This document shows positions 1 through 60,090 of a stretch of 60,090 nucleotides of DNA, one piece after another. A program made the position numbers and the translations under genes. The notes under the pieces are model-generated. The model worked only from the letters and a program-made list of their open reading frames with translations. It was not told the DNA's origin and did no database searches. Positions within the stretch are counted from its first letter, which is position 1. Every line of letters starts with the position of its first letter. Source of the DNA: a virus; the IMG/VR virus record IMGVR_UViG_3300006921_003877, positions 1 through 60,090 of that record, one strand, 5' to 3'.

Positions 1-64
1 AGGGAAGAGATGTAAGGGTGTTTTACACCTTGAGAAGGCCAAGGTAACCTATAATCTAAGTATA

Positions 65-292
65 ATGAAAGAGGACCTTCCATGGGACGACTGGAAACCT
101 TTTAGATCAATTAAGATAGATGGAGAAGAACTAGAATTCTCAACAGGATTTACAGACTTACATAAAGTAAGTTATGAAGAAATATTAAAAGGGAATGGGT
201 TCACCCTTGAGGATGTTGAGCCTACAATAAAATTAATAGACGGTCTAAGACAGAAAGAAGTTAAATTAGACGGTCAAACTTTTTACATTTAG
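65..292 (+). CDS. hypothetical protein, possibly the 3' part of a longer gene
   Basis: A 75-residue acidic protein from the ATG at 65, with no recognised domain. The same frame is open upstream to base 2, so the true start may lie before the window and this would then be only the C-terminal part. It ends 4 bp before the acetyltransferase gene and probably belongs to the same transcript as the sugar-nucleotide genes. A second frame of bases 3-47 also encodes a plausible short C-terminus ending at 47, which would make 65 the true start; the sequence cannot decide. Function unknown. Confidence 0.55.
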   Translation: MKEDLPWDDWKPFRSIKIDGEELEFSTGFTDLHKVSYEEILKGNGFTLEDVEPTIKLIDGLRQKEVKLDGQTFYI

Positions 293-296
293 AAAT

Positions 297-704
297 ATGG
301 AAACTTATATACATAAAAGCTGTAACATTTATGATAGTGCTGAAATAGGAGAAGGAACTAGAATTGGTGCCTTTGTTGAGGTAGGACATAAAGTTAAAAT
401 AGGAAAAAATTGTAGGATTGGTTGTGGTTCTTTTATCCCAGAAAATATAATCATAGAGGATAATGTTTTTGTTGGTCCACATACTGTTTTTACAAACGAT
501 AAAAATCCCCCATCTCACGGAGCATGGAGAGATGAGTCACCTACAATTGTTAAAGAAGGTGCTGCCATCGGAGCGAACTCGACAATACTACCAAACCTTA
601 TTTTAGGTAATAACTGTAAGATTGGTGCGGGTTCAGTAGTCACTAAAAATATACCAAATAAAGAAGTGTGGGTCGGTGTACCTGCCAAAAAATTATCTAA
701 ATAA
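297..704 (+). CDS. hexapeptide-repeat (left-handed beta-helix) acyltransferase, WbpD/WlbB-like
   Basis: 135 residues built almost entirely of hexapeptide repeats (GEGTRIG, VKIGKNCRIG, IIIEDNVFVG, AAIGANSTIL, CKIGAGSVV), the signature of trimeric left-handed beta-helix acetyltransferases. The pattern VGPHTVFTNDKNPPS followed by the closing VWVGVPAKKL fits the WbpD/WlbB branch, which N-acetylates the 3-amino group of UDP-2-acetamido-3-amino-uronic acid. The length is short for that family, which suggests a minimal enzyme. It sits 1 bp before a UDP-sugar dehydrogenase and next to a WecB-like epimerase, so a role in making an acetamido-uronic acid for surface glycan is inferred. The exact substrate cannot be read from the sequence. 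Confidence 0.85.
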   Translation: METYIHKSCNIYDSAEIGEGTRIGAFVEVGHKVKIGKNCRIGCGSFIPENIIIEDNVFVGPHTVFTNDKNPPSHGAWRDESPTIVKEGAAIGANSTILPNLILGNNCKIGAGSVVTKNIPNKEVWVGVPAKKLSK

Positions 705-705
705 A

Positions 706-1515
706 ATGAATAAAAAAGAAATAATCAGCGTAATAGGACGAGGATTCGTTGGAAATGCAGTTGCTAAATGGTTTACAACTAAACAATACACAGTAAAAAG
801 TTATGATAAGTTTAAGAAATATGACTCTTTTGAAGATGTGTTGGAGTCTGATTTTATGTTCTTATGCCTCCCAACATTATATTCTCCAGAACTACGTGGA
901 TATGATTATAGTTCCCTACATGAAGTTTTAAGAAAACTAGACGAAGCGGAATATAAAGGTCTAATAATCATTAAGAGCACAACCCAACCTAAAACAGTAC
1001 TTAATCTCCATCATTTATATCATTTAGATATAGTTCATAATCCAGAATTTTTAACCGCACGTACAAGTGAACAGGATTTTGCTAACCAAAAACATATTGT
1101 CCTAGGTTATACCGAAAATGAAGAACAATTAACTAAACTGGAGAAACTTTACCAAGAAAATTTCCCAGAGGCTAAAATATCATTATGTAACTCTACCGAA
1201 TCTGAGTTAATGAAAATATTTGCAAACTCTTTTTACGCAGTAAAAATACAATTTTTTAATGAAATGTATGATTTATGTGGTAAGTTAGACTCTAGTTACG
1301 GCACTGTTAAAGAATTAATATTAAATAATGGTTGGATCAATGAAATGCACACCACGATACCAGGACCTGATGGAAGTCTTAGTTATGGTGGTGCTTGTTT
1401 CCCAAAGGATACACAAGCCTTATATAATACTATGTTGGAGCACGGGAGTATTTGTGAAGTACTAGGGGCAACAATAAGTGAAAGAAATAAAATGAGAAAA
1501 AATGAAGATTCTTAG
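706..1515 (+). CDS. UDP-sugar 6-dehydrogenase (UDP-Glc/UDP-ManNAc dehydrogenase family), short form
   Basis: NAD-dependent oxidation of a UDP-hexose to the uronic acid is expected. Visible are the N-terminal nucleotide-binding GRGFVG (residues 11-16), the conserved NPEFL segment in mid-protein, and the catalytic-cysteine motif GGACFPKD with Cys at residue 231. At 269 residues it lacks the C-terminal UDP-binding domain of the usual 400-plus-residue enzymes, so it is either a minimal phage form or needs a partner. I chose ATG 706, one base after the previous stop, over an in-frame GTG at 676 that overlaps the acetyltransferase. It overlaps the next gene by 14 bp, which indicates translational coupling. 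Confidence 0.85.
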   Translation: MNKKEIISVIGRGFVGNAVAKWFTTKQYTVKSYDKFKKYDSFEDVLESDFMFLCLPTLYSPELRGYDYSSLHEVLRKLDEAEYKGLIIIKSTTQPKTVLNLHHLYHLDIVHNPEFLTARTSEQDFANQKHIVLGYTENEEQLTKLEKLYQENFPEAKISLCNSTESELMKIFANSFYAVKIQFFNEMYDLCGKLDSSYGTVKELILNNGWINEMHTTIPGPDGSLSYGGACFPKDTQALYNTMLEHGSICEVLGATISERNKMRKNEDS

Positions 1516-2524
1516 TATAATAGGGACGAGACCTCAATACGTAAAAGTAAAACCCATTTTTGACTACTGTAAAGAAAATAATATTAATCATATTATTGTT
1601 GACACAAACCAACACTACAGCGAAAATGTTTCTGATTACTTTATAAAAGAGTTTTCTTTAGTTATTGACCATGATTTAAGAACCTCTAATACTGATGAGG
1701 TTGGTTTTATTGCTCAGACCATGGAAAAATTTAGTGAAATATTAAAGGAAGAAAAACCTGACTTTGTTTTAATATATGGAGACACCAATAGTACTTTAGC
1801 TTCTTCCCTGGTTTGTTACAAACAAAAAGTTCCTTTTGCCCATATAGAGGCTGGACTAAGATGTAACGACATTAGAGTTCCTGAAGAGTTAAATAGAATT
1901 GTTGCTGACCTAACCTCACACATTCAATTCACCCCTAAAGAAACAGGACACATACAAGATTATTTTAATAACGAAATAGTGTCTGGTGATTTAGAATACG
2001 AATTACTTAATAGATATTACGATAAAGATATCGATTTTATGGGCCCTGCGATTATGACAATTCATCGAAAAGAAAATCAAAATCTTGAAAGTTTTTCTAA
2101 AATTCTTTCTTTTTGTGAACTGTATGGTGAACCCATAGACTTTTTCGTACATCATAGTACCGAATTTTTTATTAAGGATAACAATATTACTCTCCCAAAA
2201 AATATAACAGTGAAACCACCCGCAAAATATAATGAAATGATAGAAGCAATATCAAGTTGTGGTTTCATTATTAGTGATTCGGGGGGGTTAATGAAAACAT
2301 GTCCATTTTTTAGAAAAAAATGTATAGTCATGAGAGATAATGTTGAGTGGACAGAAGTAGAATCCGCGGATTATGGAGTAAGATATAAGAACATAATAAA
2401 CCCTCTAGAGTGGGTAATTCACACCAAGAGTGAAAGGAAAAAAGATTTCTATATGAAAAATGGAAGACCTTCGAAAATAATAATAGATAGTATAAAAAAA
2501 ATATTAGATGACACCAAGAAATAA
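1502..2524 (+). CDS. wecB: UDP-N-acetylglucosamine 2-epimerase (non-hydrolysing, WecB/WbpI family)
   Basis: Family motifs appear in order: GTRPQYVK (8-15), GDTNSTLA (93-100), HIEAGLR (114-120), PEELNR (127-132), HRKEN (188-192) and SDSGG (258-262). The family interconverts UDP-GlcNAc and UDP-ManNAc, or their uronic-acid derivatives (WbpI). At 340 residues it is slightly shorter than cellular homologues; after SDSGG the usual acidic run is replaced by LMKTCPF. Start ATG 1502 lies inside the dehydrogenase gene and its end overlaps phoH by 17 bp, so the genes form one compact operon. Together with the two preceding enzymes it suggests a ManNAc-type uronic acid donor. Confidence 0.88.
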   Translation: MKILSIIGTRPQYVKVKPIFDYCKENNINHIIVDTNQHYSENVSDYFIKEFSLVIDHDLRTSNTDEVGFIAQTMEKFSEILKEEKPDFVLIYGDTNSTLASSLVCYKQKVPFAHIEAGLRCNDIRVPEELNRIVADLTSHIQFTPKETGHIQDYFNNEIVSGDLEYELLNRYYDKDIDFMGPAIMTIHRKENQNLESFSKILSFCELYGEPIDFFVHHSTEFFIKDNNITLPKNITVKPPAKYNEMIEAISSCGFIISDSGGLMKTCPFFRKKCIVMRDNVEWTEVESADYGVRYKNIINPLEWVIHTKSERKKDFYMKNGRPSKIIIDSIKKILDDTKK

Positions 2525-3173
2525 TACGGACAAGACACCACCAAAAGGAAATGTTAGGTTTTCACTTTCATTGTCGGCAGAACAAAAGAAAGCCAAAACT
2601 GAAATACTAAAACACCCTTTTAATTTTGTCGTTGGTAAACCCGGTAGTGGTAAAACATTACTAGCGGTACAAATCGCTTTGGATCAATTTTTCAAAAGAC
2701 AATGTAATAAGATTATAATAACAAGACCTACAGTCTCAACGGAAGACAATGGTTTTTTACCGGGTTCTGAAAGAGAAAAAATGGAACCTTGGTTGGTACC
2801 AATTAGGAGTAATATGCGTAAGGTTTATAATAAACCACCTGTATTAGAAAAAATGGAGAGAGAAGAATCGATAGAATTGGTTTCATTGGCTCACTTTAGA
2901 GGTAGGACTTTTGAAGATAGTGTATGTATTATTGATGAGTTCCAAAATTTAACTAAGTCTCAGTTGGCGATGGTGCTTAGTAGACTTGGTAAAAACTCAA
3001 CTATGATATTTACCGGAGATAATCAACAAATTGACTTGAAAGATAAGAACTATTCTGCCATCCATGAAGTGGCTAAAATATCTGGATCTAAATTTGTTTA
3101 TAAATCTCTTTTAACCGATAACCATAGACACGAAGCAATTGACTCAGTATTTGAGTTATTAAATGGAATGTAA
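2508..3173 (+). CDS. phoH: PhoH-like P-loop ATPase
   Basis: Walker A GKPGSGKT (43-50), the family segment IIITRPTV (69-76), Walker B IIDEFQN (141-147) and sensor TGDNQQ are those of the PhoH family, which is widespread in marine phages. At 221 residues it is the single-domain form without an RNA-binding extension. The role in phage is not settled; it is often listed as phosphate-stress related, and related proteins are proposed RNA helicases or nuclease partners. It overlaps the epimerase gene by 17 bp. Confidence 0.92.
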   Translation: MTPRNNTDKTPPKGNVRFSLSLSAEQKKAKTEILKHPFNFVVGKPGSGKTLLAVQIALDQFFKRQCNKIIITRPTVSTEDNGFLPGSEREKMEPWLVPIRSNMRKVYNKPPVLEKMEREESIELVSLAHFRGRTFEDSVCIIDEFQNLTKSQLAMVLSRLGKNSTMIFTGDNQQIDLKDKNYSAIHEVAKISGSKFVYKSLLTDNHRHEAIDSVFELLNGM

Positions 3174-3214
3174 ATAACTTTACTTTAACAATAAACAATA
3201 TATTATTCATTAAT

Positions 3215-3820
3215 ATGACAATAGGAATAAACATAGATGGCGTCTTAAGGAACTACCTGGAGAAATTTATTAGTACTCACAAGAAGTATTATAAATCTGA
3301 GGTGAAAATAGAGGATATTATTGACTACGACATAGAAAAGTATTTTAGTTTTGAGGGTGACGAAAATATGGAACCTAGTAGTTTTCTAAAATTCTCATAT
3401 GAAGATTGTTCTTTAGAGATATACGGTTCGGCTGATGAAATAGAGGAGTATGTGGTAACAAAACTAAATAATTTTATTTCTAACAATCAAGAAAAGATTA
3501 AAGTTAAATTACTTACTAGAGAATGTGGAAGAGCGATCCCCTCAACACTATTTTTCCTCTCAAAAACAGGATCAATGTGTAAAAACATAAAATTTGTGAG
3601 TAGTTATGAAGACATGTGGGAAGAATGTGACATTCTAGTTACTACTTTCCCAAAATCACTAGAAACAAAACCAAAAGATAAAATATCAGTAAAAGTAGAA
3701 AGACACTACAACAAAAAAATAAATTCGGATTATGCAGTTAAAACATTAACCGAATTTTTAGAAGAGGAATACATAAATAAAATAATAAATACCGAAACGG
3801 TAGAACATAAAGAATTATAA
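3215..3820 (+). CDS. HAD-like (5'-nucleotidase-type) protein lacking the nucleophile Asp
   Basis: The N-terminus GINIDGVLRNYLEKF matches motif I of HAD-superfamily phosphatases of the 5'(3')-deoxyribonucleotidase type, where hhhhDxDG is expected. Here the first Asp is Asn (N6) and only D8 remains. A later LLTREC segment and the IKFVSSYEDMWEECDILVT segment fit motif II and the later core strands. The 201 residues suit a small HAD fold. Without the nucleophile it is probably not a normal phosphatase. It stands 41 bp after phoH and 2 bp before a glycosyltransferase gene. Confidence 0.6.
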   Translation: MTIGINIDGVLRNYLEKFISTHKKYYKSEVKIEDIIDYDIEKYFSFEGDENMEPSSFLKFSYEDCSLEIYGSADEIEEYVVTKLNNFISNNQEKIKVKLLTRECGRAIPSTLFFLSKTGSMCKNIKFVSSYEDMWEECDILVTTFPKSLETKPKDKISVKVERHYNKKINSDYAVKTLTEFLEEEYINKIINTETVEHKEL

Positions 3821-3822
3821 AA

Positions 3823-4962
3823 ATGTTAGAAAAACAAGCAGACAACATACACGAAATTAAAGAAGAAGTATTAGGGAAAATTAAAAAAGCAATTTCCCAG
3901 TTGGAAGCAAAAGAAAATAAAATCTATTTCTTTTGTATGGACTCCAAAGGTAGAGCAATGGCTTCTATCGCAACAATATACGAACACGCAAAAACTCTAA
4001 AAGAGTTAGGTTATAATGTTACAATTTTAACTGAAAAAAATGATTACACAAAACCAGGTTCTTGGTTAGGTGCTGAGTATGATGAACTACCTCATGAGTC
4101 TAGTGAAAGTGAATCAACTATAATAACTCCACAGGATTTTATTATATTACCTGAAGTATATGGTGGTATTCTTGAACAATTAAAAACAGCCAATTGTGAA
4201 AAAGTTATATTTGTACAAGCTTATGACTATATTTTTGAATTAATGAAACCAGGTGAAACATGGGGACAATGGGGTGTAAGAAAGTGTATAACTACTACTA
4301 AATCTCAAGAAGACTATGTTAAAAACTTATTCCCTAATGTTGATACTTCAGTAATAAATTTAGGTATTCCTGACTACTTTACTCCTACAAATGAACCAAA
4401 GAAACCATTTATTTGTATTCATAGTAGAGACGCTAGAGACACTGCTAACTTTATTAAAAGTTTTTACATTAAACATCCATTCCTAAAATGGATTACCTTT
4501 AGAGATATGAGGGGATTAACAAGACAAGAATTTGCAGATTCATTAAAAGAATCAGCTTTATCTGTTTGGATTGATAAAACTGCGGGGTGTGGAACTTTTC
4601 CATTAGAATCAATGAAATGTGGAACTCCTGTTATTGGTGTATTACCTACTTTACCAGCAGAATGGATAAACGAAAAAAATGGAATTTGGGCTCAAAACCA
4701 AATTACTTTAGTTGATACCGTGGCTGGAGTAATGAAGAGTTGGTTAGAGGACACTATTCCTAGTGATATCTATACTGAAATGGAAAAGACAGTTAAGGAA
4801 TATACTTCAACTAAAGAGTCTCAAGGAGTTGCTGACTTCTATGAAAAATTCTTCCAAGAAAGAATAAATGAATTAACATTAGCAATGACACAAGAAGAAC
4901 AAAGAGTGCCGACTAAACAACCAGAACCTTCTGGATATAACGACCCAATAAGAAAAATCTAA
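3823..4962 (+). CDS. glycosyltransferase, probably GT-B fold
   Basis: 379 residues. After a short helical N-terminus, KIYFFCMDSKGRAMASIA followed by LKELGYNVTILTE is a Rossmann-type start seen in group 1 glycosyltransferases. The C-terminal half has the donor-site pattern TFPLESMKCGTPVIGVLPTLPAEWI, the acidic-residue-plus-GTPVIG signature of GT-B enzymes. It is followed 11 bp later by a GT-A enzyme. The pair may glycosylate virion proteins, DNA, or a host surface polymer using sugars made by the genes upstream. Acceptor unknown. Confidence 0.75.
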   Translation: MLEKQADNIHEIKEEVLGKIKKAISQLEAKENKIYFFCMDSKGRAMASIATIYEHAKTLKELGYNVTILTEKNDYTKPGSWLGAEYDELPHESSESESTIITPQDFIILPEVYGGILEQLKTANCEKVIFVQAYDYIFELMKPGETWGQWGVRKCITTTKSQEDYVKNLFPNVDTSVINLGIPDYFTPTNEPKKPFICIHSRDARDTANFIKSFYIKHPFLKWITFRDMRGLTRQEFADSLKESALSVWIDKTAGCGTFPLESMKCGTPVIGVLPTLPAEWINEKNGIWAQNQITLVDTVAGVMKSWLEDTIPSDIYTEMEKTVKEYTSTKESQGVADFYEKFFQERINELTLAMTQEEQRVPTKQPEPSGYNDPIRKI

Positions 4963-4973
4963 AAATAAAAAAA

Positions 4974-5759
4974 ATGAAAGATATTACAGTAATTATACCT
5001 ATACATACTAACGAAAATAAAGAATTAAAAATGTTAGAAACCGCTTTAGGGAGCGTCAATGACCAAAAGACACAACCAGAAATGATTTATGTTGTTTGCC
5101 CTAAAAAATTAGAAAAAGAAATTAAAAAATTAGATTTTGGTAAATTAAATAATAAAATAATTGTAAACGAAGGAGATACTGATTTCGCCTCTCAAATTAA
5201 TCTAGGTGTTGAAAAAACCTCTACAGAGTTCTTTTGTGTTTTAGAAGTAGATGATGAACTATCAAGTATTTGGATTAAAAATGTAAAGGAGTACATGAAT
5301 CATTATGAAGAAGTTGATGTTTTTCTCCCGTTAATTACAAATGTGGACGATAAGAATAAATTTATTGGTTGGTCTAATGAACCTGTTTGGGCTCTTAACT
5401 TTTCTGAAGAAATTGGTCATTTAGATTTAGATGCTCTACTTAACTACCCTAATTTTAACACTGACGGGATGGTTATGAGAACCGAAATGTTCAATGATAT
5501 TGGAGGGTTTAAGAAAAATATTAAACTAACTTTTATTTATGAATTCTTATTAAGATCTGTTTTTATGGATGCTCGAATTATGACAATTCCAAAAATAGGA
5601 TATAAACATGTTAACATGAGAGAAGGTTCTCTTTTCTATAATTATAAAAATCACCCTGACTTTTTAGTTAATGGAGAAGATGCTCCCTTTTGGATGGAAA
5701 CCGCAAAAAAAGAATACTTTTTTACTGAAGATAGAGAGATAGAAGTAAAAAAGTTATAA
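4974..5759 (+). CDS. glycosyltransferase family 2-like (GT-A)
   Basis: ITVIIPIHTNENKEL at the N-terminus and ALGSVNDQK are typical of family 2 glycosyltransferases. FASQINLGVEKTSTEFFCVLEVDDEL supplies the acidic metal-binding segment (VDDE, in the place of the usual DxD). The 261 residues match the catalytic domain alone, with no membrane segment. It ends 1 bp before the late sigma factor gene, so it shares that transcript. Substrate unknown. Confidence 0.8.
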   Translation: MKDITVIIPIHTNENKELKMLETALGSVNDQKTQPEMIYVVCPKKLEKEIKKLDFGKLNNKIIVNEGDTDFASQINLGVEKTSTEFFCVLEVDDELSSIWIKNVKEYMNHYEEVDVFLPLITNVDDKNKFIGWSNEPVWALNFSEEIGHLDLDALLNYPNFNTDGMVMRTEMFNDIGGFKKNIKLTFIYEFLLRSVFMDARIMTIPKIGYKHVNMREGSLFYNYKNHPDFLVNGEDAPFWMETAKKEYFFTEDREIEVKKL

Positions 5760-5760
5760 A

Positions 5761-6483
5761 ATGCCACGTATAAAAGGAAAAAAACCCTATTTTGGTGTTG
5801 AGCAAGAGGAAGCTGTAATTAAATTCTTAAGTGCCTCTACTTGGGATGAGAAAAATAAAATTTACAACGCTCACCTCCGTAAACCCCTTAACACTATGGT
5901 TGAGAGTATCATTAGAAAATATAAATTATATCGAGATGATATGACCTTTATTAATATGCATTATGACACATTGTCTTTCTTAATTACAAAATGCGATAAG
6001 TTCAAACCAGAGAAGGGTAAAAAGGCCTACTCCTATTTTGGTACTATATGTAAAAATTATCTCCTGGGGCAACTAATTAAGGATAATAAGAAACGTACCA
6101 CGCAACTTTCTTACGAGGACTATGCAACCGATCTAGAAGATAGGGATGATTTAATAGTCCACCAAGGAGATGAGTACACACAAAAAGAAAAAATGTTAGC
6201 ACTTTTAATGAGTGAAATTATCGGACAAATAAATGAAGAATTAAAAAATGAAAAATTAACAGAAAACGAACGGTCAGTGGGGGAGTCTTTAGTATATATG
6301 TTTGAAAATTGGGCAATTATATTTAGTGATGCGAGTGGTAATAATAAGTTTAATAAAAATCTTGTGTTACATAATATTCGAGAAATGACTTCCTTAACAA
6401 CTAAGGAGATAAGAAATGGTATGAGACGTTATAAGAAGATATATAAAACCATTAAAGATAATTTTACCTCCGAGTATTTATAG
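5761..6483 (+). CDS. 55: late-transcription sigma factor, T4 gp55-like
   Basis: 240 residues resembling T4-type late sigma factors. The region DDMTFINMHYDTLSFLITKCDKFKPEKGKKAYSYFGTICKNYLLGQLIKDNKKR reads as sigma region 2 (helical, aromatic, then basic) as in gp55; the C-terminal NIREMTSLTTKEIRNGMRRYKKIYKTI may serve region-4-like contacts. In T4, gp55 binds host RNA polymerase and directs it to TATAAATA late promoters together with gp33 and the sliding clamp. The window contains about twenty TATTTATW boxes at operon heads, the expected targets. It opens the structural-gene block. Confidence 0.82.
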   Translation: MPRIKGKKPYFGVEQEEAVIKFLSASTWDEKNKIYNAHLRKPLNTMVESIIRKYKLYRDDMTFINMHYDTLSFLITKCDKFKPEKGKKAYSYFGTICKNYLLGQLIKDNKKRTTQLSYEDYATDLEDRDDLIVHQGDEYTQKEKMLALLMSEIIGQINEELKNEKLTENERSVGESLVYMFENWAIIFSDASGNNKFNKNLVLHNIREMTSLTTKEIRNGMRRYKKIYKTIKDNFTSEYL

Positions 6484-6497
6484 TAAAGAATAATATT

Positions 6498-6872
6498 ATG
6501 CCAAGACCTAAAAGAAAACAAGTTAACTTAGATAAACAAAGTATTGAACAAATACTACAAGAAAGTTATAATGAGACTTGTGAAAACCGTTCGAAGGCTG
6601 TGCAAGTCCTTAATAAACAACTTAGAGATGTAAATGATAACAATGACATCCAACAGGTTGGTAAGGTAAATAATGAATTACTACGAATAATTGATTCCTC
6701 AATATCAAAAAAGTTGGAGATTGTGAAACTCCAAATTTCTCTTGTTAAAACTGATAATTCTTCTGAATCCACATCATCTGTTCACTTAACAGACGAAGAT
6801 AAAGAATTAATCCAAAATATGATTAAAGAATCCGAAGAGGGAGAAGATAAGGGTATCTCATATGACATCTAA
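6498..6872 (+). CDS. hypothetical small charged protein next to the late sigma gene
   Basis: 124 residues, helical and charged, basic at the N-terminus (MPRPKRKQ) and acidic at the C-terminus (LTDEDKELIQNMIKESEEGEDKG). No domain is recognised. Position directly after the gp55-like gene and before the structural genes allows two guesses: a gp33-like late co-activator, whose family is small with an acidic or hydrophobic C-terminus, or a small terminase subunit, which has not been identified elsewhere in the window. Neither is supported by a clear motif. Confidence 0.7.
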   Translation: MPRPKRKQVNLDKQSIEQILQESYNETCENRSKAVQVLNKQLRDVNDNNDIQQVGKVNNELLRIIDSSISKKLEIVKLQISLVKTDNSSESTSSVHLTDEDKELIQNMIKESEEGEDKGISYDI

Positions 6873-6883
6873 AACAATAGACT

Positions 6884-8386
6884 ATGGGATTAGATTCTTC
6901 AAAAAGTGAACTACGAAAAATTATTAATGTATTAAAGGTAATCAATCAAACTGATGCCCTGGATCTAAATGCAGAATTAGGTATCAATATTAGAGACCCA
7001 AGAGATAGACAAAAAGACCTAATCCCATTTTTAATGGATTTACTTTCATTAATTTTAGGAGGGCAAAGACTAGAACAAATATTAACTAATCTTATTGGTT
7101 CCCAACTAGAAGAAATAGATAGAAAAGTAAGAGACCAACTTCGTTCTATGTTAAAGGCCAAATGTGGTGAAGCCGTATTAAATTCTGGTTTTCCTGCTTG
7201 GTTAAATGGGGGTGGATTGGAGATTTCTTTAGTTAATATAGATATTTTTGACTTATTAAAGGCGGTACAAGGTAATGGTGGTATTGGTAGTGAATATGCT
7301 GACAATATGTTGGGGAAGGTTGATGATTTTAATCGTAAGATTATGGAGGCTGTTGATGATCTTAATACATCCAAATCACTTACCCTTCCAAATGGTCAAT
7401 CTATAATGGAAGTAACCTACACAGGAGGTGGGTTCATAGTCCAAATTGGTATGGACTACACCAATAAAAGTGTAGAGAATTTTATTGATGATTACTTTGA
7501 TAATCTTAAATTGTTTGACGCAGCGTCAATTACAACAGAAATAGTAAATTCCATAACTGGAATATTCGACAAAAAGGCTAACCTAACATATCAACAAATT
7601 TTAGAATTTGAAGAAATGAATGGAATACTTAACCGAATGGCAGCCGCTGATTGTGGTGAAATAGTAAACGAACAAATTAGATTTTTTAAGTTTAGTAGAA
7701 GTGAATTAGATTTATTTGATTTTAATGCACAAAATAAATCACAAGGAGTTAATATTGTGGATTTACAATGTGGGACTTTTGAGGTTAAAGTTGATGAGTC
7801 TGAAGCAATAAAATTAGCAACCAACATTAATCAAACATTTGCCCAAGTATTCGTAACTGAAAGACAGAGAAGAGAAGGGGTCACTAATATGATTAATGGT
7901 TTAACTGATATGGTACAGGGAGGGGGTCGTCGTCTGGTTGGTGTTAGGTATGAGGCAGACCCAACCACAGAAACAATAAGAGGAGATTTAATTAAGAAAA
8001 TTTTAGATAGTCTTAAAAATACTTTTATGAAACAAACCCTAACCCCTCAAACTCTAATTATGTTGTTATTAATAGGTTATGCTCTAGTTGATGATAGTGA
8101 ATTAGAAGACCAAGGAGCTGGACAACCGAAAAAGATTGAGCTTGGACCTAAAAGAATAGAAATGTTCAAGGAATTACAAGGATCAATGAGAGAGTTGGTA
8201 AAAATTCTATATGAGTTAGTTGTAGAAGTCCTATTCAAAGACTTGGCAAAAAACATAAAAAACTATATAGCTAGAATCGCTCTAGGTATACTTAAAGAAA
8301 AACTCCAAATATGGACTAATTCAATAAAGGCAACAATAACTGCGGGTAGAGCTAAACTAGCAGGTAAACTAAAAAGAATATTTTAA
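6884..8386 (+). CDS. putative baseplate/tail structural protein
   Basis: 500 residues with no motif I can name. The first 110 residues are amphipathic helices, the middle alternates strands and helices, and the C-terminal 100 residues form long helices (LRELVKILYELVVEVLFKDL) rich in Lys. It overlaps the next gene by one base (TAATG), and the block ends in a gp5-like spike gene, so a baseplate role is inferred from context alone. Confidence 0.7.
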   Translation: MGLDSSKSELRKIINVLKVINQTDALDLNAELGINIRDPRDRQKDLIPFLMDLLSLILGGQRLEQILTNLIGSQLEEIDRKVRDQLRSMLKAKCGEAVLNSGFPAWLNGGGLEISLVNIDIFDLLKAVQGNGGIGSEYADNMLGKVDDFNRKIMEAVDDLNTSKSLTLPNGQSIMEVTYTGGGFIVQIGMDYTNKSVENFIDDYFDNLKLFDAASITTEIVNSITGIFDKKANLTYQQILEFEEMNGILNRMAAADCGEIVNEQIRFFKFSRSELDLFDFNAQNKSQGVNIVDLQCGTFEVKVDESEAIKLATNINQTFAQVFVTERQRREGVTNMINGLTDMVQGGGRRLVGVRYEADPTTETIRGDLIKKILDSLKNTFMKQTLTPQTLIMLLLIGYALVDDSELEDQGAGQPKKIELGPKRIEMFKELQGSMRELVKILYELVVEVLFKDLAKNIKNYIARIALGILKEKLQIWTNSIKATITAGRAKLAGKLKRIF

Positions 8387-8871
8387 TGGGTTGTGGAATG
8401 ACATACTTACCTTCCGATCTCGGGTTAACACCAACTGAGATACAAAGAGATCCTCGTACTGATGAGGAAGAAGGAGTAAATTTTGGTGTTGCGTTAAGTG
8501 TTATAGAGGCACTAATAAAGTTTGCGTCAATGGACACAATCCCAACACCTCCGGTACCACCTCCCACTGCTTTGTTAGGAGAACAAAGACCTGGTATGAG
8601 TGCTAGAAGATGTGCAGCTAATATTATTGCACGACAAAGTGAGGCGGGAGCACCTTTAGGGGTTAGGTCTAACGGAGAAATTTCAGTTCAAGAAAGAATG
8701 GAAACTATACGTGTACAAGAAATAACAAGAGAAATAACAGAAAAAATGAGAACCAACATAGCAATCCCTCCGGGTATGGCTCTTATGGCCACAGGTGCTA
8801 ATTCTGGTGGTCCTTTAGTTGCCTACGGTGCGACAAGTACACCTGGATTTGGATGGGGTGTGACAGTATAA
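8386..8871 (+). CDS. putative structural protein in the baseplate block
   Basis: 161 residues. A Pro-rich stretch (TIPTPPVPPPTALLG) sits mid-protein and the C-terminus is small-residue rich (ATGANSGGPLVAYGATSTPGFGWG), typical of phage structural proteins. No recognised domain. One-base overlaps on both sides (stop and start sharing TAATG) tie it to the 500-residue protein before and the small coiled-coil protein after, so the three probably assemble together. Confidence 0.65.
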   Translation: MGCGMTYLPSDLGLTPTEIQRDPRTDEEEGVNFGVALSVIEALIKFASMDTIPTPPVPPPTALLGEQRPGMSARRCAANIIARQSEAGAPLGVRSNGEISVQERMETIRVQEITREITEKMRTNIAIPPGMALMATGANSGGPLVAYGATSTPGFGWGVTV

Positions 8872-9041
8872 TGAGAATAGATAATAAAAATAATAACCAA
8901 TTAAATACTTTACTTAATGAAGTAAAAGAAAAACATGATGCGGTTAAAAAAAATCTTTTGGGTAAACTAAAAGAGATGGATTCTCTAGAAGAACAATATA
9001 AAAAAATATTAGGAGAAATTAAAAAAAGATATAATATATAA
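8871..9041 (+). CDS. small coiled-coil protein
   Basis: 56 residues, nearly all charged helix (LNEVKEKHDAVKKNLLGKLKEMD) with heptad-like spacing. I chose ATG 8871, which overlaps the previous stop by one base, over the in-frame ATG 8853 inside the previous gene. It lies 2 bp before the spike gene, so it may be a chaperone or tape-like helper for the baseplate. Function unknown. Confidence 0.6.
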   Translation: MRIDNKNNNQLNTLLNEVKEKHDAVKKNLLGKLKEMDSLEEQYKKILGEIKKRYNI

Positions 9042-9043
9042 CC

Positions 9044-9991
9044 ATGAGTAGCCCATTTAATTTTAGAGGACGTAAATTTGACCTAACTAGAGAACATATT
9101 TTTTATTACGGTGAAGTAATAGATGATTATGATCCTTTAGGGACTGGAAGAGTTAGGGTAAGAATTAAACAACTTGATAAAGATTATAGTGATTCTGAGT
9201 TACCTTGGTGCTTTCCCTTAATGCCAAGATTCTTCAACGTAGTACCCCAAAAAGGGGAAGGAGTTAGATTATTAATGTACACGATTGATAAAAATAAATC
9301 CGACATTAATAGAAGTTATATCGGACCTCTTATTGGACAAGATCAACAACTCCATTTCCAAGACAAACGTACTGCCCTGGGAACCCAATCCGACGTTGGG
9401 GGGACTAACGCCCTAAAATCTACTGATTATATAAATAGTGCTAAAGGTGTATACGCTAGTCCATATGATGTGGCAATTCAAGGGAGAGATAATGCAGATA
9501 TTATTTTAACCTCAGCAAAAATTGATTTACGCGCTGGTAAATTTGTGCCAGGAAATCCTGTAGAATTAAATAGAGATAATCCAGCGAGGATACAATTAAT
9601 TCATGTTAATGATAAAGAAAGTGTTGCAACAATACTTGCAAACACCATAAACTTGGTTTCTTATACTGGACAAAATAACGGAGAGGGTACTTCCTTTAAC
9701 AAACTACAAAATAATGGTCTTGATTCCTCTGGTTCATCATTACAAAAGTACTTGGGAGGTAATAGACAATTAACCCAGGATGGTCTCCCTATTGGAGGAG
9801 AACTACACCCTTTGGTTTATGGGGATAGATTAATAGAATTTTGTAAATTAGTACAAAAATTTGTTAGTAATCATACCCACCCTTATGGACAAATGGTTCC
9901 AGATGTGGCAACAGATGATAGTGATGGAATAACTGAAATTTCAAAATTTAATTTTAGTTCAATGATAAGTCATCGAATTAGAATTAATTAA
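9044..9991 (+). CDS. baseplate central spike/hub protein, gp5 OB-domain type without lysozyme
   Basis: Residues 15-115 (FYYGEVIDDYDPLGTGRVRVRIKQLD ... LMPRFFNVVPQKGEGVRLLMY) match the N-terminal OB-fold of T4 gp5 and VgrG-like spike proteins. The C-terminal half carries NHTHPYG (276-282), the His-rich segment common in phage spike and baseplate proteins, where it can bind metal. No lysozyme domain is visible between them, unlike T4 gp5. The spike is expected at the centre of the contractile-tail baseplate. It closes the tightly packed block that begins with the late sigma factor. Confidence 0.8.
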   Translation: MSSPFNFRGRKFDLTREHIFYYGEVIDDYDPLGTGRVRVRIKQLDKDYSDSELPWCFPLMPRFFNVVPQKGEGVRLLMYTIDKNKSDINRSYIGPLIGQDQQLHFQDKRTALGTQSDVGGTNALKSTDYINSAKGVYASPYDVAIQGRDNADIILTSAKIDLRAGKFVPGNPVELNRDNPARIQLIHVNDKESVATILANTINLVSYTGQNNGEGTSFNKLQNNGLDSSGSSLQKYLGGNRQLTQDGLPIGGELHPLVYGDRLIEFCKLVQKFVSNHTHPYGQMVPDVATDDSDGITEISKFNFSSMISHRIRIN

Positions 9992-9992
9992 G

Positions 9993-10000
9993 TATTTATT
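9993..10000 (+). promoter_or_regulatory. late-promoter-like TATTTATT box
   Basis: AGTATTTATT ends 15 bp before the ATG of the 558-residue tail protein. Same sense-strand box as at the other operon heads, and the only one inside the + block 65-11692. Confidence 0.6.
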
Positions 10001-10015
10001 ATTAAAGATTCATAG

Positions 10016-11692
10016 ATGTCAATATATAGAACATATTTCACTGAGAGTAATACAATAATTAAAGGATTTTCCACGGGCGACACTCAAGCCCAAATGAATA
10101 CCTCATTAAACCCTATTGTAGAACTATTTTATGGGGCTGGAACTGGAACGACAGTTTCTAACATAAACTATAGTAGGTTTATTTTTAATTTTGACTTATC
10201 AGGATTAGTTGATAGGATAAACAAAAAAGAAATAACACTTAGTGGTTTTACGGCGTCAACAGGTATACATAGTAAAGCAACCCATAAATTAAAAATGACT
10301 AATACTATTTTTAATAATAACGAATTATTAGGGAAAGACACTCTTTTTAATTCGGCTAGTCGTGCTAATTCTTTTGATTTAATTGCCTTTAAGATGGGTC
10401 AATCATGGGATGCTGGTACAAAATTTGATACAGCGGGGGTTAGTAATTGGTGTTATAGGAAAACTAATTATACGTGGTCAGGAAATACTTATGATGTACC
10501 TTTATCTACTTGTGGTATCTATACTGGTAGTACTGCCTTAACTTCAGCTAACTATTCTCGATACGCACTTTTTCCTTATAGTTGTTCCACCAACACTACC
10601 GCAACTACAATGGTTGCAACACAACATTTTAGTAGAGGAAATGAAGATGTAGATATGGATATTACTTGTGCAATAAATGATATGTTGACAGGTACCACCA
10701 CAGCGCTTAATGGTTCATCCACACCAACTGGTGGATTAGTTACAGATATACATCAAGGTTTTGTAAATGGTGATTTTTTAACAGGTGTTAAAAATTATGG
10801 TATGGGGTTAGCTTTTAATCCCTTTTATGAAACAATACTAACAGATGAAAAAAGATATGTAGGTTTTTTTAACGAAAATACAAATACTTTTTTTGAACCT
10901 TACATTGAGACAACGTATGTTGATACCGTAATCGATGATAGAGAAAAATTCTATATGGGTAAAACAAATAGAGTATGTTTATATGTTAACGCCGGTGGTG
11001 CACCAACTAATTTAGATCGTTTACCTGGAGTTGTGGTTTATGATCAAGATGGAGATGTCTATGATAGATTTGTACAAGTAGACACCAATCATCTAAATGC
11101 TTCAGTTTTTACACCATATACTGAAGTTACTCATGTTACTACAGGAGTGTATTGTATAGATTTTTCCGTCCCAACTTCATGTGCTTGTCCCCTAACTCAA
11201 TATAGTGATGTATGGAGTGGTTTAACAATAAATGGACAAGCAATCGATGACAGAACCCAATACATAACGATTAAAGATGAAAATGAATACTATAATATTG
11301 GTGGAGAAATAGACTTACCTAAATCATATGGTTTTTCAATATCAGGAATAAAATCTGATGAAAGGATAAAAAGAGGCGATAAACGTAAAATTATGGTAAG
11401 TGCACGTGTGCCATATACCGTTAATCATACTCAGGTTATTGATTCGTTGAAATATCGTTTATATATAAAGGACGGTACTAGTGAATATACTGTAATAGAC
11501 TACACAGATGTTAATAGAACCCCTACACATAATTACTTTATTATAGATACTTCGTGGTTAATACCAAATACGTACTATATTGATTTACAACTTACTTCAA
11601 ATCAAAAAGTAGAGACTTATGATCAGGAACTTCGATTCATAGTTAAAAATCAAGGGTTACCAGATAATCTTAAAAAAAGGCTAGTAAATTAA
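10016..11692 (+). CDS. putative tail/fibre structural protein
   Basis: 558 residues, rich in Thr, Ser, Asn and Tyr and predicted to be mostly beta. The N-terminus (SIYRTYFTESNTIIKGFS) and the repeated YSRFIFNFDLSGL and FSRGNEDVDMDITCAI segments look like beta-sandwich domains. The C-terminal 200 residues contain KRGDKRKIMVSARVPYTV and an Ig-like closing domain. No family is recognised. Position after the spike gene, with its own late-type promoter, suggests a baseplate wedge-associated or fibre protein. Confidence 0.65.
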   Translation: MSIYRTYFTESNTIIKGFSTGDTQAQMNTSLNPIVELFYGAGTGTTVSNINYSRFIFNFDLSGLVDRINKKEITLSGFTASTGIHSKATHKLKMTNTIFNNNELLGKDTLFNSASRANSFDLIAFKMGQSWDAGTKFDTAGVSNWCYRKTNYTWSGNTYDVPLSTCGIYTGSTALTSANYSRYALFPYSCSTNTTATTMVATQHFSRGNEDVDMDITCAINDMLTGTTTALNGSSTPTGGLVTDIHQGFVNGDFLTGVKNYGMGLAFNPFYETILTDEKRYVGFFNENTNTFFEPYIETTYVDTVIDDREKFYMGKTNRVCLYVNAGGAPTNLDRLPGVVVYDQDGDVYDRFVQVDTNHLNASVFTPYTEVTHVTTGVYCIDFSVPTSCACPLTQYSDVWSGLTINGQAIDDRTQYITIKDENEYYNIGGEIDLPKSYGFSISGIKSDERIKRGDKRKIMVSARVPYTVNHTQVIDSLKYRLYIKDGTSEYTVIDYTDVNRTPTHNYFIIDTSWLIPNTYYIDLQLTSNQKVETYDQELRFIVKNQGLPDNLKKRLVN

Positions 11693-11727
11693 TTTTCATT
11701 ATAGAATAATTTTAGTATTCTTAACAT

Positions 11728-12639
11728 ATGAATATAAAATTATCCGACCACATTGGGAACACTCCCTTAATTCCTATCACTTTAGGTAACCTTACTGTTT
11801 GGGGTAAGGCAGAATTTATGAACCCCTCAGGTTCAGTAAAAGACCGTATGGCGTCTTTTATCATTAACAACGCACAAGAAAAAGGTTTAATTAAAAAAAA
11901 TAGTACCATATGTGAAGCAACTAGTGGTAACAGTGGAATTGCTTTTGCTATGTTGGCAGCAGAAAGAGGTTATAAAATGGTTATAATCATGCCATCCAAC
12001 ATGTCTGAAGAACGTAAAAAAATGTTTAAGTATTATGGTGCCACCTTAATAGAAGTCGATGAAGGTGACTTTGATGGTGCTATTGAACTAAGAGATAATT
12101 TATGTAATGATAACGGATGGTTCAATTGTAACCAATTTCACAACCCTTTGAATATTGAGGCACACTATCAAACTACAGGACCTGAAATATATGAAGAGTG
12201 GTCTCTTCCTAAGATAAAAGGAAGTTTTAGAAGAATAGACTCACCTTCAGTTTTTGTCGCGGGTACTGGTACTGGTGGTACATTAATGGGAACTCGTAAA
12301 TTTCTAAAAGAAAAATGGGAAGATATAAAAATAGTTGCTGTAGAACCCGCAGAATCTCCTGTAATGTCTGGAGGTGAACCAGGACTCCATGGCATACAAG
12401 GAATTGGTGATGGTAGTAAATTTTTAGTTGATTTAGATTTAGTTGATGAGGTAAGAGTTATAAAAACTGACTGCGCAAAAAGTATTGCAAAACACTTAGC
12501 AAAAAGATATGGTTTATTTATTGGTATTAGTGGTGGGGCCAATGTAATGGCAACTTTTCAGTGGTTACGTGATAATGATAAAAAAGAAGGTATAACAATT
12601 CTCTGTGATAGAGGAAATAGATATCTAAGTTGTTTATAA
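11728..12639 (+). CDS. cysM: cysteine synthase (O-acetylserine sulfhydrylase), CysM-like
   Basis: PLP-dependent fold-type II enzyme making cysteine from O-acetylserine and sulfide, or S-sulfocysteine from thiosulfate in CysM enzymes. Seen here: PLP-lysine motif NPSGSVKDR with K38, substrate-binding loop TSGNSG (65-70), PLP-phosphate loop GTGTGGT (179-185), SGGAN and the C-terminal CDRGNRYLS. The CDRG form is that of CysM, while CysK has PSSGERY. All catalytic elements are present and the 303 residues are full length, so it should be active. It is a metabolic gene between the tail block and the head block and is followed by a strong terminator. Confidence 0.92.
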   Translation: MNIKLSDHIGNTPLIPITLGNLTVWGKAEFMNPSGSVKDRMASFIINNAQEKGLIKKNSTICEATSGNSGIAFAMLAAERGYKMVIIMPSNMSEERKKMFKYYGATLIEVDEGDFDGAIELRDNLCNDNGWFNCNQFHNPLNIEAHYQTTGPEIYEEWSLPKIKGSFRRIDSPSVFVAGTGTGGTLMGTRKFLKEKWEDIKIVAVEPAESPVMSGGEPGLHGIQGIGDGSKFLVDLDLVDEVRVIKTDCAKSIAKHLAKRYGLFIGISGGANVMATFQWLRDNDKKEGITILCDRGNRYLSCL

Positions 12640-12643
12640 ATAA

Positions 12644-12669
12644 AAAAACCCCTCCGAAGAGGGGTTTTT
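12644..12669. terminator. bidirectional rho-independent terminator
   Basis: A5-CCCCTC-CGAA-GAGGGG-T5 hairpin between the convergent cysM and major capsid genes; it has a T-tract on both strands and can stop transcription from either side. Confidence 0.9.
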
Positions 12670-12691
12670 CATTATAAAGAGTAGCGAAAAA

Positions 12692-14605
12692 TTATCTTAA
12701 CTCATTAATACCAAATGTTACTACACCATCGACGTTGATAGTACCGTAGAATCTGTTGTTAACCATCTTCTTAGCGTATCTTGTCATTATACCTTTGATT
12801 GGTGCAAAGTTAAATGGATTATACATAGTAGGTGTAAGTTGTAACGGAACGTAAGGAGCGTATACATAACCAGTATCTAGTAATGATTTTCCTTTATGTC
12901 CAATTAATATCTTACCTGCTGGGAAGTAAGGATCTCTATATACAGTATATCTACCTGATAAAGAACCAATCTTCTCAATACCCATATTATAAGAATCTTG
13001 CTCTGGTGACGCGTTAGACACGTGGAAGTATTCTAAATCATCAAATATTGCAGAAACCTCAGCTGAACATACGATCCAGTTAGCTCCTCCTCTAAGAGTT
13101 GATTTATGAATTTGAGCAGATAATTGATTTACCGTAGTAATCAATGTTTGATTCCAATCTTTTTGAGTGTAAGCATTGTAACCTTGACCATTGTTAGATC
13201 TTCTCCAACCATTGTAGTCCCATCTTAACGTCCAAGCCGCACCATTTCTAAGGTCTTTCAAGATTTCTCTATCAATCTCAGCCGCAACTTGTTCTGATAA
13301 TAAAGCTGTTAATTCAGCCTCAGCATCAATGTTGTGGAATGCAGACACGTCTTGTGCAAGTTCAGGAGACCAAGTAGCTCTTAGTTTTCTTTCTGTTACC
13401 GCTACAGTTACAGAATCTAATCTAAATGTTACTTCAGCCATGTTATCTTCTAACTCCATGTTAGCGTAAGATAAAACCTGAGCCACAAGTCCTAAAGCTG
13501 ATGCAGTAGGTACACCCGCTGCCGCTATATAGTTAGCGTTGTTAGTAGCAGTAGAATCTGGATTACCATAACCTCTACCTTCAACAGTCGTACATGTTGG
13601 ACATGCTGGACAACCAAAGTCAATCTCGATTAACATGTTACCTGTACCTGCGTAAGGTGCTATTGTACTTCCAGATACAAGACCTTGACCGTACTTTTGT
13701 GTTACTGTTCTGTACTTTAATGGAGTACCACCAGATATCAACGGCATATCTAAAGCCGGATCAGTTATCGTACCACTATCAGCTGTACCACCATTTAATT
13801 GGTAAAGAGCAGCTGTTGAGAAAGTATCAGCAGATGTATTACAAGAAACCATTGGTCCTGCAATTGCGTCTCTCGCAGCAGTTGTAGCACTTAAGTAAAT
13901 TACTAAACCTGCTAAGAAAGCTTCAGTATCAGCTAATTGTCCATCAGGACCTACTAATGTTCCTGTAGTAGATAAGATAGAAGAAGAAATTAATCCTGTT
14001 ACGTATCTGTTAGCTGGATTACTTAACGGTACACCGTTTGTATCAGTTCTTCCTGAGAAAGTTCCAATATTTGGGTAAGCTGTTGACGCCACTGTTGTAA
14101 GTCCACCTGGAACTACAGTTACTGGAGTAACAGTTCTTTTACCTCTTGATGCATCAAATAATCCTCTCGCTGGAGAAGCGTTATTTTCATAGAATTGGTC
14201 ATATAAATCTACACCTGAAGGAGTAGAAGCATTGAATCCACCGTTAGTAGAGTCAAAACCAGGTCTGTTAGTAGATACCTCTGGTACAAAGTAGAATAAT
14301 TTACCAATTGGTAAGTTTAACGCTTGTACTGATACGATATCGTTAGCCAAAAGTTTAGAGAATACTCTCCTTACGATTGGGAATACAACTGTTTCGAAAG
14401 AACCTGAATCAGTTGCTGTTGTTTGTTCGTTGATTAAGTAAGACGCTTGATTCTCAAATAATTGAGCAACGTTGTCTTTACTATAACCATTTAGGCCATC
14501 TAGGAATCCTAGTTTGTCCCATTTGTTAATTACGTCTTCACGGATAAGTTTCATTGAATTAGTTCCAATGTTTCCAACTTGTCCTGAGTTTAATAAATGT
14601 CCCAT
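12692..14605 (-). CDS. 23: major capsid protein, T4 gp23-like
   Basis: 637 residues. The N-terminus (IREDVINKWDKLGFLDGL, then VAQLFENQASYLINEQ) and FPIVRRVFSKLLANDIVSVQAL are clear T4 gp23 family features, as is the C-terminal YTVYRDPYFPAGKILIGHKG. A gp21-type cleavage site I58-N59-E60 falls close to the T4 gp23 processing site (after E65), so the mature protein probably starts at Q61. A large insertion with CPACPTC lies mid-protein, probably surface exposed. It follows the scaffold gene by 22 bp, as in T4. Confidence 0.95.
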   Translation of the reverse strand: MGHLLNSGQVGNIGTNSMKLIREDVINKWDKLGFLDGLNGYSKDNVAQLFENQASYLINEQTTATDSGSFETVVFPIVRRVFSKLLANDIVSVQALNLPIGKLFYFVPEVSTNRPGFDSTNGGFNASTPSGVDLYDQFYENNASPARGLFDASRGKRTVTPVTVVPGGLTTVASTAYPNIGTFSGRTDTNGVPLSNPANRYVTGLISSSILSTTGTLVGPDGQLADTEAFLAGLVIYLSATTAARDAIAGPMVSCNTSADTFSTAALYQLNGGTADSGTITDPALDMPLISGGTPLKYRTVTQKYGQGLVSGSTIAPYAGTGNMLIEIDFGCPACPTCTTVEGRGYGNPDSTATNNANYIAAAGVPTASALGLVAQVLSYANMELEDNMAEVTFRLDSVTVAVTERKLRATWSPELAQDVSAFHNIDAEAELTALLSEQVAAEIDREILKDLRNGAAWTLRWDYNGWRRSNNGQGYNAYTQKDWNQTLITTVNQLSAQIHKSTLRGGANWIVCSAEVSAIFDDLEYFHVSNASPEQDSYNMGIEKIGSLSGRYTVYRDPYFPAGKILIGHKGKSLLDTGYVYAPYVPLQLTPTMYNPFNFAPIKGIMTRYAKKMVNNRFYGTINVDGVVTFGINELR

Positions 14606-14627
14606 TTTAATTTATTTTTTTAATGTT

Positions 14628-15941
14628 TTACTTTATTTTATTCATAAGGTCCATCATTCTCGTCATTTGAGGATCCTGATAAACTTTATTTTCTCTTATA
14701 ACACTATTTCTCTTAGTGTTTTTTATAGTTGATTCTTCTGTTATAACTTTAGTTCCTCCTTTACTTACCATAGCTTCTTGAATTGGTTTCTTAGAAACCA
14801 TTTCTCCTGATAATTTTTTATATAAGGATTTTGATTCTTTTAATGAATTAACTTCATCAAAACGAGAAAGAATGTTTAACTTTTCTTTTTTCGTTGTAGA
14901 ATGCTCAGTAAACAATTTGGTTGTGTAAGCTAAATTCGAATTGAACACTGCCACTTCGTTTAACTTTTCTCTAAATAATGAAAGAGCTTTTTTATACTCT
15001 TCATTTTTTGATTTAAGTTTTTTAACTTCACCTCCATAGGTAGTAACCGCAGCTTTTAACTGTTTATTTTCCTTTATGATTCTTGATGGTACATGAGCTC
15101 TTCTTGATTCTTTAATCCCGCTCTTTTTTGCGAGATCCTTATTTGGTATAGCTCTTGGCTTATTAAGCCCTTTTCTTTGTCCTGAAGATCCACGTCTTCC
15201 ATTTTGATAAGTTCTGTTTGTCCCCTCTTCGATTTCTTCTTCTTCGAAGTCATCCAATTCGATTTCATACATCTTCTCATCTTTCATTTCCATATGACGT
15301 TTTTTACCATACATTTCATCCATGTCTTTCATTTCATTCATATAGTCATCAGGTTCTCCTTGATCACCATGTGAAGCTCCAGTTTTGCCGTGATATCCTT
15401 TATCAGTCCCTTTGTAGTTTTTATAATCACTACGAGTTTTTGATTGGTCACCCTTTTTGGCTCCACCTTCTTCCATCATGTCGTCATCCATCATTTCATT
15501 CATGTCATCATCCAATTCAATTTCGTAAATTGGTTCATTCTGTTTCCCTTCAGAAACATTCTTAATTTCATACTCTTCGTTACCATCTGTAAGGGTTACG
15601 CCATCTCCAGTTTTTACAACTTCGATTTCGTCTTCTGGTCCCATTTTCTTAAACACTTTCATTACCTCATCATCTGATGAAGCAGTAAGGTCTAACTCTA
15701 CAGCGTCGCCGCCCATGTCCATGTCCATATCCATATCTATATCCATGTCGTCGTCTGTAACACCTAACAATTCTTCTGAATCCATTTCAATCTCATCAAC
15801 TTCGTTGATAGATTCTTTTACTAGTTCGTTAATTTCTTTCTTCAAAACCGAAGGAAGTATTTCTTTTGCACTCTCCTTTACTGATTCCTCGATAGCTTTC
15901 GCTTCAAGAAGAGCCTCTTCTACTAAAGATTTTTTTGCCAT
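14628..15941 (-). CDS. 22: prohead core scaffold protein, gp22-like
   Basis: 437 residues, highly acidic and helical, directly upstream of the capsid gene as in T4 (22 then 23). It contains a Met-Asp tandem (DMDIDMDMDMDM, around residues 65-76), several EIELDD segments, a basic middle (RRGSSGQRKGLNKPRAIPNK) and a C-terminal coiled coil (KQLKAAVTTYGGEVKKLKSK). Multiple LxE/IxE sites suit its expected destruction by the prohead protease during maturation. Assignment is by position and composition, since scaffold sequences diverge quickly. Confidence 0.8.
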   Translation of the reverse strand: MAKKSLVEEALLEAKAIEESVKESAKEILPSVLKKEINELVKESINEVDEIEMDSEELLGVTDDDMDIDMDMDMDMGGDAVELDLTASSDDEVMKVFKKMGPEDEIEVVKTGDGVTLTDGNEEYEIKNVSEGKQNEPIYEIELDDDMNEMMDDDMMEEGGAKKGDQSKTRSDYKNYKGTDKGYHGKTGASHGDQGEPDDYMNEMKDMDEMYGKKRHMEMKDEKMYEIELDDFEEEEIEEGTNRTYQNGRRGSSGQRKGLNKPRAIPNKDLAKKSGIKESRRAHVPSRIIKENKQLKAAVTTYGGEVKKLKSKNEEYKKALSLFREKLNEVAVFNSNLAYTTKLFTEHSTTKKEKLNILSRFDEVNSLKESKSLYKKLSGEMVSKKPIQEAMVSKGGTKVITEESTIKNTKRNSVIRENKVYQDPQMTRMMDLMNKIK

Positions 15942-15991
15942 TTGACTAGTTTTTTTTTAATCTTATTATTAATATACGCAAAAGCGCAAAG

Positions 15992-16007
15992 AACTCCTTA
16001 GGGAGTT
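15992..16007. terminator. hairpin in the leader of the scaffold gene
   Basis: AACTCC-TTAG-GGAGTT stem-loop with a T-run on its right (+ strand) side. On the - strand, the transcript from the box at 16012-16019 would begin with this hairpin, so it may be a 5' stabilising stem-loop for the scaffold/capsid mRNA; on the + strand it would act as a terminator for antisense reading. Confidence 0.5.
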
Positions 16008-16011
16008 TTTT

Positions 16012-16019
16012 AATAAATA
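16012..16019 (-). promoter_or_regulatory. late-promoter-like TATTTATT box for scaffold/capsid genes
   Basis: GCATATTTATTAAAAAACTCC on the - strand, about 70 bp before the scaffold start. It would give the scaffold and capsid genes their own transcript. Confidence 0.55.
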
Positions 16020-16070
16020 TGCCTCATATACCCAAAAAGCCATATTAGTCTGAAAATTTGTCAGTTAAGT

Positions 16071-16481
16071 TTAACGATAGTAACCTCGTAATTCTGTGGG
16101 TCCTATAATGTACTCTCGATTCTTAAGATTCATCATGTCTGCTCGAGCCATTTTTTCTGCTAGAATCTTATCTTTTTCTGGGTCTCCTGAACTAGGTAAC
16201 ATAGCATCATAATAAACATCCACAAAATATCTAACTCTATCTCCTCTCTGAGTTTCGTCAAATACTTCATCTAAATCTACTTCATCTAAATCATAGTTTG
16301 GATCGTAAAATTGTTCTGGTAGTCTAGGTCCCTCTTCATTTTCATCATCACTAAATAATGAATCTTCATCATAGAAATAATCTGAATTATACCCTGGTAA
16401 CTCTCTCCAGTTATCTGGTCTATCATCAGGTTGCTCAGATAATAACCCTAACTCTTTTTTTATTTTCCCTCTTAAACTCAT
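16071..16481 (-). CDS. hypothetical acidic head-locus protein
   Basis: 136 residues from ATG 16481, which begins one base after the upstream stop; the ATG six codons earlier would overlap that gene. Strongly acidic and Tyr-rich (DYFYDEDSLFSDDENEEG, NYDLDEVDLDEVFDETQ), ending in REYIIGPTELRGYYR. It lies between the Cys-rich protein and the scaffold, where T4 carries small core proteins (gp67/gp68), so a minor core role is possible. No homology is recognised. Confidence 0.65.
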   Translation of the reverse strand: MSLRGKIKKELGLLSEQPDDRPDNWRELPGYNSDYFYDEDSLFSDDENEEGPRLPEQFYDPNYDLDEVDLDEVFDETQRGDRVRYFVDVYYDAMLPSSGDPEKDKILAEKMARADMMNLKNREYIIGPTELRGYYR

Positions 16482-16482
16482 A

Positions 16483-18345
16483 TTAACAAGCTGACGCATT
16501 TGATGATGAACAATTATGAGTATTCATTAAATCTTGAACCTCATCATACTTACACTGTATTTGGTTCATCCAATTAGGTCCCATTTGTTGACCATTTATC
16601 ATACCTGTAGAAAGTGCGTTACCCCAAAGTGTCTCCCTTTGACAAAGGAATTGACAAGGTTGGTTTGGATTTTGGGAACTAAAGTTAGGTAAACTTGTAA
16701 AGTTATTTAACCAGTTACTATAATTTGGCCAAGCTGACTGGTCACAACCTGTTGTTGATGTGTTAGGACATGGTACGATAGGGAAAGTCATCTGTGGTAC
16801 TTGAGCAGCTGTACCAACTTGTAATACCTTCCAATTGGCTAATTGAGCTCCAGGACCTCCCGCTGGTGCTTCAAATTCATCCCCAATTACTGGTGTTCTT
16901 ACAGTTCCATTATCATCTACTAACATATTCATGAAAGAATTCTGACTTCCAAAAGGAGTACCATCACACAACTCAACTGTTACATAAGCTGGAGTTGGGG
17001 CCGCACTACATTGTGCATTACAATCAGCTTCTGACGTATAAGGTCCTGTAAAATATGATTGAGGTTGATTTGGAGATTGTGCACAATTACCACCGTTAGG
17101 ATTAACATAAGCACCTGTTGGATCACACCACCAGTCTCCTTGAGATTGTGTTTGGGCACATGGTTGGACATTAGGGTTATAATAAGGTGATATATTTTGT
17201 GCATTTGCTCCCTGACCATTTGTGTCACAAGCGGTAACTACTGTTGCCGATTCAGGAGGAGTAGATAAACCATAAGCACTACAACTATTTATTTGGTTTC
17301 CTGCCCCCGTACCTGTCATTCTATAAGTTTGACCTTGGTATTCTACAAAGACTATAGGTCCGTCTGCCATATTATATGGATTACCGCCACTATCAGTTAC
17401 ATTTAGACATAAATTACTAAAAGCTAGATTTTGTTGATTTGAATAAGGAAGTGGACCCATACCACAAGCTTGGGCAAGACCCGCATTATGATTATCACCA
17501 CAACTATATAACTTTGCATGTCTAATAATTCCTGGTCCCCAGTCTTGAACTTGAGTTTGTTCATTTAATGATATAACATCATCACCCATTAAAGTCATAG
17601 GTTCCATTTGTGGTTTGTTGTCTGACCTACAAGAATTTGATGCTGCGCACCAATGATGTCCTGGAGGACAACCACCTGGACCCATATCGCCAGCTTCTTT
17701 ATATTGGTCATGTTCAAAAGAATCATTAACACTATCCATCATTTGGTCTATCTTTGCCAAGTGACTTTCCATCCAATCATCTAATACCTCATCTCTTTCT
17801 AACTTATTATAAACGTTTTGTGCTTTATTTGAAATACTGTGTAATTGTGACGCTGCCATATAGGAATCTTCACTTGTTTCTTTTGCTTCTCCACATCCAC
17901 AACCTTCCTTAAGTTTTTCCTTACCTTTTACTGGTCCACTTTTCATATTTAACGATGGTGGTGGTGGAGTCCCTTTTAATTTGTTTACGTCTGATTTTGG
18001 CACCCACCCGTTAGAGGTTAAAACATCTCCATGGATACTCGTCATTAAAATTTCCCCATCATATTGTATTCCTGTGTTTCCCTTTTCTTTCTTCTTCTCT
18101 TCTTTTTCTCCCCCTCCTGTTGGTACTCCTAATCCACTACACATAGTATAGTCACTAAAAGAACCTTGAGTTTCTGTTACGCAGTTACCCCCACTTACAC
18201 ATCCGTGATATGCGTTTTCTCCACCACAACTAATGGCAGCTGTACAATAACCTTCATGGTCACAGTTAGGGGCCTCTGTTAATAACCTACCCTCATTTAA
18301 TTTTTTTATATGATCGTATTTTGATTTTCTAGTTCTATAACTCAT
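16483..18345 (-). CDS. Cys-rich putative virion protein with WW-C / YFTGPY module
   Basis: 620 residues with about 40 Cys. A probable head-targeting N-terminus has LNE (16-18) and LLTE (21-24) cleavage sites. A Cys-rich stretch covers 28-69, a helical stretch 145-215, GGCPPGHHWCAASNSC 224-239, and the module GDWWC...QPQSYFTGPYTSEADC...C spans about 402-446. The same module occurs twice in the protein at 19650-20960, and the following C-terminal domains also look related, so the two are paralogues. Lying between protease and scaffold, it is likely a head protein. Function unknown. Confidence 0.75.
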   Translation of the reverse strand: MSYRTRKSKYDHIKKLNEGRLLTEAPNCDHEGYCTAAISCGGENAYHGCVSGGNCVTETQGSFSDYTMCSGLGVPTGGGEKEEKKKEKGNTGIQYDGEILMTSIHGDVLTSNGWVPKSDVNKLKGTPPPPSLNMKSGPVKGKEKLKEGCGCGEAKETSEDSYMAASQLHSISNKAQNVYNKLERDEVLDDWMESHLAKIDQMMDSVNDSFEHDQYKEAGDMGPGGCPPGHHWCAASNSCRSDNKPQMEPMTLMGDDVISLNEQTQVQDWGPGIIRHAKLYSCGDNHNAGLAQACGMGPLPYSNQQNLAFSNLCLNVTDSGGNPYNMADGPIVFVEYQGQTYRMTGTGAGNQINSCSAYGLSTPPESATVVTACDTNGQGANAQNISPYYNPNVQPCAQTQSQGDWWCDPTGAYVNPNGGNCAQSPNQPQSYFTGPYTSEADCNAQCSAAPTPAYVTVELCDGTPFGSQNSFMNMLVDDNGTVRTPVIGDEFEAPAGGPGAQLANWKVLQVGTAAQVPQMTFPIVPCPNTSTTGCDQSAWPNYSNWLNNFTSLPNFSSQNPNQPCQFLCQRETLWGNALSTGMINGQQMGPNWMNQIQCKYDEVQDLMNTHNCSSSNASAC

Positions 18346-18348
18346 GAT

Positions 18349-19038
18349 TTAATCTTTTAAGAAATTTTTAATTGTTTTATTCAAATCTGACTCCATTATT
18401 TTTTGGGGTTTAACAGATTCTACGTAAGGTTTAGCTTCGTCTACTTGATTAAATAAATAAGCTCCAGGGGTTGAAGGTGAAGAAACCAAATCAAAACAGA
18501 TTAATTCAAAATCATCTTGTACCATATTTTGTCCATTTACACTTTGTAAAGAACCGACTCCTCTTGAGGATATACCTAATTGTACACCGTGTCTTAGTAG
18601 ATTAGCTGCTAAATCTCCGGGTGTTGTTGTAACTCCTGTATTTTCATAAGCAGGAGATGTAATTAAAGTTAACTTCCCCATTAGTGTATTTCCGTCCCAC
18701 CAAGTTTCGTCTAATTTGTGAGATGTTCTTTCTAAATCTATGATTGACGAGTCTGGATGGTTTAACTCGGAAATAGCTCTACCATTTTTTATCACCTCTT
18801 GGTGTTTATCCACTTCGTTTCTAAGAATATTTTCTGGATAAATTCTTCCATTTCTGTTTTGAACTCCACATTTTTGTAGTACAGCAACCATTTGAATCGG
18901 ACCATAGCTTGTTCCGACTTCATTCATCTCTTTTATAATTTTTTTATTTTCCGTGATTTGGGGTGATATATATCCGGAGTCTTTTTCGACTAAAAGTCCA
19001 TACCCCACTTCTCCTTCTTTAAGTAATTTAAGTTCCAT
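18349..19038 (-). CDS. 21: prohead core protease, T4 gp21-like
   Basis: 229 residues with the family hallmarks NRNGRIYP (61-68), ISELNHPD with the catalytic His at residue 94, LGISSRGVGS with the catalytic Ser at about 157-158, and FDLVSSPST. T4 gp21 matures the head by cutting capsid, scaffold and internal proteins after (L/I)xE. Many proteins here carry such sites near their N-termini, including the capsid protein (INE at 58-60). Two late-type boxes lie just upstream. Followed after 3 bp by the Cys-rich protein gene. Confidence 0.93.
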   Translation of the reverse strand: MELKLLKEGEVGYGLLVEKDSGYISPQITENKKIIKEMNEVGTSYGPIQMVAVLQKCGVQNRNGRIYPENILRNEVDKHQEVIKNGRAISELNHPDSSIIDLERTSHKLDETWWDGNTLMGKLTLITSPAYENTGVTTTPGDLAANLLRHGVQLGISSRGVGSLQSVNGQNMVQDDFELICFDLVSSPSTPGAYLFNQVDEAKPYVESVKPQKIMESDLNKTIKNFLKD

Positions 19039-19041
19039 ACT

Positions 19042-19049
19042 AATAAATA
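19042..19049 (-). promoter_or_regulatory. late-promoter-like TATTTATT box (proximal)
   Basis: TATTTATTAG ends 3 bp before the protease ATG; the proximal of two boxes. Confidence 0.55.
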
Positions 19050-19059
19050 TTATTTTTAT

Positions 19060-19067
19060 AATAAATA
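19060..19067 (-). promoter_or_regulatory. late-promoter-like TATTTATT box (distal)
   Basis: ATATTTATTATAAAAATAAT, the distal of two boxes before the protease gene. This one leaves room for a normal leader. Confidence 0.6.
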
Positions 19068-19081
19068 TATCGTAGTAAATT

Positions 19082-19105
19082 AAAACCCACGATTAAGCGG
19101 GTTTT
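19082..19105. terminator. terminator hairpin
   Basis: AAAACCC / GGGTTTT inverted repeat with a 10-base loop just after the stop of the 144-residue gene and upstream of the protease promoters; T-tracts on both strands. Confidence 0.7.
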
Positions 19106-19122
19106 ATATAATGAACGTGGGG

Positions 19123-19557
19123 TTAATTTTTCTTTTTACTGTTATAGGTGAAATTTTCATCTATTTCAAACACTTCTCCTATTAACTTTGTAGAAAGCCA
19201 TTGTAATTCCATAATTACAGAAGGGTTATTTATTTTTCTAAGATTTTTTTGGAATAGAGTCACTTCACATGACATAAATGATTTTTTATTTTTTATAATT
19301 CCTGATGAACGTAAATCAAAATCTAATATTATTTTTTCTTTATTAAAACTTTCCGACGGTACAGTCGAATTTAAGAATCTTTTGATATTCTTTTTTATTT
19401 TATTTAAGTTTGGTTGGTAGTCCTCGATATCTTTGGTTGGTTCTACCCAACTAGATAGAATTAAATACAAAGTTCTAGGTTCTTTATTATTTACTGTCCC
19501 TATTCTTACATTAAAGGGTTTTTCTGTTTTTAGAGCTAACTCTTTTCCTAATTTCAT
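19123..19557 (-). CDS. hypothetical head-locus protein
   Basis: 144 residues, basic, mixed alpha/beta (RTLYLILSSWVEPTKDIEDY, KEKIILDFDLRSSGIIKNKK, SVIMELQWLSTKLIGEVFEID). No recognised domain. It is bracketed by a terminator on each side, so it may be transcribed separately; no clear late box is visible between 19558 and 19617. In T4 the genes between portal and protease (67, 68) encode small core proteins, but no similarity is visible. Confidence 0.65.
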   Translation of the reverse strand: MKLGKELALKTEKPFNVRIGTVNNKEPRTLYLILSSWVEPTKDIEDYQPNLNKIKKNIKRFLNSTVPSESFNKEKIILDFDLRSSGIIKNKKSFMSCEVTLFQKNLRKINNPSVIMELQWLSTKLIGEVFEIDENFTYNSKKKN

Positions 19558-19617
19558 TTCTCATGTTCTTTTCTTCAAAGTGTTATTAATAGTTAATAAT
19601 AAGAAATATAATCCAAT

Positions 19618-19641
19618 AAAAAAACCCCGAGTAGGGGTTTT
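19618..19641. terminator. terminator hairpin
   Basis: A7-CCCC-GAGTA-GGGG-T4 hairpin right after the stop of the 436-residue Cys-rich gene. Confidence 0.8.
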
Positions 19642-19649
19642 CTTATCTA

Positions 19650-20960
19650 TTAAAGTTTATGTTTCCACATTTGTTTCATCCTCTTAAGTTCTTCATTTAT
19701 AGATCTACGTTCTTTAAGTTTCTCCTTTTTTGGTTTTGAAAGTTTTTTTGGTGGTTCCGGATCAATTAAATCAGGGTCACTAGGTGGTGGAGGTGTTGGC
19801 CCTCCAGTTAACGGAGGCATATTAAGATTTGGACACCCACATGAATTTGCTTGACACTGTGCCCATTCTAATTGTTCTGTTTTTCTATTTATTTGTACTT
19901 GGGTTAATGGAGAACCATTACCAGCAACACCTGAATTTAATTGGTCTGTTACCCAATTAACCATAGCTTGGAAGTGTTGACATCCATTAGCGTTATATCC
20001 ACTCTCTCTTTGAGCTAACATATTTTGCCAAGAATTTTGTCCCCCAGTATTTAAGTGTTGTTGTGCACAAGGACTACTCCACGAAAAGTCACAACCCGCA
20101 CTAGGATTATTATTAGTACCTGGACACCCTCCTGGTATAACTGGGAAGTCTTGCACTCCATATGGTGATGTAGTTGAAGGGTCTATCGCAGTTATTTCAT
20201 AAAAAATAGGCTGTCCTGTTGACCCATAAGTATTTCCTACATCGATTACACTTCCCATATCATTAGCGGTATCTGGAAGATTTCCATTTAGAGTAACACA
20301 AGGCCACGTAGCCGTTGATGTTGGATCATCACATACCACTGTAGATATACTCATACATGTTGCCCCTGGATTACCGCCACCACATTGACTATCACAAGCA
20401 GTTTGTGTTGGATAAGGTCCGGTTGCATAACCTGGTTGAGGATTTGTTGGTGATTGTATACAAGGACCTGGTCCTGCGACTCCTGTTGGACACCACCAAT
20501 CACCTTGCCACGCTCCTCCACAAGCTAGGTTAGGGTCGTTTACTAGAGGGAAGTTTGGTGTTCCACCGATAGCATTCATAGGTATTAAGGTACAATCAGT
20601 TCCACATTGTGGACCACCTGGTACATTTTGACACCAAGGTGAATTAGGCCCTATTTCTTCTACTATTGTTGGAGTATTATTAACACAGTCATAACATGGT
20701 GTTATAGTATTTCCTTGTGTTGCATTTACCCAATCTGCTTCACAATCAGATTGTGTTGGGTAAGGTCCTGTAAAATATGATTGTGGTTGATTTACTGATT
20801 GCACACACATGTTTGATGAAGGATTTACGGCATTTGGGTCACCCCACCAAGATCCTTGGTTTTGTTCAACCATTAAACCCTTTGTTTTGTTATGTGATAC
20901 CTCAAAAAGTTTATTAACCTTTTCTATGTGTTCTCTTTTGTTAAATCTTTGTCTTCCCAT
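19650..20960 (-). CDS. Cys-rich putative virion protein with two WW-C / Y(F/A)TGPY modules
   Basis: 436 residues. The N-terminus MGRQRFNKREHIEKVNKLFE resembles a capsid-targeting tag ending in LFE (18-20). Two copies of the module, at about 34-76 (QGSWW...QPQSYFTGPYPTQSDC) and 152-193 (QGDWWC...PQPGYATGPYPTQTACDSQC), match the single copy in the 620-residue protein. A Pro-rich linker (TGGPTPPPPSDPDLIDPEPP) and a basic helical tail close it. Spaced Cys suggest disulfides or metal sites. Part of the portal-to-capsid block; role unknown. Confidence 0.75.
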   Translation of the reverse strand: MGRQRFNKREHIEKVNKLFEVSHNKTKGLMVEQNQGSWWGDPNAVNPSSNMCVQSVNQPQSYFTGPYPTQSDCEADWVNATQGNTITPCYDCVNNTPTIVEEIGPNSPWCQNVPGGPQCGTDCTLIPMNAIGGTPNFPLVNDPNLACGGAWQGDWWCPTGVAGPGPCIQSPTNPQPGYATGPYPTQTACDSQCGGGNPGATCMSISTVVCDDPTSTATWPCVTLNGNLPDTANDMGSVIDVGNTYGSTGQPIFYEITAIDPSTTSPYGVQDFPVIPGGCPGTNNNPSAGCDFSWSSPCAQQHLNTGGQNSWQNMLAQRESGYNANGCQHFQAMVNWVTDQLNSGVAGNGSPLTQVQINRKTEQLEWAQCQANSCGCPNLNMPPLTGGPTPPPPSDPDLIDPEPPKKLSKPKKEKLKERRSINEELKRMKQMWKHKL

Positions 20961-20971
20961 TTTTTAATTTT

Positions 20972-21256
20972 TTATATTTCCTCTTCAGAATAATCATATT
21001 CATGAGTTACTGTAGTTTTACTTGGTGCTTCTTCTGCTGGTGTCTCACCATTCGGTGAAAATCCTTCAGCAGCGGTAAAACCTAATCCTGCCATTACAAT
21101 CCATTGTAATGAATTAAATATATTTTCATCAATCGTGAAGTCCCAAAATAGATTTGAGACATATCCGATTAACATAAATAATAGACAAATAAAGGTAACA
21201 AACCTTTTACTTGATACTTTACCGTCTCCGCTTAACATGTTTTTGAAAAAATTCAT
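20972..21256 (-). CDS. small membrane protein, holin-like
   Basis: 94 residues with two hydrophobic helices (FVTFICLLFMLIGYVSNLF at about 19-37 and NSLQWIVMAGLGFTAAEGF at about 48-66), a short connecting segment and an acidic tail (EYDYSEEEI). The shape fits a two-helix holin or a related phage membrane protein. A coiled-coil membrane protein lies upstream, resembling the XhlA/holin arrangement. The location within the head genes is unusual for lysis functions, so a role in prohead assembly at the membrane is an alternative. Confidence 0.6.
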   Translation of the reverse strand: MNFFKNMLSGDGKVSSKRFVTFICLLFMLIGYVSNLFWDFTIDENIFNSLQWIVMAGLGFTAAEGFSPNGETPAEEAPSKTTVTHEYDYSEEEI

Positions 21257-21272
21257 AATTTTAATTTTTTAA

Positions 21273-21527
21273 TTAGTTCCAGAAAATTAACTTTCCTATT
21301 ATTCCAAGTACTGCAACCCAAAGAGACCATAGTACCTTTCCAGTTGATTTTCTAAACTGTGTATTTTTATTTACTCTTGCTACCGTTCCATTATCTGGAT
21401 TTAGTAGAACTTTTTTTATCATTGTTATATCTTCTTGCATTTTTGCCTGTCCGTCCTTTAAGTGAATCATATCATTCTTCACTAATTTTATCTCACCGTA
21501 TACTTGTTCGTTTGTTAATCTAGCCAT
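21273..21527 (-). CDS. coiled-coil protein with C-terminal membrane anchor, XhlA-like
   Basis: 84 residues: a helical, heptad-like N-terminus (EIKLVKNDMIHLKDGQAKMQ, EDITMIKKVLL) and one C-terminal hydrophobic helix (VLWSLWVAVLGIIGKLIFW). This layout is that of haemolysin-XhlA-like phage proteins that accompany holins. It lies 16 bp upstream of the two-helix membrane gene, so they may work as a pair. Confidence 0.6.
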   Translation of the reverse strand: MARLTNEQVYGEIKLVKNDMIHLKDGQAKMQEDITMIKKVLLNPDNGTVARVNKNTQFRKSTGKVLWSLWVAVLGIIGKLIFWN

Positions 21528-21530
21528 TTT

Positions 21531-22286
21531 TTATTGTAATCCTGAAATTAAATAATGTAGTTTACTAATATCATTTACTGAACTCTCAGCAATAAAATTC
21601 ATACCCAACACTTTATTGTACGTCTTTTTAAGATTAACGTGTAAAGAAGCTTCATCGTTATCAACTATTTTTTTCTGTAGTAAATTTTGAGCCATCTCCT
21701 TATAATCTTCAAATATCCTTTCTTCTCCCTCCTTACTTTCCAAAATTACCTTTAATATTTTTTTATCTGCCTCAGATAAATCTTTATATTTTTGGTTATA
21801 TTTTTTACTTACGATTTTACTCATTAAAGCAATTGGTACTGACGGTGCATCGTTTTTGGTTTTTAATTCATTTTTAATTAAATTTTCTTTAACCATTACT
21901 TTAGAAGTGTGTATTGAGTTAACATTCTTAGATGTGTTCATTAAGAAATATAAATTAGAAATTGACTCATTTATTTCTGAGGGAATTACTTTCGCTCCTA
22001 ATTTATTACAAAGACTTTCTAACTTACCATTAGACGATATAATTTGTTGGGGGGTATAGACTCTAAGTGAATCGATGTTTTCTTTTATGTAGTTTGTGGC
22101 ATATTTTTCTTGAACATGAGAATTTTTAAGATTGTCATACACTGTGAACTGATCAGATAATATTCTATCTGTTTTAATGACTTTAACACATTCTTTTATT
22201 AATGCACTACATTTCTTTTTGTTGGTGCCAAACTCTTTAGAGGCGGCTTTATAGATTGAGTCTAATAAATCTCCGAAATTTTTCAT
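21531..22286 (-). CDS. hypothetical protein of the portal operon
   Basis: 251 residues, basic and helical, with no recognised domain (KNFGDLLDSIYKAASKEFG start; LSEADKKILKVILESKEGEE and EASLHVNLKKTYNKVLGM later). It lies downstream of the portal gene and 3 bp before the XhlA-like gene, with its own late box at 22303-22310. The equivalent T4 interval encodes core proteins. Role unknown. Confidence 0.65.
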   Translation of the reverse strand: MKNFGDLLDSIYKAASKEFGTNKKKCSALIKECVKVIKTDRILSDQFTVYDNLKNSHVQEKYATNYIKENIDSLRVYTPQQIISSNGKLESLCNKLGAKVIPSEINESISNLYFLMNTSKNVNSIHTSKVMVKENLIKNELKTKNDAPSVPIALMSKIVSKKYNQKYKDLSEADKKILKVILESKEGEERIFEDYKEMAQNLLQKKIVDNDEASLHVNLKKTYNKVLGMNFIAESSVNDISKLHYLISGLQ

Positions 22287-22302
22287 ACAGTACGTTTTAT
22301 AT

Positions 22303-22310
22303 AATAAATA
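22303..22310 (-). promoter_or_regulatory. late-promoter-like TATTTATT box
   Basis: TTATATTTATTATATAAAACG on the - strand, 16 bp before the ATG at 22286, in the gap after the portal gene. Confidence 0.65.
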
Positions 22311-22315
22311 TAAAA

Positions 22316-24157
22316 CTATTCTAAAAGTTTATCTAAATTTTCTTTTAGACTTGCAATATCCTCTTTAATTAAGTAACTTCTATTATTGACTTGATGTTGT
22401 GGTTTAGTATCAGTAGTGACAGTTTTAACTAAATTATCGTAATTTTGTAAAGTTTCTGCCAAATCTTCTGGTGAATCATCTGGTTCTACTGCCATGTCTC
22501 CCCCCATTGGTGGTGGCGCTCCGCCTCCTGCTGGTGGTGGTGTAGTTGGAGACCCTCCGGTGTCACCAGCATCCACTCCTGCATCTTCTCCAGTATCACC
22601 ATAAAGTCTATCCACTTCTTTGAATATTCCTGTTTGTTTAATAACTTCTGACGTGTTTTCCATTTCAGCAGCAGCTGCCTTTTCCATTCTTTGTCTTTCT
22701 AAGTCTAAAATAATTTCATCATCACTAAAACCTAGTATATTCTTTTTTGCCCAAGTCATAGATGTGGCCGCGAAACCATTACCAGCATCCGATACCGAAT
22801 CTCTATATAATGCCACTTTGGATTGGAATTGTTCTATTTTTAACATTTCTGCTTGAGTAGAAGGATTATTAAGTCTTAAACTAAAGTTTTCCAGTTCTTC
22901 GTCAAATCCTAGGATATATAAATGTACTATTGCAATTTTATTAAGTTCTTGTACCATAGATTGTTGTACTCTATTAATGGTCCTTGCAAATCTTATATCT
23001 TGTAATGCCAAATTCTTTCCTTCTCCAGATGGTTCCTCAAAACCTAAAAATGGTTTTGGTATCCTAAGTGCTGACAACATTTTCTTTTGTATATACTCAA
23101 TGTCAGCAATTTGATCAAGATTACCAGCACCTGGTAATGTCTCAATAGGGTTAGCAGCACCATCATTACGTACTGGTACAAAAAAGTCTTGGTCTACTGC
23201 CAAGGCATTATACCTTAAATCGGCTTGTCCAGTAGCTTGGTCAATAGCGTGATTTCTCTTAAAGTTATTTGCGATTTTATTAACATATGCCTGTACATCT
23301 TGGTCATCAATATTACCAACGTTTATTTTGAAGACTCTTCTTTCCGGTGCTCTAGTTACACGATATATCATCATAGCATCTTCAGACAATAATAACTGTT
23401 TCCATATTCTTCTTACTTTTTCCAATAAAGAAGTTCCATAAGGTAATCTTCTATCGTCTCCTAATAATCTAAAATGGGCTACCTCCCATGCATTAAATGA
23501 AATACTTTTATTCCTCCATTCGAATTTAATATTTTTATCCTTCTCATTTTCTCCTTGTACCCCATAAGAACCTACCTTTTGTTGGGTTAGGTAACTACTT
23601 TCATCCTTTCGCTCAATCTCGATATTAGGTAGTTGAGAAGCTCCAATAATCCCTAATTTAGGGTCTATTTTTAGATAAACAAAATTATCACCATACTTAC
23701 AAGTATTTCTCGTCCAAGCCGGTAAAACGGCATGTAAATCTAAAACTTTTGTAAATAGGTTAGTTAAAATATCTTTAATTCTAGATGATTCTGATTCCAC
23801 AGTAAGTAGATGACCTCTTTCATCTGGTGTACAACTTTCTTCCGAATATATATCTAGAGCCGCTGCGATTTCGGGAGTAAACTCCATGGATTCAAAATCA
23901 TAAAACGATGCCAATCTAGTGGTTTCATAATAGATAGCTTGATTATAGAGTTCACTATCTACCTTATTCCACTGATTACGCATAAAGGCAGTTTGTTGAG
24001 CCTGTAGTTTTGCCTGTTCAAAATCTGCTTTATTTGTTGTCTTTAATAAAACCTTATTAGGATCAACATTGTAATTTTGAATTGGGGACCTCCTTGTTGC
24101 CCCAGCACCAAATACCTGCTGTAGTCTTTGATATATTGTTAAGTTATCTTCTGCCAT
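22316..24157 (-). CDS. 20: portal vertex protein, T4 gp20-like
   Basis: 613 residues. LDIYSEESCTPDERGHLLTVES, WTRNTCKYGDNFVYLKID, VAHFRLLGDDRRLPYGTSLLEKVR, ERRVFKINVGNIDDQDVQAYV and YIQKKMLSALRIPKPFLGFEE are strong gp20-family segments. The dodecameric portal sits at one head vertex, starts prohead assembly and is the DNA channel for the terminase. A Gly/Pro-rich linker (TPPPAGGGAPPPMGGD) precedes an acidic C-terminal tail. It follows the terminase gene; the T4 sheath and tube genes 18 and 19 are not between them here. Confidence 0.95.
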   Translation of the reverse strand: MAEDNLTIYQRLQQVFGAGATRRSPIQNYNVDPNKVLLKTTNKADFEQAKLQAQQTAFMRNQWNKVDSELYNQAIYYETTRLASFYDFESMEFTPEIAAALDIYSEESCTPDERGHLLTVESESSRIKDILTNLFTKVLDLHAVLPAWTRNTCKYGDNFVYLKIDPKLGIIGASQLPNIEIERKDESSYLTQQKVGSYGVQGENEKDKNIKFEWRNKSISFNAWEVAHFRLLGDDRRLPYGTSLLEKVRRIWKQLLLSEDAMMIYRVTRAPERRVFKINVGNIDDQDVQAYVNKIANNFKRNHAIDQATGQADLRYNALAVDQDFFVPVRNDGAANPIETLPGAGNLDQIADIEYIQKKMLSALRIPKPFLGFEEPSGEGKNLALQDIRFARTINRVQQSMVQELNKIAIVHLYILGFDEELENFSLRLNNPSTQAEMLKIEQFQSKVALYRDSVSDAGNGFAATSMTWAKKNILGFSDDEIILDLERQRMEKAAAAEMENTSEVIKQTGIFKEVDRLYGDTGEDAGVDAGDTGGSPTTPPPAGGGAPPPMGGDMAVEPDDSPEDLAETLQNYDNLVKTVTTDTKPQHQVNNRSYLIKEDIASLKENLDKLLE

Positions 24158-24173
24158 TATTTGTTCTTTGTAT

Positions 24174-24181
24174 TATAAATA
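24174..24181 (-). promoter_or_regulatory. late-promoter-like TATTTATA box
   Basis: AGATATTTATAATAC on the - strand, 16 bp before the portal ATG. Confidence 0.65.
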
Positions 24182-24225
24182 TCTTATATTAATTATAAAC
24201 TAAAAAAATAGAAAGTTAAACCTTA

Positions 24226-25989
24226 TTACCTATTACCTCTTCCCATTTTCCCAAATAACCAACCATAATCTTTATATATCTGTCCAGGAGTGGGATTCTG
24301 GGGACGAAATGGATCAAATGGATTAGCCTTATTGGGGTTAGATGGGTTGGTAGTGGCGTAGGTAGTTGATGAGTTGAACTTTTCAGACTGAGGTTTAATG
24401 TCGTCAATATTTTTATTAACTGAAGTATTTGTTACCCAACTATCCATAATTGCCGCAGACTTATTTTTATTCTTTTCAATTTCCTTAAAGGTGGTATTAG
24501 CAACATACAAGGCCATCGCCAACCCCCATAAAATATCATCGTGGTAACCAACCATATGATCTGGTCTTCCATTTCTAAAAATAAAGGTAGTCATTTCTGC
24601 TATCGCTCTTTCAGAACGTATCTTAACCCGATTAGTCCTAATAGATTCCTCTAATTCACTAACTACTATTCTTCTATTAGAGTCGATATTAAAACCTGGA
24701 TTTTTATTTTTGTCTCCGTTAGGATAATGTAATTGTCCATAACCCATTTCCTTTAATTTTAGGGATGTAGGTAATCCTACACCACCAGTAATATCAATGA
24801 CAACGTAAGCATTATAACGACGACCCACTAACCAAACAAATTCAGCTAATTCATCAGGAGGTAACTTACCATAATACTCTGCGACTTGTTCTTCACCTTC
24901 CTCACAATCTAAACATATTACAGCAAAAGCACTAAAGTCATCTGACTGTCCGGTTGAGACATCAACCCCCATCACATACTTGTGATTTGGTGCTGCGTCC
25001 TTCCATATCCATAAGTCTTTGTATATACCTTCCTTTCTTATAGGGTCTCTTCTATTTTCTTTATCTTGTAATTCGATCCATTCTTTATCTATAACAGTTT
25101 CTCCAGAACCTAGAAAGTCACAGTTAATCTCCTGATTGACTAGTCTCATATTCCCATTCATTTGTCTAATCATTTCCAAATACCATGGGGAACTAGGGGA
25201 GTACCCCTTCCTAATATACTCAAGGTACTTTTCTAAATCCTGAGATTCGTCGTGTATAGTTTCATGATCCTCTTTTTCCCATTTTAATCCCTTATTAAAT
25301 CTAGGGTCCTCATACCACCTCATCTCTACGATGTTAAAATCATTTTCATTTTTTTTAGCCCCATCATAAGTGGCGTGGTATATTTCATCATACCCATTAG
25401 GTGTTGAGACTAGGATGGCATCACCCCCAGTTGAAAGCGAAGCTTGACACGCCGCCCAAACTTCTTGTCCACCCTCAATAAAGGCAGCCTCGTCCAAAAT
25501 TAAAAGAGACGGTGTATACCCCCTTAAGGCATCGGCTGAAGTCGCAACCGCTTTTATCTCACAACCGTTAGTAAATTTTACGTGTTGTTTAGAGTTAGTA
25601 TCACCAATATCTACAGATATCCATTTAGGTAATTGTGAATGAAAAACTTTAGCTTTATTAAGAAATTCCATTGCTGTTTCTCTTTTATTGGCAAGAATAA
25701 GTACTTTTTGTGGGTTCTTACTATCTGCGAAACATACTAACCATGTAATATAAGCGGCGGTTAATGTAGATATACCAGCTTGTCGATATTTTAAGACAAT
25801 ATTATACCTATTTTCTTTATAGGCTCGTATCGCATCAAGTTGTTTAGGGAAAGGTTGGAATTTGACGTAAGTTTGTCTAGTCTTATCAAATGTTTCTAAA
25901 TAATTTTCAATAAAGTATGCTGGGTCAGCTTTACACTTGGCCCAAATCATCATTGTTTCTAATTTTGGATTTTTCTTCGTTTCTCCCAT
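24226..25989 (-). CDS. 17: terminase large subunit, T4 gp17-like
   Basis: 587 residues. ATPase half: Walker A KYRQAGIST (67-75), Walker B LLILDEAAF (162-170) and the coupling motif VSTPNG. Nuclease half: GVDVSTGQSDDFSAFAVI with D343, YVVIDITGGVG and YHDDILWGLAMA, the three acidic sites of the RNase H-like headful nuclease. It pumps DNA into the prohead through the portal and cuts it. The ATG lies only a few bases after a late box (TATTTATAATATATG). Confidence 0.96.
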   Translation of the reverse strand: MGETKKNPKLETMMIWAKCKADPAYFIENYLETFDKTRQTYVKFQPFPKQLDAIRAYKENRYNIVLKYRQAGISTLTAAYITWLVCFADSKNPQKVLILANKRETAMEFLNKAKVFHSQLPKWISVDIGDTNSKQHVKFTNGCEIKAVATSADALRGYTPSLLILDEAAFIEGGQEVWAACQASLSTGGDAILVSTPNGYDEIYHATYDGAKKNENDFNIVEMRWYEDPRFNKGLKWEKEDHETIHDESQDLEKYLEYIRKGYSPSSPWYLEMIRQMNGNMRLVNQEINCDFLGSGETVIDKEWIELQDKENRRDPIRKEGIYKDLWIWKDAAPNHKYVMGVDVSTGQSDDFSAFAVICLDCEEGEEQVAEYYGKLPPDELAEFVWLVGRRYNAYVVIDITGGVGLPTSLKLKEMGYGQLHYPNGDKNKNPGFNIDSNRRIVVSELEESIRTNRVKIRSERAIAEMTTFIFRNGRPDHMVGYHDDILWGLAMALYVANTTFKEIEKNKNKSAAIMDSWVTNTSVNKNIDDIKPQSEKFNSSTTYATTNPSNPNKANPFDPFRPQNPTPGQIYKDYGWLFGKMGRGNR

Positions 25990-25993
25990 ATAT

Positions 25994-26001
25994 TATAAAT
26001 A
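25994..26001 (-). promoter_or_regulatory. late-promoter-like TATTTATA box
   Basis: TATATTTATAATATATG on the - strand: only 4 bases separate the box from the terminase ATG, so a start 6-7 bp downstream would give a leaderless or nearly leaderless mRNA. Confidence 0.65.
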
Positions 26002-26030
26002 TAAGAGACTTAAGAACACTTATAAATGGT

Positions 26031-29000
26031 CTACTGGTCTTTTAAGAATTGTAACTCATCCGGTGTTAATGAATCCATACCACCATCTGAAATTTTATCT
26101 AGAATAGTGTCAATGTCTAATTCTATTGGTCCTCCACCCATTTCACTACCAGCTGGGAATAAGTCTGAAATATCTATATCGTCCATTGGTTCTTCTAGTG
26201 TTGTAACATCTTCTTCTTCATATTCTCCTGTTGCGTCTTCGTATTCATCTTTTTGTATATCGTCCTTAATTCTTTTCGCCAAATCAACCATCATTTGTTT
26301 TCCTTTTTCACTTCCTGATTGTATTTCTTTCATAAAATCTAAAAATTGTTTGGCTGGCATTTGGATTATTTCACTATAAAGATGGTTTTTGACATCGAAA
26401 TCATCTGCACCGATAGCATCAATGAATCTCTCCCATAATCCTGGTCCTAATCTTAAATCCCACATTTCATCTTCTAAAAAGTCTGTTTTATCCATAACCT
26501 TTTGTCTTAATTCTTTATCACCTGGTAAACCATGTAAAGAAAGATATTCCATAACTCCTTTATGTAATTCATGGACCAACACAGGGAAAGTCATTCCCTT
26601 TGCCACAACTGTAGGTGGGGTAGTAGACAAATCAATCTTCTCTTTTCCAAATACTGGTGCTCCTTCTCCACCACCAGCTCCCATCATATCTGGCATAATC
26701 CAATACATAAGGTCATTCGCGGAAATAACAACCCCATATAAATTCATAAGGGTAGGGTCAATTGAGTTGAGTTCATCACTAACCATATGATATAGATAAA
26801 GTGCCTTTTTTGCAGACCCTTGCATCATTGAGTTTATGAAACGTCTTTTTGCCACTTCTAGATCCAATTCTTCTATATGTTCTAATGTTTCCTCCTCTTG
26901 CTCTAAAGACTCTTCTTTATTTTTAGGTTTTTGTTTCATATCGTCTTTCGATAACTTTTTCATTCCAGTTATCTCAACATCAAACTGTAAGGAACCTTCT
27001 GGAACATTTAAGTCTTTAGTCACTATCTCTACCGCTAAGTCCTCTAATCTTTGTTTATTAGAAGCTTCTATTCTTAATGTATTTTGTAGAGATTGCATCA
27101 TCATACCCTGTAATCCCATTAAATTTTGCATGTCAGTGGCATTCCCCTGAATGCCTGTATGTCTTTTGAACGTATCTACTACATCCTTAAATCTTTGTGA
27201 GGCGATTAATTCTTCATAATTATCATATACTTCGTCCTCCCCTACTTTTGGAAAAGCTGGGTGGTCTTTACCAAACGCAGTGTCCTGAGTCGACAACTGT
27301 CTCTCGATATTGGGGTTAATTCTTTCTGGTCTGTCTTCGTAATCTATTGGCACTTCTTGTAAACTTTGTTTATTTTCCGCTAATTTACTAATAATTTTTT
27401 TAATTTCATCTAAATTTCTAGGTTTTTCTGTGTAAGGACCAGATTGTTTAGTCAAGTCTTTTTTCTTGTACACTTTTCCTTTAGTTCCACCTCTGGTAGT
27501 TAACTCAGATAAGTATTCTAATAATTTTCCTTTTTTCATTTTTGGTTTTTTCATTTCACTTAATCCCATTACGTTCATATGTGCTGGACGAGGAACGTCC
27601 GAGTACATTTTATCTCTAGGTACATCACCTAGACCAAAGCCTGGATTTGAATTTATACCCCACACTTGTATCTCTTTAACTTTCTTCTTTTTCTTTTTCT
27701 TTTTTTCCGGTAATTTACTAAAATCTTTAGTATCGTCCCCAAACTCTTTTGCCCATTTTTTCCATTTTTTACCTTCTTTTCCTTTTTCATTTGCCTTTGC
27801 GTGAAAATATCTTGCCTGCGCTTTGGATTTGAATTCCTCTTCCATGTTTTGAGATGGGGTTTTTTGAGTTTTTGGGTCGTCGTATCTTGAACATTTCTTC
27901 TTACATTTTTTCATACTTTTGTAACATGGGTCTATACACTCGGATGATCGTTGTTGCATATGCATACAGCGTGACTTATTAAACGCATTACCTCCCTCCC
28001 AAACATCATACTCAAAACAACAATAACATGAAGCCCATTCCTTCTCTAACAACAAATTATTTGCCTCTTCTCCTTCTGTAATCTCCTCAAACCCTAAATC
28101 ATCAATATCATACATATGTTTTTCTTCGTCATCACCTCCTGTTGATGTTGGCTTTGCATGAACAACATTTGGGTCTTGGGGTCCAAAATCACCAATTACC
28201 TCACAATCCCATCCCATCCCATTGTGTCCAATGGGTGATCTACAATAACATCCGTGTGGAAAAACATTCCCCCAATACTCACACCAAACCTCTCCTGTTG
28301 CACAAGGTGTTCCCTTAGTATGAGGGTAACAATTCTGAATTTCTTTTAATAAACGAGGAGAGGTACCTTCTTCTAGTGTATTACCATAATTTACTCTATA
28401 TTTTTCTTCTTCTATCTTATTACTACACTTTGTAACTTTAATCTTCATACCATTCACCTCTTGTACCTTATTTACCCATTCACTACAATCATCCATACAT
28501 AAATCCTTAGTGTCTTTACATGTTGAATCAGATACTTGGTACAAGGTTCCGTTTGAACATTTACACTCATCCCAGTTACCTTCACTTTCTTCCATTATAC
28601 TTTCTGGGTCTTCACCTAGCTCAGCACCATCACTACTAAAATTATATGCTCCCCATTGAGAATCTGAGTCTCCATAGAATGTAGTAAACCCTTCATCCTC
28701 CAATTCAGGCTCAGATCCTAAAGGTCCGTGACTTTGGAAGTTATAACTACTATCGTCCCCATAACTCACATCAGCATATCCACTTTGTAGACCTGACATA
28801 CTATCTTCTGTAAGTGTTGCGGATATTTTCGCAATTCTTCTATTAAGGCTACCCATTTCATTAGTTAAACTTTGTATTTGTTTTTCTAATTTAGTTTTTT
28901 CCTTCTCTTGTTCGGGTGTTAAAGGTTGTGGTGCTTGTTCCGATACAGTGTCTTTTCCTGCTTCCGTATCTACACTTTGGAAATTCTTCAAGGCCTTATT

Positions 29001-29573
29001 TGCATTATCAATTCTTCTATTCAATGAATCAGAAACTTTCTTCTCCTTTTCAGAACTATAGGACTGATATTCTTCTTTTTCTTTATTTATGTTCTCTAAT
29101 TCTTCTTGTTTATCTTTAAGTTTTTTTGAGTCTGCTGCGTTTTGTTTAGCTTCTTTTTCTTGTTTTCGCATTGCAACAATTTGACTCTTTAGTTGGTTAA
29201 CTTGATCCTTAAGGGATTGATTCGGGTCTGCAGAGGATACTTGTTCCAAAATTTCTTCTATCATTTCCTCTCTTTCCATTATTGCTTGTTGATTTGCATA
29301 GTCCCACATTTGGTCGAGTATTTTTTCTGCACTAGTAACAAGTCCTTGGAAATACTCCAACTCCTCCTTTTCCATTCTTGCGTTTTTGGCGTCTTCTATT
29401 TGTTTATAAATGGTTGATAGTTGTTTTTCAAGATCTGATATTGTACCACCAGGTGAAGACTTAAGTGATTCTAACTCAGCTTTAGCTTGATTAATTTGAG
29501 CATCCAATTGTTTTATCTGACCACCCATTCCACCAGCTTGTTCCAATATTCTATGTAAATTTCTTAAACCCAT
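26031..29573 (-). CDS. large multidomain putative virion protein (coiled coil, Cys-rich, poly-Lys)
   Basis: 1180 residues. The N-terminus MGLRNLHRILEQAGG has an ILE site (9-11) like a head-targeting tag. Coiled coil covers about 18-250; an acidic Tyr/Asp segment 260-330; Cys-rich segments 335-460 and 515-562; a poly-Lys run 624-631; a helical C-terminal domain about 730-1075 with LVHELHKGVMEYLSLHGLP (999-1017); then an acidic tail. The end (LDKISDGGMDSLTPDELQFL) resembles a short C-terminal motif common in Bacteroidetes proteins. HELHK is not a full HExxH zinc site. It sits upstream of terminase; function unknown, structural role inferred. Confidence 0.75.
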   Translation of the reverse strand: MGLRNLHRILEQAGGMGGQIKQLDAQINQAKAELESLKSSPGGTISDLEKQLSTIYKQIEDAKNARMEKEELEYFQGLVTSAEKILDQMWDYANQQAIMEREEMIEEILEQVSSADPNQSLKDQVNQLKSQIVAMRKQEKEAKQNAADSKKLKDKQEELENINKEKEEYQSYSSEKEKKVSDSLNRRIDNANKALKNFQSVDTEAGKDTVSEQAPQPLTPEQEKEKTKLEKQIQSLTNEMGSLNRRIAKISATLTEDSMSGLQSGYADVSYGDDSSYNFQSHGPLGSEPELEDEGFTTFYGDSDSQWGAYNFSSDGAELGEDPESIMEESEGNWDECKCSNGTLYQVSDSTCKDTKDLCMDDCSEWVNKVQEVNGMKIKVTKCSNKIEEEKYRVNYGNTLEEGTSPRLLKEIQNCYPHTKGTPCATGEVWCEYWGNVFPHGCYCRSPIGHNGMGWDCEVIGDFGPQDPNVVHAKPTSTGGDDEEKHMYDIDDLGFEEITEGEEANNLLLEKEWASCYCCFEYDVWEGGNAFNKSRCMHMQQRSSECIDPCYKSMKKCKKKCSRYDDPKTQKTPSQNMEEEFKSKAQARYFHAKANEKGKEGKKWKKWAKEFGDDTKDFSKLPEKKKKKKKKVKEIQVWGINSNPGFGLGDVPRDKMYSDVPRPAHMNVMGLSEMKKPKMKKGKLLEYLSELTTRGGTKGKVYKKKDLTKQSGPYTEKPRNLDEIKKIISKLAENKQSLQEVPIDYEDRPERINPNIERQLSTQDTAFGKDHPAFPKVGEDEVYDNYEELIASQRFKDVVDTFKRHTGIQGNATDMQNLMGLQGMMMQSLQNTLRIEASNKQRLEDLAVEIVTKDLNVPEGSLQFDVEITGMKKLSKDDMKQKPKNKEESLEQEEETLEHIEELDLEVAKRRFINSMMQGSAKKALYLYHMVSDELNSIDPTLMNLYGVVISANDLMYWIMPDMMGAGGGEGAPVFGKEKIDLSTTPPTVVAKGMTFPVLVHELHKGVMEYLSLHGLPGDKELRQKVMDKTDFLEDEMWDLRLGPGLWERFIDAIGADDFDVKNHLYSEIIQMPAKQFLDFMKEIQSGSEKGKQMMVDLAKRIKDDIQKDEYEDATGEYEEEDVTTLEEPMDDIDISDLFPAGSEMGGGPIELDIDTILDKISDGGMDSLTPDELQFLKDQ

Positions 29574-29575
29574 AT

Positions 29576-30001
29576 TTAATCTAGTTGGTTTTTTGTTTCT
29601 TTAACTAGTGTTAAAACTAAATCCCTAGTATATAACTTATTTGATACCGATTCTAAAGTTTCTCCATAATGAAAGGCCAAACGTTTAATGTCCTCCATAC
29701 CTTCAAAATCTTCTGCAATATGTTCCCACCCTAAAGCAATAATACCATCAACTGAATCATAAACACCAAAGTAATTAGACTCTTGAACAACATTCATTAC
29801 GATTTCTTTTGTGGTTAAAGACCCAACATTTTTTATAAATTGTGTTTCGGGTGGTGATGGATGTCCGTCAGCGGGAACCTTATCCCAAGACTCCCCATCA
29901 ACTTGGTCTAGGTATTCTGAAGTAGTAAAAATAAACTCATAGAGATTTTCACCTCGGTAATTCACTCCCATTTTGTTTATATAACAAAGGTGCATTTCCA
30001 T
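29576..30001 (-). CDS. hypothetical protein
   Basis: 141 residues, acidic, mixed alpha/beta (YRGENLYEFIFTTSEYLDQV, ESNYFGVYDSVDGIIALGW, LAFHYGETLESVSNKLYT). No family recognised. An alternative start is the Met at residue 11. It lies 2 bp upstream of the 1180-residue gene and 11 bp after the Pro-rich gene, clearly in one operon. Confidence 0.65.
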   Translation of the reverse strand: MEMHLCYINKMGVNYRGENLYEFIFTTSEYLDQVDGESWDKVPADGHPSPPETQFIKNVGSLTTKEIVMNVVQESNYFGVYDSVDGIIALGWEHIAEDFEGMEDIKRLAFHYGETLESVSNKLYTRDLVLTLVKETKNQLD

Positions 30002-30012
30002 GACAATATATT

Positions 30013-31149
30013 TTATTTATTTCCTAAATAAGAATCAACAGTTTTTTCAACAAACGATCTTAAAGTTCCTGCGATGTCTCCACCTCGTTCCTCACTATCA
30101 CCATCTCCATAAAGCATATCTTCACTTACCTCTTCATCTTCAAAATCTTCAAATCCAGATAAGTCTAACTCATCATCCATCCCTGTGTCAAGCCCATCAA
30201 TCTCCATCTCAGTGTCATCTTCCTCTTCTGGTGCCCCACCTGGCATTCCTATTTGTGGTGTGTCAGGAGTACCAAACTCTTCTTCGCCAGTACCTGCGTT
30301 TTTAACTTTTTTGATTATATCTAATTTATCTTCATCAGTTAATTCACCTAAATTAAGTGCTGAAAATACAGAATTAACAACATATTTAGTTAATTCGGTA
30401 TCAACCAAATTTTGGTCCTCTCCTTGTCTTAAGGCTTGTCCTAATTTACCAGTTAAAGATTGTATTTCTTTTTCTGGTGATTCTTCGCCTCCCCCTAATT
30501 CTCTTTCTATGGAAGAAACTTCAGCATCAAAATCTATTGCTCCACTTGGGGGTGCCGCAACATCATCTGTACTAGTAGGTCCTGGTAAAGACGGTTCTTG
30601 AATATCTACATCGACATCAACTTCTGGTCTTGGTGGTTCAGGTCTTGATGGTGCACCATCTTTTTTAACTAATCCAGGTCTCGCCGCCCTTGCCGGTGCT
30701 CCTCCTTGTGGTGGAGTTGGAGTTGCTGGTGCTTGTGGTGCCATAGGTGGTACTGGTGCATCAACTTCTGGTGGTGGTGCTTGTTCTAATTTAGTTCTCT
30801 TTGGTACTTTTACCACATATTTTTTTTCTTCAAATAAATTAATTCCTTCTTCATAATTTTGGTATACTTCATTTAGAGATGAAAATAAAAAATTCATTTG
30901 TTTGAGAGCTCCCGAATAAGATTTATGTTGGTATGTCTTTTTATTACGTCTTCCATCAATATGAACGTATCCACGAGGGGTGGACTCCATTACATAGTAA
31001 TGAGCATTTTCTTTTACAATACCGTAAGCCGTCCCATTAGGGGATTCGTATTCTTTTAATATAGTAGTGGGTGTAGAATTTTTAGGAGATTTTATATTCA
31101 TCATCTCTTTCATTCTTTCTATTTCACTTTTTCCTTTTAATTTTTTCAT
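30013..31149 (-). CDS. Pro-rich putative virion protein
   Basis: 378 residues. A basic, helical N-terminus (MKKLKGKSEIERMKEMMN) precedes an LKE site (31-33), compatible with a head-targeting tag. Residues 40-100 form a small domain (YGIVKENAHYYVMESTPRGY), followed by a Pro/Ala-rich linker (about 120-190) and an acidic helical C-terminus with LTDEDKLDIIKKVKNAGTGEEE and MDDELDLSGFEDFEDEE. Composition suggests a flexible structural or core protein. No homology recognised. Confidence 0.65.
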   Translation of the reverse strand: MKKLKGKSEIERMKEMMNIKSPKNSTPTTILKEYESPNGTAYGIVKENAHYYVMESTPRGYVHIDGRRNKKTYQHKSYSGALKQMNFLFSSLNEVYQNYEEGINLFEEKKYVVKVPKRTKLEQAPPPEVDAPVPPMAPQAPATPTPPQGGAPARAARPGLVKKDGAPSRPEPPRPEVDVDVDIQEPSLPGPTSTDDVAAPPSGAIDFDAEVSSIERELGGGEESPEKEIQSLTGKLGQALRQGEDQNLVDTELTKYVVNSVFSALNLGELTDEDKLDIIKKVKNAGTGEEEFGTPDTPQIGMPGGAPEEEDDTEMEIDGLDTGMDDELDLSGFEDFEDEEVSEDMLYGDGDSEERGGDIAGTLRSFVEKTVDSYLGNK

Positions 31150-31177
31150 TTCTATTTTTAATCTTTAATTATAATGA

Positions 31178-31603
31178 TTATGTCCCAGGGTTAGCCATTG
31201 GTGGTCTACCACCTATTATTGTTTCCCCATAATTTCTATATGGAGGGGTCGTCTCACCTGAAATTGCAAATGGTGCCCTACATGGGTCATTACAATAACA
31301 CATTGAAATTACATTGTTATTTGGATCAACTCCAGCAATATCATATCCAGTGTGGTCCCAAGCAAATTGTTGACCCTTTTTTCCTAATTGTATTCGTATA
31401 TTTGACCCAGAACCATCTAAAGTAGTCGTGAGAAAATTATCGTCATCTAAACTTGAGTATAGGTGAGTACACACATATCCACTATATAGTGCTCCTGGTG
31501 AGCTAACTGTTGCACCATTTTGGTAGGTTGTACCCGTCGTTAATGCCATTAATTCGTTTGTCTTCACTAATAGAGTAGGTATTCCTGAATTTAAGTTGTT
31601 CAT
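31178..31603 (-). CDS. hypothetical putative structural protein
   Basis: 141 residues, rich in Thr, Gly, Ser and Asn, with a MCYCNDPC Cys cluster near the C-terminus. Probably a beta-rich structural or decoration protein. It has its own late box at 31620-31627 and is followed by the Pro-rich gene. No family recognised. Confidence 0.65.
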   Translation of the reverse strand: MNNLNSGIPTLLVKTNELMALTTGTTYQNGATVSSPGALYSGYVCTHLYSSLDDDNFLTTTLDGSGSNIRIQLGKKGQQFAWDHTGYDIAGVDPNNNVISMCYCNDPCRAPFAISGETTPPYRNYGETIIGGRPPMANPGT

Positions 31604-31619
31604 TTGTTAATTCTTTTTA

Positions 31620-31627
31620 TATAAATA
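31620..31627 (-). promoter_or_regulatory. late-promoter-like TATTTATA box
   Basis: ACATATTTATATAAAAAG on the - strand, 16 bp before the ATG at 31603. Confidence 0.65.
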
Positions 31628-31630
31628 TGT

Positions 31631-32386
31631 TTATTTCTTGTTATATTCCTTTATGGTCATCTTTTCATCGTAGGAGTCTTCCTTCATATCATTTAACCTT
31701 CCAATATAACCACTTCTACGTAATACTTTGAATACCAAATTTTCTATTGCGTATTCTCCACCTTCGTCTAATCCCCTAGTCCTATACTTCTTTAATTTTT
31801 CTTTAAGTTTATCAACCAAAGATATGACCTTATCGTACTTTCCTTTACGGTAAAATTTCTCAATATTGGTTATCTGTTTTGCCCACGATTTAGATTTTTT
31901 ATAGACCTCATTTTTATCTATCGTTACATTTTCTTTTTTAGGTTCAACCTCCCACTTATCATTCTCAACTGAATACACCCCTGTAGAGTGATGAGGCTCT
32001 CCAGAATCCTGAGCATAAACCTCAACATCGAAGTCTTTAATAGTTATATCATGTCTAGTATTCCAAATAGTTTTTTTCATATTAAAAAAATCCTCAACTA
32101 ATTCATGATCAGCATCTACATCATCATAATTAATAATAAGATGTAAATCAAAGTCTGAATATTGTGAATAATTGTAATTTGCGAGACTACCTGTAAGTGT
32201 CACATCTAAAAGGGGGATATCTAATTTTAAGAATTCGTAAAAGTCATTAGAAATTTCTAATAACCTTTCTCTTATTTCGGGTTTCATTTTATAACTTTCA
32301 CCGTCTTTATCCCATACTTCGGGTGATAAGGTGTTGTTATTTTGTAGAGTACTCGATGATGCTTTATTTAAGTCAGTATTTTCCAT
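31631..32386 (-). CDS. nucleotidyltransferase-fold protein
   Basis: 251 residues. TGSLANYNYSQYSDFDLHLI (64-83) is the GS-x(10)-DxD signature of the polymerase-beta nucleotidyltransferase fold (G65, S66, D77, D79), and KDFDVEVYAQD supplies the third acidic strand. The C-terminal half is helical and basic. Such enzymes transfer NMP to proteins, RNA or antibiotics; the phage target is unknown. It could modify a host protein or a tRNA. A late box lies 4 bp before the start. Confidence 0.8.
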   Translation of the reverse strand: MENTDLNKASSSTLQNNNTLSPEVWDKDGESYKMKPEIRERLLEISNDFYEFLKLDIPLLDVTLTGSLANYNYSQYSDFDLHLIINYDDVDADHELVEDFFNMKKTIWNTRHDITIKDFDVEVYAQDSGEPHHSTGVYSVENDKWEVEPKKENVTIDKNEVYKKSKSWAKQITNIEKFYRKGKYDKVISLVDKLKEKLKKYRTRGLDEGGEYAIENLVFKVLRRSGYIGRLNDMKEDSYDEKMTIKEYNKK

Positions 32387-32390
32387 ATAA

Positions 32391-32398
32391 TATAAATA
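32391..32398 (-). promoter_or_regulatory. late-promoter-like TATTTATA box
   Basis: AGTATTTATATTATATGG on the - strand; 4 bases between box and ATG, again suggesting a leaderless message. Confidence 0.65.
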
Positions 32399-32415
32399 CT
32401 AAATAAAAAGCGTTA

Positions 32416-32724
32416 TTACTCCTTATTTTTTTCTTCTATCAACATTTGAATATGCTCAATTAATTGTTGTGTATTAACATTTACTACTTTAGTGGAAGAG
32501 TAGTTATCTCTAATCTTTTTATTTAGGAATTTTCCTTGACTCTTTGAGTGCTCAAATTCTATCAGAACTGTAGGGGGTACATTTCTATATCGATAAACGG
32601 CCCCGCTTTTGAATACGACATCTAAATCTGCCGTACCTTCATGATAAATTGATTTTAATACATTAGAGGAGTTATAGTAACTTTCTATTGTATTTTTTTC
32701 ATTTATTACTCTTTTTATTAACAT
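32416..32724 (-). CDS. KTSC-domain protein
   Basis: 102 residues. SSNVLKSIYHEGTADLDVVF, VYRYRNVPPTVLIEFEHSKS and GKFLNKKIRDNY are the conserved parts of the KTSC domain (about 19-75), a small domain of unknown function named after its C-terminal residues and found in phages and bacteria, sometimes beside lysyl-tRNA synthetase. Here the region corresponding to the KTSC end reads YSSTKV. It lies 2 bp after the gene that starts at 32966. Confidence 0.8.
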   Translation of the reverse strand: MLIKRVINEKNTIESYYNSSNVLKSIYHEGTADLDVVFKSGAVYRYRNVPPTVLIEFEHSKSQGKFLNKKIRDNYSSTKVVNVNTQQLIEHIQMLIEEKNKE

Positions 32725-32726
32725 AT

Positions 32727-32966
32727 CTATAATTTTTCTAAATTTGTACGATAAGACTTAATGTCTTCGAGGTTGTATATATCTCCTTTTTGGTGTCCAC
32801 CTTCTAGAGTTATTATAATTATAAAGTTTCCGGAGATTAACATAGCGGAATTTTCATGGGTTACCTTTATTTGTCCATTATATTCTCCTTTTTCTGTTTT
32901 TTGTATTACTATTAGTTCGATTTTTTTATAAATCTTACTTTTATCTTTTGTTATTGGATCTATCAT
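32727..32966 (-). CDS. hypothetical small protein
   Basis: 79 residues, beta-rich (KIYKKIELIVIQKTEKGEYN, MLISGNFIIIITLEGGHQ), basic, no recognised domain. First gene of a leftward transcript that also carries the KTSC gene; diverges from the ClpC-like gene. Confidence 0.65.
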   Translation of the reverse strand: MIDPITKDKSKIYKKIELIVIQKTEKGEYNGQIKVTHENSAMLISGNFIIIITLEGGHQKGDIYNLEDIKSYRTNLEKL

Positions 32967-32973
32967 TGTTAAA

Positions 32974-32981
32974 TATTTATA
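32974..32981 (+). promoter_or_regulatory. late-promoter-like TATTTATA box for the Clp gene
   Basis: TTAAATATTTATATAATAATT on the + strand, 72 bp before the clpC-like ATG. It nearly touches the divergent gene start at 32966, so the leader would be about 65 bases. Confidence 0.5.
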
Positions 32982-33004
32982 TAATAATTATAAGATTTTT
33001 ATTT

Positions 33005-33012
33005 CATAAATA
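33005..33012 (-). promoter_or_regulatory. weaker late-promoter-like TATTTATG box
   Basis: AATTTATTTATGAAAT on the - strand, 38 bp before the ATG at 32966. It has G in place of the final A/T. Confidence 0.4.
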
Positions 33013-33053
33013 AATTCTTTATTATATATTGTTTAATGTTTATATTTTAACAG

Positions 33054-35507
33054 ATGAAAGAATTAAAACCAATAAAAAATATTATTAGAGCAGGGTTAGA
33101 AGTTGCTAAAAGTTATGACGCTTCTTCTATCAGACCGGTCCATTTATTTATGGGTGTTATTAAACACGGTAATAATAGTTCGTGCGAATTATTATTAAAT
33201 TTAGGACTAGACTTAGACTCCATTGCAAATTTAGTACAAGAATTATTACATATAAATGAGTCCGAAAGTTCATTTACAAGCATTATACCTTTTACCACCG
33301 AAGCTCAAATGGTCTTAGATAATGTTAATGCCGAAAGATTACTACTAAAAGATAAGGAGGTTAACACCCACCATTTGACGCTTTCAATATTATTTCAAAA
33401 AAATGCGGCCATTACAAGATTTTTGTCTAAATTTGGGGTTGAATATAAAACGTATAAAAAAGAATTATTAAATATGAGTATGATGTATAACGAAGAGCCT
33501 TTTGGACAAAAGGATGACGGAACAAATAAAGCAGAACCTAAAGAAACAACAAATACACCAATTCTTGACAATTTTAGTAGAGATGTAAGTGCTGAAGCCA
33601 AAAAGGGTAATTTAGATAAAATTATTGGTAGATTATCTGAAGTTGAGCGTATTGCACAAATATTAAGTAGAAGAAAAAAGAACAATCCAGTTCTTATCGG
33701 TGAACCTGGAGTGGGTAAATCCTCAATCGTAGATGGATTAGCCATAAAAATTAATGATAAAAAATGTCCTAGACCTTTAATGGGTAAAAGAGTAGTATCA
33801 TTAGATTTAACCTCTCTTGTGGCTGGGACTAAATATAGAGGACAGTTTGAAGAACGAATAAAAGGACTTCTAGATGAAGTTAGGGGAGATAAAAATATTA
33901 TTCTTTTTATTGACGAACTTCACACTATGGTTGGTGCTGGGAATTCTTCAGGATCAATGGATGCAGCTAACATTCTTAAACCAGCCCTTTCAAGAGGAGA
34001 GATACAATGTATTGGGGCCACCACTTTGGATGAATATCGAGAACATATAGAAAAAGATGGGGCATTAGAGAGAAGATTCCAAAAAGTTATGGTGGAACCC
34101 CCTACTAAAAAACAAACTTTAACAATATTAGAAAATATAAAAGAAATATATGAAGATTACCATAAAGTGACTTACACTGACGAAGCAATAAAGACTTGTG
34201 TTGATTTATCAGAAAGATATATAACTGATAGAAATTTTCCTGATAAGGCTATTGATGTGTTAGATGAAGCTGGGGCTAGAGTTGCTGTTAGTATGAAACC
34301 TCCTAAAAATATAGAGTCTGTTGAGAAACAGATAGATAATGTAAAGGAAGAAAAGAATAAGGTTGTTCTGTCACAACAGTATGAGAAAGCGGCGAATCTT
34401 AGGGATAAAGAAAAAAACCTTAAGACTAAATTAAAGAAGTTTGTAACTGAATGGGAGGATCAACTACTAAAGGAAAGACCTATTGTCGACGAAGATGGTA
34501 TACTAGAAATTATTTCGATATCCACTAACATTCCGGTCACTAAACTAAATGAAGATGAGTCCCAAAAACTTTTAGATATAGACAAAGTACTTAAAGGGGC
34601 TATAATTGGTCAGGACATGGCAATAACAAAAGTTTGTAATTCTCTAAGACGTAATAGAGTTGGTATTAAAAACCCTAATAAACCTATTGGTAGTTTTATG
34701 TTTTTAGGTCCTACCGGAGTTGGTAAAACTGAATTGGCTAAACAATTGGCTCTTGAAGTTTTTGGAACAGAAGATAGTCTTATCCGAGTAGATATGTCAG
34801 AATACTCAGAAAAGTTCGCAGCAACTAAAATGATTGGTTCTCCTCCAGGATATGTTGGATATAATGAAGGTGGTCAACTAACCGAAAAGGTACGACGTAA
34901 ACCATATTCTCTAGTTCTATTTGATGAGGTGGAGAAAGCCCATCCGGATATTTTTCATTCCTTATTACAATTACTAGATGAGGGTTTTATGACAGATGGA
35001 ATGGGAAGAAAGATTAACTTTAGAAACTGTTTAATTGTAATGACCTCTAACATAGGAATGCGTGAAGTAGAAGAATTCGGTGCGGGTGTAGGTTTCCAAA
35101 CATCTAACCACGATGACCAATACAATGATCGCGTACAAACAATTATAGATAAAAACTTAAAAAAACAGTTTAATCCTGAATTTATTAATAGATTAGACGA
35201 TATTGTGATATTCAATAAGTTGGATAAAAAAGATATCGTGAAAATTCTAGATGTTCATTTAACTTTATTAAAAGAAAGAATGTTAGATATGGGGTATACG
35301 ATAAAAGTAAATAAAAGCGCTAAAGACTTAATTGTTGAAAAGGGATATAGTGATAAGTATGGTGCGAGACCAATGACTAGAGCCATATCTAATTATTTAG
35401 AGGATGCGATAGCAGAAGAAATGTTAAAATCTAAGGTCGAAAAGGGTTCAACCTTAGCCATTAGTTATGAGAAAAAAACAAATAAAGTCAAAGTTAAAGT
35501 AAGTTAG
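33054..35507 (+). CDS. clpC: ClpC-like AAA+ protein unfoldase
   Basis: 817 residues, full-length class 1 Hsp100. A Clp N-domain pair covers about 1-140. The first AAA+ module has Walker A GEPGVGKS (216-223), ILFIDE (283-288) and ALERRF. A short UVR-like middle segment (QQYEKAANLRDKEKNLKTKL, about 441-460) follows. The second module has GPTGVGKT (552-559) and VLFDE (621-625). VGF (679-681) lies where ClpA and ClpC carry the loop that docks ClpP, so it is a protease partner, not a ClpB disaggregase. No clpP gene is seen here, so host ClpP may be recruited. Confidence 0.93.
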   Translation: MKELKPIKNIIRAGLEVAKSYDASSIRPVHLFMGVIKHGNNSSCELLLNLGLDLDSIANLVQELLHINESESSFTSIIPFTTEAQMVLDNVNAERLLLKDKEVNTHHLTLSILFQKNAAITRFLSKFGVEYKTYKKELLNMSMMYNEEPFGQKDDGTNKAEPKETTNTPILDNFSRDVSAEAKKGNLDKIIGRLSEVERIAQILSRRKKNNPVLIGEPGVGKSSIVDGLAIKINDKKCPRPLMGKRVVSLDLTSLVAGTKYRGQFEERIKGLLDEVRGDKNIILFIDELHTMVGAGNSSGSMDAANILKPALSRGEIQCIGATTLDEYREHIEKDGALERRFQKVMVEPPTKKQTLTILENIKEIYEDYHKVTYTDEAIKTCVDLSERYITDRNFPDKAIDVLDEAGARVAVSMKPPKNIESVEKQIDNVKEEKNKVVLSQQYEKAANLRDKEKNLKTKLKKFVTEWEDQLLKERPIVDEDGILEIISISTNIPVTKLNEDESQKLLDIDKVLKGAIIGQDMAITKVCNSLRRNRVGIKNPNKPIGSFMFLGPTGVGKTELAKQLALEVFGTEDSLIRVDMSEYSEKFAATKMIGSPPGYVGYNEGGQLTEKVRRKPYSLVLFDEVEKAHPDIFHSLLQLLDEGFMTDGMGRKINFRNCLIVMTSNIGMREVEEFGAGVGFQTSNHDDQYNDRVQTIIDKNLKKQFNPEFINRLDDIVIFNKLDKKDIVKILDVHLTLLKERMLDMGYTIKVNKSAKDLIVEKGYSDKYGARPMTRAISNYLEDAIAEEMLKSKVEKGSTLAISYEKKTNKVKVKVS

Positions 35508-35529
35508 AGAACATTCTTAACTTTTAGAG

Positions 35530-35537
35530 TATTTATT
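35530..35537 (+). promoter_or_regulatory. late-promoter-like TATTTATT box
   Basis: GAGTATTTATTAATAAAATAT, 15 bp before the ATG at 35553. Confidence 0.65.
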
Positions 35538-35552
35538 AATAAAATATATATT

Positions 35553-36128
35553 ATGTCAAGAACTATCGTAAAAAAGAAAGAACTACAAAAATTAATCTCT
35601 GAGTCTATTATAAAAAGAACGGGTGTGAATACTCCTAAACTTAGCATTGACTTCGCTAGAATGAACGAAGAAATCAATAAAGTACATAATAAGATTAGAA
35701 TCGCTATCGTAAAAGAAGAGATAAAACAACTAGACATTAGAAGTTATAAACCAATTCTTTCTGAATCATTTTATGGTACTGGAAGTAATAGACACCATCC
35801 AGGTGAATCAGCAGCCGCTGGAGCAGAAGAACTAGCTAAGATTATTGGTAATAGTATAAAATCTATGAAAGCCGGTCTCCAAAAAGCAGGAAAAATGATA
35901 AAAGATAATGAACTTGGTAAAATGATTGCTAATAGTATAATAAGATTAAGTAATACTATGTCAGTTATTGGAACTTATATGGGAGCTGGAAAATCTCAGA
36001 GAGGTGTAGACGACCAATGGTTATACAGTCAACTAACTGATATTCCTTTTCCTGATGTAGAGGCTTGTGAAGAAGGGGACGATGATGCCTGTGAAAGAGT
36101 ACAAAAATCTTTTCTTAAAGGTATGTAA
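35553..36128 (+). CDS. hypothetical, probable head-targeted protein
   Basis: 191 residues. N-terminus MSRTIVKKKELQKLISES is basic and hydrophobic with an ISE site (15-17), like a T4 capsid-targeting tag. The middle has small-residue helices (AAAGAEELAKIIGNSIKSMK) and the C-terminus is acidic with CEEGDDDACERV. No family recognised. It has its own late box and a strong terminator after it, so it is a single-gene unit. Confidence 0.65.
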   Translation: MSRTIVKKKELQKLISESIIKRTGVNTPKLSIDFARMNEEINKVHNKIRIAIVKEEIKQLDIRSYKPILSESFYGTGSNRHHPGESAAAGAEELAKIIGNSIKSMKAGLQKAGKMIKDNELGKMIANSIIRLSNTMSVIGTYMGAGKSQRGVDDQWLYSQLTDIPFPDVEACEEGDDDACERVQKSFLKGM

Positions 36129-36149
36129 TTTTACAAGATGATATTAAAT

Positions 36150-36175
36150 AAAAAAACCCCTTTCGGGGTTTTTTT
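36150..36175. terminator. bidirectional terminator
   Basis: A7-CCCC-TTTC-GGGG-T7 hairpin between convergent genes; it overlaps the stop codon of the leftward gene. Confidence 0.9.
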
Positions 36176-36431
36176 ATGCTTCATCTCTATCCTCTTCGTA
36201 AACCTTACCAGCCCCTCCTAATAAAATGTTAATAAGGATTAAAGGACTGTAGATCGGAGATTTAACGTATTGAACAAATATATAGAAATTGAACCATCCA
36301 TTACTTGGAGTATTTCCTCTCTTCTTTTCAAATCTTAAATAAGTTTCATAAATTATTTCTTGATTAACTTGGATAAAGTAAGTCATAATTAATGCCGAGA
36401 TTAAAAGATAGTAAAGGATGTATTCAAACAT
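36174..36431 (-). CDS. small membrane protein
   Basis: 85 residues from ATG 36431; a TTG further upstream would add 14 residues but is less likely. Hydrophobic helix at the N-terminus (FEYILYYLLISALIMTYFI) and a second hydrophobic stretch near the C-terminus (SPLILINILLGG), with an acidic end. Possibly a holin or inner-membrane protein; the M23 peptidase gene is divergently adjacent. Confidence 0.6.
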   Translation of the reverse strand: MFEYILYYLLISALIMTYFIQVNQEIIYETYLRFEKKRGNTPSNGWFNFYIFVQYVKSPIYSPLILINILLGGAGKVYEEDRDEA

Positions 36432-36433
36432 AG

Positions 36434-36441
36434 TATTTATT
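36434..36441 (+). promoter_or_regulatory. late-promoter-like TATTTATT box
   Basis: ATAGTATTTATTTTTATATGG on the + strand, 57 bp before the M23 peptidase ATG. Confidence 0.5.
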
Positions 36442-36498
36442 TTTATATGGTTAATATTAGTGTAAAGATACAATAATTATTTGATAATACCAAATTAA

Positions 36499-37125
36499 AT
36501 GGATAAAAAGACTTTTAGAACAATACTATCACTTTCATTATTGGGGTGTCTGTTATATTATACGATGACTCTTTCACAAAAGTTTCAATCAAAGGTAGAA
36601 AATTTAACAGAAGATTTAGTAAAAACCAAACAGGAATTTTATTGTACTATAAATAGTATTAATGAGATATACCAAAGTGCTTTAGATTCTTTACCTCTAG
36701 GTTCTCCTTTAGATACTATTTCCATTTCTTCTAATTATGGAATTAGGAGAGGTCCTTTAGGTGGTGGATGGAGAATGCACTCAGGTATTGATCTTAAAGG
36801 AACAAAATGGGATACCGTATTTGCGACCGGTAACGGATTCATCTCAATGGCCACTTGGAACGCGGGATATGGTAAATGTATAAAAATTGACCATATAGAA
36901 GGGTACTCGAGTAAATACGCCCACTTATCAAAAATATTTGTTAAAAAAGGAGATTTTGTTCTTAAAGGAATGCCATTAGGAAAATGTGGAAGTACTGGTG
37001 CTAGTACAGGACAACACTTACATTATGAAATAAACATCAACGGAAAAACTGTTGACCCTTACCTATTCTTGTTCTTTGATTCTATCCTTAAGGACCGCAA
37101 TAATACCTTCTTGGAAATTAAGTAA
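36499..37125 (+). CDS. membrane-anchored M23 (LytM) peptidoglycan endopeptidase
   Basis: 208 residues. An uncleaved signal-anchor helix (about 8-24, LSLSLLGCLLYYTMT) and a short coiled coil precede the catalytic domain. Zinc-site motifs are complete: H94-x3-D98 (MHSGID), H142 (KYAHLS) and H173-L-H175 (HLHYE). M23 enzymes cut peptide cross-links in peptidoglycan, so it is the likely lysis endopeptidase. The last 63 bp overlap, tail to tail, the DHH phosphoesterase gene on the other strand. Confidence 0.92.
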   Translation: MDKKTFRTILSLSLLGCLLYYTMTLSQKFQSKVENLTEDLVKTKQEFYCTINSINEIYQSALDSLPLGSPLDTISISSNYGIRRGPLGGGWRMHSGIDLKGTKWDTVFATGNGFISMATWNAGYGKCIKIDHIEGYSSKYAHLSKIFVKKGDFVLKGMPLGKCGSTGASTGQHLHYEININGKTVDPYLFLFFDSILKDRNNTFLEIK

Positions 37126-38466
37126 CATTTCTTTTCTCATTTCTTTAGGTAGATACATGATACCACTGATATTAGTTATACATTTATGTCCTCCTGAATT
37201 TGCTTGTATAATGTCCCAAGCAGAAACCCAACCTGATTTTAATATTTTTTGTTGTTTATCGGATAGTTTATTCTGAGGTTTATCCATTATATCCTTAAAA
37301 AGATTAGTATAACTAGAATCCTTTTCTAGATTTATCCCTCTAACTTTATCTCCATAAAAGGCCTTTAGATCAGCCAAACCAAAACCAGCACTAAATTCTT
37401 GTGTTTTACGTTCACTTGTCCATTTAATTCTATCTACTGTTATTTTTTCATTTTCTAAAACAGTTTTATATCGATTTAATACTTCTTGAGCAATATCACC
37501 TAAATTAATACCTTTTAGACTCCTCTCTTCCTTAAATGGATTACACGAAGCTTGTACTAAACCCATTGGCCAAGCAATTACAAAAAAGTTTGCATCGGGA
37601 TGGTTCTTAAATGGTACGTAACGATCATAAGATCCTGGTTTCATTAAATAACCACCACCATACTGTGAAATAATCCCATCCTCATATTTAACTTTTTCAC
37701 TATCTTTTTGTCTCTCGATATAATCTGTTTGGTTTTGTAACATTTCTTCTGGTGTTGCATAACCTTTTTCAGAAGCTATTTTTTTAATATTAATTAATAT
37801 GTTTAGTAGTGATGGTGAAGAATTCATAACTAAACTTTCTAAAAAATCAGGTTTATTTTTATAAGCTAAAAGTAATTTATTAGTCAGAAGTCCTATCATT
37901 TTTTTATTTTCAGAAGAAGATTTTTGTTTATCAATGTTTAACATAAAATTCATCACATCTTCTGGTTTAATACCGTGTTTTACAAAATCCGCTGAATCCA
38001 CTGCAGATATCATCGCTATATCTTCATTAGGGAAAATATCTTGGGGACTAACCACTTGAGAAATTGTTTCTACGTTAGAACGAGCTCCTCTAAATTGTGT
38101 AGACGTATCTTTTTCTACTCCTGATTGGGAGTCATGGTGATCGGTGTGGATTGTAAATTGAGGTTTGCCGTGAGCAAAATCAACAAGGACTGGCATAACA
38201 TCACCAGTAGCGTCTGGTTTTTTAACTTGGAATTCTTTTTCTCCGTATTGAATTACGTGTGAGTCTACCGTTTCGATGCCGTTATTTTTTAGGTATTCTC
38301 TCATTGCGATGGCCGTTGCCACCCCATCAGTATCCTGGTGAAAATATATCTCCGCCTTAGGATATCTTTGAGCCAATTTCTTAATATCCCTTATTCCAGT
38401 CTCAATAAGTAAGACTTCATTTATTATATCACCTATTTCTTGTTCTGTTAATTTTATACGTTCCAT
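37063..38466 (-). CDS. DHH-family phosphoesterase
   Basis: 467 residues. Motif I YFHQDTDGVATA (D45, D47), motif II VDFAHG and motif III HTDHHDS (D109-H110-H111) define the DHH superfamily (RecJ, NrnA/NrnB nanoRNases, c-di-NMP phosphodiesterases). The C-terminal part resembles a DHHA1-type substrate domain (GFGLADLKA..., NSGGHKCITNISG, with GGH). Likely substrates are short oligonucleotides or cyclic dinucleotides. The N-terminus MERIKLTEQEIGDIINE ends in INE (15-17), like a head-targeting tag. Its 3' end overlaps the M23 gene by 63 bp. Confidence 0.85.
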   Translation of the reverse strand: MERIKLTEQEIGDIINEVLLIETGIRDIKKLAQRYPKAEIYFHQDTDGVATAIAMREYLKNNGIETVDSHVIQYGEKEFQVKKPDATGDVMPVLVDFAHGKPQFTIHTDHHDSQSGVEKDTSTQFRGARSNVETISQVVSPQDIFPNEDIAMISAVDSADFVKHGIKPEDVMNFMLNIDKQKSSSENKKMIGLLTNKLLLAYKNKPDFLESLVMNSSPSLLNILINIKKIASEKGYATPEEMLQNQTDYIERQKDSEKVKYEDGIISQYGGGYLMKPGSYDRYVPFKNHPDANFFVIAWPMGLVQASCNPFKEERSLKGINLGDIAQEVLNRYKTVLENEKITVDRIKWTSERKTQEFSAGFGLADLKAFYGDKVRGINLEKDSSYTNLFKDIMDKPQNKLSDKQQKILKSGWVSAWDIIQANSGGHKCITNISGIMYLPKEMRKEMLLNFQEGIIAVLKDRIKEQE

Positions 38467-38472
38467 ACTAAA

Positions 38473-38480
38473 GATAAATA
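38473..38480 (-). promoter_or_regulatory. late-promoter-like TATTTATC box
   Basis: GACTATTTATCTTTAGTATGG on the - strand, 6 bp before the DHH gene; last base differs from the usual A/T. Confidence 0.4.
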
Positions 38481-38502
38481 GTCTAAAAAATTTCTTTGTT
38501 TA

Positions 38503-39558
38503 CTAAACCTCTTGTAACATATGGTTAGCCAAAGCACTCGACACAGTTTCTACTAATTTTTCTAGAATTAGATAGGGATCACCGTTACTAGCCGGTCTCC
38601 TATCTTCTAGATAACCTTTCCAGTTATTTTTTACTGTAGATATAGGAATACGTATACTAGACCCCCTATCACTAACTCCAAAACTAAACTTATCTATAGA
38701 TTGTGTTTCATGTAATCCTGTTAATCTTTTTTCATTGTTTGCACCATATACCTCGATATGTTCTTGGTGAAAAAATCCTAGACTTTCACAAATATCGGTA
38801 AAGAGTTTTTCTCCCCCCTTTTCTCTAGTTTCTTCTGTTGAAAAGTTCACATGCATTCCGGAACCGTTCCAATCACCTTCAACTGGTTTAGGGGATAGAT
38901 TAACAACCACTTGATATCTCTCCATTAACTTTATAAGAAGGTATCTGGAGATTATTAATTCGTCTGCGGACCTTAAAGTATTTTTAGACATTAATTGGTA
39001 TTCCCACTGACCTATCATAACTTCCGCATTAACCCCTGTAATATTTAACCCCGCCTCTAAACAGGTGTCCATATGTTCCTCAACTAAATCTCTCCCTTCT
39101 ACGTTATTGGTACCAAGGGCACAATAGTAGGGTCCTTGAGGTCTCGGATATCCTATTGCCGGAAAACCTAAAGGTTTATCCTGTATATTAGTTAAAACAT
39201 ATTCCTGTTCAAAAGCAAACCAGAACCTATGTTTATCAGCAATTTTACTTTTTTCTCTTAATTTATGTCTAGTATTTGTTTCATGGGGACTCCAATCAGG
39301 ATTTAGTACTTCACATAAAACTATAAATCCCCCATCTCTTGTAGGGTCTTTCACAATATAAACTGGTTGTAATAAACAATCGGAATTTTCTCCTGTTGCT
39401 TGTAATGTAGAACTACCATCAAAAGACCACACTGGTAAGTTTTCCACTTTAAGTCCATCTTCTATATCACCACTATCTATGATCTTTGTTTTACTTCTAA
39501 TATTTTGTTCTGGATTATATCCATCCAACCAAATATACTCTAGTTTAATCTTACTCAT
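38503..39558 (-). CDS. glnII: glutamine synthetase, class II (GSII)
   Basis: 351 residues, the length of eukaryote-type GSII, far shorter than GSI or GSIII. Motifs: WSFDGSST (44-51), NPDWSPHETNTR, FEQEY with metal Glu (116-120), NAEVMIGQWEYQ (177-188), GDWNGSGMH (228-236), NEKRLTGLHET (275-285) and EDRRPASN (318-325). All metal and substrate residues I can place are present, so an active ATP-dependent glutamate-ammonia ligase is expected. Glutamine feeds purine and pyrimidine synthesis and amino sugars. It lies between the DHH gene and an unknown protein, with only a degenerate box upstream. Confidence 0.95.
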   Translation of the reverse strand: MSKIKLEYIWLDGYNPEQNIRSKTKIIDSGDIEDGLKVENLPVWSFDGSSTLQATGENSDCLLQPVYIVKDPTRDGGFIVLCEVLNPDWSPHETNTRHKLREKSKIADKHRFWFAFEQEYVLTNIQDKPLGFPAIGYPRPQGPYYCALGTNNVEGRDLVEEHMDTCLEAGLNITGVNAEVMIGQWEYQLMSKNTLRSADELIISRYLLIKLMERYQVVVNLSPKPVEGDWNGSGMHVNFSTEETREKGGEKLFTDICESLGFFHQEHIEVYGANNEKRLTGLHETQSIDKFSFGVSDRGSSIRIPISTVKNNWKGYLEDRRPASNGDPYLILEKLVETVSSALANHMLQEV

Positions 39559-39628
39559 ATTTTTTCTTTTGCTTTAATTATTAATTACACTAATAATAAG
39601 ATATAAACACCAAGTAGTCAATAAAGTC
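39559..39628. other. short intergenic gap before the glutamine synthetase gene
   Basis: Holds a degenerate box TGTTTATA on the - strand (complement of 39602-39609), one base from the TATTTATA form, 43 bp before the glutamine synthetase ATG. No terminator seen. Confidence 0.35.
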
Positions 39629-40609
39629 TTATTTGAATTTACCTTCTACTTCTATTTCCCACCCTTTTCCTTGGGAATCCACGAAGTCATGAAAATCTTT
39701 TAATTTGTATTCACCGAACTCTTCAAAAGGAATATCCTTACTGGAGGCACTTGAGTTGGTGTCGATGCGAGCAACTTTACCTAAAGGACTTAACCAAATT
39801 AAATAAATTTTTGAGGTGTTACCCCACCCTCCAGGTTTTGTTAACCTAATTTTATTAAACATTTTTTTGAATTTCTCAAACATTTCATCTGGAAATCTCC
39901 TATTTCTTTTTGTTCCCCCTCCTACAAAATGTTCCCTTAAAAACGCCTCTTCTAAAGGGCTATTTTTTTTGAATTTCGATTTCAACTTTTCAAGTATATT
40001 AGCAAATGCCTCACCAACAGTTATAGTTCCTAAATAAGCTAACATTCTTGTGACTATGTCCTCCACTTGATCAATACTACCTCCCATATTCAACATAATT
40101 TCGGACAAGGTTGTAATAACTGGTACAATAAAGGCAAACCCCATAATTTTCGATAATCCTCTTACTGTCATACCAGCAGTACGAAGTATATTCTCCATTA
40201 AACTTTCAAAACTACTTACAAATGATAAAACCTTATTAAACGCCTTGGAAAGTCCTTCATCTTTAAGGGTTTTTACAAGATTAACTATTTCCGTCTTATT
40301 ACCAAAGACAATTACCCCTACGGCCGCAATTGTAAGTGCCACTATCTGGATTTCATTTAAGTTAGGAAATTCCCCCGCTATTAATTCTGAAGTAGGACCC
40401 ACAAGTGCGGTAATACCCGCACCATAAGTAAACATAAAAGTTAAATCCATACCAAACTGATCACCTACTTTTTTTATTAGGTTTTTATCGGTGTATGGGT
40501 CACTTTTCATAAACTCGTGTAGATATTCCTCATGAAGAGACTTCAAAAGTTTTTCATTCTGTCCATTTAATAGTCTAAGTTGTTCCTCTGTTATTATAAT
40601 TTTACTCAT
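39629..40609 (-). CDS. hypothetical protein with hydrophobic helices, probable head-targeted
   Basis: 326 residues. N-terminus MSKIIITEEQLRLLNGQNEK with LHE sites at 25-27 and 30-32. The middle (about 52-230) has hydrophobic helices (FMFTYGAGITALVGPTSELI, IVALTIAAVGVIVFG, MGFAFIVPVITTLSEIML) that could insert in a membrane or pack as a helical bundle. The C-terminus is a soluble domain (KIYLIWLSPLGKVARIDTNS). Its start overlaps the stop of the 1546-residue gene by one base, so they are coupled and possibly partners. Confidence 0.65.
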   Translation of the reverse strand: MSKIIITEEQLRLLNGQNEKLLKSLHEEYLHEFMKSDPYTDKNLIKKVGDQFGMDLTFMFTYGAGITALVGPTSELIAGEFPNLNEIQIVALTIAAVGVIVFGNKTEIVNLVKTLKDEGLSKAFNKVLSFVSSFESLMENILRTAGMTVRGLSKIMGFAFIVPVITTLSEIMLNMGGSIDQVEDIVTRMLAYLGTITVGEAFANILEKLKSKFKKNSPLEEAFLREHFVGGGTKRNRRFPDEMFEKFKKMFNKIRLTKPGGWGNTSKIYLIWLSPLGKVARIDTNSSASSKDIPFEEFGEYKLKDFHDFVDSQGKGWEIEVEGKFK

Positions 40610-43600
40610 TACACATCGATTAATTCAATTTTATCCCCTATCTTTATATTATAATTATCCACACCACCACTAACAAGTTCTAAAGCTTGGTTTCCATTTA
40701 CATTACCATAATTTTCACATTGTTGTTCTTCACAAGGTTGTACATCTTTATCATAGTCAACCACTTCCCCATCTACCATATAAATTATATCTAACGGTAA
40801 AAAAGTATTTTTCATCCACATTGATATCGGTACTATGTCGTCCCATAAAAATAACATTCCTCGATTGTTCGGGTAAGAAGTTTTATACATCATACCTTTA
40901 TTTTTTAGGAATGCTGTGTCCGCAACATCTAACTGTATTTCTTTCCCGTTTACTATTGCTCTAGGGTCATTATACGGTTTTTCAAATCTTTCATTTAATT
41001 TATTCCTATCTTTAGGGAAACGATAAATGTCTGCGTCAGGAAGTAACGCCATAGGTGTTAAACTTTCAGGTCCCATAATCCAGTTTACTAAAATTTTATA
41101 AGCGAAATCTCCAGGCTTACCCTCAAATCCCATTACAACTCCTTTTGTTTTAACTGGGATACTATAAGGGTCATCCATGTAGAGTAGTTCAATAACGTCA
41201 CCTTCTACCACATCTGGATTAAGATCTGGATTATCCTCTACATTATCCATTCCTTGGTGTTCATTCATTTTAACAGGTATGTTAAACGGTCCCTTATCTA
41301 GTCTTGGTTTAAGTATAGTTTTTTTAACTTTTTTTGAACCTTGTGGTATTGATGTTTCGCCTTCTTCTGGTGAAATATCGGATAAGTGAACATTACCCCT
41401 GTGTTGGTGAATAATATCAAAACCATCGTCCTTATATAAATCTGTGTTACCTATATTATCACTCCCGTCTAGGGTGAAGAATCCTCCTTGTTCTCCTGTA
41501 TGTTTTTTCTGGTCGTCTCCAACACCTTCTGTTATTTTAGGTATCTCTACTCTCCTCTCCAGTTCTCCAGCATCTTGGATGTTTGAATCGTATGCCTCAT
41601 AATCTCCCCAATCATAAGTTTCCAAGTCACCACCCCAATCATGAAATTCAGTATGACCTTTTTCTTCGGCATCCTCATTATCAAATGCAAGTACTTCTGC
41701 ACTACCGGACTTGTACTCAACCTGTGACCCTGTCTCATCCATATCCACGTTATAATATTTAATCATATTTCTTTCGGGGTCTTCCATAGTGTAGTCTCCT
41801 TCTTCGTTCCAATTATCTAAAGCGTATTTTGCGTATTGAGTTGATACTGCGGCTTGTTCTATTGACCTAGTCGGTATCCCAAACATTTTCATAAGTTTGG
41901 ACCATTTTTTACTTATGTCTCCATATTGTGGTGTTTCAGTTGTTAACTTTTCAAGTTCGTCTTTAGTGAAATTTTTATGTATGTGTTTTATTATTAAAAG
42001 TTCTCCTTTATCAAATTCTCTATTAGTAAAAAATCCATAGTCTTCATTAATCGTTCTATCTTCGGTTGGTTTCAAGTCCTCTACCTCGATACCCCTTTTT
42101 GGTTGTAAAGGTGGCTCCAATAAAAACTTTTGGTTTAGGTAATCCCTTAATAAATTCTCAACAAACCAATCTGGAACTGGTTCATTATCTGGTCGTGTTG
42201 CCGCAACATCTGCAACATATCTAGCAAACTTTAATTTATACTTATCCTTAATCATCTGAAGTAGTCCGTCAGATACAAAAAATACTTTTCCTAATGGGTC
42301 ATCCCCTAAAGCAACGTCTGGTATATAATCACCCTCTGCTATGTCCATGGCTTTAAGTACTACCTTACCCCACCATGATTTATAACCTCTGGTGTCTTTA
42401 AGTGCTGGTGTAACCATTTTATTAATTGCTCTAGTTGCGGTAACACCAACGGCTGCTAATAATATTTGTGGTATAAAAAATGGTATGATTCTCCACAGTG
42501 TCTTGAAAGCACCTCGTCCCATGTCTGCAGCAATTCTTTTTTTAGTTGCCGTTTCAACTAAAGCCTTAAGTTGTCCAAAGGTTATTGGTCCTTGTTCTTG
42601 ACAGAAACCTTCCACTGTACAGATATTATCTGTAACTTCTTTAGAAGGGGCAACAAAACCTTTAGCTGGATCCGTTTCACCACCAGTATAAACATATTCA
42701 TCTTCTTCTTTCTCTTCAGGTTCGTTTAGTTTCATTAACTCTTCCCATTCTTCATCACTTCCTTCAAATTCCTCAGGTTCGATAGGATCCATTAAACCTT
42801 GTCCAAAAATATCAGTTTCCTCATCAATTTGCTCCTTTTCTTCATATGGAGTTACATCAAATTCATATTGTAACTCATGTAATCTATCATTAAGTGATTC
42901 ATTAATATCATAATTAGGATAATAGTAGTTACTAAAAAACTTTGAGTCGGGTTCTAGTAAATCTCCTCTTTTACCATAATCATAATCTTCGAAGGTAAAT
43001 TCTTCTAATATAAGTGAGGAGAATATCGCCATAGGTAGGTTATCTTCTATTGAATTGTCCGATAACCAATCTTCTAAAGTTGTTCCTCTATAGTCTGGAT
43101 GAAATTCATATACATCTATATTGTCCCACATATCGTCTTCCAACCAATTTAATAAATTATCTTTAATCGTCCAACTGTATCTACCATTGTCATCTTTTTC
43201 TAATTTACCGTGATTCTGAAAATGTTCTGCTAATTTATCTATAACATCATCAGCCATATCTTTTTTGGTTGCCCATTCTGCCTCGTCATTATGGGACCAC
43301 ATTATACGAGACCTGATTTCACTAATTATTTCTTCTTTTTCTTCCGCTAATATATCTTCCTCCTCTGTTTGTGATCTTAAATTAATTAAGTTTTCTGCAA
43401 CATCTTTATCCTTAACACCTAGAATGTGCGTTATTAGTTTCCAATTTTTATCGTCCAAATCATCAGACATACCATCATACCAATCAGTGTCATACCAATT
43501 ATCATAGTCTTGCCATTCATAATCACCACATAAAAATTCTTTAATATAATCTACACTATAATCTCTAGAGTCTTTAATAAACATATTCGCTAGATCATCA

Positions 43601-45249
43601 CAATCAAAACTATAGGAAACTGGAATCGGTTTCATTGTATTTTTAAGATATCTTTTTACCAACATCACTCTAACTGTCGCATTGTGTGTTGGTATTCCCA
43701 GTAATTTCAAATCATCAAAATTTATACCAGTTTTATCCCATTTTTTGAATAAGAACGTAACCGCTTGGTCTGATACTTCTTCTTTAACCCAGTCTACTGT
43801 CTCTTGGTCACCCCCTGCAATAATTTCTCCGTTTTCTTGTTCAAAATCTTCATACCCAACAGGAAATTCAAATTCTCCAATTGGTGTTGGTAAATCTAAT
43901 TCCATTTGTTCTTGTTCATTTAATTCAATTGTTTGTCCGGTATCTATACCACCCGTTGTTTCTCCCAAATCAACTAGGGCCAATTTTCCATTTTTCATTC
44001 CTAAATTATCAATACCAATATCACTCCAACTAATACCATGTTGTGTCAATTCTTGTCTAATCATTAATAGATTTTTGTGTAATTTTTCACATTCTTCTTT
44101 TCCATTAACAGGGGGGTTAATAATCGCTGGGGTTTCGTTGTATTCAATATAAATTGGTTTATTAACTCCACAACAACAATTTTCAAATGTTTCAGCCATT
44201 CGTTTTGGTAATCCTAATTCTTCCATAATAATGATATATCCCTCACCATTAACAATGTGTGATGAATCTAATTTCCCACTCTCGAAAACATCGGCTATAT
44301 ATTTATTTTGTTTTCCTTTAAGGGTGTTAGCTGTTTCGTATTCACTCTTATCTCCTGTTAGTTTAATAACATTTCCTTTTGACGTGAAATAAGCGGTACC
44401 ATTTCCTCCTAACATTTCATCTACTACTTTTCCATAACCTTTCTGTTTAGCTAATTTATCCACTAACACTCTAGGTTCAACGTCAAATTGTAATTCCTTA
44501 TAACCACCCACATAAAAATCTCTATCATTATAAGGGTCAAATTCTAAAGAATCTAATACGTCTTTTCTTTGTTCGGGATTATTACGGTATTGTTGGTCGA
44601 TGGCGTATTTTATTTCTGTATCGATTTCTTCTCTAATAAGATCAACATCACCATATGTTCTATAAAAACTTAATAAAACCGCTAAAAGATTTTCTGAATT
44701 ACTACCACCTATACTCCAGTAATCAATTTCATCCGGTTCCAACTCATATTGCTTATAATCATAAATAAATGTAGGACCGACTTTCATTTCTCCCATATCG
44801 TCAAAGATTATGGACCATTCCATTTTAGTTTTACCACCACTATCTCCAAAATCAAACTGACCATAAGTTGACAGTCCAAACACCCCCTCAATCTCTATCA
44901 TTTGAACACCGTCAAGTTCTCCGACTCTGTGGGTCCCAGCACCTCCTTGGTCTTGTACTTTATATCCTGGAGCAACAACTGGATTAATATCTCCATTTGT
45001 TAATTCCTCACCACTTTTGTTTTGATTTAGATACATCATATAACCATAGTAAAAACCCATTCCTGTTTTACCATAGAGTTTTAACATATTATCAAGTTTT
45101 TCCCACCAAGATTCACTTATGAAAGTCATGTTCTCAGCATAGGTGCTGTCATATAAATTAAAAGCCTCAATCAATATCTTTTTATCGATATCTTCTACAG
45201 GGAACGTATGCGGTCCAACACTGACATTTTCTTTATTGTGATTTCTCAT
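40609..45249 (-). CDS. giant protein: kinase-like domain plus C-terminal DUF192
   Basis: 1546 residues, one of the two longest genes here. Residues about 270-430 read as a protein-kinase-like fold: Gly-rich GGNGTAY (281-287), K296 in VIKL, E305, catalytic-loop ISWSDIGIDNLG with D410 and N415 (D+5 = N as in HRDLKPEN), and ALVDLG with D427 in place of DFG. Acidic, Trp/Tyr-rich helices fill about 500-860. A single hydrophobic stretch (FFIPQILLAAVGVTATRAI) lies at about 924-942. Residues 1430-1546 are a DUF192 domain (GMMYKTSY, RGMLFLWD, MWMKNTFLPLDIIYM, PC...C). An LIE site at 26-28 may mark a head-targeting tag. Role unknown. Confidence 0.85.
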   Translation of the reverse strand: MRNHNKENVSVGPHTFPVEDIDKKILIEAFNLYDSTYAENMTFISESWWEKLDNMLKLYGKTGMGFYYGYMMYLNQNKSGEELTNGDINPVVAPGYKVQDQGGAGTHRVGELDGVQMIEIEGVFGLSTYGQFDFGDSGGKTKMEWSIIFDDMGEMKVGPTFIYDYKQYELEPDEIDYWSIGGSNSENLLAVLLSFYRTYGDVDLIREEIDTEIKYAIDQQYRNNPEQRKDVLDSLEFDPYNDRDFYVGGYKELQFDVEPRVLVDKLAKQKGYGKVVDEMLGGNGTAYFTSKGNVIKLTGDKSEYETANTLKGKQNKYIADVFESGKLDSSHIVNGEGYIIIMEELGLPKRMAETFENCCCGVNKPIYIEYNETPAIINPPVNGKEECEKLHKNLLMIRQELTQHGISWSDIGIDNLGMKNGKLALVDLGETTGGIDTGQTIELNEQEQMELDLPTPIGEFEFPVGYEDFEQENGEIIAGGDQETVDWVKEEVSDQAVTFLFKKWDKTGINFDDLKLLGIPTHNATVRVMLVKRYLKNTMKPIPVSYSFDCDDLANMFIKDSRDYSVDYIKEFLCGDYEWQDYDNWYDTDWYDGMSDDLDDKNWKLITHILGVKDKDVAENLINLRSQTEEEDILAEEKEEIISEIRSRIMWSHNDEAEWATKKDMADDVIDKLAEHFQNHGKLEKDDNGRYSWTIKDNLLNWLEDDMWDNIDVYEFHPDYRGTTLEDWLSDNSIEDNLPMAIFSSLILEEFTFEDYDYGKRGDLLEPDSKFFSNYYYPNYDINESLNDRLHELQYEFDVTPYEEKEQIDEETDIFGQGLMDPIEPEEFEGSDEEWEELMKLNEPEEKEEDEYVYTGGETDPAKGFVAPSKEVTDNICTVEGFCQEQGPITFGQLKALVETATKKRIAADMGRGAFKTLWRIIPFFIPQILLAAVGVTATRAINKMVTPALKDTRGYKSWWGKVVLKAMDIAEGDYIPDVALGDDPLGKVFFVSDGLLQMIKDKYKLKFARYVADVAATRPDNEPVPDWFVENLLRDYLNQKFLLEPPLQPKRGIEVEDLKPTEDRTINEDYGFFTNREFDKGELLIIKHIHKNFTKDELEKLTTETPQYGDISKKWSKLMKMFGIPTRSIEQAAVSTQYAKYALDNWNEEGDYTMEDPERNMIKYYNVDMDETGSQVEYKSGSAEVLAFDNEDAEEKGHTEFHDWGGDLETYDWGDYEAYDSNIQDAGELERRVEIPKITEGVGDDQKKHTGEQGGFFTLDGSDNIGNTDLYKDDGFDIIHQHRGNVHLSDISPEEGETSIPQGSKKVKKTILKPRLDKGPFNIPVKMNEHQGMDNVEDNPDLNPDVVEGDVIELLYMDDPYSIPVKTKGVVMGFEGKPGDFAYKILVNWIMGPESLTPMALLPDADIYRFPKDRNKLNERFEKPYNDPRAIVNGKEIQLDVADTAFLKNKGMMYKTSYPNNRGMLFLWDDIVPISMWMKNTFLPLDIIYMVDGEVVDYDKDVQPCEEQQCENYGNVNGNQALELVSGGVDNYNIKIGDKIELIDV

Positions 45250-45253
45250 ATTA

Positions 45254-45261
45254 TATAAATA
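45254..45261 (-). promoter_or_regulatory. late-promoter-like TATTTATA box
   Basis: AGTATTTATATAATATG on the - strand, 4 bases before the ATG of the 1546-residue gene. Confidence 0.65.
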
Positions 45262-45275
45262 CTAAAAGAACGCAA

Positions 45276-45301
45276 TAAAAAAACCCCAATTAATGGGGTT
45301 T
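45276..45301 (-). terminator. terminator hairpin
   Basis: CCCC-ATTAATT-GGGG followed by T7 on the - strand, after the stop of the 288-residue gene and just before the promoter of the giant gene: a clean operon border. Confidence 0.85.
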
Positions 45302-45327
45302 GATTATTTTTGTATTTTTTTCATAAT

Positions 45328-46194
45328 TTACCAAGGCCAATCTCCATATCCTCCTGGTCCCCATCTTCTCCAAGCTAAAGCAACTCCGATTCCTAAAAGC
45401 CACCATACTATCATCGCCACGGGTCCATCATCGTCATCACCACCATTATCTTCAACTGCTTTCATACCGACACTGTTAACCTCCTCAATTGAGGGTAGGT
45501 CTCTTTTCCACTCGTCATCAGCTCTATTGTACATGTCAGTGTAATTAGATATTAATTCCTTTACTGTACGAGGTTTACCTAAAACATCAATTATCATTTG
45601 TTTATCATCTCCTTCATAATCACGACCTTTGTGAGTTTTAGAAATATCACCTTTGTGTCCAGTATAATCTTCTTCACCAGGTCTAGTACGAGACCTATCA
45701 CCTTTATTCATACCGTAGTGACTATCTTCATCCATTCTATTTTTAAGTCTTCTAAATAGTTTTCTTCCTTCTTCTAATGGTGGGGCTTCTTTAGAAGGTT
45801 TGTTACTTTCCATGTCAGTAGCCATATCGTTACTCATTCTTAAAAGATCCTTCATATGTCTCTTTAATTGTTGTGCGATAACTTCTGGACTTTTATTATT
45901 AAGATTTATTTCTCTAGCTAGTGAAACAACAGCATCTAGTACCATTTCGATTTCGTTAAATTCTGATGGCGAAACATCAGCAACTTTTGTTTTAACGTTC
46001 GTGTAGTAATCCTTAAAGAATTGTTTTAATTTTGACCAACTTTCATTTTGGTCTAAGGTTGACATAATGTCAACTCCCTCTTCGTCAACCTGCTCTGGCA
46101 TAAATCCGTACCCAAAACCTGCTCTTTGTTCTTTGACTATCTTACTTATCATATTAATTAAGTTAGATTCCGTCATTCTTATTTTATTACCCAT
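45328..46194 (-). CDS. hypothetical protein with C-terminal membrane helix
   Basis: 288 residues. N-terminus MGNKIRMTESNLINMISKIVKE ends in a VKE site (20-22), like a head-targeting tag. Helical middle (about 55-140), a basic/acidic linker with repeated Gly-Asp-Arg (MNKGDRSRTRPGEEDYTGHK), then a C-terminal hydrophobic helix (VAMIVWWLLGIGVALAWR) flanked by DDDDG and a Trp/Gly-rich end. A packaged protein with a membrane helix would fit a role in genome delivery, but this is inference. Confidence 0.65.
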   Translation of the reverse strand: MGNKIRMTESNLINMISKIVKEQRAGFGYGFMPEQVDEEGVDIMSTLDQNESWSKLKQFFKDYYTNVKTKVADVSPSEFNEIEMVLDAVVSLAREINLNNKSPEVIAQQLKRHMKDLLRMSNDMATDMESNKPSKEAPPLEEGRKLFRRLKNRMDEDSHYGMNKGDRSRTRPGEEDYTGHKGDISKTHKGRDYEGDDKQMIIDVLGKPRTVKELISNYTDMYNRADDEWKRDLPSIEEVNSVGMKAVEDNGGDDDDGPVAMIVWWLLGIGVALAWRRWGPGGYGDWPW

Positions 46195-46195
46195 T

Positions 46196-46224
46196 TTGTT
46201 TTTTCTTTTTTATTCGTATATTTG
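46196..46224 (+). promoter_or_regulatory. host-type Bacteroidetes promoter (-33 TTG / -7 TATATTTG)
   Basis: TTG at 46196-46198, an 18-base spacer, then TATATTTG at 46217-46224, a match to the Bacteroidetes housekeeping pattern TTG-N(17-23)-TAnnTTTG. It lies 35 bp before the + strand gene at 46259, which has no sense-strand late box, so that gene may be transcribed early by host RNA polymerase. Confidence 0.6.
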
Positions 46225-46243
46225 TTTTTATAACGATTATAAT

Positions 46244-46251
46244 AATAAATA
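46244..46251 (-). promoter_or_regulatory. late-promoter-like TATTTATT box
   Basis: TTATATTTATTATTATAATCG on the - strand, 49 bp before the 288-residue gene. Confidence 0.5.
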
Positions 46252-46258
46252 TAATAAA

Positions 46259-46513
46259 ATGCCAAAAAGTAGACATAGAAAAACTCAGAAACAACGATCA
46301 AAAAATAGAACTAATAATATAAAAGCTCTAATTAAGAAACAAGAACAACAACAAAGAGAACAATTAATGAAATTAATGGAAGATGCTCAAAAACAAAGGG
46401 ACGCCAATTCAACCGTTCCCTCTATTGATACTGGGGAACAAATTGCTCAACCAGTGACCCAACAAACTTCCACACCTGAAGGTAAAGTATATGGGGTTTC
46501 TCCACTTGATTAG
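46259..46513 (+). CDS. small basic protein
   Basis: 84 residues from ATG 46259. The N-terminus is very basic (MPKSRHRKTQKQRSKNR), followed by a Gln-rich helix (KKQEQQQREQLMKLMEDAQK) and a disordered tail. It could bind nucleic acid. Unlike its neighbours it is on the + strand behind a host-type promoter and ends in a strong terminator, so it may act early in infection. No family recognised. Confidence 0.65.
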   Translation: MPKSRHRKTQKQRSKNRTNNIKALIKKQEQQQREQLMKLMEDAQKQRDANSTVPSIDTGEQIAQPVTQQTSTPEGKVYGVSPLD

Positions 46514-46521
46514 AGAAAATT

Positions 46522-46550
46522 AAAAAAGGGACCTAAGTCCCTTTTTTTTT
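46522..46550. terminator. bidirectional terminator
   Basis: A6-GGGAC-CTAA-GTCCC-T9 hairpin between convergent genes; the T-run overlaps the stop of the Pro/Lys-rich gene. Confidence 0.9.
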
Positions 46551-47106
46551 AATCTTTTTTCTTTTTATTTCTAATCTTTTTCCTAGTCTTCTGATTTGCT
46601 CGTTTAACTCCTTTTGTACTTTTAGTCTTAACAGGACCTTTATTAAACTTTCCTTTACCAAAACGAGACGATCCTTTCGACCCCAACCCAGGTATATTCC
46701 CCATTGGGAGTACGTAATCCCCCTTCAGTGATTTACCGGAAGGTTTTGTCGTTTTAGTGATTTGTGTTTTAGTCTTTGCCTTAGGTGATGGTTTTGGCGC
46801 TGGTGGTTTTGGCGCTGGTGGTTTTGGCGCTGGTGGTTTTGGTTTTGGCTTTGGCTTCAAACCTGGTTTTGGTGCTGGTGCTTTGTTATGTTCACTCCAA
46901 TGTGCGAAATCTTTTTGGTAACCTGGATCTTTTGAACCACCCTTATACGTTTTTTCATCCGGAGCTTTAGAACCTGGACCAAACGGCTCGGCTTTACCGT
47001 GTTTATCGTGTTCACCCATTATAGGTTTTTGGTATAGAGAACCATTCATACCCATGAGTTGTCTCATACGAGCCAATTCTTCTCTTAAAATATCGTTATT
47101 TTTCAT
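46549..47106 (-). CDS. Pro/Lys-rich basic protein, probable internal head protein
   Basis: 185 residues, extremely basic. The N-terminus MKNNDILREELARMRQLMG has an LRE site (7-9). A tandem KPPAP repeat (three 15-bp units on the DNA, about 46798-46842) lies inside a Lys/Pro stretch, and the last 50 residues are Lys/Arg/Gly-rich. A strongly basic packaged protein would neutralise genome charge, as proposed for the T4 internal proteins. Overlaps the upstream gene by 11 bp. Confidence 0.65.
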   Translation of the reverse strand: MKNNDILREELARMRQLMGMNGSLYQKPIMGEHDKHGKAEPFGPGSKAPDEKTYKGGSKDPGYQKDFAHWSEHNKAPAPKPGLKPKPKPKPPAPKPPAPKPPAPKPSPKAKTKTQITKTTKPSGKSLKGDYVLPMGNIPGLGSKGSSRFGKGKFNKGPVKTKSTKGVKRANQKTRKKIRNKKKKD

Positions 47107-47578
47107 TTGTTAAAAATTCTTTTTCTAATAAATACTTTTTATTTGAGCGAAAACTTTCCGCTTCAAGTAGTTTAGTTGAAATTTCTTTTATTGTTTCCTC
47201 GATGTTTGAGTCTCCGGTAAACATGTGGTCATCGCCACTCCATTTAACATGTCCTACTTTGGGTTTATGTTCGTCAGCCACTTCAAAGTCTTTTCCGTAA
47301 GTTAGATGGTTATCACCTGTATGTTTAGTTTTCTTAAATTTATCCCCTTCCTTATTGTAAGTGTGAAGAGGTCTTTCATTAGTACCCTCATCATTAAAAT
47401 TCTGTGAGTAAAAGTCAGGAATTACATTACTTTGTTGTTTGTTTGAATGTTTAGAATGTTGAGTGTAACTATCGGGTTTCCCGTCCTCGTTCGAATCAAA
47501 ATCCAATTTAACTTTAATAGGTTGTGGTTTACGCTTTTTAGCTTCGACAAGTCTTTGTAAAAATTCTCTCTTCTTCAT
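47096..47578 (-). CDS. hypothetical, probable head-targeted protein
   Basis: 160 residues. The N-terminus MKKREFLQRLVEAKK resembles the T4 internal-protein tag, with LVE (10-12) as predicted cut site. The rest is hydrophilic, rich in Lys, Asp, Asn and His, with a repeated KHxGDxHxxxG-type pattern (KHTGDNHLTYG, KWSGDDHMFTG). KLDFDSNEDGKPDSY resembles a calcium-binding DxDxNxDG loop (DFDSNEDG). The first gene of its transcript, directly behind a late box. Confidence 0.65.
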   Translation of the reverse strand: MKKREFLQRLVEAKKRKPQPIKVKLDFDSNEDGKPDSYTQHSKHSNKQQSNVIPDFYSQNFNDEGTNERPLHTYNKEGDKFKKTKHTGDNHLTYGKDFEVADEHKPKVGHVKWSGDDHMFTGDSNIEETIKEISTKLLEAESFRSNKKYLLEKEFLTNEK

Positions 47579-47581
47579 ATT

Positions 47582-47589
47582 AATAAATA
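47582..47589 (-). promoter_or_regulatory. late-promoter-like TATTTATT box
   Basis: TTATATTTATTAATATG on the - strand, 3 bases before the ATG at 47578. Confidence 0.65.
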
Positions 47590-47597
47590 TAATGGAA

Positions 47598-47786
47598 CTA
47601 ACAATCCTTCTTCTCCTTCTTAAACCACCAATCGATTATATTTTGAAAAGAGCTTAGAAACCCACCTACTAAAATAAAAAGAAGGTCACGAGTAGTGCCT
47701 TCCACCTCTTCAAAAAATATAAGATAAATTAACCACGCAAACATTAATAATACACCAAAGGTAATTAACATTCTTGCCGTAGTCAT
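47598..47786 (-). CDS. small two-helix membrane protein
   Basis: 62 residues with two hydrophobic helices (MLITFGVLLMFAWLIYLIFF and TRDLLFILVGGFLSSFQNII) and a Lys-rich end (WWFKKEKKDC). A holin-like shape. It is the last gene of the leftward exported-protein cluster that starts at 54125. Confidence 0.6.
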   Translation of the reverse strand: MTTARMLITFGVLLMFAWLIYLIFFEEVEGTTRDLLFILVGGFLSSFQNIIDWWFKKEKKDC

Positions 47787-47788
47787 AA

Positions 47789-47965
47789 TTACTTTGTTTT
47801 ACAACAAGTTTTATCTCCTTTACAAGCCGCACAATTACATAACCATTCTTTCCATACAATCCAACCGATTAATAAAGCTTGTGCCATTAAATGGTCTCCA
47901 CTTATAACTTCACAAGTATACCCTAACAATAACAAGTGACCTGCGTATTTTTTAATTAAATTCAT
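47789..47965 (-). CDS. small Cys-rich membrane-associated protein
   Basis: 58 residues read from the - strand: a hydrophobic stretch (HLLLLGYTC, then MAQALLIGWIVWKEWLC) and a Cys-rich tail CNCAACKGDKTCC, which could bind metal or form disulfides. It starts with ATG at 47965 and stops 2 bp before the next small membrane gene, so the two are coupled. No family recognised. Confidence 0.6.
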   Translation of the reverse strand: MNLIKKYAGHLLLLGYTCEVISGDHLMAQALLIGWIVWKEWLCNCAACKGDKTCCKTK

Positions 47966-47993
47966 TTTTATTTTTTTTTTCTTTTTTATTTTA

Positions 47994-48344
47994 TTAAAAA
48001 CCTTCCATGATTATCTCATCGATTTTACCTTGGACATCACTTTTTTTGGCCTCCATTTGCATCATAATGTTAGCTTGGAATCTTTCGACTTCCTCTTCTC
48101 CATTATATATCACTATTGTAGGTACTACAACTATCTTATATTTCGATGCCGCTGCCGCATCTACCTGTATATCTATAAATTTAGTATTACAATCAGTTAA
48201 TTTATTTAACCATGGTACTTTATTAGCCTCATTAAATCCAGCATTAAATTGTACAACACATAAATCGTCTCCTTCACAAGGTGACTGGGCGTTTATCGAA
48301 CCCGAAAATAACATTAGTAATAACAAAATATAAACTTTTTCCAT
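47994..48344 (-). CDS. exported thioredoxin-fold protein lacking CxxC
   Basis: 116 residues. Signal peptide MEKVYILLLLMLFSGSINAQ, then a thioredoxin-like core: CVVQFNAGFNEANKVPWLNKL occupies the first strand and active-site helix, KFIDIQVD the second strand, and YKIVVVPTIVIYNGEEEVERF the cis-Pro segment (VPT). The usual CxxC at the helix start is absent (AGFNEAN), so it is unlikely to be a classical oxidoreductase, although three other Cys occur. Located in the periplasm by prediction, in the exported-protein cluster. Confidence 0.75.
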   Translation of the reverse strand: MEKVYILLLLMLFSGSINAQSPCEGDDLCVVQFNAGFNEANKVPWLNKLTDCNTKFIDIQVDAAAASKYKIVVVPTIVIYNGEEEVERFQANIMMQMEAKKSDVQGKIDEIIMEGF

Positions 48345-48349
48345 AATTA

Positions 48350-48697
48350 TTAATTTCTTAATTTATCTATTTTACCCCCTTTTACATATCTAATACTATC
48401 CCAACTACCATCTTCATAATCTAACCTCTCCAATATATATGTTATTTCTTTTTTAATTGTATCCAAATCACTTTGTGTTTGTTGTATTATATTAAACATA
48501 CTATCTTGGTATGCGATATCCTCTTTTGTTGGTATCCACATCTCTTCCCCATCATTATCTTCCACAACTTTTATTACTTTAGGGTCTTCTATGTTATTTA
48601 TAACACCTGCAAATAATATTGTACTACACAAGACTATTCCTATCACAATTAGTGAGAGACGTGAGCTTAAACATATTTTTCCATTCCAGAATTTCAT
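48350..48697 (-). CDS. membrane-anchored small protein
   Basis: 115 residues. One N-terminal hydrophobic helix (LSLIVIGIVLCSTILFAGVI, about 13-32) then a soluble, acidic coiled-coil-like domain (QQTQSDLDTIKKEITYILER). Probably anchored in the inner membrane facing the periplasm. Unknown function; part of the exported-protein cluster. Confidence 0.6.
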   Translation of the reverse strand: MKFWNGKICLSSRLSLIVIGIVLCSTILFAGVINNIEDPKVIKVVEDNDGEEMWIPTKEDIAYQDSMFNIIQQTQSDLDTIKKEITYILERLDYEDGSWDSIRYVKGGKIDKLRN

Positions 48698-48701
48698 AAC
48701 A

Positions 48702-48983
48702 TTATCTACCGTAAAGTTTATCTTCTATCTTTTCTAAAGTTTTTTTAATTTCTTCTACGTCTTTTTGAGTATCCATAATTGTTTGACGTACTAATTGATC
48801 TTTCATATCAAATTCCATCCTTGTAATAGCTGGTGGTGGGGGTACTGGTAACTCCTTTGCTTCTTGAATATCCGCCTGTAATATAAACCACATACTAATA
48901 ACTGTTGCCATCCCGGCACCAATACCTAATAGTGTTTTTATACTTACCGTAAAACCGGTGTCCTCATTTAATTCTTTTGCCAT
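48702..48983 (-). CDS. membrane-anchored coiled-coil protein
   Basis: 93 residues: one hydrophobic helix (TLLGIGAGMATVISMWFIL, about 18-36), a Pro-rich hinge (ELPVPPPPA) and a C-terminal helix with heptads (DTQKDVEEIKKTLEKIEDKL). It could be a spanin-like or scaffold protein in the envelope. It precedes the other anchored protein by 4 bp. Confidence 0.6.
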   Translation of the reverse strand: MAKELNEDTGFTVSIKTLLGIGAGMATVISMWFILQADIQEAKELPVPPPPAITRMEFDMKDQLVRQTIMDTQKDVEEIKKTLEKIEDKLYGR

Positions 48984-48993
48984 ATTACCTTAC

Positions 48994-50067
48994 CTAAAAT
49001 ACTCTATAATTTATTCCCGCACTAAATCCATGCCACTGTCTGTTCCAATACTTATTGTATGTTCCTTCTATAAATACTCCTAAATTTTTATTAAACCAAT
49101 GACCCAATATAATTCCACCAGAGTAATCAACCCATTGACCACCATTAAAATTGTAATAACTAAATTCATTTTTATCATCACTATAGTGTAATGGCATCAT
49201 ATTACCCCATGCGTGTAACCAACTAGTTTTTGAATATTTGTAATAGTCGAATCCAGCAATCCATGAATAATTCCATTGATCGGGTAATTCATTTCTTTTC
49301 TTTTCTGTGTAATTAGATAAAACTTCTGGAATGACCACAGCTTCCCAAACTTCAGTACTTGTTGCTACCTCATTACCGGATGGGTTGAAGTAGGTTTCAC
49401 CTCCCATTCCATCAAACTCAACACTGTAACCTTCTTGTAACGCTAAATGAGTATAATGTAAATTACCATTAGATAATAACCATTCTTCTAAGGGATCGTA
49501 CCCATATGGTTCGGCAATTCTCTGAGCAATCCCTATATTTAAGGATAATCCATCAAGTTTTGGAAATTTATATGTGTATCTTTGGGAAGCCTCAAAGTAT
49601 TCCACATCCGCAAACCCATCCTTAACATATTCAATTTTTGCTAACCACTTATCTGCAACATATCTTACAAAATGTTTTTGGTCGAAATAATTCCCTCCTT
49701 GTTGTCTTTTTAATTCACCTTGGAATAAAAACTCTACTTTATTTGTCCATCTACCAATCGTTGATCCATCTGAAAACGATGTTTCTGTCCCTCTCTTAAA
49801 AGCTTCCTTAGGTTGGTACCCAAACTGCCTAATTTTTCTTACACCTATTAATATAGAGTAATCAAATGGAGTCTTAATTGTTGAGGTTTCTAACCCATCA
49901 GTGACTGAGTAGATATCCTGATCGGATATTGAATTTGCCCCGTTAACCGCACCATATACTGTACCAAACTTAAAAAATTCTTTTAGATTTAATTCTTTTA
50001 AGTTTAACTCTTGTGCGTTAAGTTGTAAGCTTATTATTGTTAATGTTAGTAATATTATTTTCCTCAT
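48994..50067 (-). CDS. exported outer-membrane beta-barrel-like protein
   Basis: 357 residues. Signal peptide MRKIILLTLTIISLQLNAQ with cleavage before E. The mature part is rich in aromatic, alternating strands (WTNKVEFLFQGELKRQ, KWLAKIEYVKDGFADVEYF, DYSGGIILGHWF, LGVFIEGTYNKYW) and ends with GFSAGINYRVF, the C-terminal aromatic typical of outer-membrane barrels. The ATGA overlap with the T9SS protein gene (50064-50067) couples the two. A surface receptor-blocking or remodelling role is inferred. Confidence 0.7.
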   Translation of the reverse strand: MRKIILLTLTIISLQLNAQELNLKELNLKEFFKFGTVYGAVNGANSISDQDIYSVTDGLETSTIKTPFDYSILIGVRKIRQFGYQPKEAFKRGTETSFSDGSTIGRWTNKVEFLFQGELKRQQGGNYFDQKHFVRYVADKWLAKIEYVKDGFADVEYFEASQRYTYKFPKLDGLSLNIGIAQRIAEPYGYDPLEEWLLSNGNLHYTHLALQEGYSVEFDGMGGETYFNPSGNEVATSTEVWEAVVIPEVLSNYTEKKRNELPDQWNYSWIAGFDYYKYSKTSWLHAWGNMMPLHYSDDKNEFSYYNFNGGQWVDYSGGIILGHWFNKNLGVFIEGTYNKYWNRQWHGFSAGINYRVF

Positions 50068-53000
50068 TGTTTTATCACCTTTGCGTTAAATCTTTTGTTA
50101 TTATGTAAAAGTACTAAGTTGTATACACCATTAGGATAGTTCGATAAGTCTATCCTTTTATCGTCTTGACTTAAAACTAACTTACCCATTATGTCGTAAA
50201 CCTCAACATCTACTTTTAGACGTGTTTCTATTGTTATGATATTTTTTGTAGGGTTTGGATAAACTACTATCCCTAATGATGCTATGTCCTCTATACCTGT
50301 TGGCCAACCTTGCTGACAATAATCGTACATGGATTGACAACTTACATCCCAACTATCTGTACAACAATAATTATCCACATCTATTACCCAAGCGTAACAT
50401 CCATCATTTAACCAATAAGGTATTCCAGGTCCTCCATAACATCCTGCATCATATAAACATGATGCTGAATCTGAGACATTAGCCACTGGATTGTAATTAT
50501 ATGCACCTACATCGGTACACCCTGTTACAATTGTTATACATGAATTATCATCTATACAAGCGTTAGGGTCGTAATTTAGGGCCGTACTATCAGTACACCC
50601 TCCTATATAACAACATGAATTATCTAACGTATTTGCTAAAGGATTAAAGTTAAGTGCTATGTTATCCGTACAACCATAAATGTATGCTATACAAGTTCCA
50701 TTATCTGTATTAGCGAGTGGGTCGTAATTCCACATAGTCGAGTCTGTACAACCATTAATTACTGTTATACAAGTTCCATTATCTATATTTGCTAATGGGT
50801 CATAATTAAACATCGTTGGGTCGGTACATCCATACACTACTAAATTTACACAACTCCCATCGTCAAAATCAGCTGTAAAACCTTGTGTGTAGAATTCTAA
50901 ATAAAGTGGATCCGTACACCCTGGTGCGTAATAACAACTATTATCATTAGTGTTTGCTAAAGGGTCAAAATTTGACGCTAAACCATCAGTACAACCATAC
51001 ACAAACATTTCACATGTTCCATTATCCGTATTAGCTAATGGGTTATAATTAAACATTGTAGAATCTGTACAACCATATACTGGGAGTATACAACTACCAT
51101 CATCAGTATTTGCCAATACATTGTAATTTAGGGCGTTTCCATTTGTACACCCATAAACAAACATTTCACATGTTCCATTATCAGTATTAGCCAATGGATT
51201 ATAATTAAACATAGTTGAGTCTGTACACCCATATACTGGATTAATACAGGAACCATCATCAGTGTTCGCCCCTGGGTCAAAGTTTATAGCTAATGGATTT
51301 GTACAACCAGATATAACTACTTGACAAGTTCCATTATCCGTATTAGCAAGTGGGTCATAATTAAAAGCCGTAGAGTCCATACAACCATATATAAATGGCT
51401 CACATGAACCATTATCCGTATTGGCCAATGAATTATAATTAAACATCGTTGCATCTGTACAACCATAAATGTAGGCTATACAAGTACTATCATCTGTATT
51501 TGCTAATGGGTTAAAATTAAACGCAGTTGCGTCTGTACATCCTAATACCACAGGGAGACATGAATTGTTATTTGTGTTTGCGGTTGAATCATAGTTAAAT
51601 GCTAGTGCGTCTGTACAACCAAAAACTATTGGAATACAGGTACCGTCATCAGTATTAGCTGCTGGGTTATAGTTAAACATGGTATCATCCATACACCCTA
51701 ATATGACCGGTATACATGATGATTGATCATTAGTGTTAGCCGTTGGATTAAAATTAAATGCTGTTGAATCCATACAACCAATTATAATTGACACACATGT
51801 TGAGTCATCTACATTGGCAAGAGGATTGTAATTAAAAGCCAAAGTATTTGTACACCCTAAAACAATTGGTGTACAGTTATCCGGCATATTCGCCAATGGG
51901 TTATAGTTTAATGCTGTTGAATCCATACAACCAAGAATTCCGTCAGTACAAAAATCACCACAGTAAGGAATTCCACTATATTTGTAAGGAAATTGTAACA
52001 TTGGATCCGTCCAAGGATTTGTACCTCCCGATAAGGTAGTATCACCTTCTGGACCTGTTAAAAAGAACCCACATTGATTTGCCGTGGTTGCCGACTGTCC
52101 AGGAGCAAAAAACATTAACTCAACCGGACTTAGAGCACTTAAACTAATTGTAAATGTTTCTGAATACCCATCATTTGGTCCCATCATAAACGGACCTAAA
52201 ATTGTGGTATCTTGTACTATTCCAACCCAAGCACCAAACCATCCATCTTCTGCCTCATCTGTAATTGTTAATGTGTATTGACATTGTGGTACAATTTGCA
52301 TTGTATTCGCAGTAGAATCGTAATCTGGTGAAGTTATATCTGTACAACCCAATACTACTGGTGTACTACATGTACCATCATCTGTATTTGCTTGAGGGTT
52401 ATATTCTGTAAATCCTGGGGTAGTACACCCTAAAATTACATTTGGTGTACAAGGTTGTACAACATATGGAGAGGTAATCGTATCATTTCCAAAATTAGCA
52501 TCACCTGGTAGTATTGATAGTATGGTATCTCCACATAATGTTTGTACTAATACCGTTCCATCAGAACCTCCATAACATGAACCACATAAACCATCACCAA
52601 ATGCGTCAAATAAACTAAATTCTATTACAGTACCATTTGGTACACATGTTTCTGTTACTACTGGAACGCCTGGTTGGGTATAAACGGGTGAAGATGTTAA
52701 TACCGTTCCCGTTGTATCTGCTATTTCCCATGATGTTTCATCAGGATAACTATCAGGAATTACTGTGACCACAATATTTGATTCTCCTGTTACACAGTTT
52801 GCCGGTGGTAGTTGACAGGTACCATCATCTATATTTGCCCAAGGATTATAGTTTAAGGCCGCAGGGTCTGTACAACCAACGTTACACTCTCCAGTATTTA
52901 TAACTACGGTGTCAGTTAAAGTAGAATCAGCCAACATCGCTTGGAAATAATAAGTAGTGTTTGGTTGTTTATTGGAAGACATTACACCTGTATTACCCCA

Positions 53001-54125
53001 ATTTGCTGGATATTGGTAAACATTCGCATTATCCCATAGAGTATTAAGGTTGTTTGTTCTTGAATATGAAATAACTTGACAATTTGGATTTTCTCCCGGT
53101 TCCCAATGCCAATGAAGTGTTACACTCGGTCCGTTACAATACCATTCACCCCATAATGTATCTAATCCACTACAAGGTGGGTAAATACATGAACCATCCT
53201 CAAATGCTGCCCCTGGGTCATAATTAGTTGCCATTGTGTCGGTACATCCTCCTGTAGGTGGTGCACATGGTGCTATAATTAAAGTGTCCGTATATAAAGA
53301 ACCAAAATTACCAGCAACAAATGATAATGTATCTTGACAATCATTTTGAATTAAAAACCAACCGTCAGTACCTCCCCATTGTGAAGCACCAAGACCGTCA
53401 CCATAACTATCGTTAAGATTTAATACATATTCTCCTGAAGATAAATCTAATGTAGTATCGTATAAAGTGACACCGTTTAATGAGTCACCATCAACTTGCA
53501 TGACTACGTTACCTAAGGAATCTAATAATTCCCAAGATGATTCTTCTGGATAATTATCCGTTTGAAATTGTACATTTAACCAAGAATCATATGTTATTAC
53601 CGGTGGTGTACATGGTGCATTTCCACATTCATTAAAACAATGTGTTAATTTATATTCACCTGTTGGATTAACATAAGTACCATTATTGATTAACTCTTGT
53701 GGAAATAATATCTGTCTTATGTCACCTTGAGCTAAACCTTGAGTGCTAGGATCAGAAAGGCAAGTGGTATCAACATAAGCTCCTCCTTCCCACATTGTAA
53801 ATGGTAATCCATTATTACCAAAAGATGTTATCTTAAATCTATAAAATACATCTATGTTTTGACCAGTTGGATGTGATATATTAATATTTTTTCTCCATAT
53901 ACCATTTCCTCCAATATCTTCCATTGGTATATCAACCCAATTGGCAACACTAGTTTGTATAAATACTTGTGCCGAATCAGAATTAGGTACAGTAGCTATA
54001 ACATCATTTATATCTAGTCTAAAAGTAACGGGTTCCATTGTAGTTTGACTAAATAACATTGTTGGTAATAATACCAATAAAAATAATAACTTTTTCATAA
54101 GTGATAACGTAAATAGTTTTTTCAT
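50064..54125 (-). CDS. secreted T9SS repeat protein (surface protein/adhesin-like)
   Basis: 1353 residues. Signal peptide ends MLFSQ at residue 27; an internal Met at residue 10 gives an equally good signal, so the start may be 54098. Two related beta domains at about 183-287 and 450-556 (NYPEESSWELLD..., SYPDETSWEIAD..., with DxxGDGL) flank an Fn3-like domain (about 322-414). About 23 units of GCTDxxxxNYxPxANxDxGxC follow, the last 19 contiguous (731-1226). A Cys-rich stretch (1229-1270) precedes the C-terminal T9SS sorting domain (about 1285-1353, IVVYPNPTKNIITIE...VYDIMGKLV...YPNGVYNLVL...KVIKQ). It should be secreted across the outer membrane of the infected cell. Confidence 0.92.
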   Translation of the reverse strand: MKKLFTLSLMKKLLFLLVLLPTMLFSQTTMEPVTFRLDINDVIATVPNSDSAQVFIQTSVANWVDIPMEDIGGNGIWRKNINISHPTGQNIDVFYRFKITSFGNNGLPFTMWEGGAYVDTTCLSDPSTQGLAQGDIRQILFPQELINNGTYVNPTGEYKLTHCFNECGNAPCTPPVITYDSWLNVQFQTDNYPEESSWELLDSLGNVVMQVDGDSLNGVTLYDTTLDLSSGEYVLNLNDSYGDGLGASQWGGTDGWFLIQNDCQDTLSFVAGNFGSLYTDTLIIAPCAPPTGGCTDTMATNYDPGAAFEDGSCIYPPCSGLDTLWGEWYCNGPSVTLHWHWEPGENPNCQVISYSRTNNLNTLWDNANVYQYPANWGNTGVMSSNKQPNTTYYFQAMLADSTLTDTVVINTGECNVGCTDPAALNYNPWANIDDGTCQLPPANCVTGESNIVVTVIPDSYPDETSWEIADTTGTVLTSSPVYTQPGVPVVTETCVPNGTVIEFSLFDAFGDGLCGSCYGGSDGTVLVQTLCGDTILSILPGDANFGNDTITSPYVVQPCTPNVILGCTTPGFTEYNPQANTDDGTCSTPVVLGCTDITSPDYDSTANTMQIVPQCQYTLTITDEAEDGWFGAWVGIVQDTTILGPFMMGPNDGYSETFTISLSALSPVELMFFAPGQSATTANQCGFFLTGPEGDTTLSGGTNPWTDPMLQFPYKYSGIPYCGDFCTDGILGCMDSTALNYNPLANMPDNCTPIVLGCTNTLAFNYNPLANVDDSTCVSIIIGCMDSTAFNFNPTANTNDQSSCIPVILGCMDDTMFNYNPAANTDDGTCIPIVFGCTDALAFNYDSTANTNNNSCLPVVLGCTDATAFNFNPLANTDDSTCIAYIYGCTDATMFNYNSLANTDNGSCEPFIYGCMDSTAFNYDPLANTDNGTCQVVISGCTNPLAINFDPGANTDDGSCINPVYGCTDSTMFNYNPLANTDNGTCEMFVYGCTNGNALNYNVLANTDDGSCILPVYGCTDSTMFNYNPLANTDNGTCEMFVYGCTDGLASNFDPLANTNDNSCYYAPGCTDPLYLEFYTQGFTADFDDGSCVNLVVYGCTDPTMFNYDPLANIDNGTCITVINGCTDSTMWNYDPLANTDNGTCIAYIYGCTDNIALNFNPLANTLDNSCCYIGGCTDSTALNYDPNACIDDNSCITIVTGCTDVGAYNYNPVANVSDSASCLYDAGCYGGPGIPYWLNDGCYAWVIDVDNYCCTDSWDVSCQSMYDYCQQGWPTGIEDIASLGIVVYPNPTKNIITIETRLKVDVEVYDIMGKLVLSQDDKRIDLSNYPNGVYNLVLLHNNKRFNAKVIKQ
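50267..50273 (-). other. start of the type IX secretion C-terminal sorting domain
   Basis: Marks the codons where the C-terminal sorting domain begins (about residue 1285 of the 1353-residue protein); the domain runs to the stop at 50064. YPNP near its start, YDIMGKLV mid-domain and the Lys-containing end KVIKQ are the conserved parts of type A T9SS sorting domains. Confidence 0.8.
50448..51935 (-). repeat. tandem coding repeats, about 75-78 bp units (19 contiguous)
   Basis: Each unit encodes about 25 residues of the form YGCTDSTxFNYNPLANTDNGTC. Two units (51156-51233 and 51000-51077) encode identical residues but differ at seven synonymous positions, so protein sequence is conserved while DNA has drifted. 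Four further, more diverged units are interspersed upstream in the same gene. Confidence 0.9.
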
Positions 54126-54137
54126 AGATTTGTTTTT

Positions 54138-54536
54138 TTAAGTGGTTCTTTCTCTTTGAGCAGCTAACCTAGCTTCTAATTCTTCTTTCTTTTTTAATTC
54201 TTCTTTTTCTTTTTCGAACTCTTCTTCTCTTTCTTCTTGTTTTTTCGTTACATCATCCCGATATTGGTTTATTTGTTCCGAATCTTCTCTTTTTTTTCTT
54301 TCTTCTACCTCCTTTCTTCTCTCCTCCTCTTTTTCTTTATTAATCTCTATTTTAGCCTTAATTTCTAAATCTCTTGGTGTTTCTATTGTGGAAGGTGGGG
54401 CATCTTGTTCCTGGTGAATAACACCTCCCATACTGATGGTTTTACTGTTTATCCCCATTTGATTAAAATTATTGTGTTGGATGTGTTCCCCCATCAACTC
54501 TTTAATTCTTTTAATCTCTTCGTTAATATTCTTCAT
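54138..54536 (-). CDS. charged coiled-coil protein, probable head-targeted
   Basis: 132 residues. The N-terminus MKNINEEIKRIKELMGE has IKE (11-13) and resembles the start of the Pro/Lys-rich protein at 46549. Residues 55-130 are a continuous Glu/Lys/Arg helix (KEEEERRKEVEERKKREDSE). Overlaps the upstream 80-residue gene by 14 bp. Possibly an internal or core protein. Function unknown. Confidence 0.6.
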   Translation of the reverse strand: MKNINEEIKRIKELMGEHIQHNNFNQMGINSKTISMGGVIHQEQDAPPSTIETPRDLEIKAKIEINKEKEEERRKEVEERKKREDSEQINQYRDDVTKKQEEREEEFEKEKEELKKKEELEARLAAQRERTT

Positions 54537-54765
54537 CTAAACCTTTTTTAATTAAACTTTTAATACTTCTTCTCATTTCTTTTATAACCTTAAAACCTAG
54601 TTCCTCATCTAATCTAATCCCCTCTATAAATTCTTCCAGTTCTCCCTCAGACATCTTTTGAGGATCTTTCTCTTCTTTATAAATATCGGGCACATCGTTG
54701 TTGATAAAGTCAGTAACCTTTTCGGTTATGATTGTCATCAACTTCAATTTTGTCTTTGTTCTCAT
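54523..54765 (-). CDS. hypothetical small acidic helical protein
   Basis: 80 residues: a basic N-terminus (MRTKTKLKLMTIITEKV, with an ITE site at 13-15) then acidic helices (KMSEGELEEFIEGIRLDEEL). First gene of the leftward transcript that includes the T9SS protein, with a late box 7 bp upstream. No recognised domain. Confidence 0.6.
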   Translation of the reverse strand: MRTKTKLKLMTIITEKVTDFINNDVPDIYKEEKDPQKMSEGELEEFIEGIRLDEELGFKVIKEMRRSIKSLIKKGLDEEY

Positions 54766-54772
54766 ATCATTA

Positions 54773-54780
54773 AATAAATA
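54773..54780 (-). promoter_or_regulatory. late-promoter-like TATTTATT box
   Basis: TGATATTTATTTAATGATATG on the - strand, 7 bp before the ATG at 54765. It could drive the whole 54765-47598 cluster, because no terminator is seen within it. Confidence 0.6.
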
Positions 54781-54890
54781 TCATTTAACGCCAAAATGAC
54801 TAATTATACTATAAAATAAGACAAATGTTTTTTTCAGAATATGTGTATATTTAATACATATTAATAATAAATTTTATAAAAACTTAAATT
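54781..54890 (+). promoter_or_regulatory. AT-rich leader with a possible host-type promoter
   Basis: No late box on the + strand. A stretch TTTTTTTC followed some ten bases later by TATATTTA (one base from TAnnTTTG) lies about 40 bp before the ATG at 54891 and may be a weak host-type promoter. No other structure seen. Confidence 0.3.
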
Positions 54891-55079
54891 ATGTTTGGCG
54901 ACGACAATTTTATCTATAGTGAAATAGGTAACTCAATACTAGAAGGGAAGGACCAATGTCCGGATACTAGTTGTATAAGAAATTTAATTGATTTTCTTCA
55001 AGAACAGGTTGACCTTCTTGAAGATGAGTGTTACGAAAGAGAAAACAATTTACAAGAGTTATATAATGAAGATGAGTAG
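54891..55079 (+). CDS. small acidic protein
   Basis: 62 residues, acidic (YSEIGNSILEGKDQCPDTSC, FLQEQVDLLEDECYERENNL), helical with paired Cys. No late box on its strand, so it is probably expressed early or middle. Its last codons form the left arm of the terminator. No recognised domain; the length and acidity would suit a DNA mimic or an inhibitor, but nothing shows this. Confidence 0.55.
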   Translation: MFGDDNFIYSEIGNSILEGKDQCPDTSCIRNLIDFLQEQVDLLEDECYERENNLQELYNEDE

Positions 55080-55096
55080 GTTTCCCCACTCATCTT
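55069..55096. terminator. hairpin overlapping the stop codon
   Basis: AAGATGAGT (55069-55077) pairs with ACTCATCTT (55088-55096) around a 10-base loop. A perfect 9-bp stem between convergent genes, with only a weak T-run. Confidence 0.6.
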
Positions 55097-55103
55097 AATT
55101 TAT

Positions 55104-55937
55104 CTATCTGATTACTTTTTTCATTCGTTTCATTAATGAATTAACTTCATTAACTTGTGTATTTTCGGTAAGAATATTGTTAAAGCTATTTCCCCATCCG
55201 TCTTTTTGTGGAGTAGCACTAACAGCTTTATAACTTTCTTTCATCATTCTTTGTTTTTCAATGTTAGAATCAACTCCAACTACTCTAGACTTTCTTCCAT
55301 CAAACTTACTTCTGTCTTTATGGTCCTCTGTTTCATAATCTGATACTTTTCCAGATCCACCCATTCCCTTGATTGGTGTACAACCAGTTCCAATACAACC
55401 CTTTACTGGATTGTGTACCGATCCAATATGATTTGGTGGACAGTCACAGTCTCCTCTTCCGCCAGTAATTTCTTCATCTAAGTCTTCTTCATTATATCTT
55501 CTACTACCACCACAATTTCCTTCATTGTATCTTTTACCACCACAACCTGATTTTTCATCCATCTTATCTTTAGTCGCTTTTTTCATAGGTTCTGTAGTAT
55601 TACCATCTCCGTCTAAATCTAAAAAATCTGGTTTTGCGTTTTTATCTTCCATGAAAATCATTAACATTTCATCGTCCATTGCAACATCGTCATCCCCTAA
55701 CATCATATCCATATCCATGTCCATATCCATGTCCATCATATCGTCACCCATCATATCCATTGGTTCTGTTCCCATTGGGGCTCCCATGTATTCTCCTTGG
55801 GTATCTAATCCTGTACCACATTGTTCGTATAATCCAAACTTGGAAGTCATTTGTCCTCTTTCTTTTCTACTTTCTGATTCTCTTAGAAGATTAGCTTTCC
55901 TAATATTGTTTTTTTTAATTTCTGATTGTGTTCTCAT
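55104..55937 (-). CDS. Met/Asp-rich probable core or head-targeted protein
   Basis: 277 residues. N-terminus MRTQSEIKKNNIRKANLLRE with an LRE site (18-20) and a second LYE site (36-38). Residues 56-90 contain a Met-Asp tandem (MMDMDMDMDMDMM) like the one in the scaffold protein. DLDGDGNTTEP resembles a dockerin/EF-type calcium loop. A Cys/Gly-rich segment (CDCPPNHIGSVHNPVKGC) follows. It may be a second prohead core component. Confidence 0.65.
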   Translation of the reverse strand: MRTQSEIKKNNIRKANLLRESESRKERGQMTSKFGLYEQCGTGLDTQGEYMGAPMGTEPMDMMGDDMMDMDMDMDMDMMLGDDDVAMDDEMLMIFMEDKNAKPDFLDLDGDGNTTEPMKKATKDKMDEKSGCGGKRYNEGNCGGSRRYNEEDLDEEITGGRGDCDCPPNHIGSVHNPVKGCIGTGCTPIKGMGGSGKVSDYETEDHKDRSKFDGRKSRVVGVDSNIEKQRMMKESYKAVSATPQKDGWGNSFNNILTENTQVNEVNSLMKRMKKVIR

Positions 55938-55952
55938 AATATTTTCTTTTAT

Positions 55953-55960
55953 TATAAATA
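55953..55960 (-). promoter_or_regulatory. late-promoter-like TATTTATA box
   Basis: TTATATTTATAATAAAAGAAA on the - strand, 15 bp before the ATG at 55937. Confidence 0.65.
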
Positions 55961-55978
55961 TAATCGTTTTTAGAAAGA

Positions 55979-57019
55979 TTAAGGTAGAATTGTTGATTTA
56001 TCGAATTCGGGTATAGTTCCTCGTACCTTTGTTTTAATCCATTCATTATTCCCTTCCCATAAACTTTTAGTCCATTCCCAAAAATCTTTATAATTAACTC
56101 TGTTTTTAAGAGGTTGTAATTTGTTAAACTCTACATAAGTATTTCCTTGTACTGCGTTATTCAGTGTCTCCAAGTTTTCATAATATAACATTAGATATGG
56201 TAATTTAACACCATTCATTTCCAATTCCATCATAAAGTTTTTTGATTCGGTTGTTAAAGGTATGACATAAGACATTTTTTCTGCGTCTATATTAAACTCC
56301 TCCAATCTTTTTTGTACCTCTGGTAGTTGGTTAACAATTTCTCTCTCTAATTCTATTTCTAAATCACTAACTAGTTCATTGGTTTGTACAGAATCTATAT
56401 TAACAATTTCATCTTCTTGATTATATACCGGTTCTGGAATAACTTTCGGTTGTTCAAAAGTTTTTTCTATTTTTTGTGGTGTTTCTGTTGGTGTTTCTGT
56501 GGGTACTTCTGTTGGTTTTACACTTACTTGTGGGAGAGTAGTAGGTTTTGGTTTAGTTTGTGTCTCTTTTGTACAATCTTTTTTTATTATTTTATCTATA
56601 TAGGTTATTTTATCCATTAACATCTTTACCCATTTTGGATTACCTCCCTTACCTTTTAATTCACCAAGTTTAGTTTCGTGTTTTGTTTTATTACTTTCTA
56701 AAAAACCACACCCAAATTGAGAGTAACCTTTTTTTATTGTTTCTAAAAAGGCGGGTGTGAGTCCGTCCTTAGGTTTAGGGTCAACAACTTTCGGTTTAGA
56801 AGGTGCTAAACAACATTCACAATAGGGTGTCGCCGCTGGAGCTGCTGCAGTATAAAAATTTTTATCTATCATACAATTAGCACAAAAACTTTTTTCATCA
56901 ACAACACCTAGTGGGGGTAATTCTACCATACCTTTAATTGTTTTTTCCCAGTCTACACATATATGAGTAACAGGTGCCGCCACTTCATATAGATTTTTAT
57001 AGAATTCAGATAGTTTCAT
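55979..57019 (-). CDS. hypothetical, probable head-targeted protein with Cys pairs
   Basis: 346 residues. N-terminus MKLSEFYKNLYEVAAPV is very like the T4 capsid-targeting tag, with LYE (10-12). Two Cys pairs, CANC (about 46-49) and CECC (about 67-70), could form a small zinc site. A Thr/Pro-rich linker (TEVPTETPTETPQK) separates them from a C-terminal domain (about 215-346) containing VIPLTTESKNFMMELEMNGV. Divergent from the gene at 57052 with facing late boxes. Confidence 0.65.
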   Translation of the reverse strand: MKLSEFYKNLYEVAAPVTHICVDWEKTIKGMVELPPLGVVDEKSFCANCMIDKNFYTAAAPAATPYCECCLAPSKPKVVDPKPKDGLTPAFLETIKKGYSQFGCGFLESNKTKHETKLGELKGKGGNPKWVKMLMDKITYIDKIIKKDCTKETQTKPKPTTLPQVSVKPTEVPTETPTETPQKIEKTFEQPKVIPEPVYNQEDEIVNIDSVQTNELVSDLEIELEREIVNQLPEVQKRLEEFNIDAEKMSYVIPLTTESKNFMMELEMNGVKLPYLMLYYENLETLNNAVQGNTYVEFNKLQPLKNRVNYKDFWEWTKSLWEGNNEWIKTKVRGTIPEFDKSTILP

Positions 57020-57023
57020 TACA

Positions 57024-57031
57024 TATAAATA
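57024..57031 (-). promoter_or_regulatory. late-promoter-like TATTTATA box (leftward of a divergent pair)
   Basis: CAGGTATTTATATGTAATG on the - strand; 4 bases to the ATG at 57019. Half of the divergent pair that fixes the orientation of the motif. Confidence 0.7.
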
Positions 57032-57039
57032 CCTGCAGA

Positions 57040-57047
57040 TATTTATT
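57040..57047 (+). promoter_or_regulatory. late-promoter-like TATTTATT box (rightward of a divergent pair)
   Basis: GCAGATATTTATTAGTGATG on the + strand; 4 bases to the ATG at 57052. Together with 57024-57031 it fills a 32-bp divergent gap. Confidence 0.7.
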
Positions 57048-57051
57048 AGTG

Positions 57052-57702
57052 ATGAAAACGTTAAAACAACTTTTATTTGAGTCGGGAGGTATTAACCAAG
57101 AACTTTATATAGACGACATCCAGTCCAAGTATAATAATATTACACCTAAAATCAAAGATGTCCTTTTCAAACAATGGGATCGGGCGGGACACGCTGATTG
57201 GAAAGTGTTGAGGTATCTTGATATTGCGACGGGAGATATGGACCAGGCATTTAATAATGTTCTTGATGTTATTTACCCCATTCTAAGAATAGAGTGGGAA
57301 GGTGGTGTTAAAGGAACTTTAGCTTATGACGAATCTCGTCATTGGGGGGAACTATTTCATGATGGTAGAGGAAGTGACCATATTGATGATTTAGAATATC
57401 GTGTAATCCCAGTTGGGTATGACTTTTCATTCGATGATAGTGTAAATTTTGGGGATTCGGGATACTCTTGTTGGAATATTATTGTAGAACTTAGACCCAG
57501 TGAAAAAGGAAGACCGATTCTTTGGAACGGTTTGGTGATAGGTGAAGATTTATTTGAAAAAAAAGATTACCCTTTACAGTCTTTTCGTAAGTACGATGGT
57601 GAAGAACAAGCTGTATTTGAAGAACTTTGGGAGGGAGAAGAATCTAGTCATTTAGGTGAATATTTCCACCAGTTTTGTCAAGTTGGAGTTAAAGTTTATT
57701 AA
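57052..57702 (+). CDS. hypothetical, probable head-targeted protein
   Basis: 216 residues from ATG 57052; an earlier in-frame start at 56974 would run through the divergent gene and both promoters. The N-terminus MKTLKQLLFESGG is almost a textbook T4 internal-protein tag (LFE at 8-10). The rest is acidic and Trp-rich (FKQWDRAGHADWKVLRYLDI, CWNIIVELRPSEKGRP), mixed alpha/beta. No family recognised. Converges with a 51-residue gene with a 4-bp overlap. Confidence 0.7.
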   Translation: MKTLKQLLFESGGINQELYIDDIQSKYNNITPKIKDVLFKQWDRAGHADWKVLRYLDIATGDMDQAFNNVLDVIYPILRIEWEGGVKGTLAYDESRHWGELFHDGRGSDHIDDLEYRVIPVGYDFSFDDSVNFGDSGYSCWNIIVELRPSEKGRPILWNGLVIGEDLFEKKDYPLQSFRKYDGEEQAVFEELWEGEESSHLGEYFHQFCQVGVKVY

Positions 57703-57854
57703 ACCTTATTACCACGTTCAACTTCGTAATAGAATTTATCACAAGAATAATATAAAAATTTTGCTTTCTTTTGTTGGATTAATTTTCCCATCGCAACTGA
57801 CTTTTCTTGTTGACCCCAACCAATAGATATTATCTTTGTAGATTTTTTATTCAT
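57699..57854 (-). CDS. small hypothetical protein
   Basis: 51 residues: MNKKSTKIISIGWGQQEKSV, then a Lys-rich helix and YYSCDKFYYEVERGNKV. Basic, no recognised domain. TATCTTTG (TAnnTTTG form) lies 4 bases before the ATG on its strand, with no obvious -33 TTG, so a host-type promoter giving a leaderless message is possible. The stop overlaps that of the convergent gene by 4 bp. Confidence 0.5.
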   Translation of the reverse strand: MNKKSTKIISIGWGQQEKSVAMGKLIQQKKAKFLYYSCDKFYYEVERGNKV

Positions 57855-57892
57855 ACTACAAAGATAAGAAAAATTATTTTAATAATAAAATT

Positions 57893-58036
57893 TTACTTAC
57901 TTAAACGATGGAAATTTTTTAGTTGGTTTCGGAGAGATTCTCTAAGTTTCATTATCTCTTCTTGTTTTCGTTTCCTTATAGTAGGATTAGTATTTTCCTT
58001 TGTTAATTTTTTGTTTTTTTTACATCCACAGCCCAT
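57893..58036 (-). CDS. small MGCGC peptide
   Basis: 47 residues: MGCGCKKNKKLTKENTNPTI, then a basic helix (RKRKQEEIMKLRESLRNQLK). The N-terminal CxC with Lys-rich flanks could bind metal. It ends 38 bp upstream of the 51-residue gene and starts 5 bp after the stop of the 126-residue gene, so it belongs to that transcript. Confidence 0.55.
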   Translation of the reverse strand: MGCGCKKNKKLTKENTNPTIRKRKQEEIMKLRESLRNQLKNFHRLSK

Positions 58037-58041
58037 AACTT

Positions 58042-58422
58042 TTATTTTTCTATTTTTTGTCCGGTATTTTCACCGTAATACTTATGTATAAATTTTGCAA
58101 TTCTTCTTACATACATTATAATATTCGTAGACTCTGCGTACTTTTTCCACATCGAGTTTACTTCTTTCGGGGTAGGCGCCCCTTCCTTAAGGGTTTCATA
58201 AACATTCTCATAAAGACTAAAAGCCTTTTTAGGGTTCTGAGGCATCATCTCCACTATTCGAGGAAAGGATGGTTTATTTATTACTCTTCTACCATTACCC
58301 TCTTCTTGCTCTTTAGCGATAACAAGTTTTTCTAAATGACCATGAACTTTATTCGTAGCGTCAGTCACCACATCCTCACGGAGTATTCTTCTTAATAATT
58401 TTTTAATATTTTGTTCTGACAT
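58042..58422 (-). CDS. hypothetical, probable head-targeted protein
   Basis: 126 residues, basic and helical. N-terminus MSEQNIKKLLRRILREDVV is an amphipathic basic helix ending in LRE (14-16), the predicted cleavage site. The middle has KPSFPRIVEMMPQNPKKAFS and the end FIHKYYGENTGQKIEK. No recognised domain. Late box upstream. Confidence 0.65.
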   Translation of the reverse strand: MSEQNIKKLLRRILREDVVTDATNKVHGHLEKLVIAKEQEEGNGRRVINKPSFPRIVEMMPQNPKKAFSLYENVYETLKEGAPTPKEVNSMWKKYAESTNIIMYVRRIAKFIHKYYGENTGQKIEK

Positions 58423-58437
58423 AAGATGTTTCTTTAT

Positions 58438-58445
58438 TATAAATA
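58438..58445 (-). promoter_or_regulatory. late-promoter-like TATTTATA box
   Basis: TTATATTTATAATAAAGAAAC on the - strand, 15 bp before the ATG at 58422. Confidence 0.65.
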
Positions 58446-58448
58446 TAA

Positions 58449-58814
58449 TTAAATTACTTTAAGTAATAAAGAAAACTCCCGATGTTCTTCCCAACCAGCT
58501 GTTCCTCTACTCCCATACCTAATTTCATTAAGATTAAATTTAGTATGTATATTAAATTCGTTCTCTAAATGCGCTTGGATTATTTCGATTACTTCTCTAA
58601 GTTTACATTTGTGTCCTTTATTCCCTCTTAAAATAAGATAATGGTCATTTTCATTTGAGTCGAGTTTTACCTTATTTATTGTTGCGAAAGATTTTACTTG
58701 ATTATCCAGTGATTCGGAAAGTTCTTGGAGAAAACGATTAAGGTCTTTGGTAACAATCTCGTTGATGTATTTGTTACTCATCCAGTTTAGTATTTTAGAA
58801 TCCGTCTTGAACAT
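58449..58814 (-). CDS. hypothetical protein behind a structured leader
   Basis: 121 residues, alpha/beta (KSFATINKVKLDSNENDHYL, ILRGNKGHKCKLREVIEIIQ, then NEIRYGSRGTAGWEEHREFS near the end). No domain recognised. No late box upstream on its strand; instead a 90-base leader with a terminator-type hairpin and an alternative pairing lies 46 bp before it, so its expression may be controlled by attenuation. Confidence 0.6.
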   Translation of the reverse strand: MFKTDSKILNWMSNKYINEIVTKDLNRFLQELSESLDNQVKSFATINKVKLDSNENDHYLILRGNKGHKCKLREVIEIIQAHLENEFNIHTKFNLNEIRYGSRGTAGWEEHREFSLLLKVI

Positions 58815-58859
58815 AAGAAGAATATAAAGATTTTAAGGAAAAAGTGTAGGGGTGTAAAA

Positions 58860-58949
58860 TAAAAAACACCGTCGACCGGTGTATAAATAATGCTCTCTCT
58901 TCTTTGTGTCTACCCCCTTTCCCCCATTTACATTATATATATACACCGG
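58860..58949 (-). ncRNA. possible attenuator or small RNA with mutually exclusive hairpins
   Basis: On the - strand CCGGTGTATA (complement of 58940-58949) can pair with TATACACCGG (complement of 58876-58885) across a purine-rich loop. The ACACCG part of the second arm can instead pair with CGGTGT (complement of 58866-58871) to form a terminator stem followed by TTTTTTATTTT. The two pairings exclude each other, the layout of an antiterminator/terminator switch ahead of the gene at 58814. Confidence 0.5.
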
Positions 58950-58997
58950 AAAAATAAAAAAGACGGTTTTGTTCAAAAAAACTTGGAGAATACATGA

Positions 58998-59005
58998 TAT
59001 TTATA
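58998..59005 (+). promoter_or_regulatory. late-promoter-like TATTTATA box
   Basis: TGATATTTATAATTGATG on the + strand, 4 bases before the ATG at 59010. Confidence 0.65.
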
Positions 59006-59009
59006 ATTG

Positions 59010-60090
59010 ATGAAATATCTTATTAAGAAAATATTATCTGAATCCACCGACTTGTCTAACATGCCAGAAGTCCTAACTAGGTTTCATGATCCTGATGACG
59101 AAGAAGTTCAACAATATCTTAAATTATTCAATTATGACATGGCTAGTGTCTATCATTATTTGGATTCAAAGGGGTATGGGGATGATTTTATTAAAAACTT
59201 AAAAGAAGAGGTCCATAAAGGATTAATGTTTATTATAGATGCCTTACAAATCCAAGACCCTAAAATGTCTAGAGAAGATAAAGAACTTTTTCATGAACAC
59301 ATATTAGAACAATGGTTAAATTCCCACCCAAATGATTTTGATTATGAAACTCAAGAAACTGGAAAAATAATTTATAAAATAGATAAAGGTGATGAGGTTA
59401 ACCTATTTACCAACAAGGATGATATCCAGTACTACGCTGAACATGTTTTTTCCAATGATCCGGACGCTATGGATTTTTTACAGTATACTCCAGATATTTC
59501 TACTGAAGATATAATTACCGCCACTAATAGAGAAAACTTTATGAGAATGGTATTATGGTTTCTTAAAAAATATGAAGGAAAGGTAATTCAGAATTGGCGA
59601 GAAGAATTCCATCCTTGGGTCGAAGAAGATGGTCTTGGTGATGATTCTTTTTATGTGACAAAGGATAGAATGGAAAGTTTCTTAGGTGGAGATTTGGAAA
59701 GTGCTAAATATAATTGGTTGGTTTTTATAACTCATTTGGATGGTGAGGTGGAAAAAGAAGTTGATGAAATGATTGATGAAATGAAATGGACTTGGAGAGA
59801 TAACTGGGGAGCTGCTTTAGAAGATGAATATTATGAAACTTATAAACATGAATTTGAGAAACATATAGGTAAACTTTATGGTGAAACAGATAATGAACGT
59901 TTCTATGATGCAACAAAAGTTTTAGAGTCTGTTCTTTATCATGCTTCTAAGGACGGTATCGAACCAGGTAATGAGCATATATATGAATTAATAATCGATT
60001 ACCATGGTCAAATATCACTAATAGGACCTCAAGATCCATCAATATACAAAGTTAACGAATACTATAACGATATGGTAAAGTATTTATTTA
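59010..60090 (+). CDS. hypothetical acidic protein, probable head-targeted, cut by window end
   Basis: Open from ATG 59010 to the last base (360 codons, no stop), so the 3' end lies beyond the window. The N-terminus MKYLIKKILSESTD has LSE (9-11) like a capsid-targeting tag. The body is acidic, helical and rich in Trp, Tyr and His (MIDEMKWTWRDNWG, KYEGKVIQNWREEFHPWVEE). Composition recalls residues 500-860 of the 1546-residue protein, but I cannot align them by eye. No known family. Confidence 0.7.
   Translation, partial: MKYLIKKILSESTDLSNMPEVLTRFHDPDDEEVQQYLKLFNYDMASVYHYLDSKGYGDDFIKNLKEEVHKGLMFIIDALQIQDPKMSREDKELFHEHILEQWLNSHPNDFDYETQETGKIIYKIDKGDEVNLFTNKDDIQYYAEHVFSNDPDAMDFLQYTPDISTEDIITATNRENFMRMVLWFLKKYEGKVIQNWREEFHPWVEEDGLGDDSFYVTKDRMESFLGGDLESAKYNWLVFITHLDGEVEKEVDEMIDEMKWTWRDNWGAALEDEYYETYKHEFEKHIGKLYGETDNERFYDATKVLESVLYHASKDGIEPGNEHIYELIIDYHGQISLIGPQDPSIYKVNEYYNDMVKYLF

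What the first reader, a model, noticed from the sequence alone, without database searches (positions are those of the whole stretch)
40609..45249. Giant 1546-residue protein joins a protein-kinase-like domain to DUF192
Residues 281-427 contain a Gly-rich loop, K296, E305, D410/N415 (D+5=N) and DLG (D427) with an 18-residue-class spacing between catalytic D and DxG, all in kinase order. The C-terminal 115 residues are a clear DUF192. I know of no described phage protein with this pair. If active and packaged, it could phosphorylate host or virion proteins.
Basis: partly seen in the sequence, partly recalled or inferred. Interest (0 to 1): 0.8.

Follow-up and report, generated by a model that had tools for sequence, protein, structure and literature searches.

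The report
Cut-apart phage polyprotein carrying kinase-like module
A large virus of marine bacteria (probably Bacteroidota) makes one 1,546-residue protein that joins a kinase-like domain, a DUF192 domain and five or more other modules; related viruses carry these modules on separate genes, and the joints bear the cutting signal of the virus's own head protease, so it is probably a string of head-packed proteins cut apart during assembly rather than one giant enzyme.

Summary
ORF 40609-45249(-) has a DUF192 C-terminus (Pfam E 4e-23) and, at residues 205-430, a kinase-like domain. No sequence library detects the kinase, but six homologues down to 39% identity keep the GGNG loop, K296, D410, N415 and D427-LG. 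An AlphaFold model (pLDDT 62) has kinase topology, and 49 of the 50 best PDB matches are protein kinases (best E 6e-4). E305 is not conserved; E303 is. The domain ends just after DLG, with no αF-αI.

The two-enzyme reading is replaced. Seven modules of this protein are reshuffled across different giant ORFs in related 190-232-kb phages; DUF192 is a gene of its own in three. The flanks of these modules carry [LI]xE|Q (18 in 1310 aa versus 0 in 3561 aa inside modules; 1.3 expected by shuffling). The capsid protein has LINE|Q close to the T4 gp23 cleavage position, and the window encodes a T4-type prohead protease (E 2e-27). The gene has the same promoter-like motif as portal, terminase and protease.

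Best reading: a late, capsid-internal precursor, like "polyvalent proteins", cut by the prohead protease into separate, probably ejected, proteins. Cutting, packaging and kinase activity are inferred.

The parts
40609..45249 (-). 1546-aa precursor ORF (P0001)
   Evidence: open ORF; orthologues L001 and L007; dN/dS 0.16
45255..45262 (-). late-promoter-like motif GTATTTAT, 13 nt upstream of the start codon
   Evidence: same motif upstream of terminase, portal, protease and other genes; 'late' is inferred
44635..45249 (-). N-terminal module, residues 1-205, function unknown; contains LIE|A (25-27) and ISE|S (44-46)
   Evidence: conserved only in G001
43960..44637 (-). kinase-like domain without the late C-lobe helices, residues 205-430 (GGNG 281-284, K296, E303, D410, N415, D427-LG)
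43912..43923 (-). candidate cleavage site LNE|Q, residues 443-446, right after the kinase
   Evidence: T4 gp21 consensus L/I-X-E (PMC9026906)
42871..43812 (-). module B, residues 480-793, acidic, function unknown
   Evidence: in five relatives; AF2 pLDDT 81 but no PDB fold match
42100..42585 (-). module C, residues 889-1050, with a hydrophobic stretch at 918-942; stand-alone protein in megaphages; absent from G001
42040..42051 (-). candidate cleavage site INE|D, residues 1067-1070
41578..42018 (-). module D, residues 1078-1224, the most widely reshuffled module
   Evidence: about ten occurrences in five relatives and the window
41524..41535 (-). candidate cleavage site ITE|G, residues 1239-1242
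41224..41493 (-). module E, residues 1253-1342
   Evidence: in a 436-aa ORF of G003
41020..41232 (-). module F, residues 1340-1410, short domain of the 'NPDLxxGDxIxVxD' type
   Evidence: in a 521-aa ORF of G002
40987..40998 (-). candidate cleavage site LNE|R, residues 1418-1421 (INE|Q in G001), just before DUF192
40624..40938 (-). DUF192 domain, residues 1438-1542
   Evidence: PF02643 E 4e-23; stand-alone 113-138-aa ORF in G003, G004, G005
18349..19038 (-). T4-type prohead protease (S77)
   Evidence: PF03420 E 2e-27; PDB 5jbl E 5e-15, conserved GxxSRGxGSL segment aligned
12692..14605 (-). major capsid protein, gp23 type
   Evidence: PF07068 E 5e-71
14423..14434 (-). INE|Q (of LINE|Q) in the capsid protein, residues 58-61, about 7 residues from the T4 gp23 maturation position
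   Evidence: LINE|A in G002

Best explanation
The ORF encodes a late, capsid-internal polyprotein of a T4-related jumbo phage, probably of a Bacteroidota host. It strings together an N-terminal module, a C-lobe-less kinase-like domain, modules B to F and DUF192. During head assembly the phage's gp21-type prohead protease cuts after [LI]xE in the linkers (LNE443, INE1067, ITE1239, LNE1418) and frees the modules as separate proteins. These stay in the head and are probably ejected with the DNA. There the kinase-like piece would use ATP to phosphorylate a host protein or small molecule early in infection. Shown by computation: domains, reshuffling, site enrichment, protease, shared promoter-like motif. 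Inferred: cleavage, packaging, ejection, enzymatic activity and its target.
For: Modules lie in different ORFs in G002-G005. [LI]xEQ: 18 in 1310 aa of module flanks versus 0 in 3561 aa inside modules, Fisher p 5e-11; other residues at P3 or P1 show nothing. Shuffled linkers give 1.3; 18 of 33 linkers have a site, one each. The plain T4 consensus [LI]xE gives 48 versus 25. Proteome-wide [LI]xEQ excess of 2.2-2.7 fold in G001, G002 and G003, 1.8 in the window and G005, with the controls near expectation. The signal is at amino-acid level: 29 different 12-mers among 34 sites, X variable. The capsid protein has LINE|Q or LINE|A at about the T4 gp23 site. Protease encoded. T4 gp21 cuts after L/I-X-E (PMC9026906) and cuts Alt at ITE-6 and LTE-619 (PMC5694885). 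Kinase. Promoter-like motif shared with head genes.
Against: No proteomics or N-terminal sequencing. In the window protein alone the sites are few (LNE|Q once; [LI][NTSK]E 4 versus 0.8 in linkers, P 0.008; [LI]xE not enriched), and the B-C and E-F joints lack a clear site. The P1' Gln was noticed in the data before testing. A blind test on BLAST edges is significant for all genomes together but weak for G001+G002 alone. G003 and G005 show the sites but no detectable S77 protease or confident gp23 on their contigs, which may be incomplete. The kinase model is low confidence (pLDDT 62, TM about 0.35).
Confidence: 0.62

Rival explanations
1. The protein is an intact, uncut polyvalent protein: one long chain, packed and ejected whole (as phage N4 virion RNA polymerase is), with kinase and DUF192 acting as domains of a single molecule.
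For: Fusion conserved in G001 and L001; polyvalent proteins of 2-15 domains are known and N4 vRNAP is packaged unprocessed (PMC5512222).
Against: Protease-type sites concentrated in linkers and absent inside modules; a gp21-type protease is present; the modules are encoded apart in relatives.
Confidence: 0.2
2. The protein is a structural or neck/tail-associated virion component, or an intracellular late protein, and the kinase-like domain is a non-catalytic binding module (pseudokinase).
For: Missing late C-lobe helices; Gly in place of the catalytic-loop Lys; no function tested; low-confidence model.
Against: Loop glycines, K296, E303, D410, N415 and D427 all invariant at 39-45% identity; dN/dS 0.09; PolyVal kinases also lack the C-terminal subdomain but keep the active site (PMC5512222).
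Confidence: 0.15
3. The [LI]xEQ motifs are not protease sites but marks of module shuffling (a recombination-prone DNA sequence) or a composition effect of acidic linkers.
For: Modules are clearly shuffled; linkers are rich in E and Q.
Against: Linker shuffles give 1.3 against 18 observed; [LI]xDQ, [LI]xNQ and [VMFYWAT]xEQ show no excess; flanking DNA is not conserved; the same motif is near the capsid maturation position.
Confidence: 0.08

Closest known systems
Phage-type polyvalent proteins (Iyer et al. 2017, PMC5512222), including C-lobe-less kinases (Pfam PF18762 Kinase-PolyVal)
   Same: Very long multi-domain phage proteins near virion genes; reshuffled modules; a kinase domain that keeps its active site but lacks the C-terminal subdomain; reported from phages of Bacteroidetes among others
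   Different: PF18762 does not match; no embedded metallopeptidase was recognised in this protein; the proposed cutting is in trans by the prohead protease; modules B-F match no Pfam family
T4 Alt and internal proteins, cut by gp21 after L/I-X-E
   Same: T4-type protease and capsid protein encoded; the same consensus at the capsid position and in linkers
   Different: T4 Alt loses end pieces at ITE-6 and LTE-619; here several unrelated modules would be freed from one chain
Ejection proteins of giant phages phiKZ and SPN3US
   Same: Large phages whose head proteins are cut after a short xXE motif by a gp21 relative
   Different: Their motif is S/A-X-E or A-X-E and the mapped cuts produce mainly N-terminal propeptides (PMC10052503), not module separation
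Cyanophage T4-GC119 proteins with DUF192 (S-SM2 SSM2_109, SynMITS9220M01_097, Bellamy gp123)
   Same: DUF192 inside a long multi-part protein; beside the terminase gene in S-SM2 and SynMITS9220M01
   Different: No kinase-like domain recognised; other parts unrelated

Membership tests
DUF192 (PF02643) | Pfam score above gathering cut-off | tested here: met
   81.8 bits against 27; 1438-1542
Protein kinase-like fold | Gly loop, VxK Lys, helix-C Glu, catalytic Asp, Asn at +5 and DxG conserved in homologues | tested here: met
   invariant in six sequences; Glu is E303, not E305
Protein kinase-like fold | N-lobe sheet and helix order with fold match to kinases | tested here: met
   topology, 49 of top 50 PDB matches kinases, best E 6e-4; model confidence low
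Canonical two-lobed protein kinase | C-lobe helices aF-aI and APE region after DxG | tested here: not met
   homologue in G002 ends about 30 aa after DLG; no helix or strand predicted after position 221 of the model
Kinase-PolyVal (PF18762) | match to the Pfam model | tested here: not met
   no match at E 10 in G000-G005
Phage polyvalent proteins | long chain of multiple unrelated domains, encoded near virion genes, shuffled between relatives | tested here: met
Phage polyvalent proteins | packaged in and injected from the virion | not testable with these tools
   needs proteomics or an injection assay
gp21-type prohead protease substrate | L/I-X-E sites at processed junctions, protease present | tested here: met
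   for the family; weak for the window protein alone
gp21-type prohead protease substrate | observed cleavage | not testable with these tools
   experiment needed

The most novel reading that the evidence does not exclude
These T4-related jumbo phages make true capsid polyproteins: their prohead protease, besides maturing the shell, cuts giant chains into a set of separate ejected enzymes (kinase-like, DUF192, and in relatives PPK2, PAP2-phosphatase and zeta-toxin-like modules), with an [LI]xE|Q tag at the joints that lets modules be swapped freely between carriers.
Probability: 0.5. Interest if true: 0.82.

Novelty: new variant of a known kind. Interest (0 to 1): 0.63.

Why it matters
If true, it gives a simple rule ([LI]xE|Q in linkers plus a gp21-type protease) for predicting which proteins large T4-like phages carry into the cell, and how one chain is turned into many cargo proteins. 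It would link the 'polyvalent protein' idea to prohead proteolysis, and make the cargo of uncultured jumbo phages readable from sequence. No paper describing prohead-protease-cut polyvalent proteins was found in the held library, which lacks many subscription journals.

Tried and rejected
Sequence searches for the kinase in Pfam, PHROGs, NCBIfam and PDB gave only chance hits (RecX, eL19, ASF1). tblastn with the kinase region in 50,697 phage records gave nothing. One genome-contig scan gave no relative; the method needs shared short peptides, so it shows little. Kinase + DUF192 as a functional pair was rejected (encoded apart in relatives). Assembly-artefact fusion was rejected (G001). A DNA-level shuffling element was rejected. 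Module B was modelled well (pLDDT 81) but has no PDB fold match. The BLAST-edge test restricted to G001+G002 was not significant for [LI]NE. The S77 and gp23 search in G003-G005 gave no confident hit, unresolved.

Full report
The ORF at 40609-45249 on the minus strand encodes 1546 residues. Its last 105 residues are DUF192 beyond doubt (PF02643, E 4e-23). Residues 281-427 carry kinase-like motifs as stated: GGNG 281-284, K296, D410, N415, D427. The window is a 60,090-base IMG/VR virus fragment. The fusion is genuine: an independent 231-kb contig (G001, locus L007) has the same order at about 80% identity, and L001 covers residues 375-1546 at 91%.

Is the kinase real? No sequence library finds it. 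Degenerate-pattern scans found distant homologues in four further contigs (G002-G005), and an alignment-based scan found no others. The AlphaFold model from six sequences is of modest confidence (pLDDT 62, pTM 0.62) but has the kinase order of strands and helices, up to β8 and DLG. Of the best 50 PDB matches, 49 are protein kinases by title (best E 6e-4; p38, JNK, CDPK4, Mps1, PknB), the other being a chain of an axoneme assembly. The best viral matches are uncharacterised marine phage proteins (E 1.5e-7) and named phage and eukaryotic-virus kinases. After DLG the chain has only a short tail: in G002 the protein itself ends there. So this is a kinase-like domain without αF-αI. A group of such C-lobe-less kinases is described in polyvalent proteins (PMC5512222), but the Pfam model of that group does not match. 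Whether the substrate is protein or a small molecule is open, since the catalytic-loop Lys is Gly (DIGIDN).

The surroundings. The same strand carries gp23-type capsid protein (12692-14605), a T4-type prohead protease (18349-19038, PF03420 E 2e-27; PDB 5jbl E 5e-15), portal and terminase. Many ORFs have the motif RTATTTATA, often 13 or 24-25 nt before the start codon, among them portal, terminase, protease and the giant gene (13 nt). This suggests shared, probably late, transcription. A Por secretion tail domain and TAnnTTTG-like upstream motifs in relatives point to a Bacteroidota host; this is an inference.

The modules are portable. In G002 (232 kb) the kinase is the C-terminus of a 1317-aa ORF, module B lies in a 1426-aa ORF, modules C and D in a 1787-aa ORF and module F in a 521-aa ORF. 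In G003 and G005 the kinase is the N-terminus of another giant ORF, and DUF192 is its own 113-115-aa gene. G004 has it as a 138-aa open frame. In G003 the kinase ORF also carries PPK2 (E 3e-71), and other giants carry PAP2 phosphatase and zeta-toxin/AAA_33 domains. Module C is a stand-alone protein in 635-735-kb megaphages. So kinase and DUF192 are two passengers on one carrier, not a pair.

The joints. T4 gp21 cuts after L/I-X-E (PMC9026906) and trims Alt at ITE-6 and LTE-619 (PMC5694885). In the window's capsid protein, LINE|Q lies close to the T4 gp23 maturation position: 11 residues before the conserved segment starts, against 18 in T4 (my count); G002 has LINE|A. The linkers between modules have the same signal. 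In the non-redundant set G001+G002+G003, [LI]xEQ occurs 18 times in 1310 aa of module flanks and never in 3561 aa inside modules (p 5e-11); [LI]xE[QASGN] 31 versus 7 (p 3e-12); controls with other residues at P3 or P1 show no excess. Shuffling the linkers themselves gives 1.3 expected, and 18 of 33 linkers hold exactly one. Proteome-wide, [LI]xEQ is in excess in all five phages while [VMFYWAT]xEQ and [LI]xDQ stay near expectation. The DNA at the sites is diverse (29 of 34 twelve-mers distinct), so the constraint is on amino acids. In the window protein: LNE|Q 443 after the kinase, INE|D 1067 before D, ITE|G 1239 after D, LNE|R 1418 (INE|Q in G001) before DUF192. Linkers of unrelated sequence carry a site at the same place, e.g. 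INE|D in the window and LKE|G or LFE|Q in G001 before module D.

Limits. Q at P1' was noticed before it was tested; the a priori [LI]xE test is weaker but positive (48 versus 25). The window protein alone is not decisive. The relatives are few and not independent. A blind edge test is positive overall and for three genomes, but not for [LI]NE in G001+G002 alone. G003 and G005 show no S77 protease or confident gp23 hit. Nothing here is experimental.

Verdict. Observation confirmed, with one residue corrected. Interpretation partly supported: kinase-like yes, canonical two-lobed kinase no, kinase-DUF192 pair no. Best reading: a late capsid polyprotein of the polyvalent kind, cut by the prohead protease. 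I give about 0.9 to the kinase-like fold, 0.75 to cutting at the linkers, 0.55 to ejection taken alone, and 0.62 to the account in its main lines (judgements, not computed).

Noticed in passing
window, 22 genes, e.g. 45255-45262(-): Promoter-like motif RTATTTATA, mostly 13 or 24-25 nt upstream of start codons; 14 of 17 occurrences of ATATTTAT in the window lie upstream of ORFs. Candidate late promoter of these phages.
   Followed up: partly
L111:7832-12835 (G003), L040 (G004): The kinase-like domain is followed in the same ORF by a PPK2 polyphosphate kinase domain (E 3e-71); G004 also seems to carry a peptidoglycan-binding-like stretch (read by eye).
   Followed up: partly
L093:5839-11199, L121:13137-15950, L111:17123-19999: Other module-bearing giant ORFs carry zeta-toxin/AAA_33 and PAP2 phosphatase domains, and a HEXXH-like stretch by eye.
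   Followed up: partly
window 38503-39558(-): Glutamine-synthetase-like protein (PF00120 E 2e-17, PF03951 E 9e-12) next to the giant gene, conserved in G001.
   Followed up: no
window 50064-54125(-): 1353-aa protein with a Por secretion-system sorting domain at the C-terminus (E 7e-14): unusual for a phage, suggests Bacteroidota host.
   Followed up: no
window 33054-35507(+): ClpC-like ATPase/protease subunit (phrog_4871 E 7e-245), conserved in G001.
   Followed up: no
L006:4053-6050; L123:1954-4080: DUF192 inside a multi-part protein beside the terminase gene in cyanophages (T4-GC119).
   Followed up: partly
window protein residues 358-360 and 387: A CCC triplet and one further Cys are invariant in all six kinase homologues; possible metal site or disulfide, unexplained.
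   Followed up: no
N-termini of many window ORFs, e.g. 39629-40609(-), 37063-38466(-), 46549-47106(-): Short charged N-terminal peptides with [LI]xE (MSKIIITEEQL, MERIKLTEQEI, MKNNDILREEL), resembling T4 capsid-targeting sequences; [LI]xEQ is biased to the first 60 residues.
   Followed up: partly
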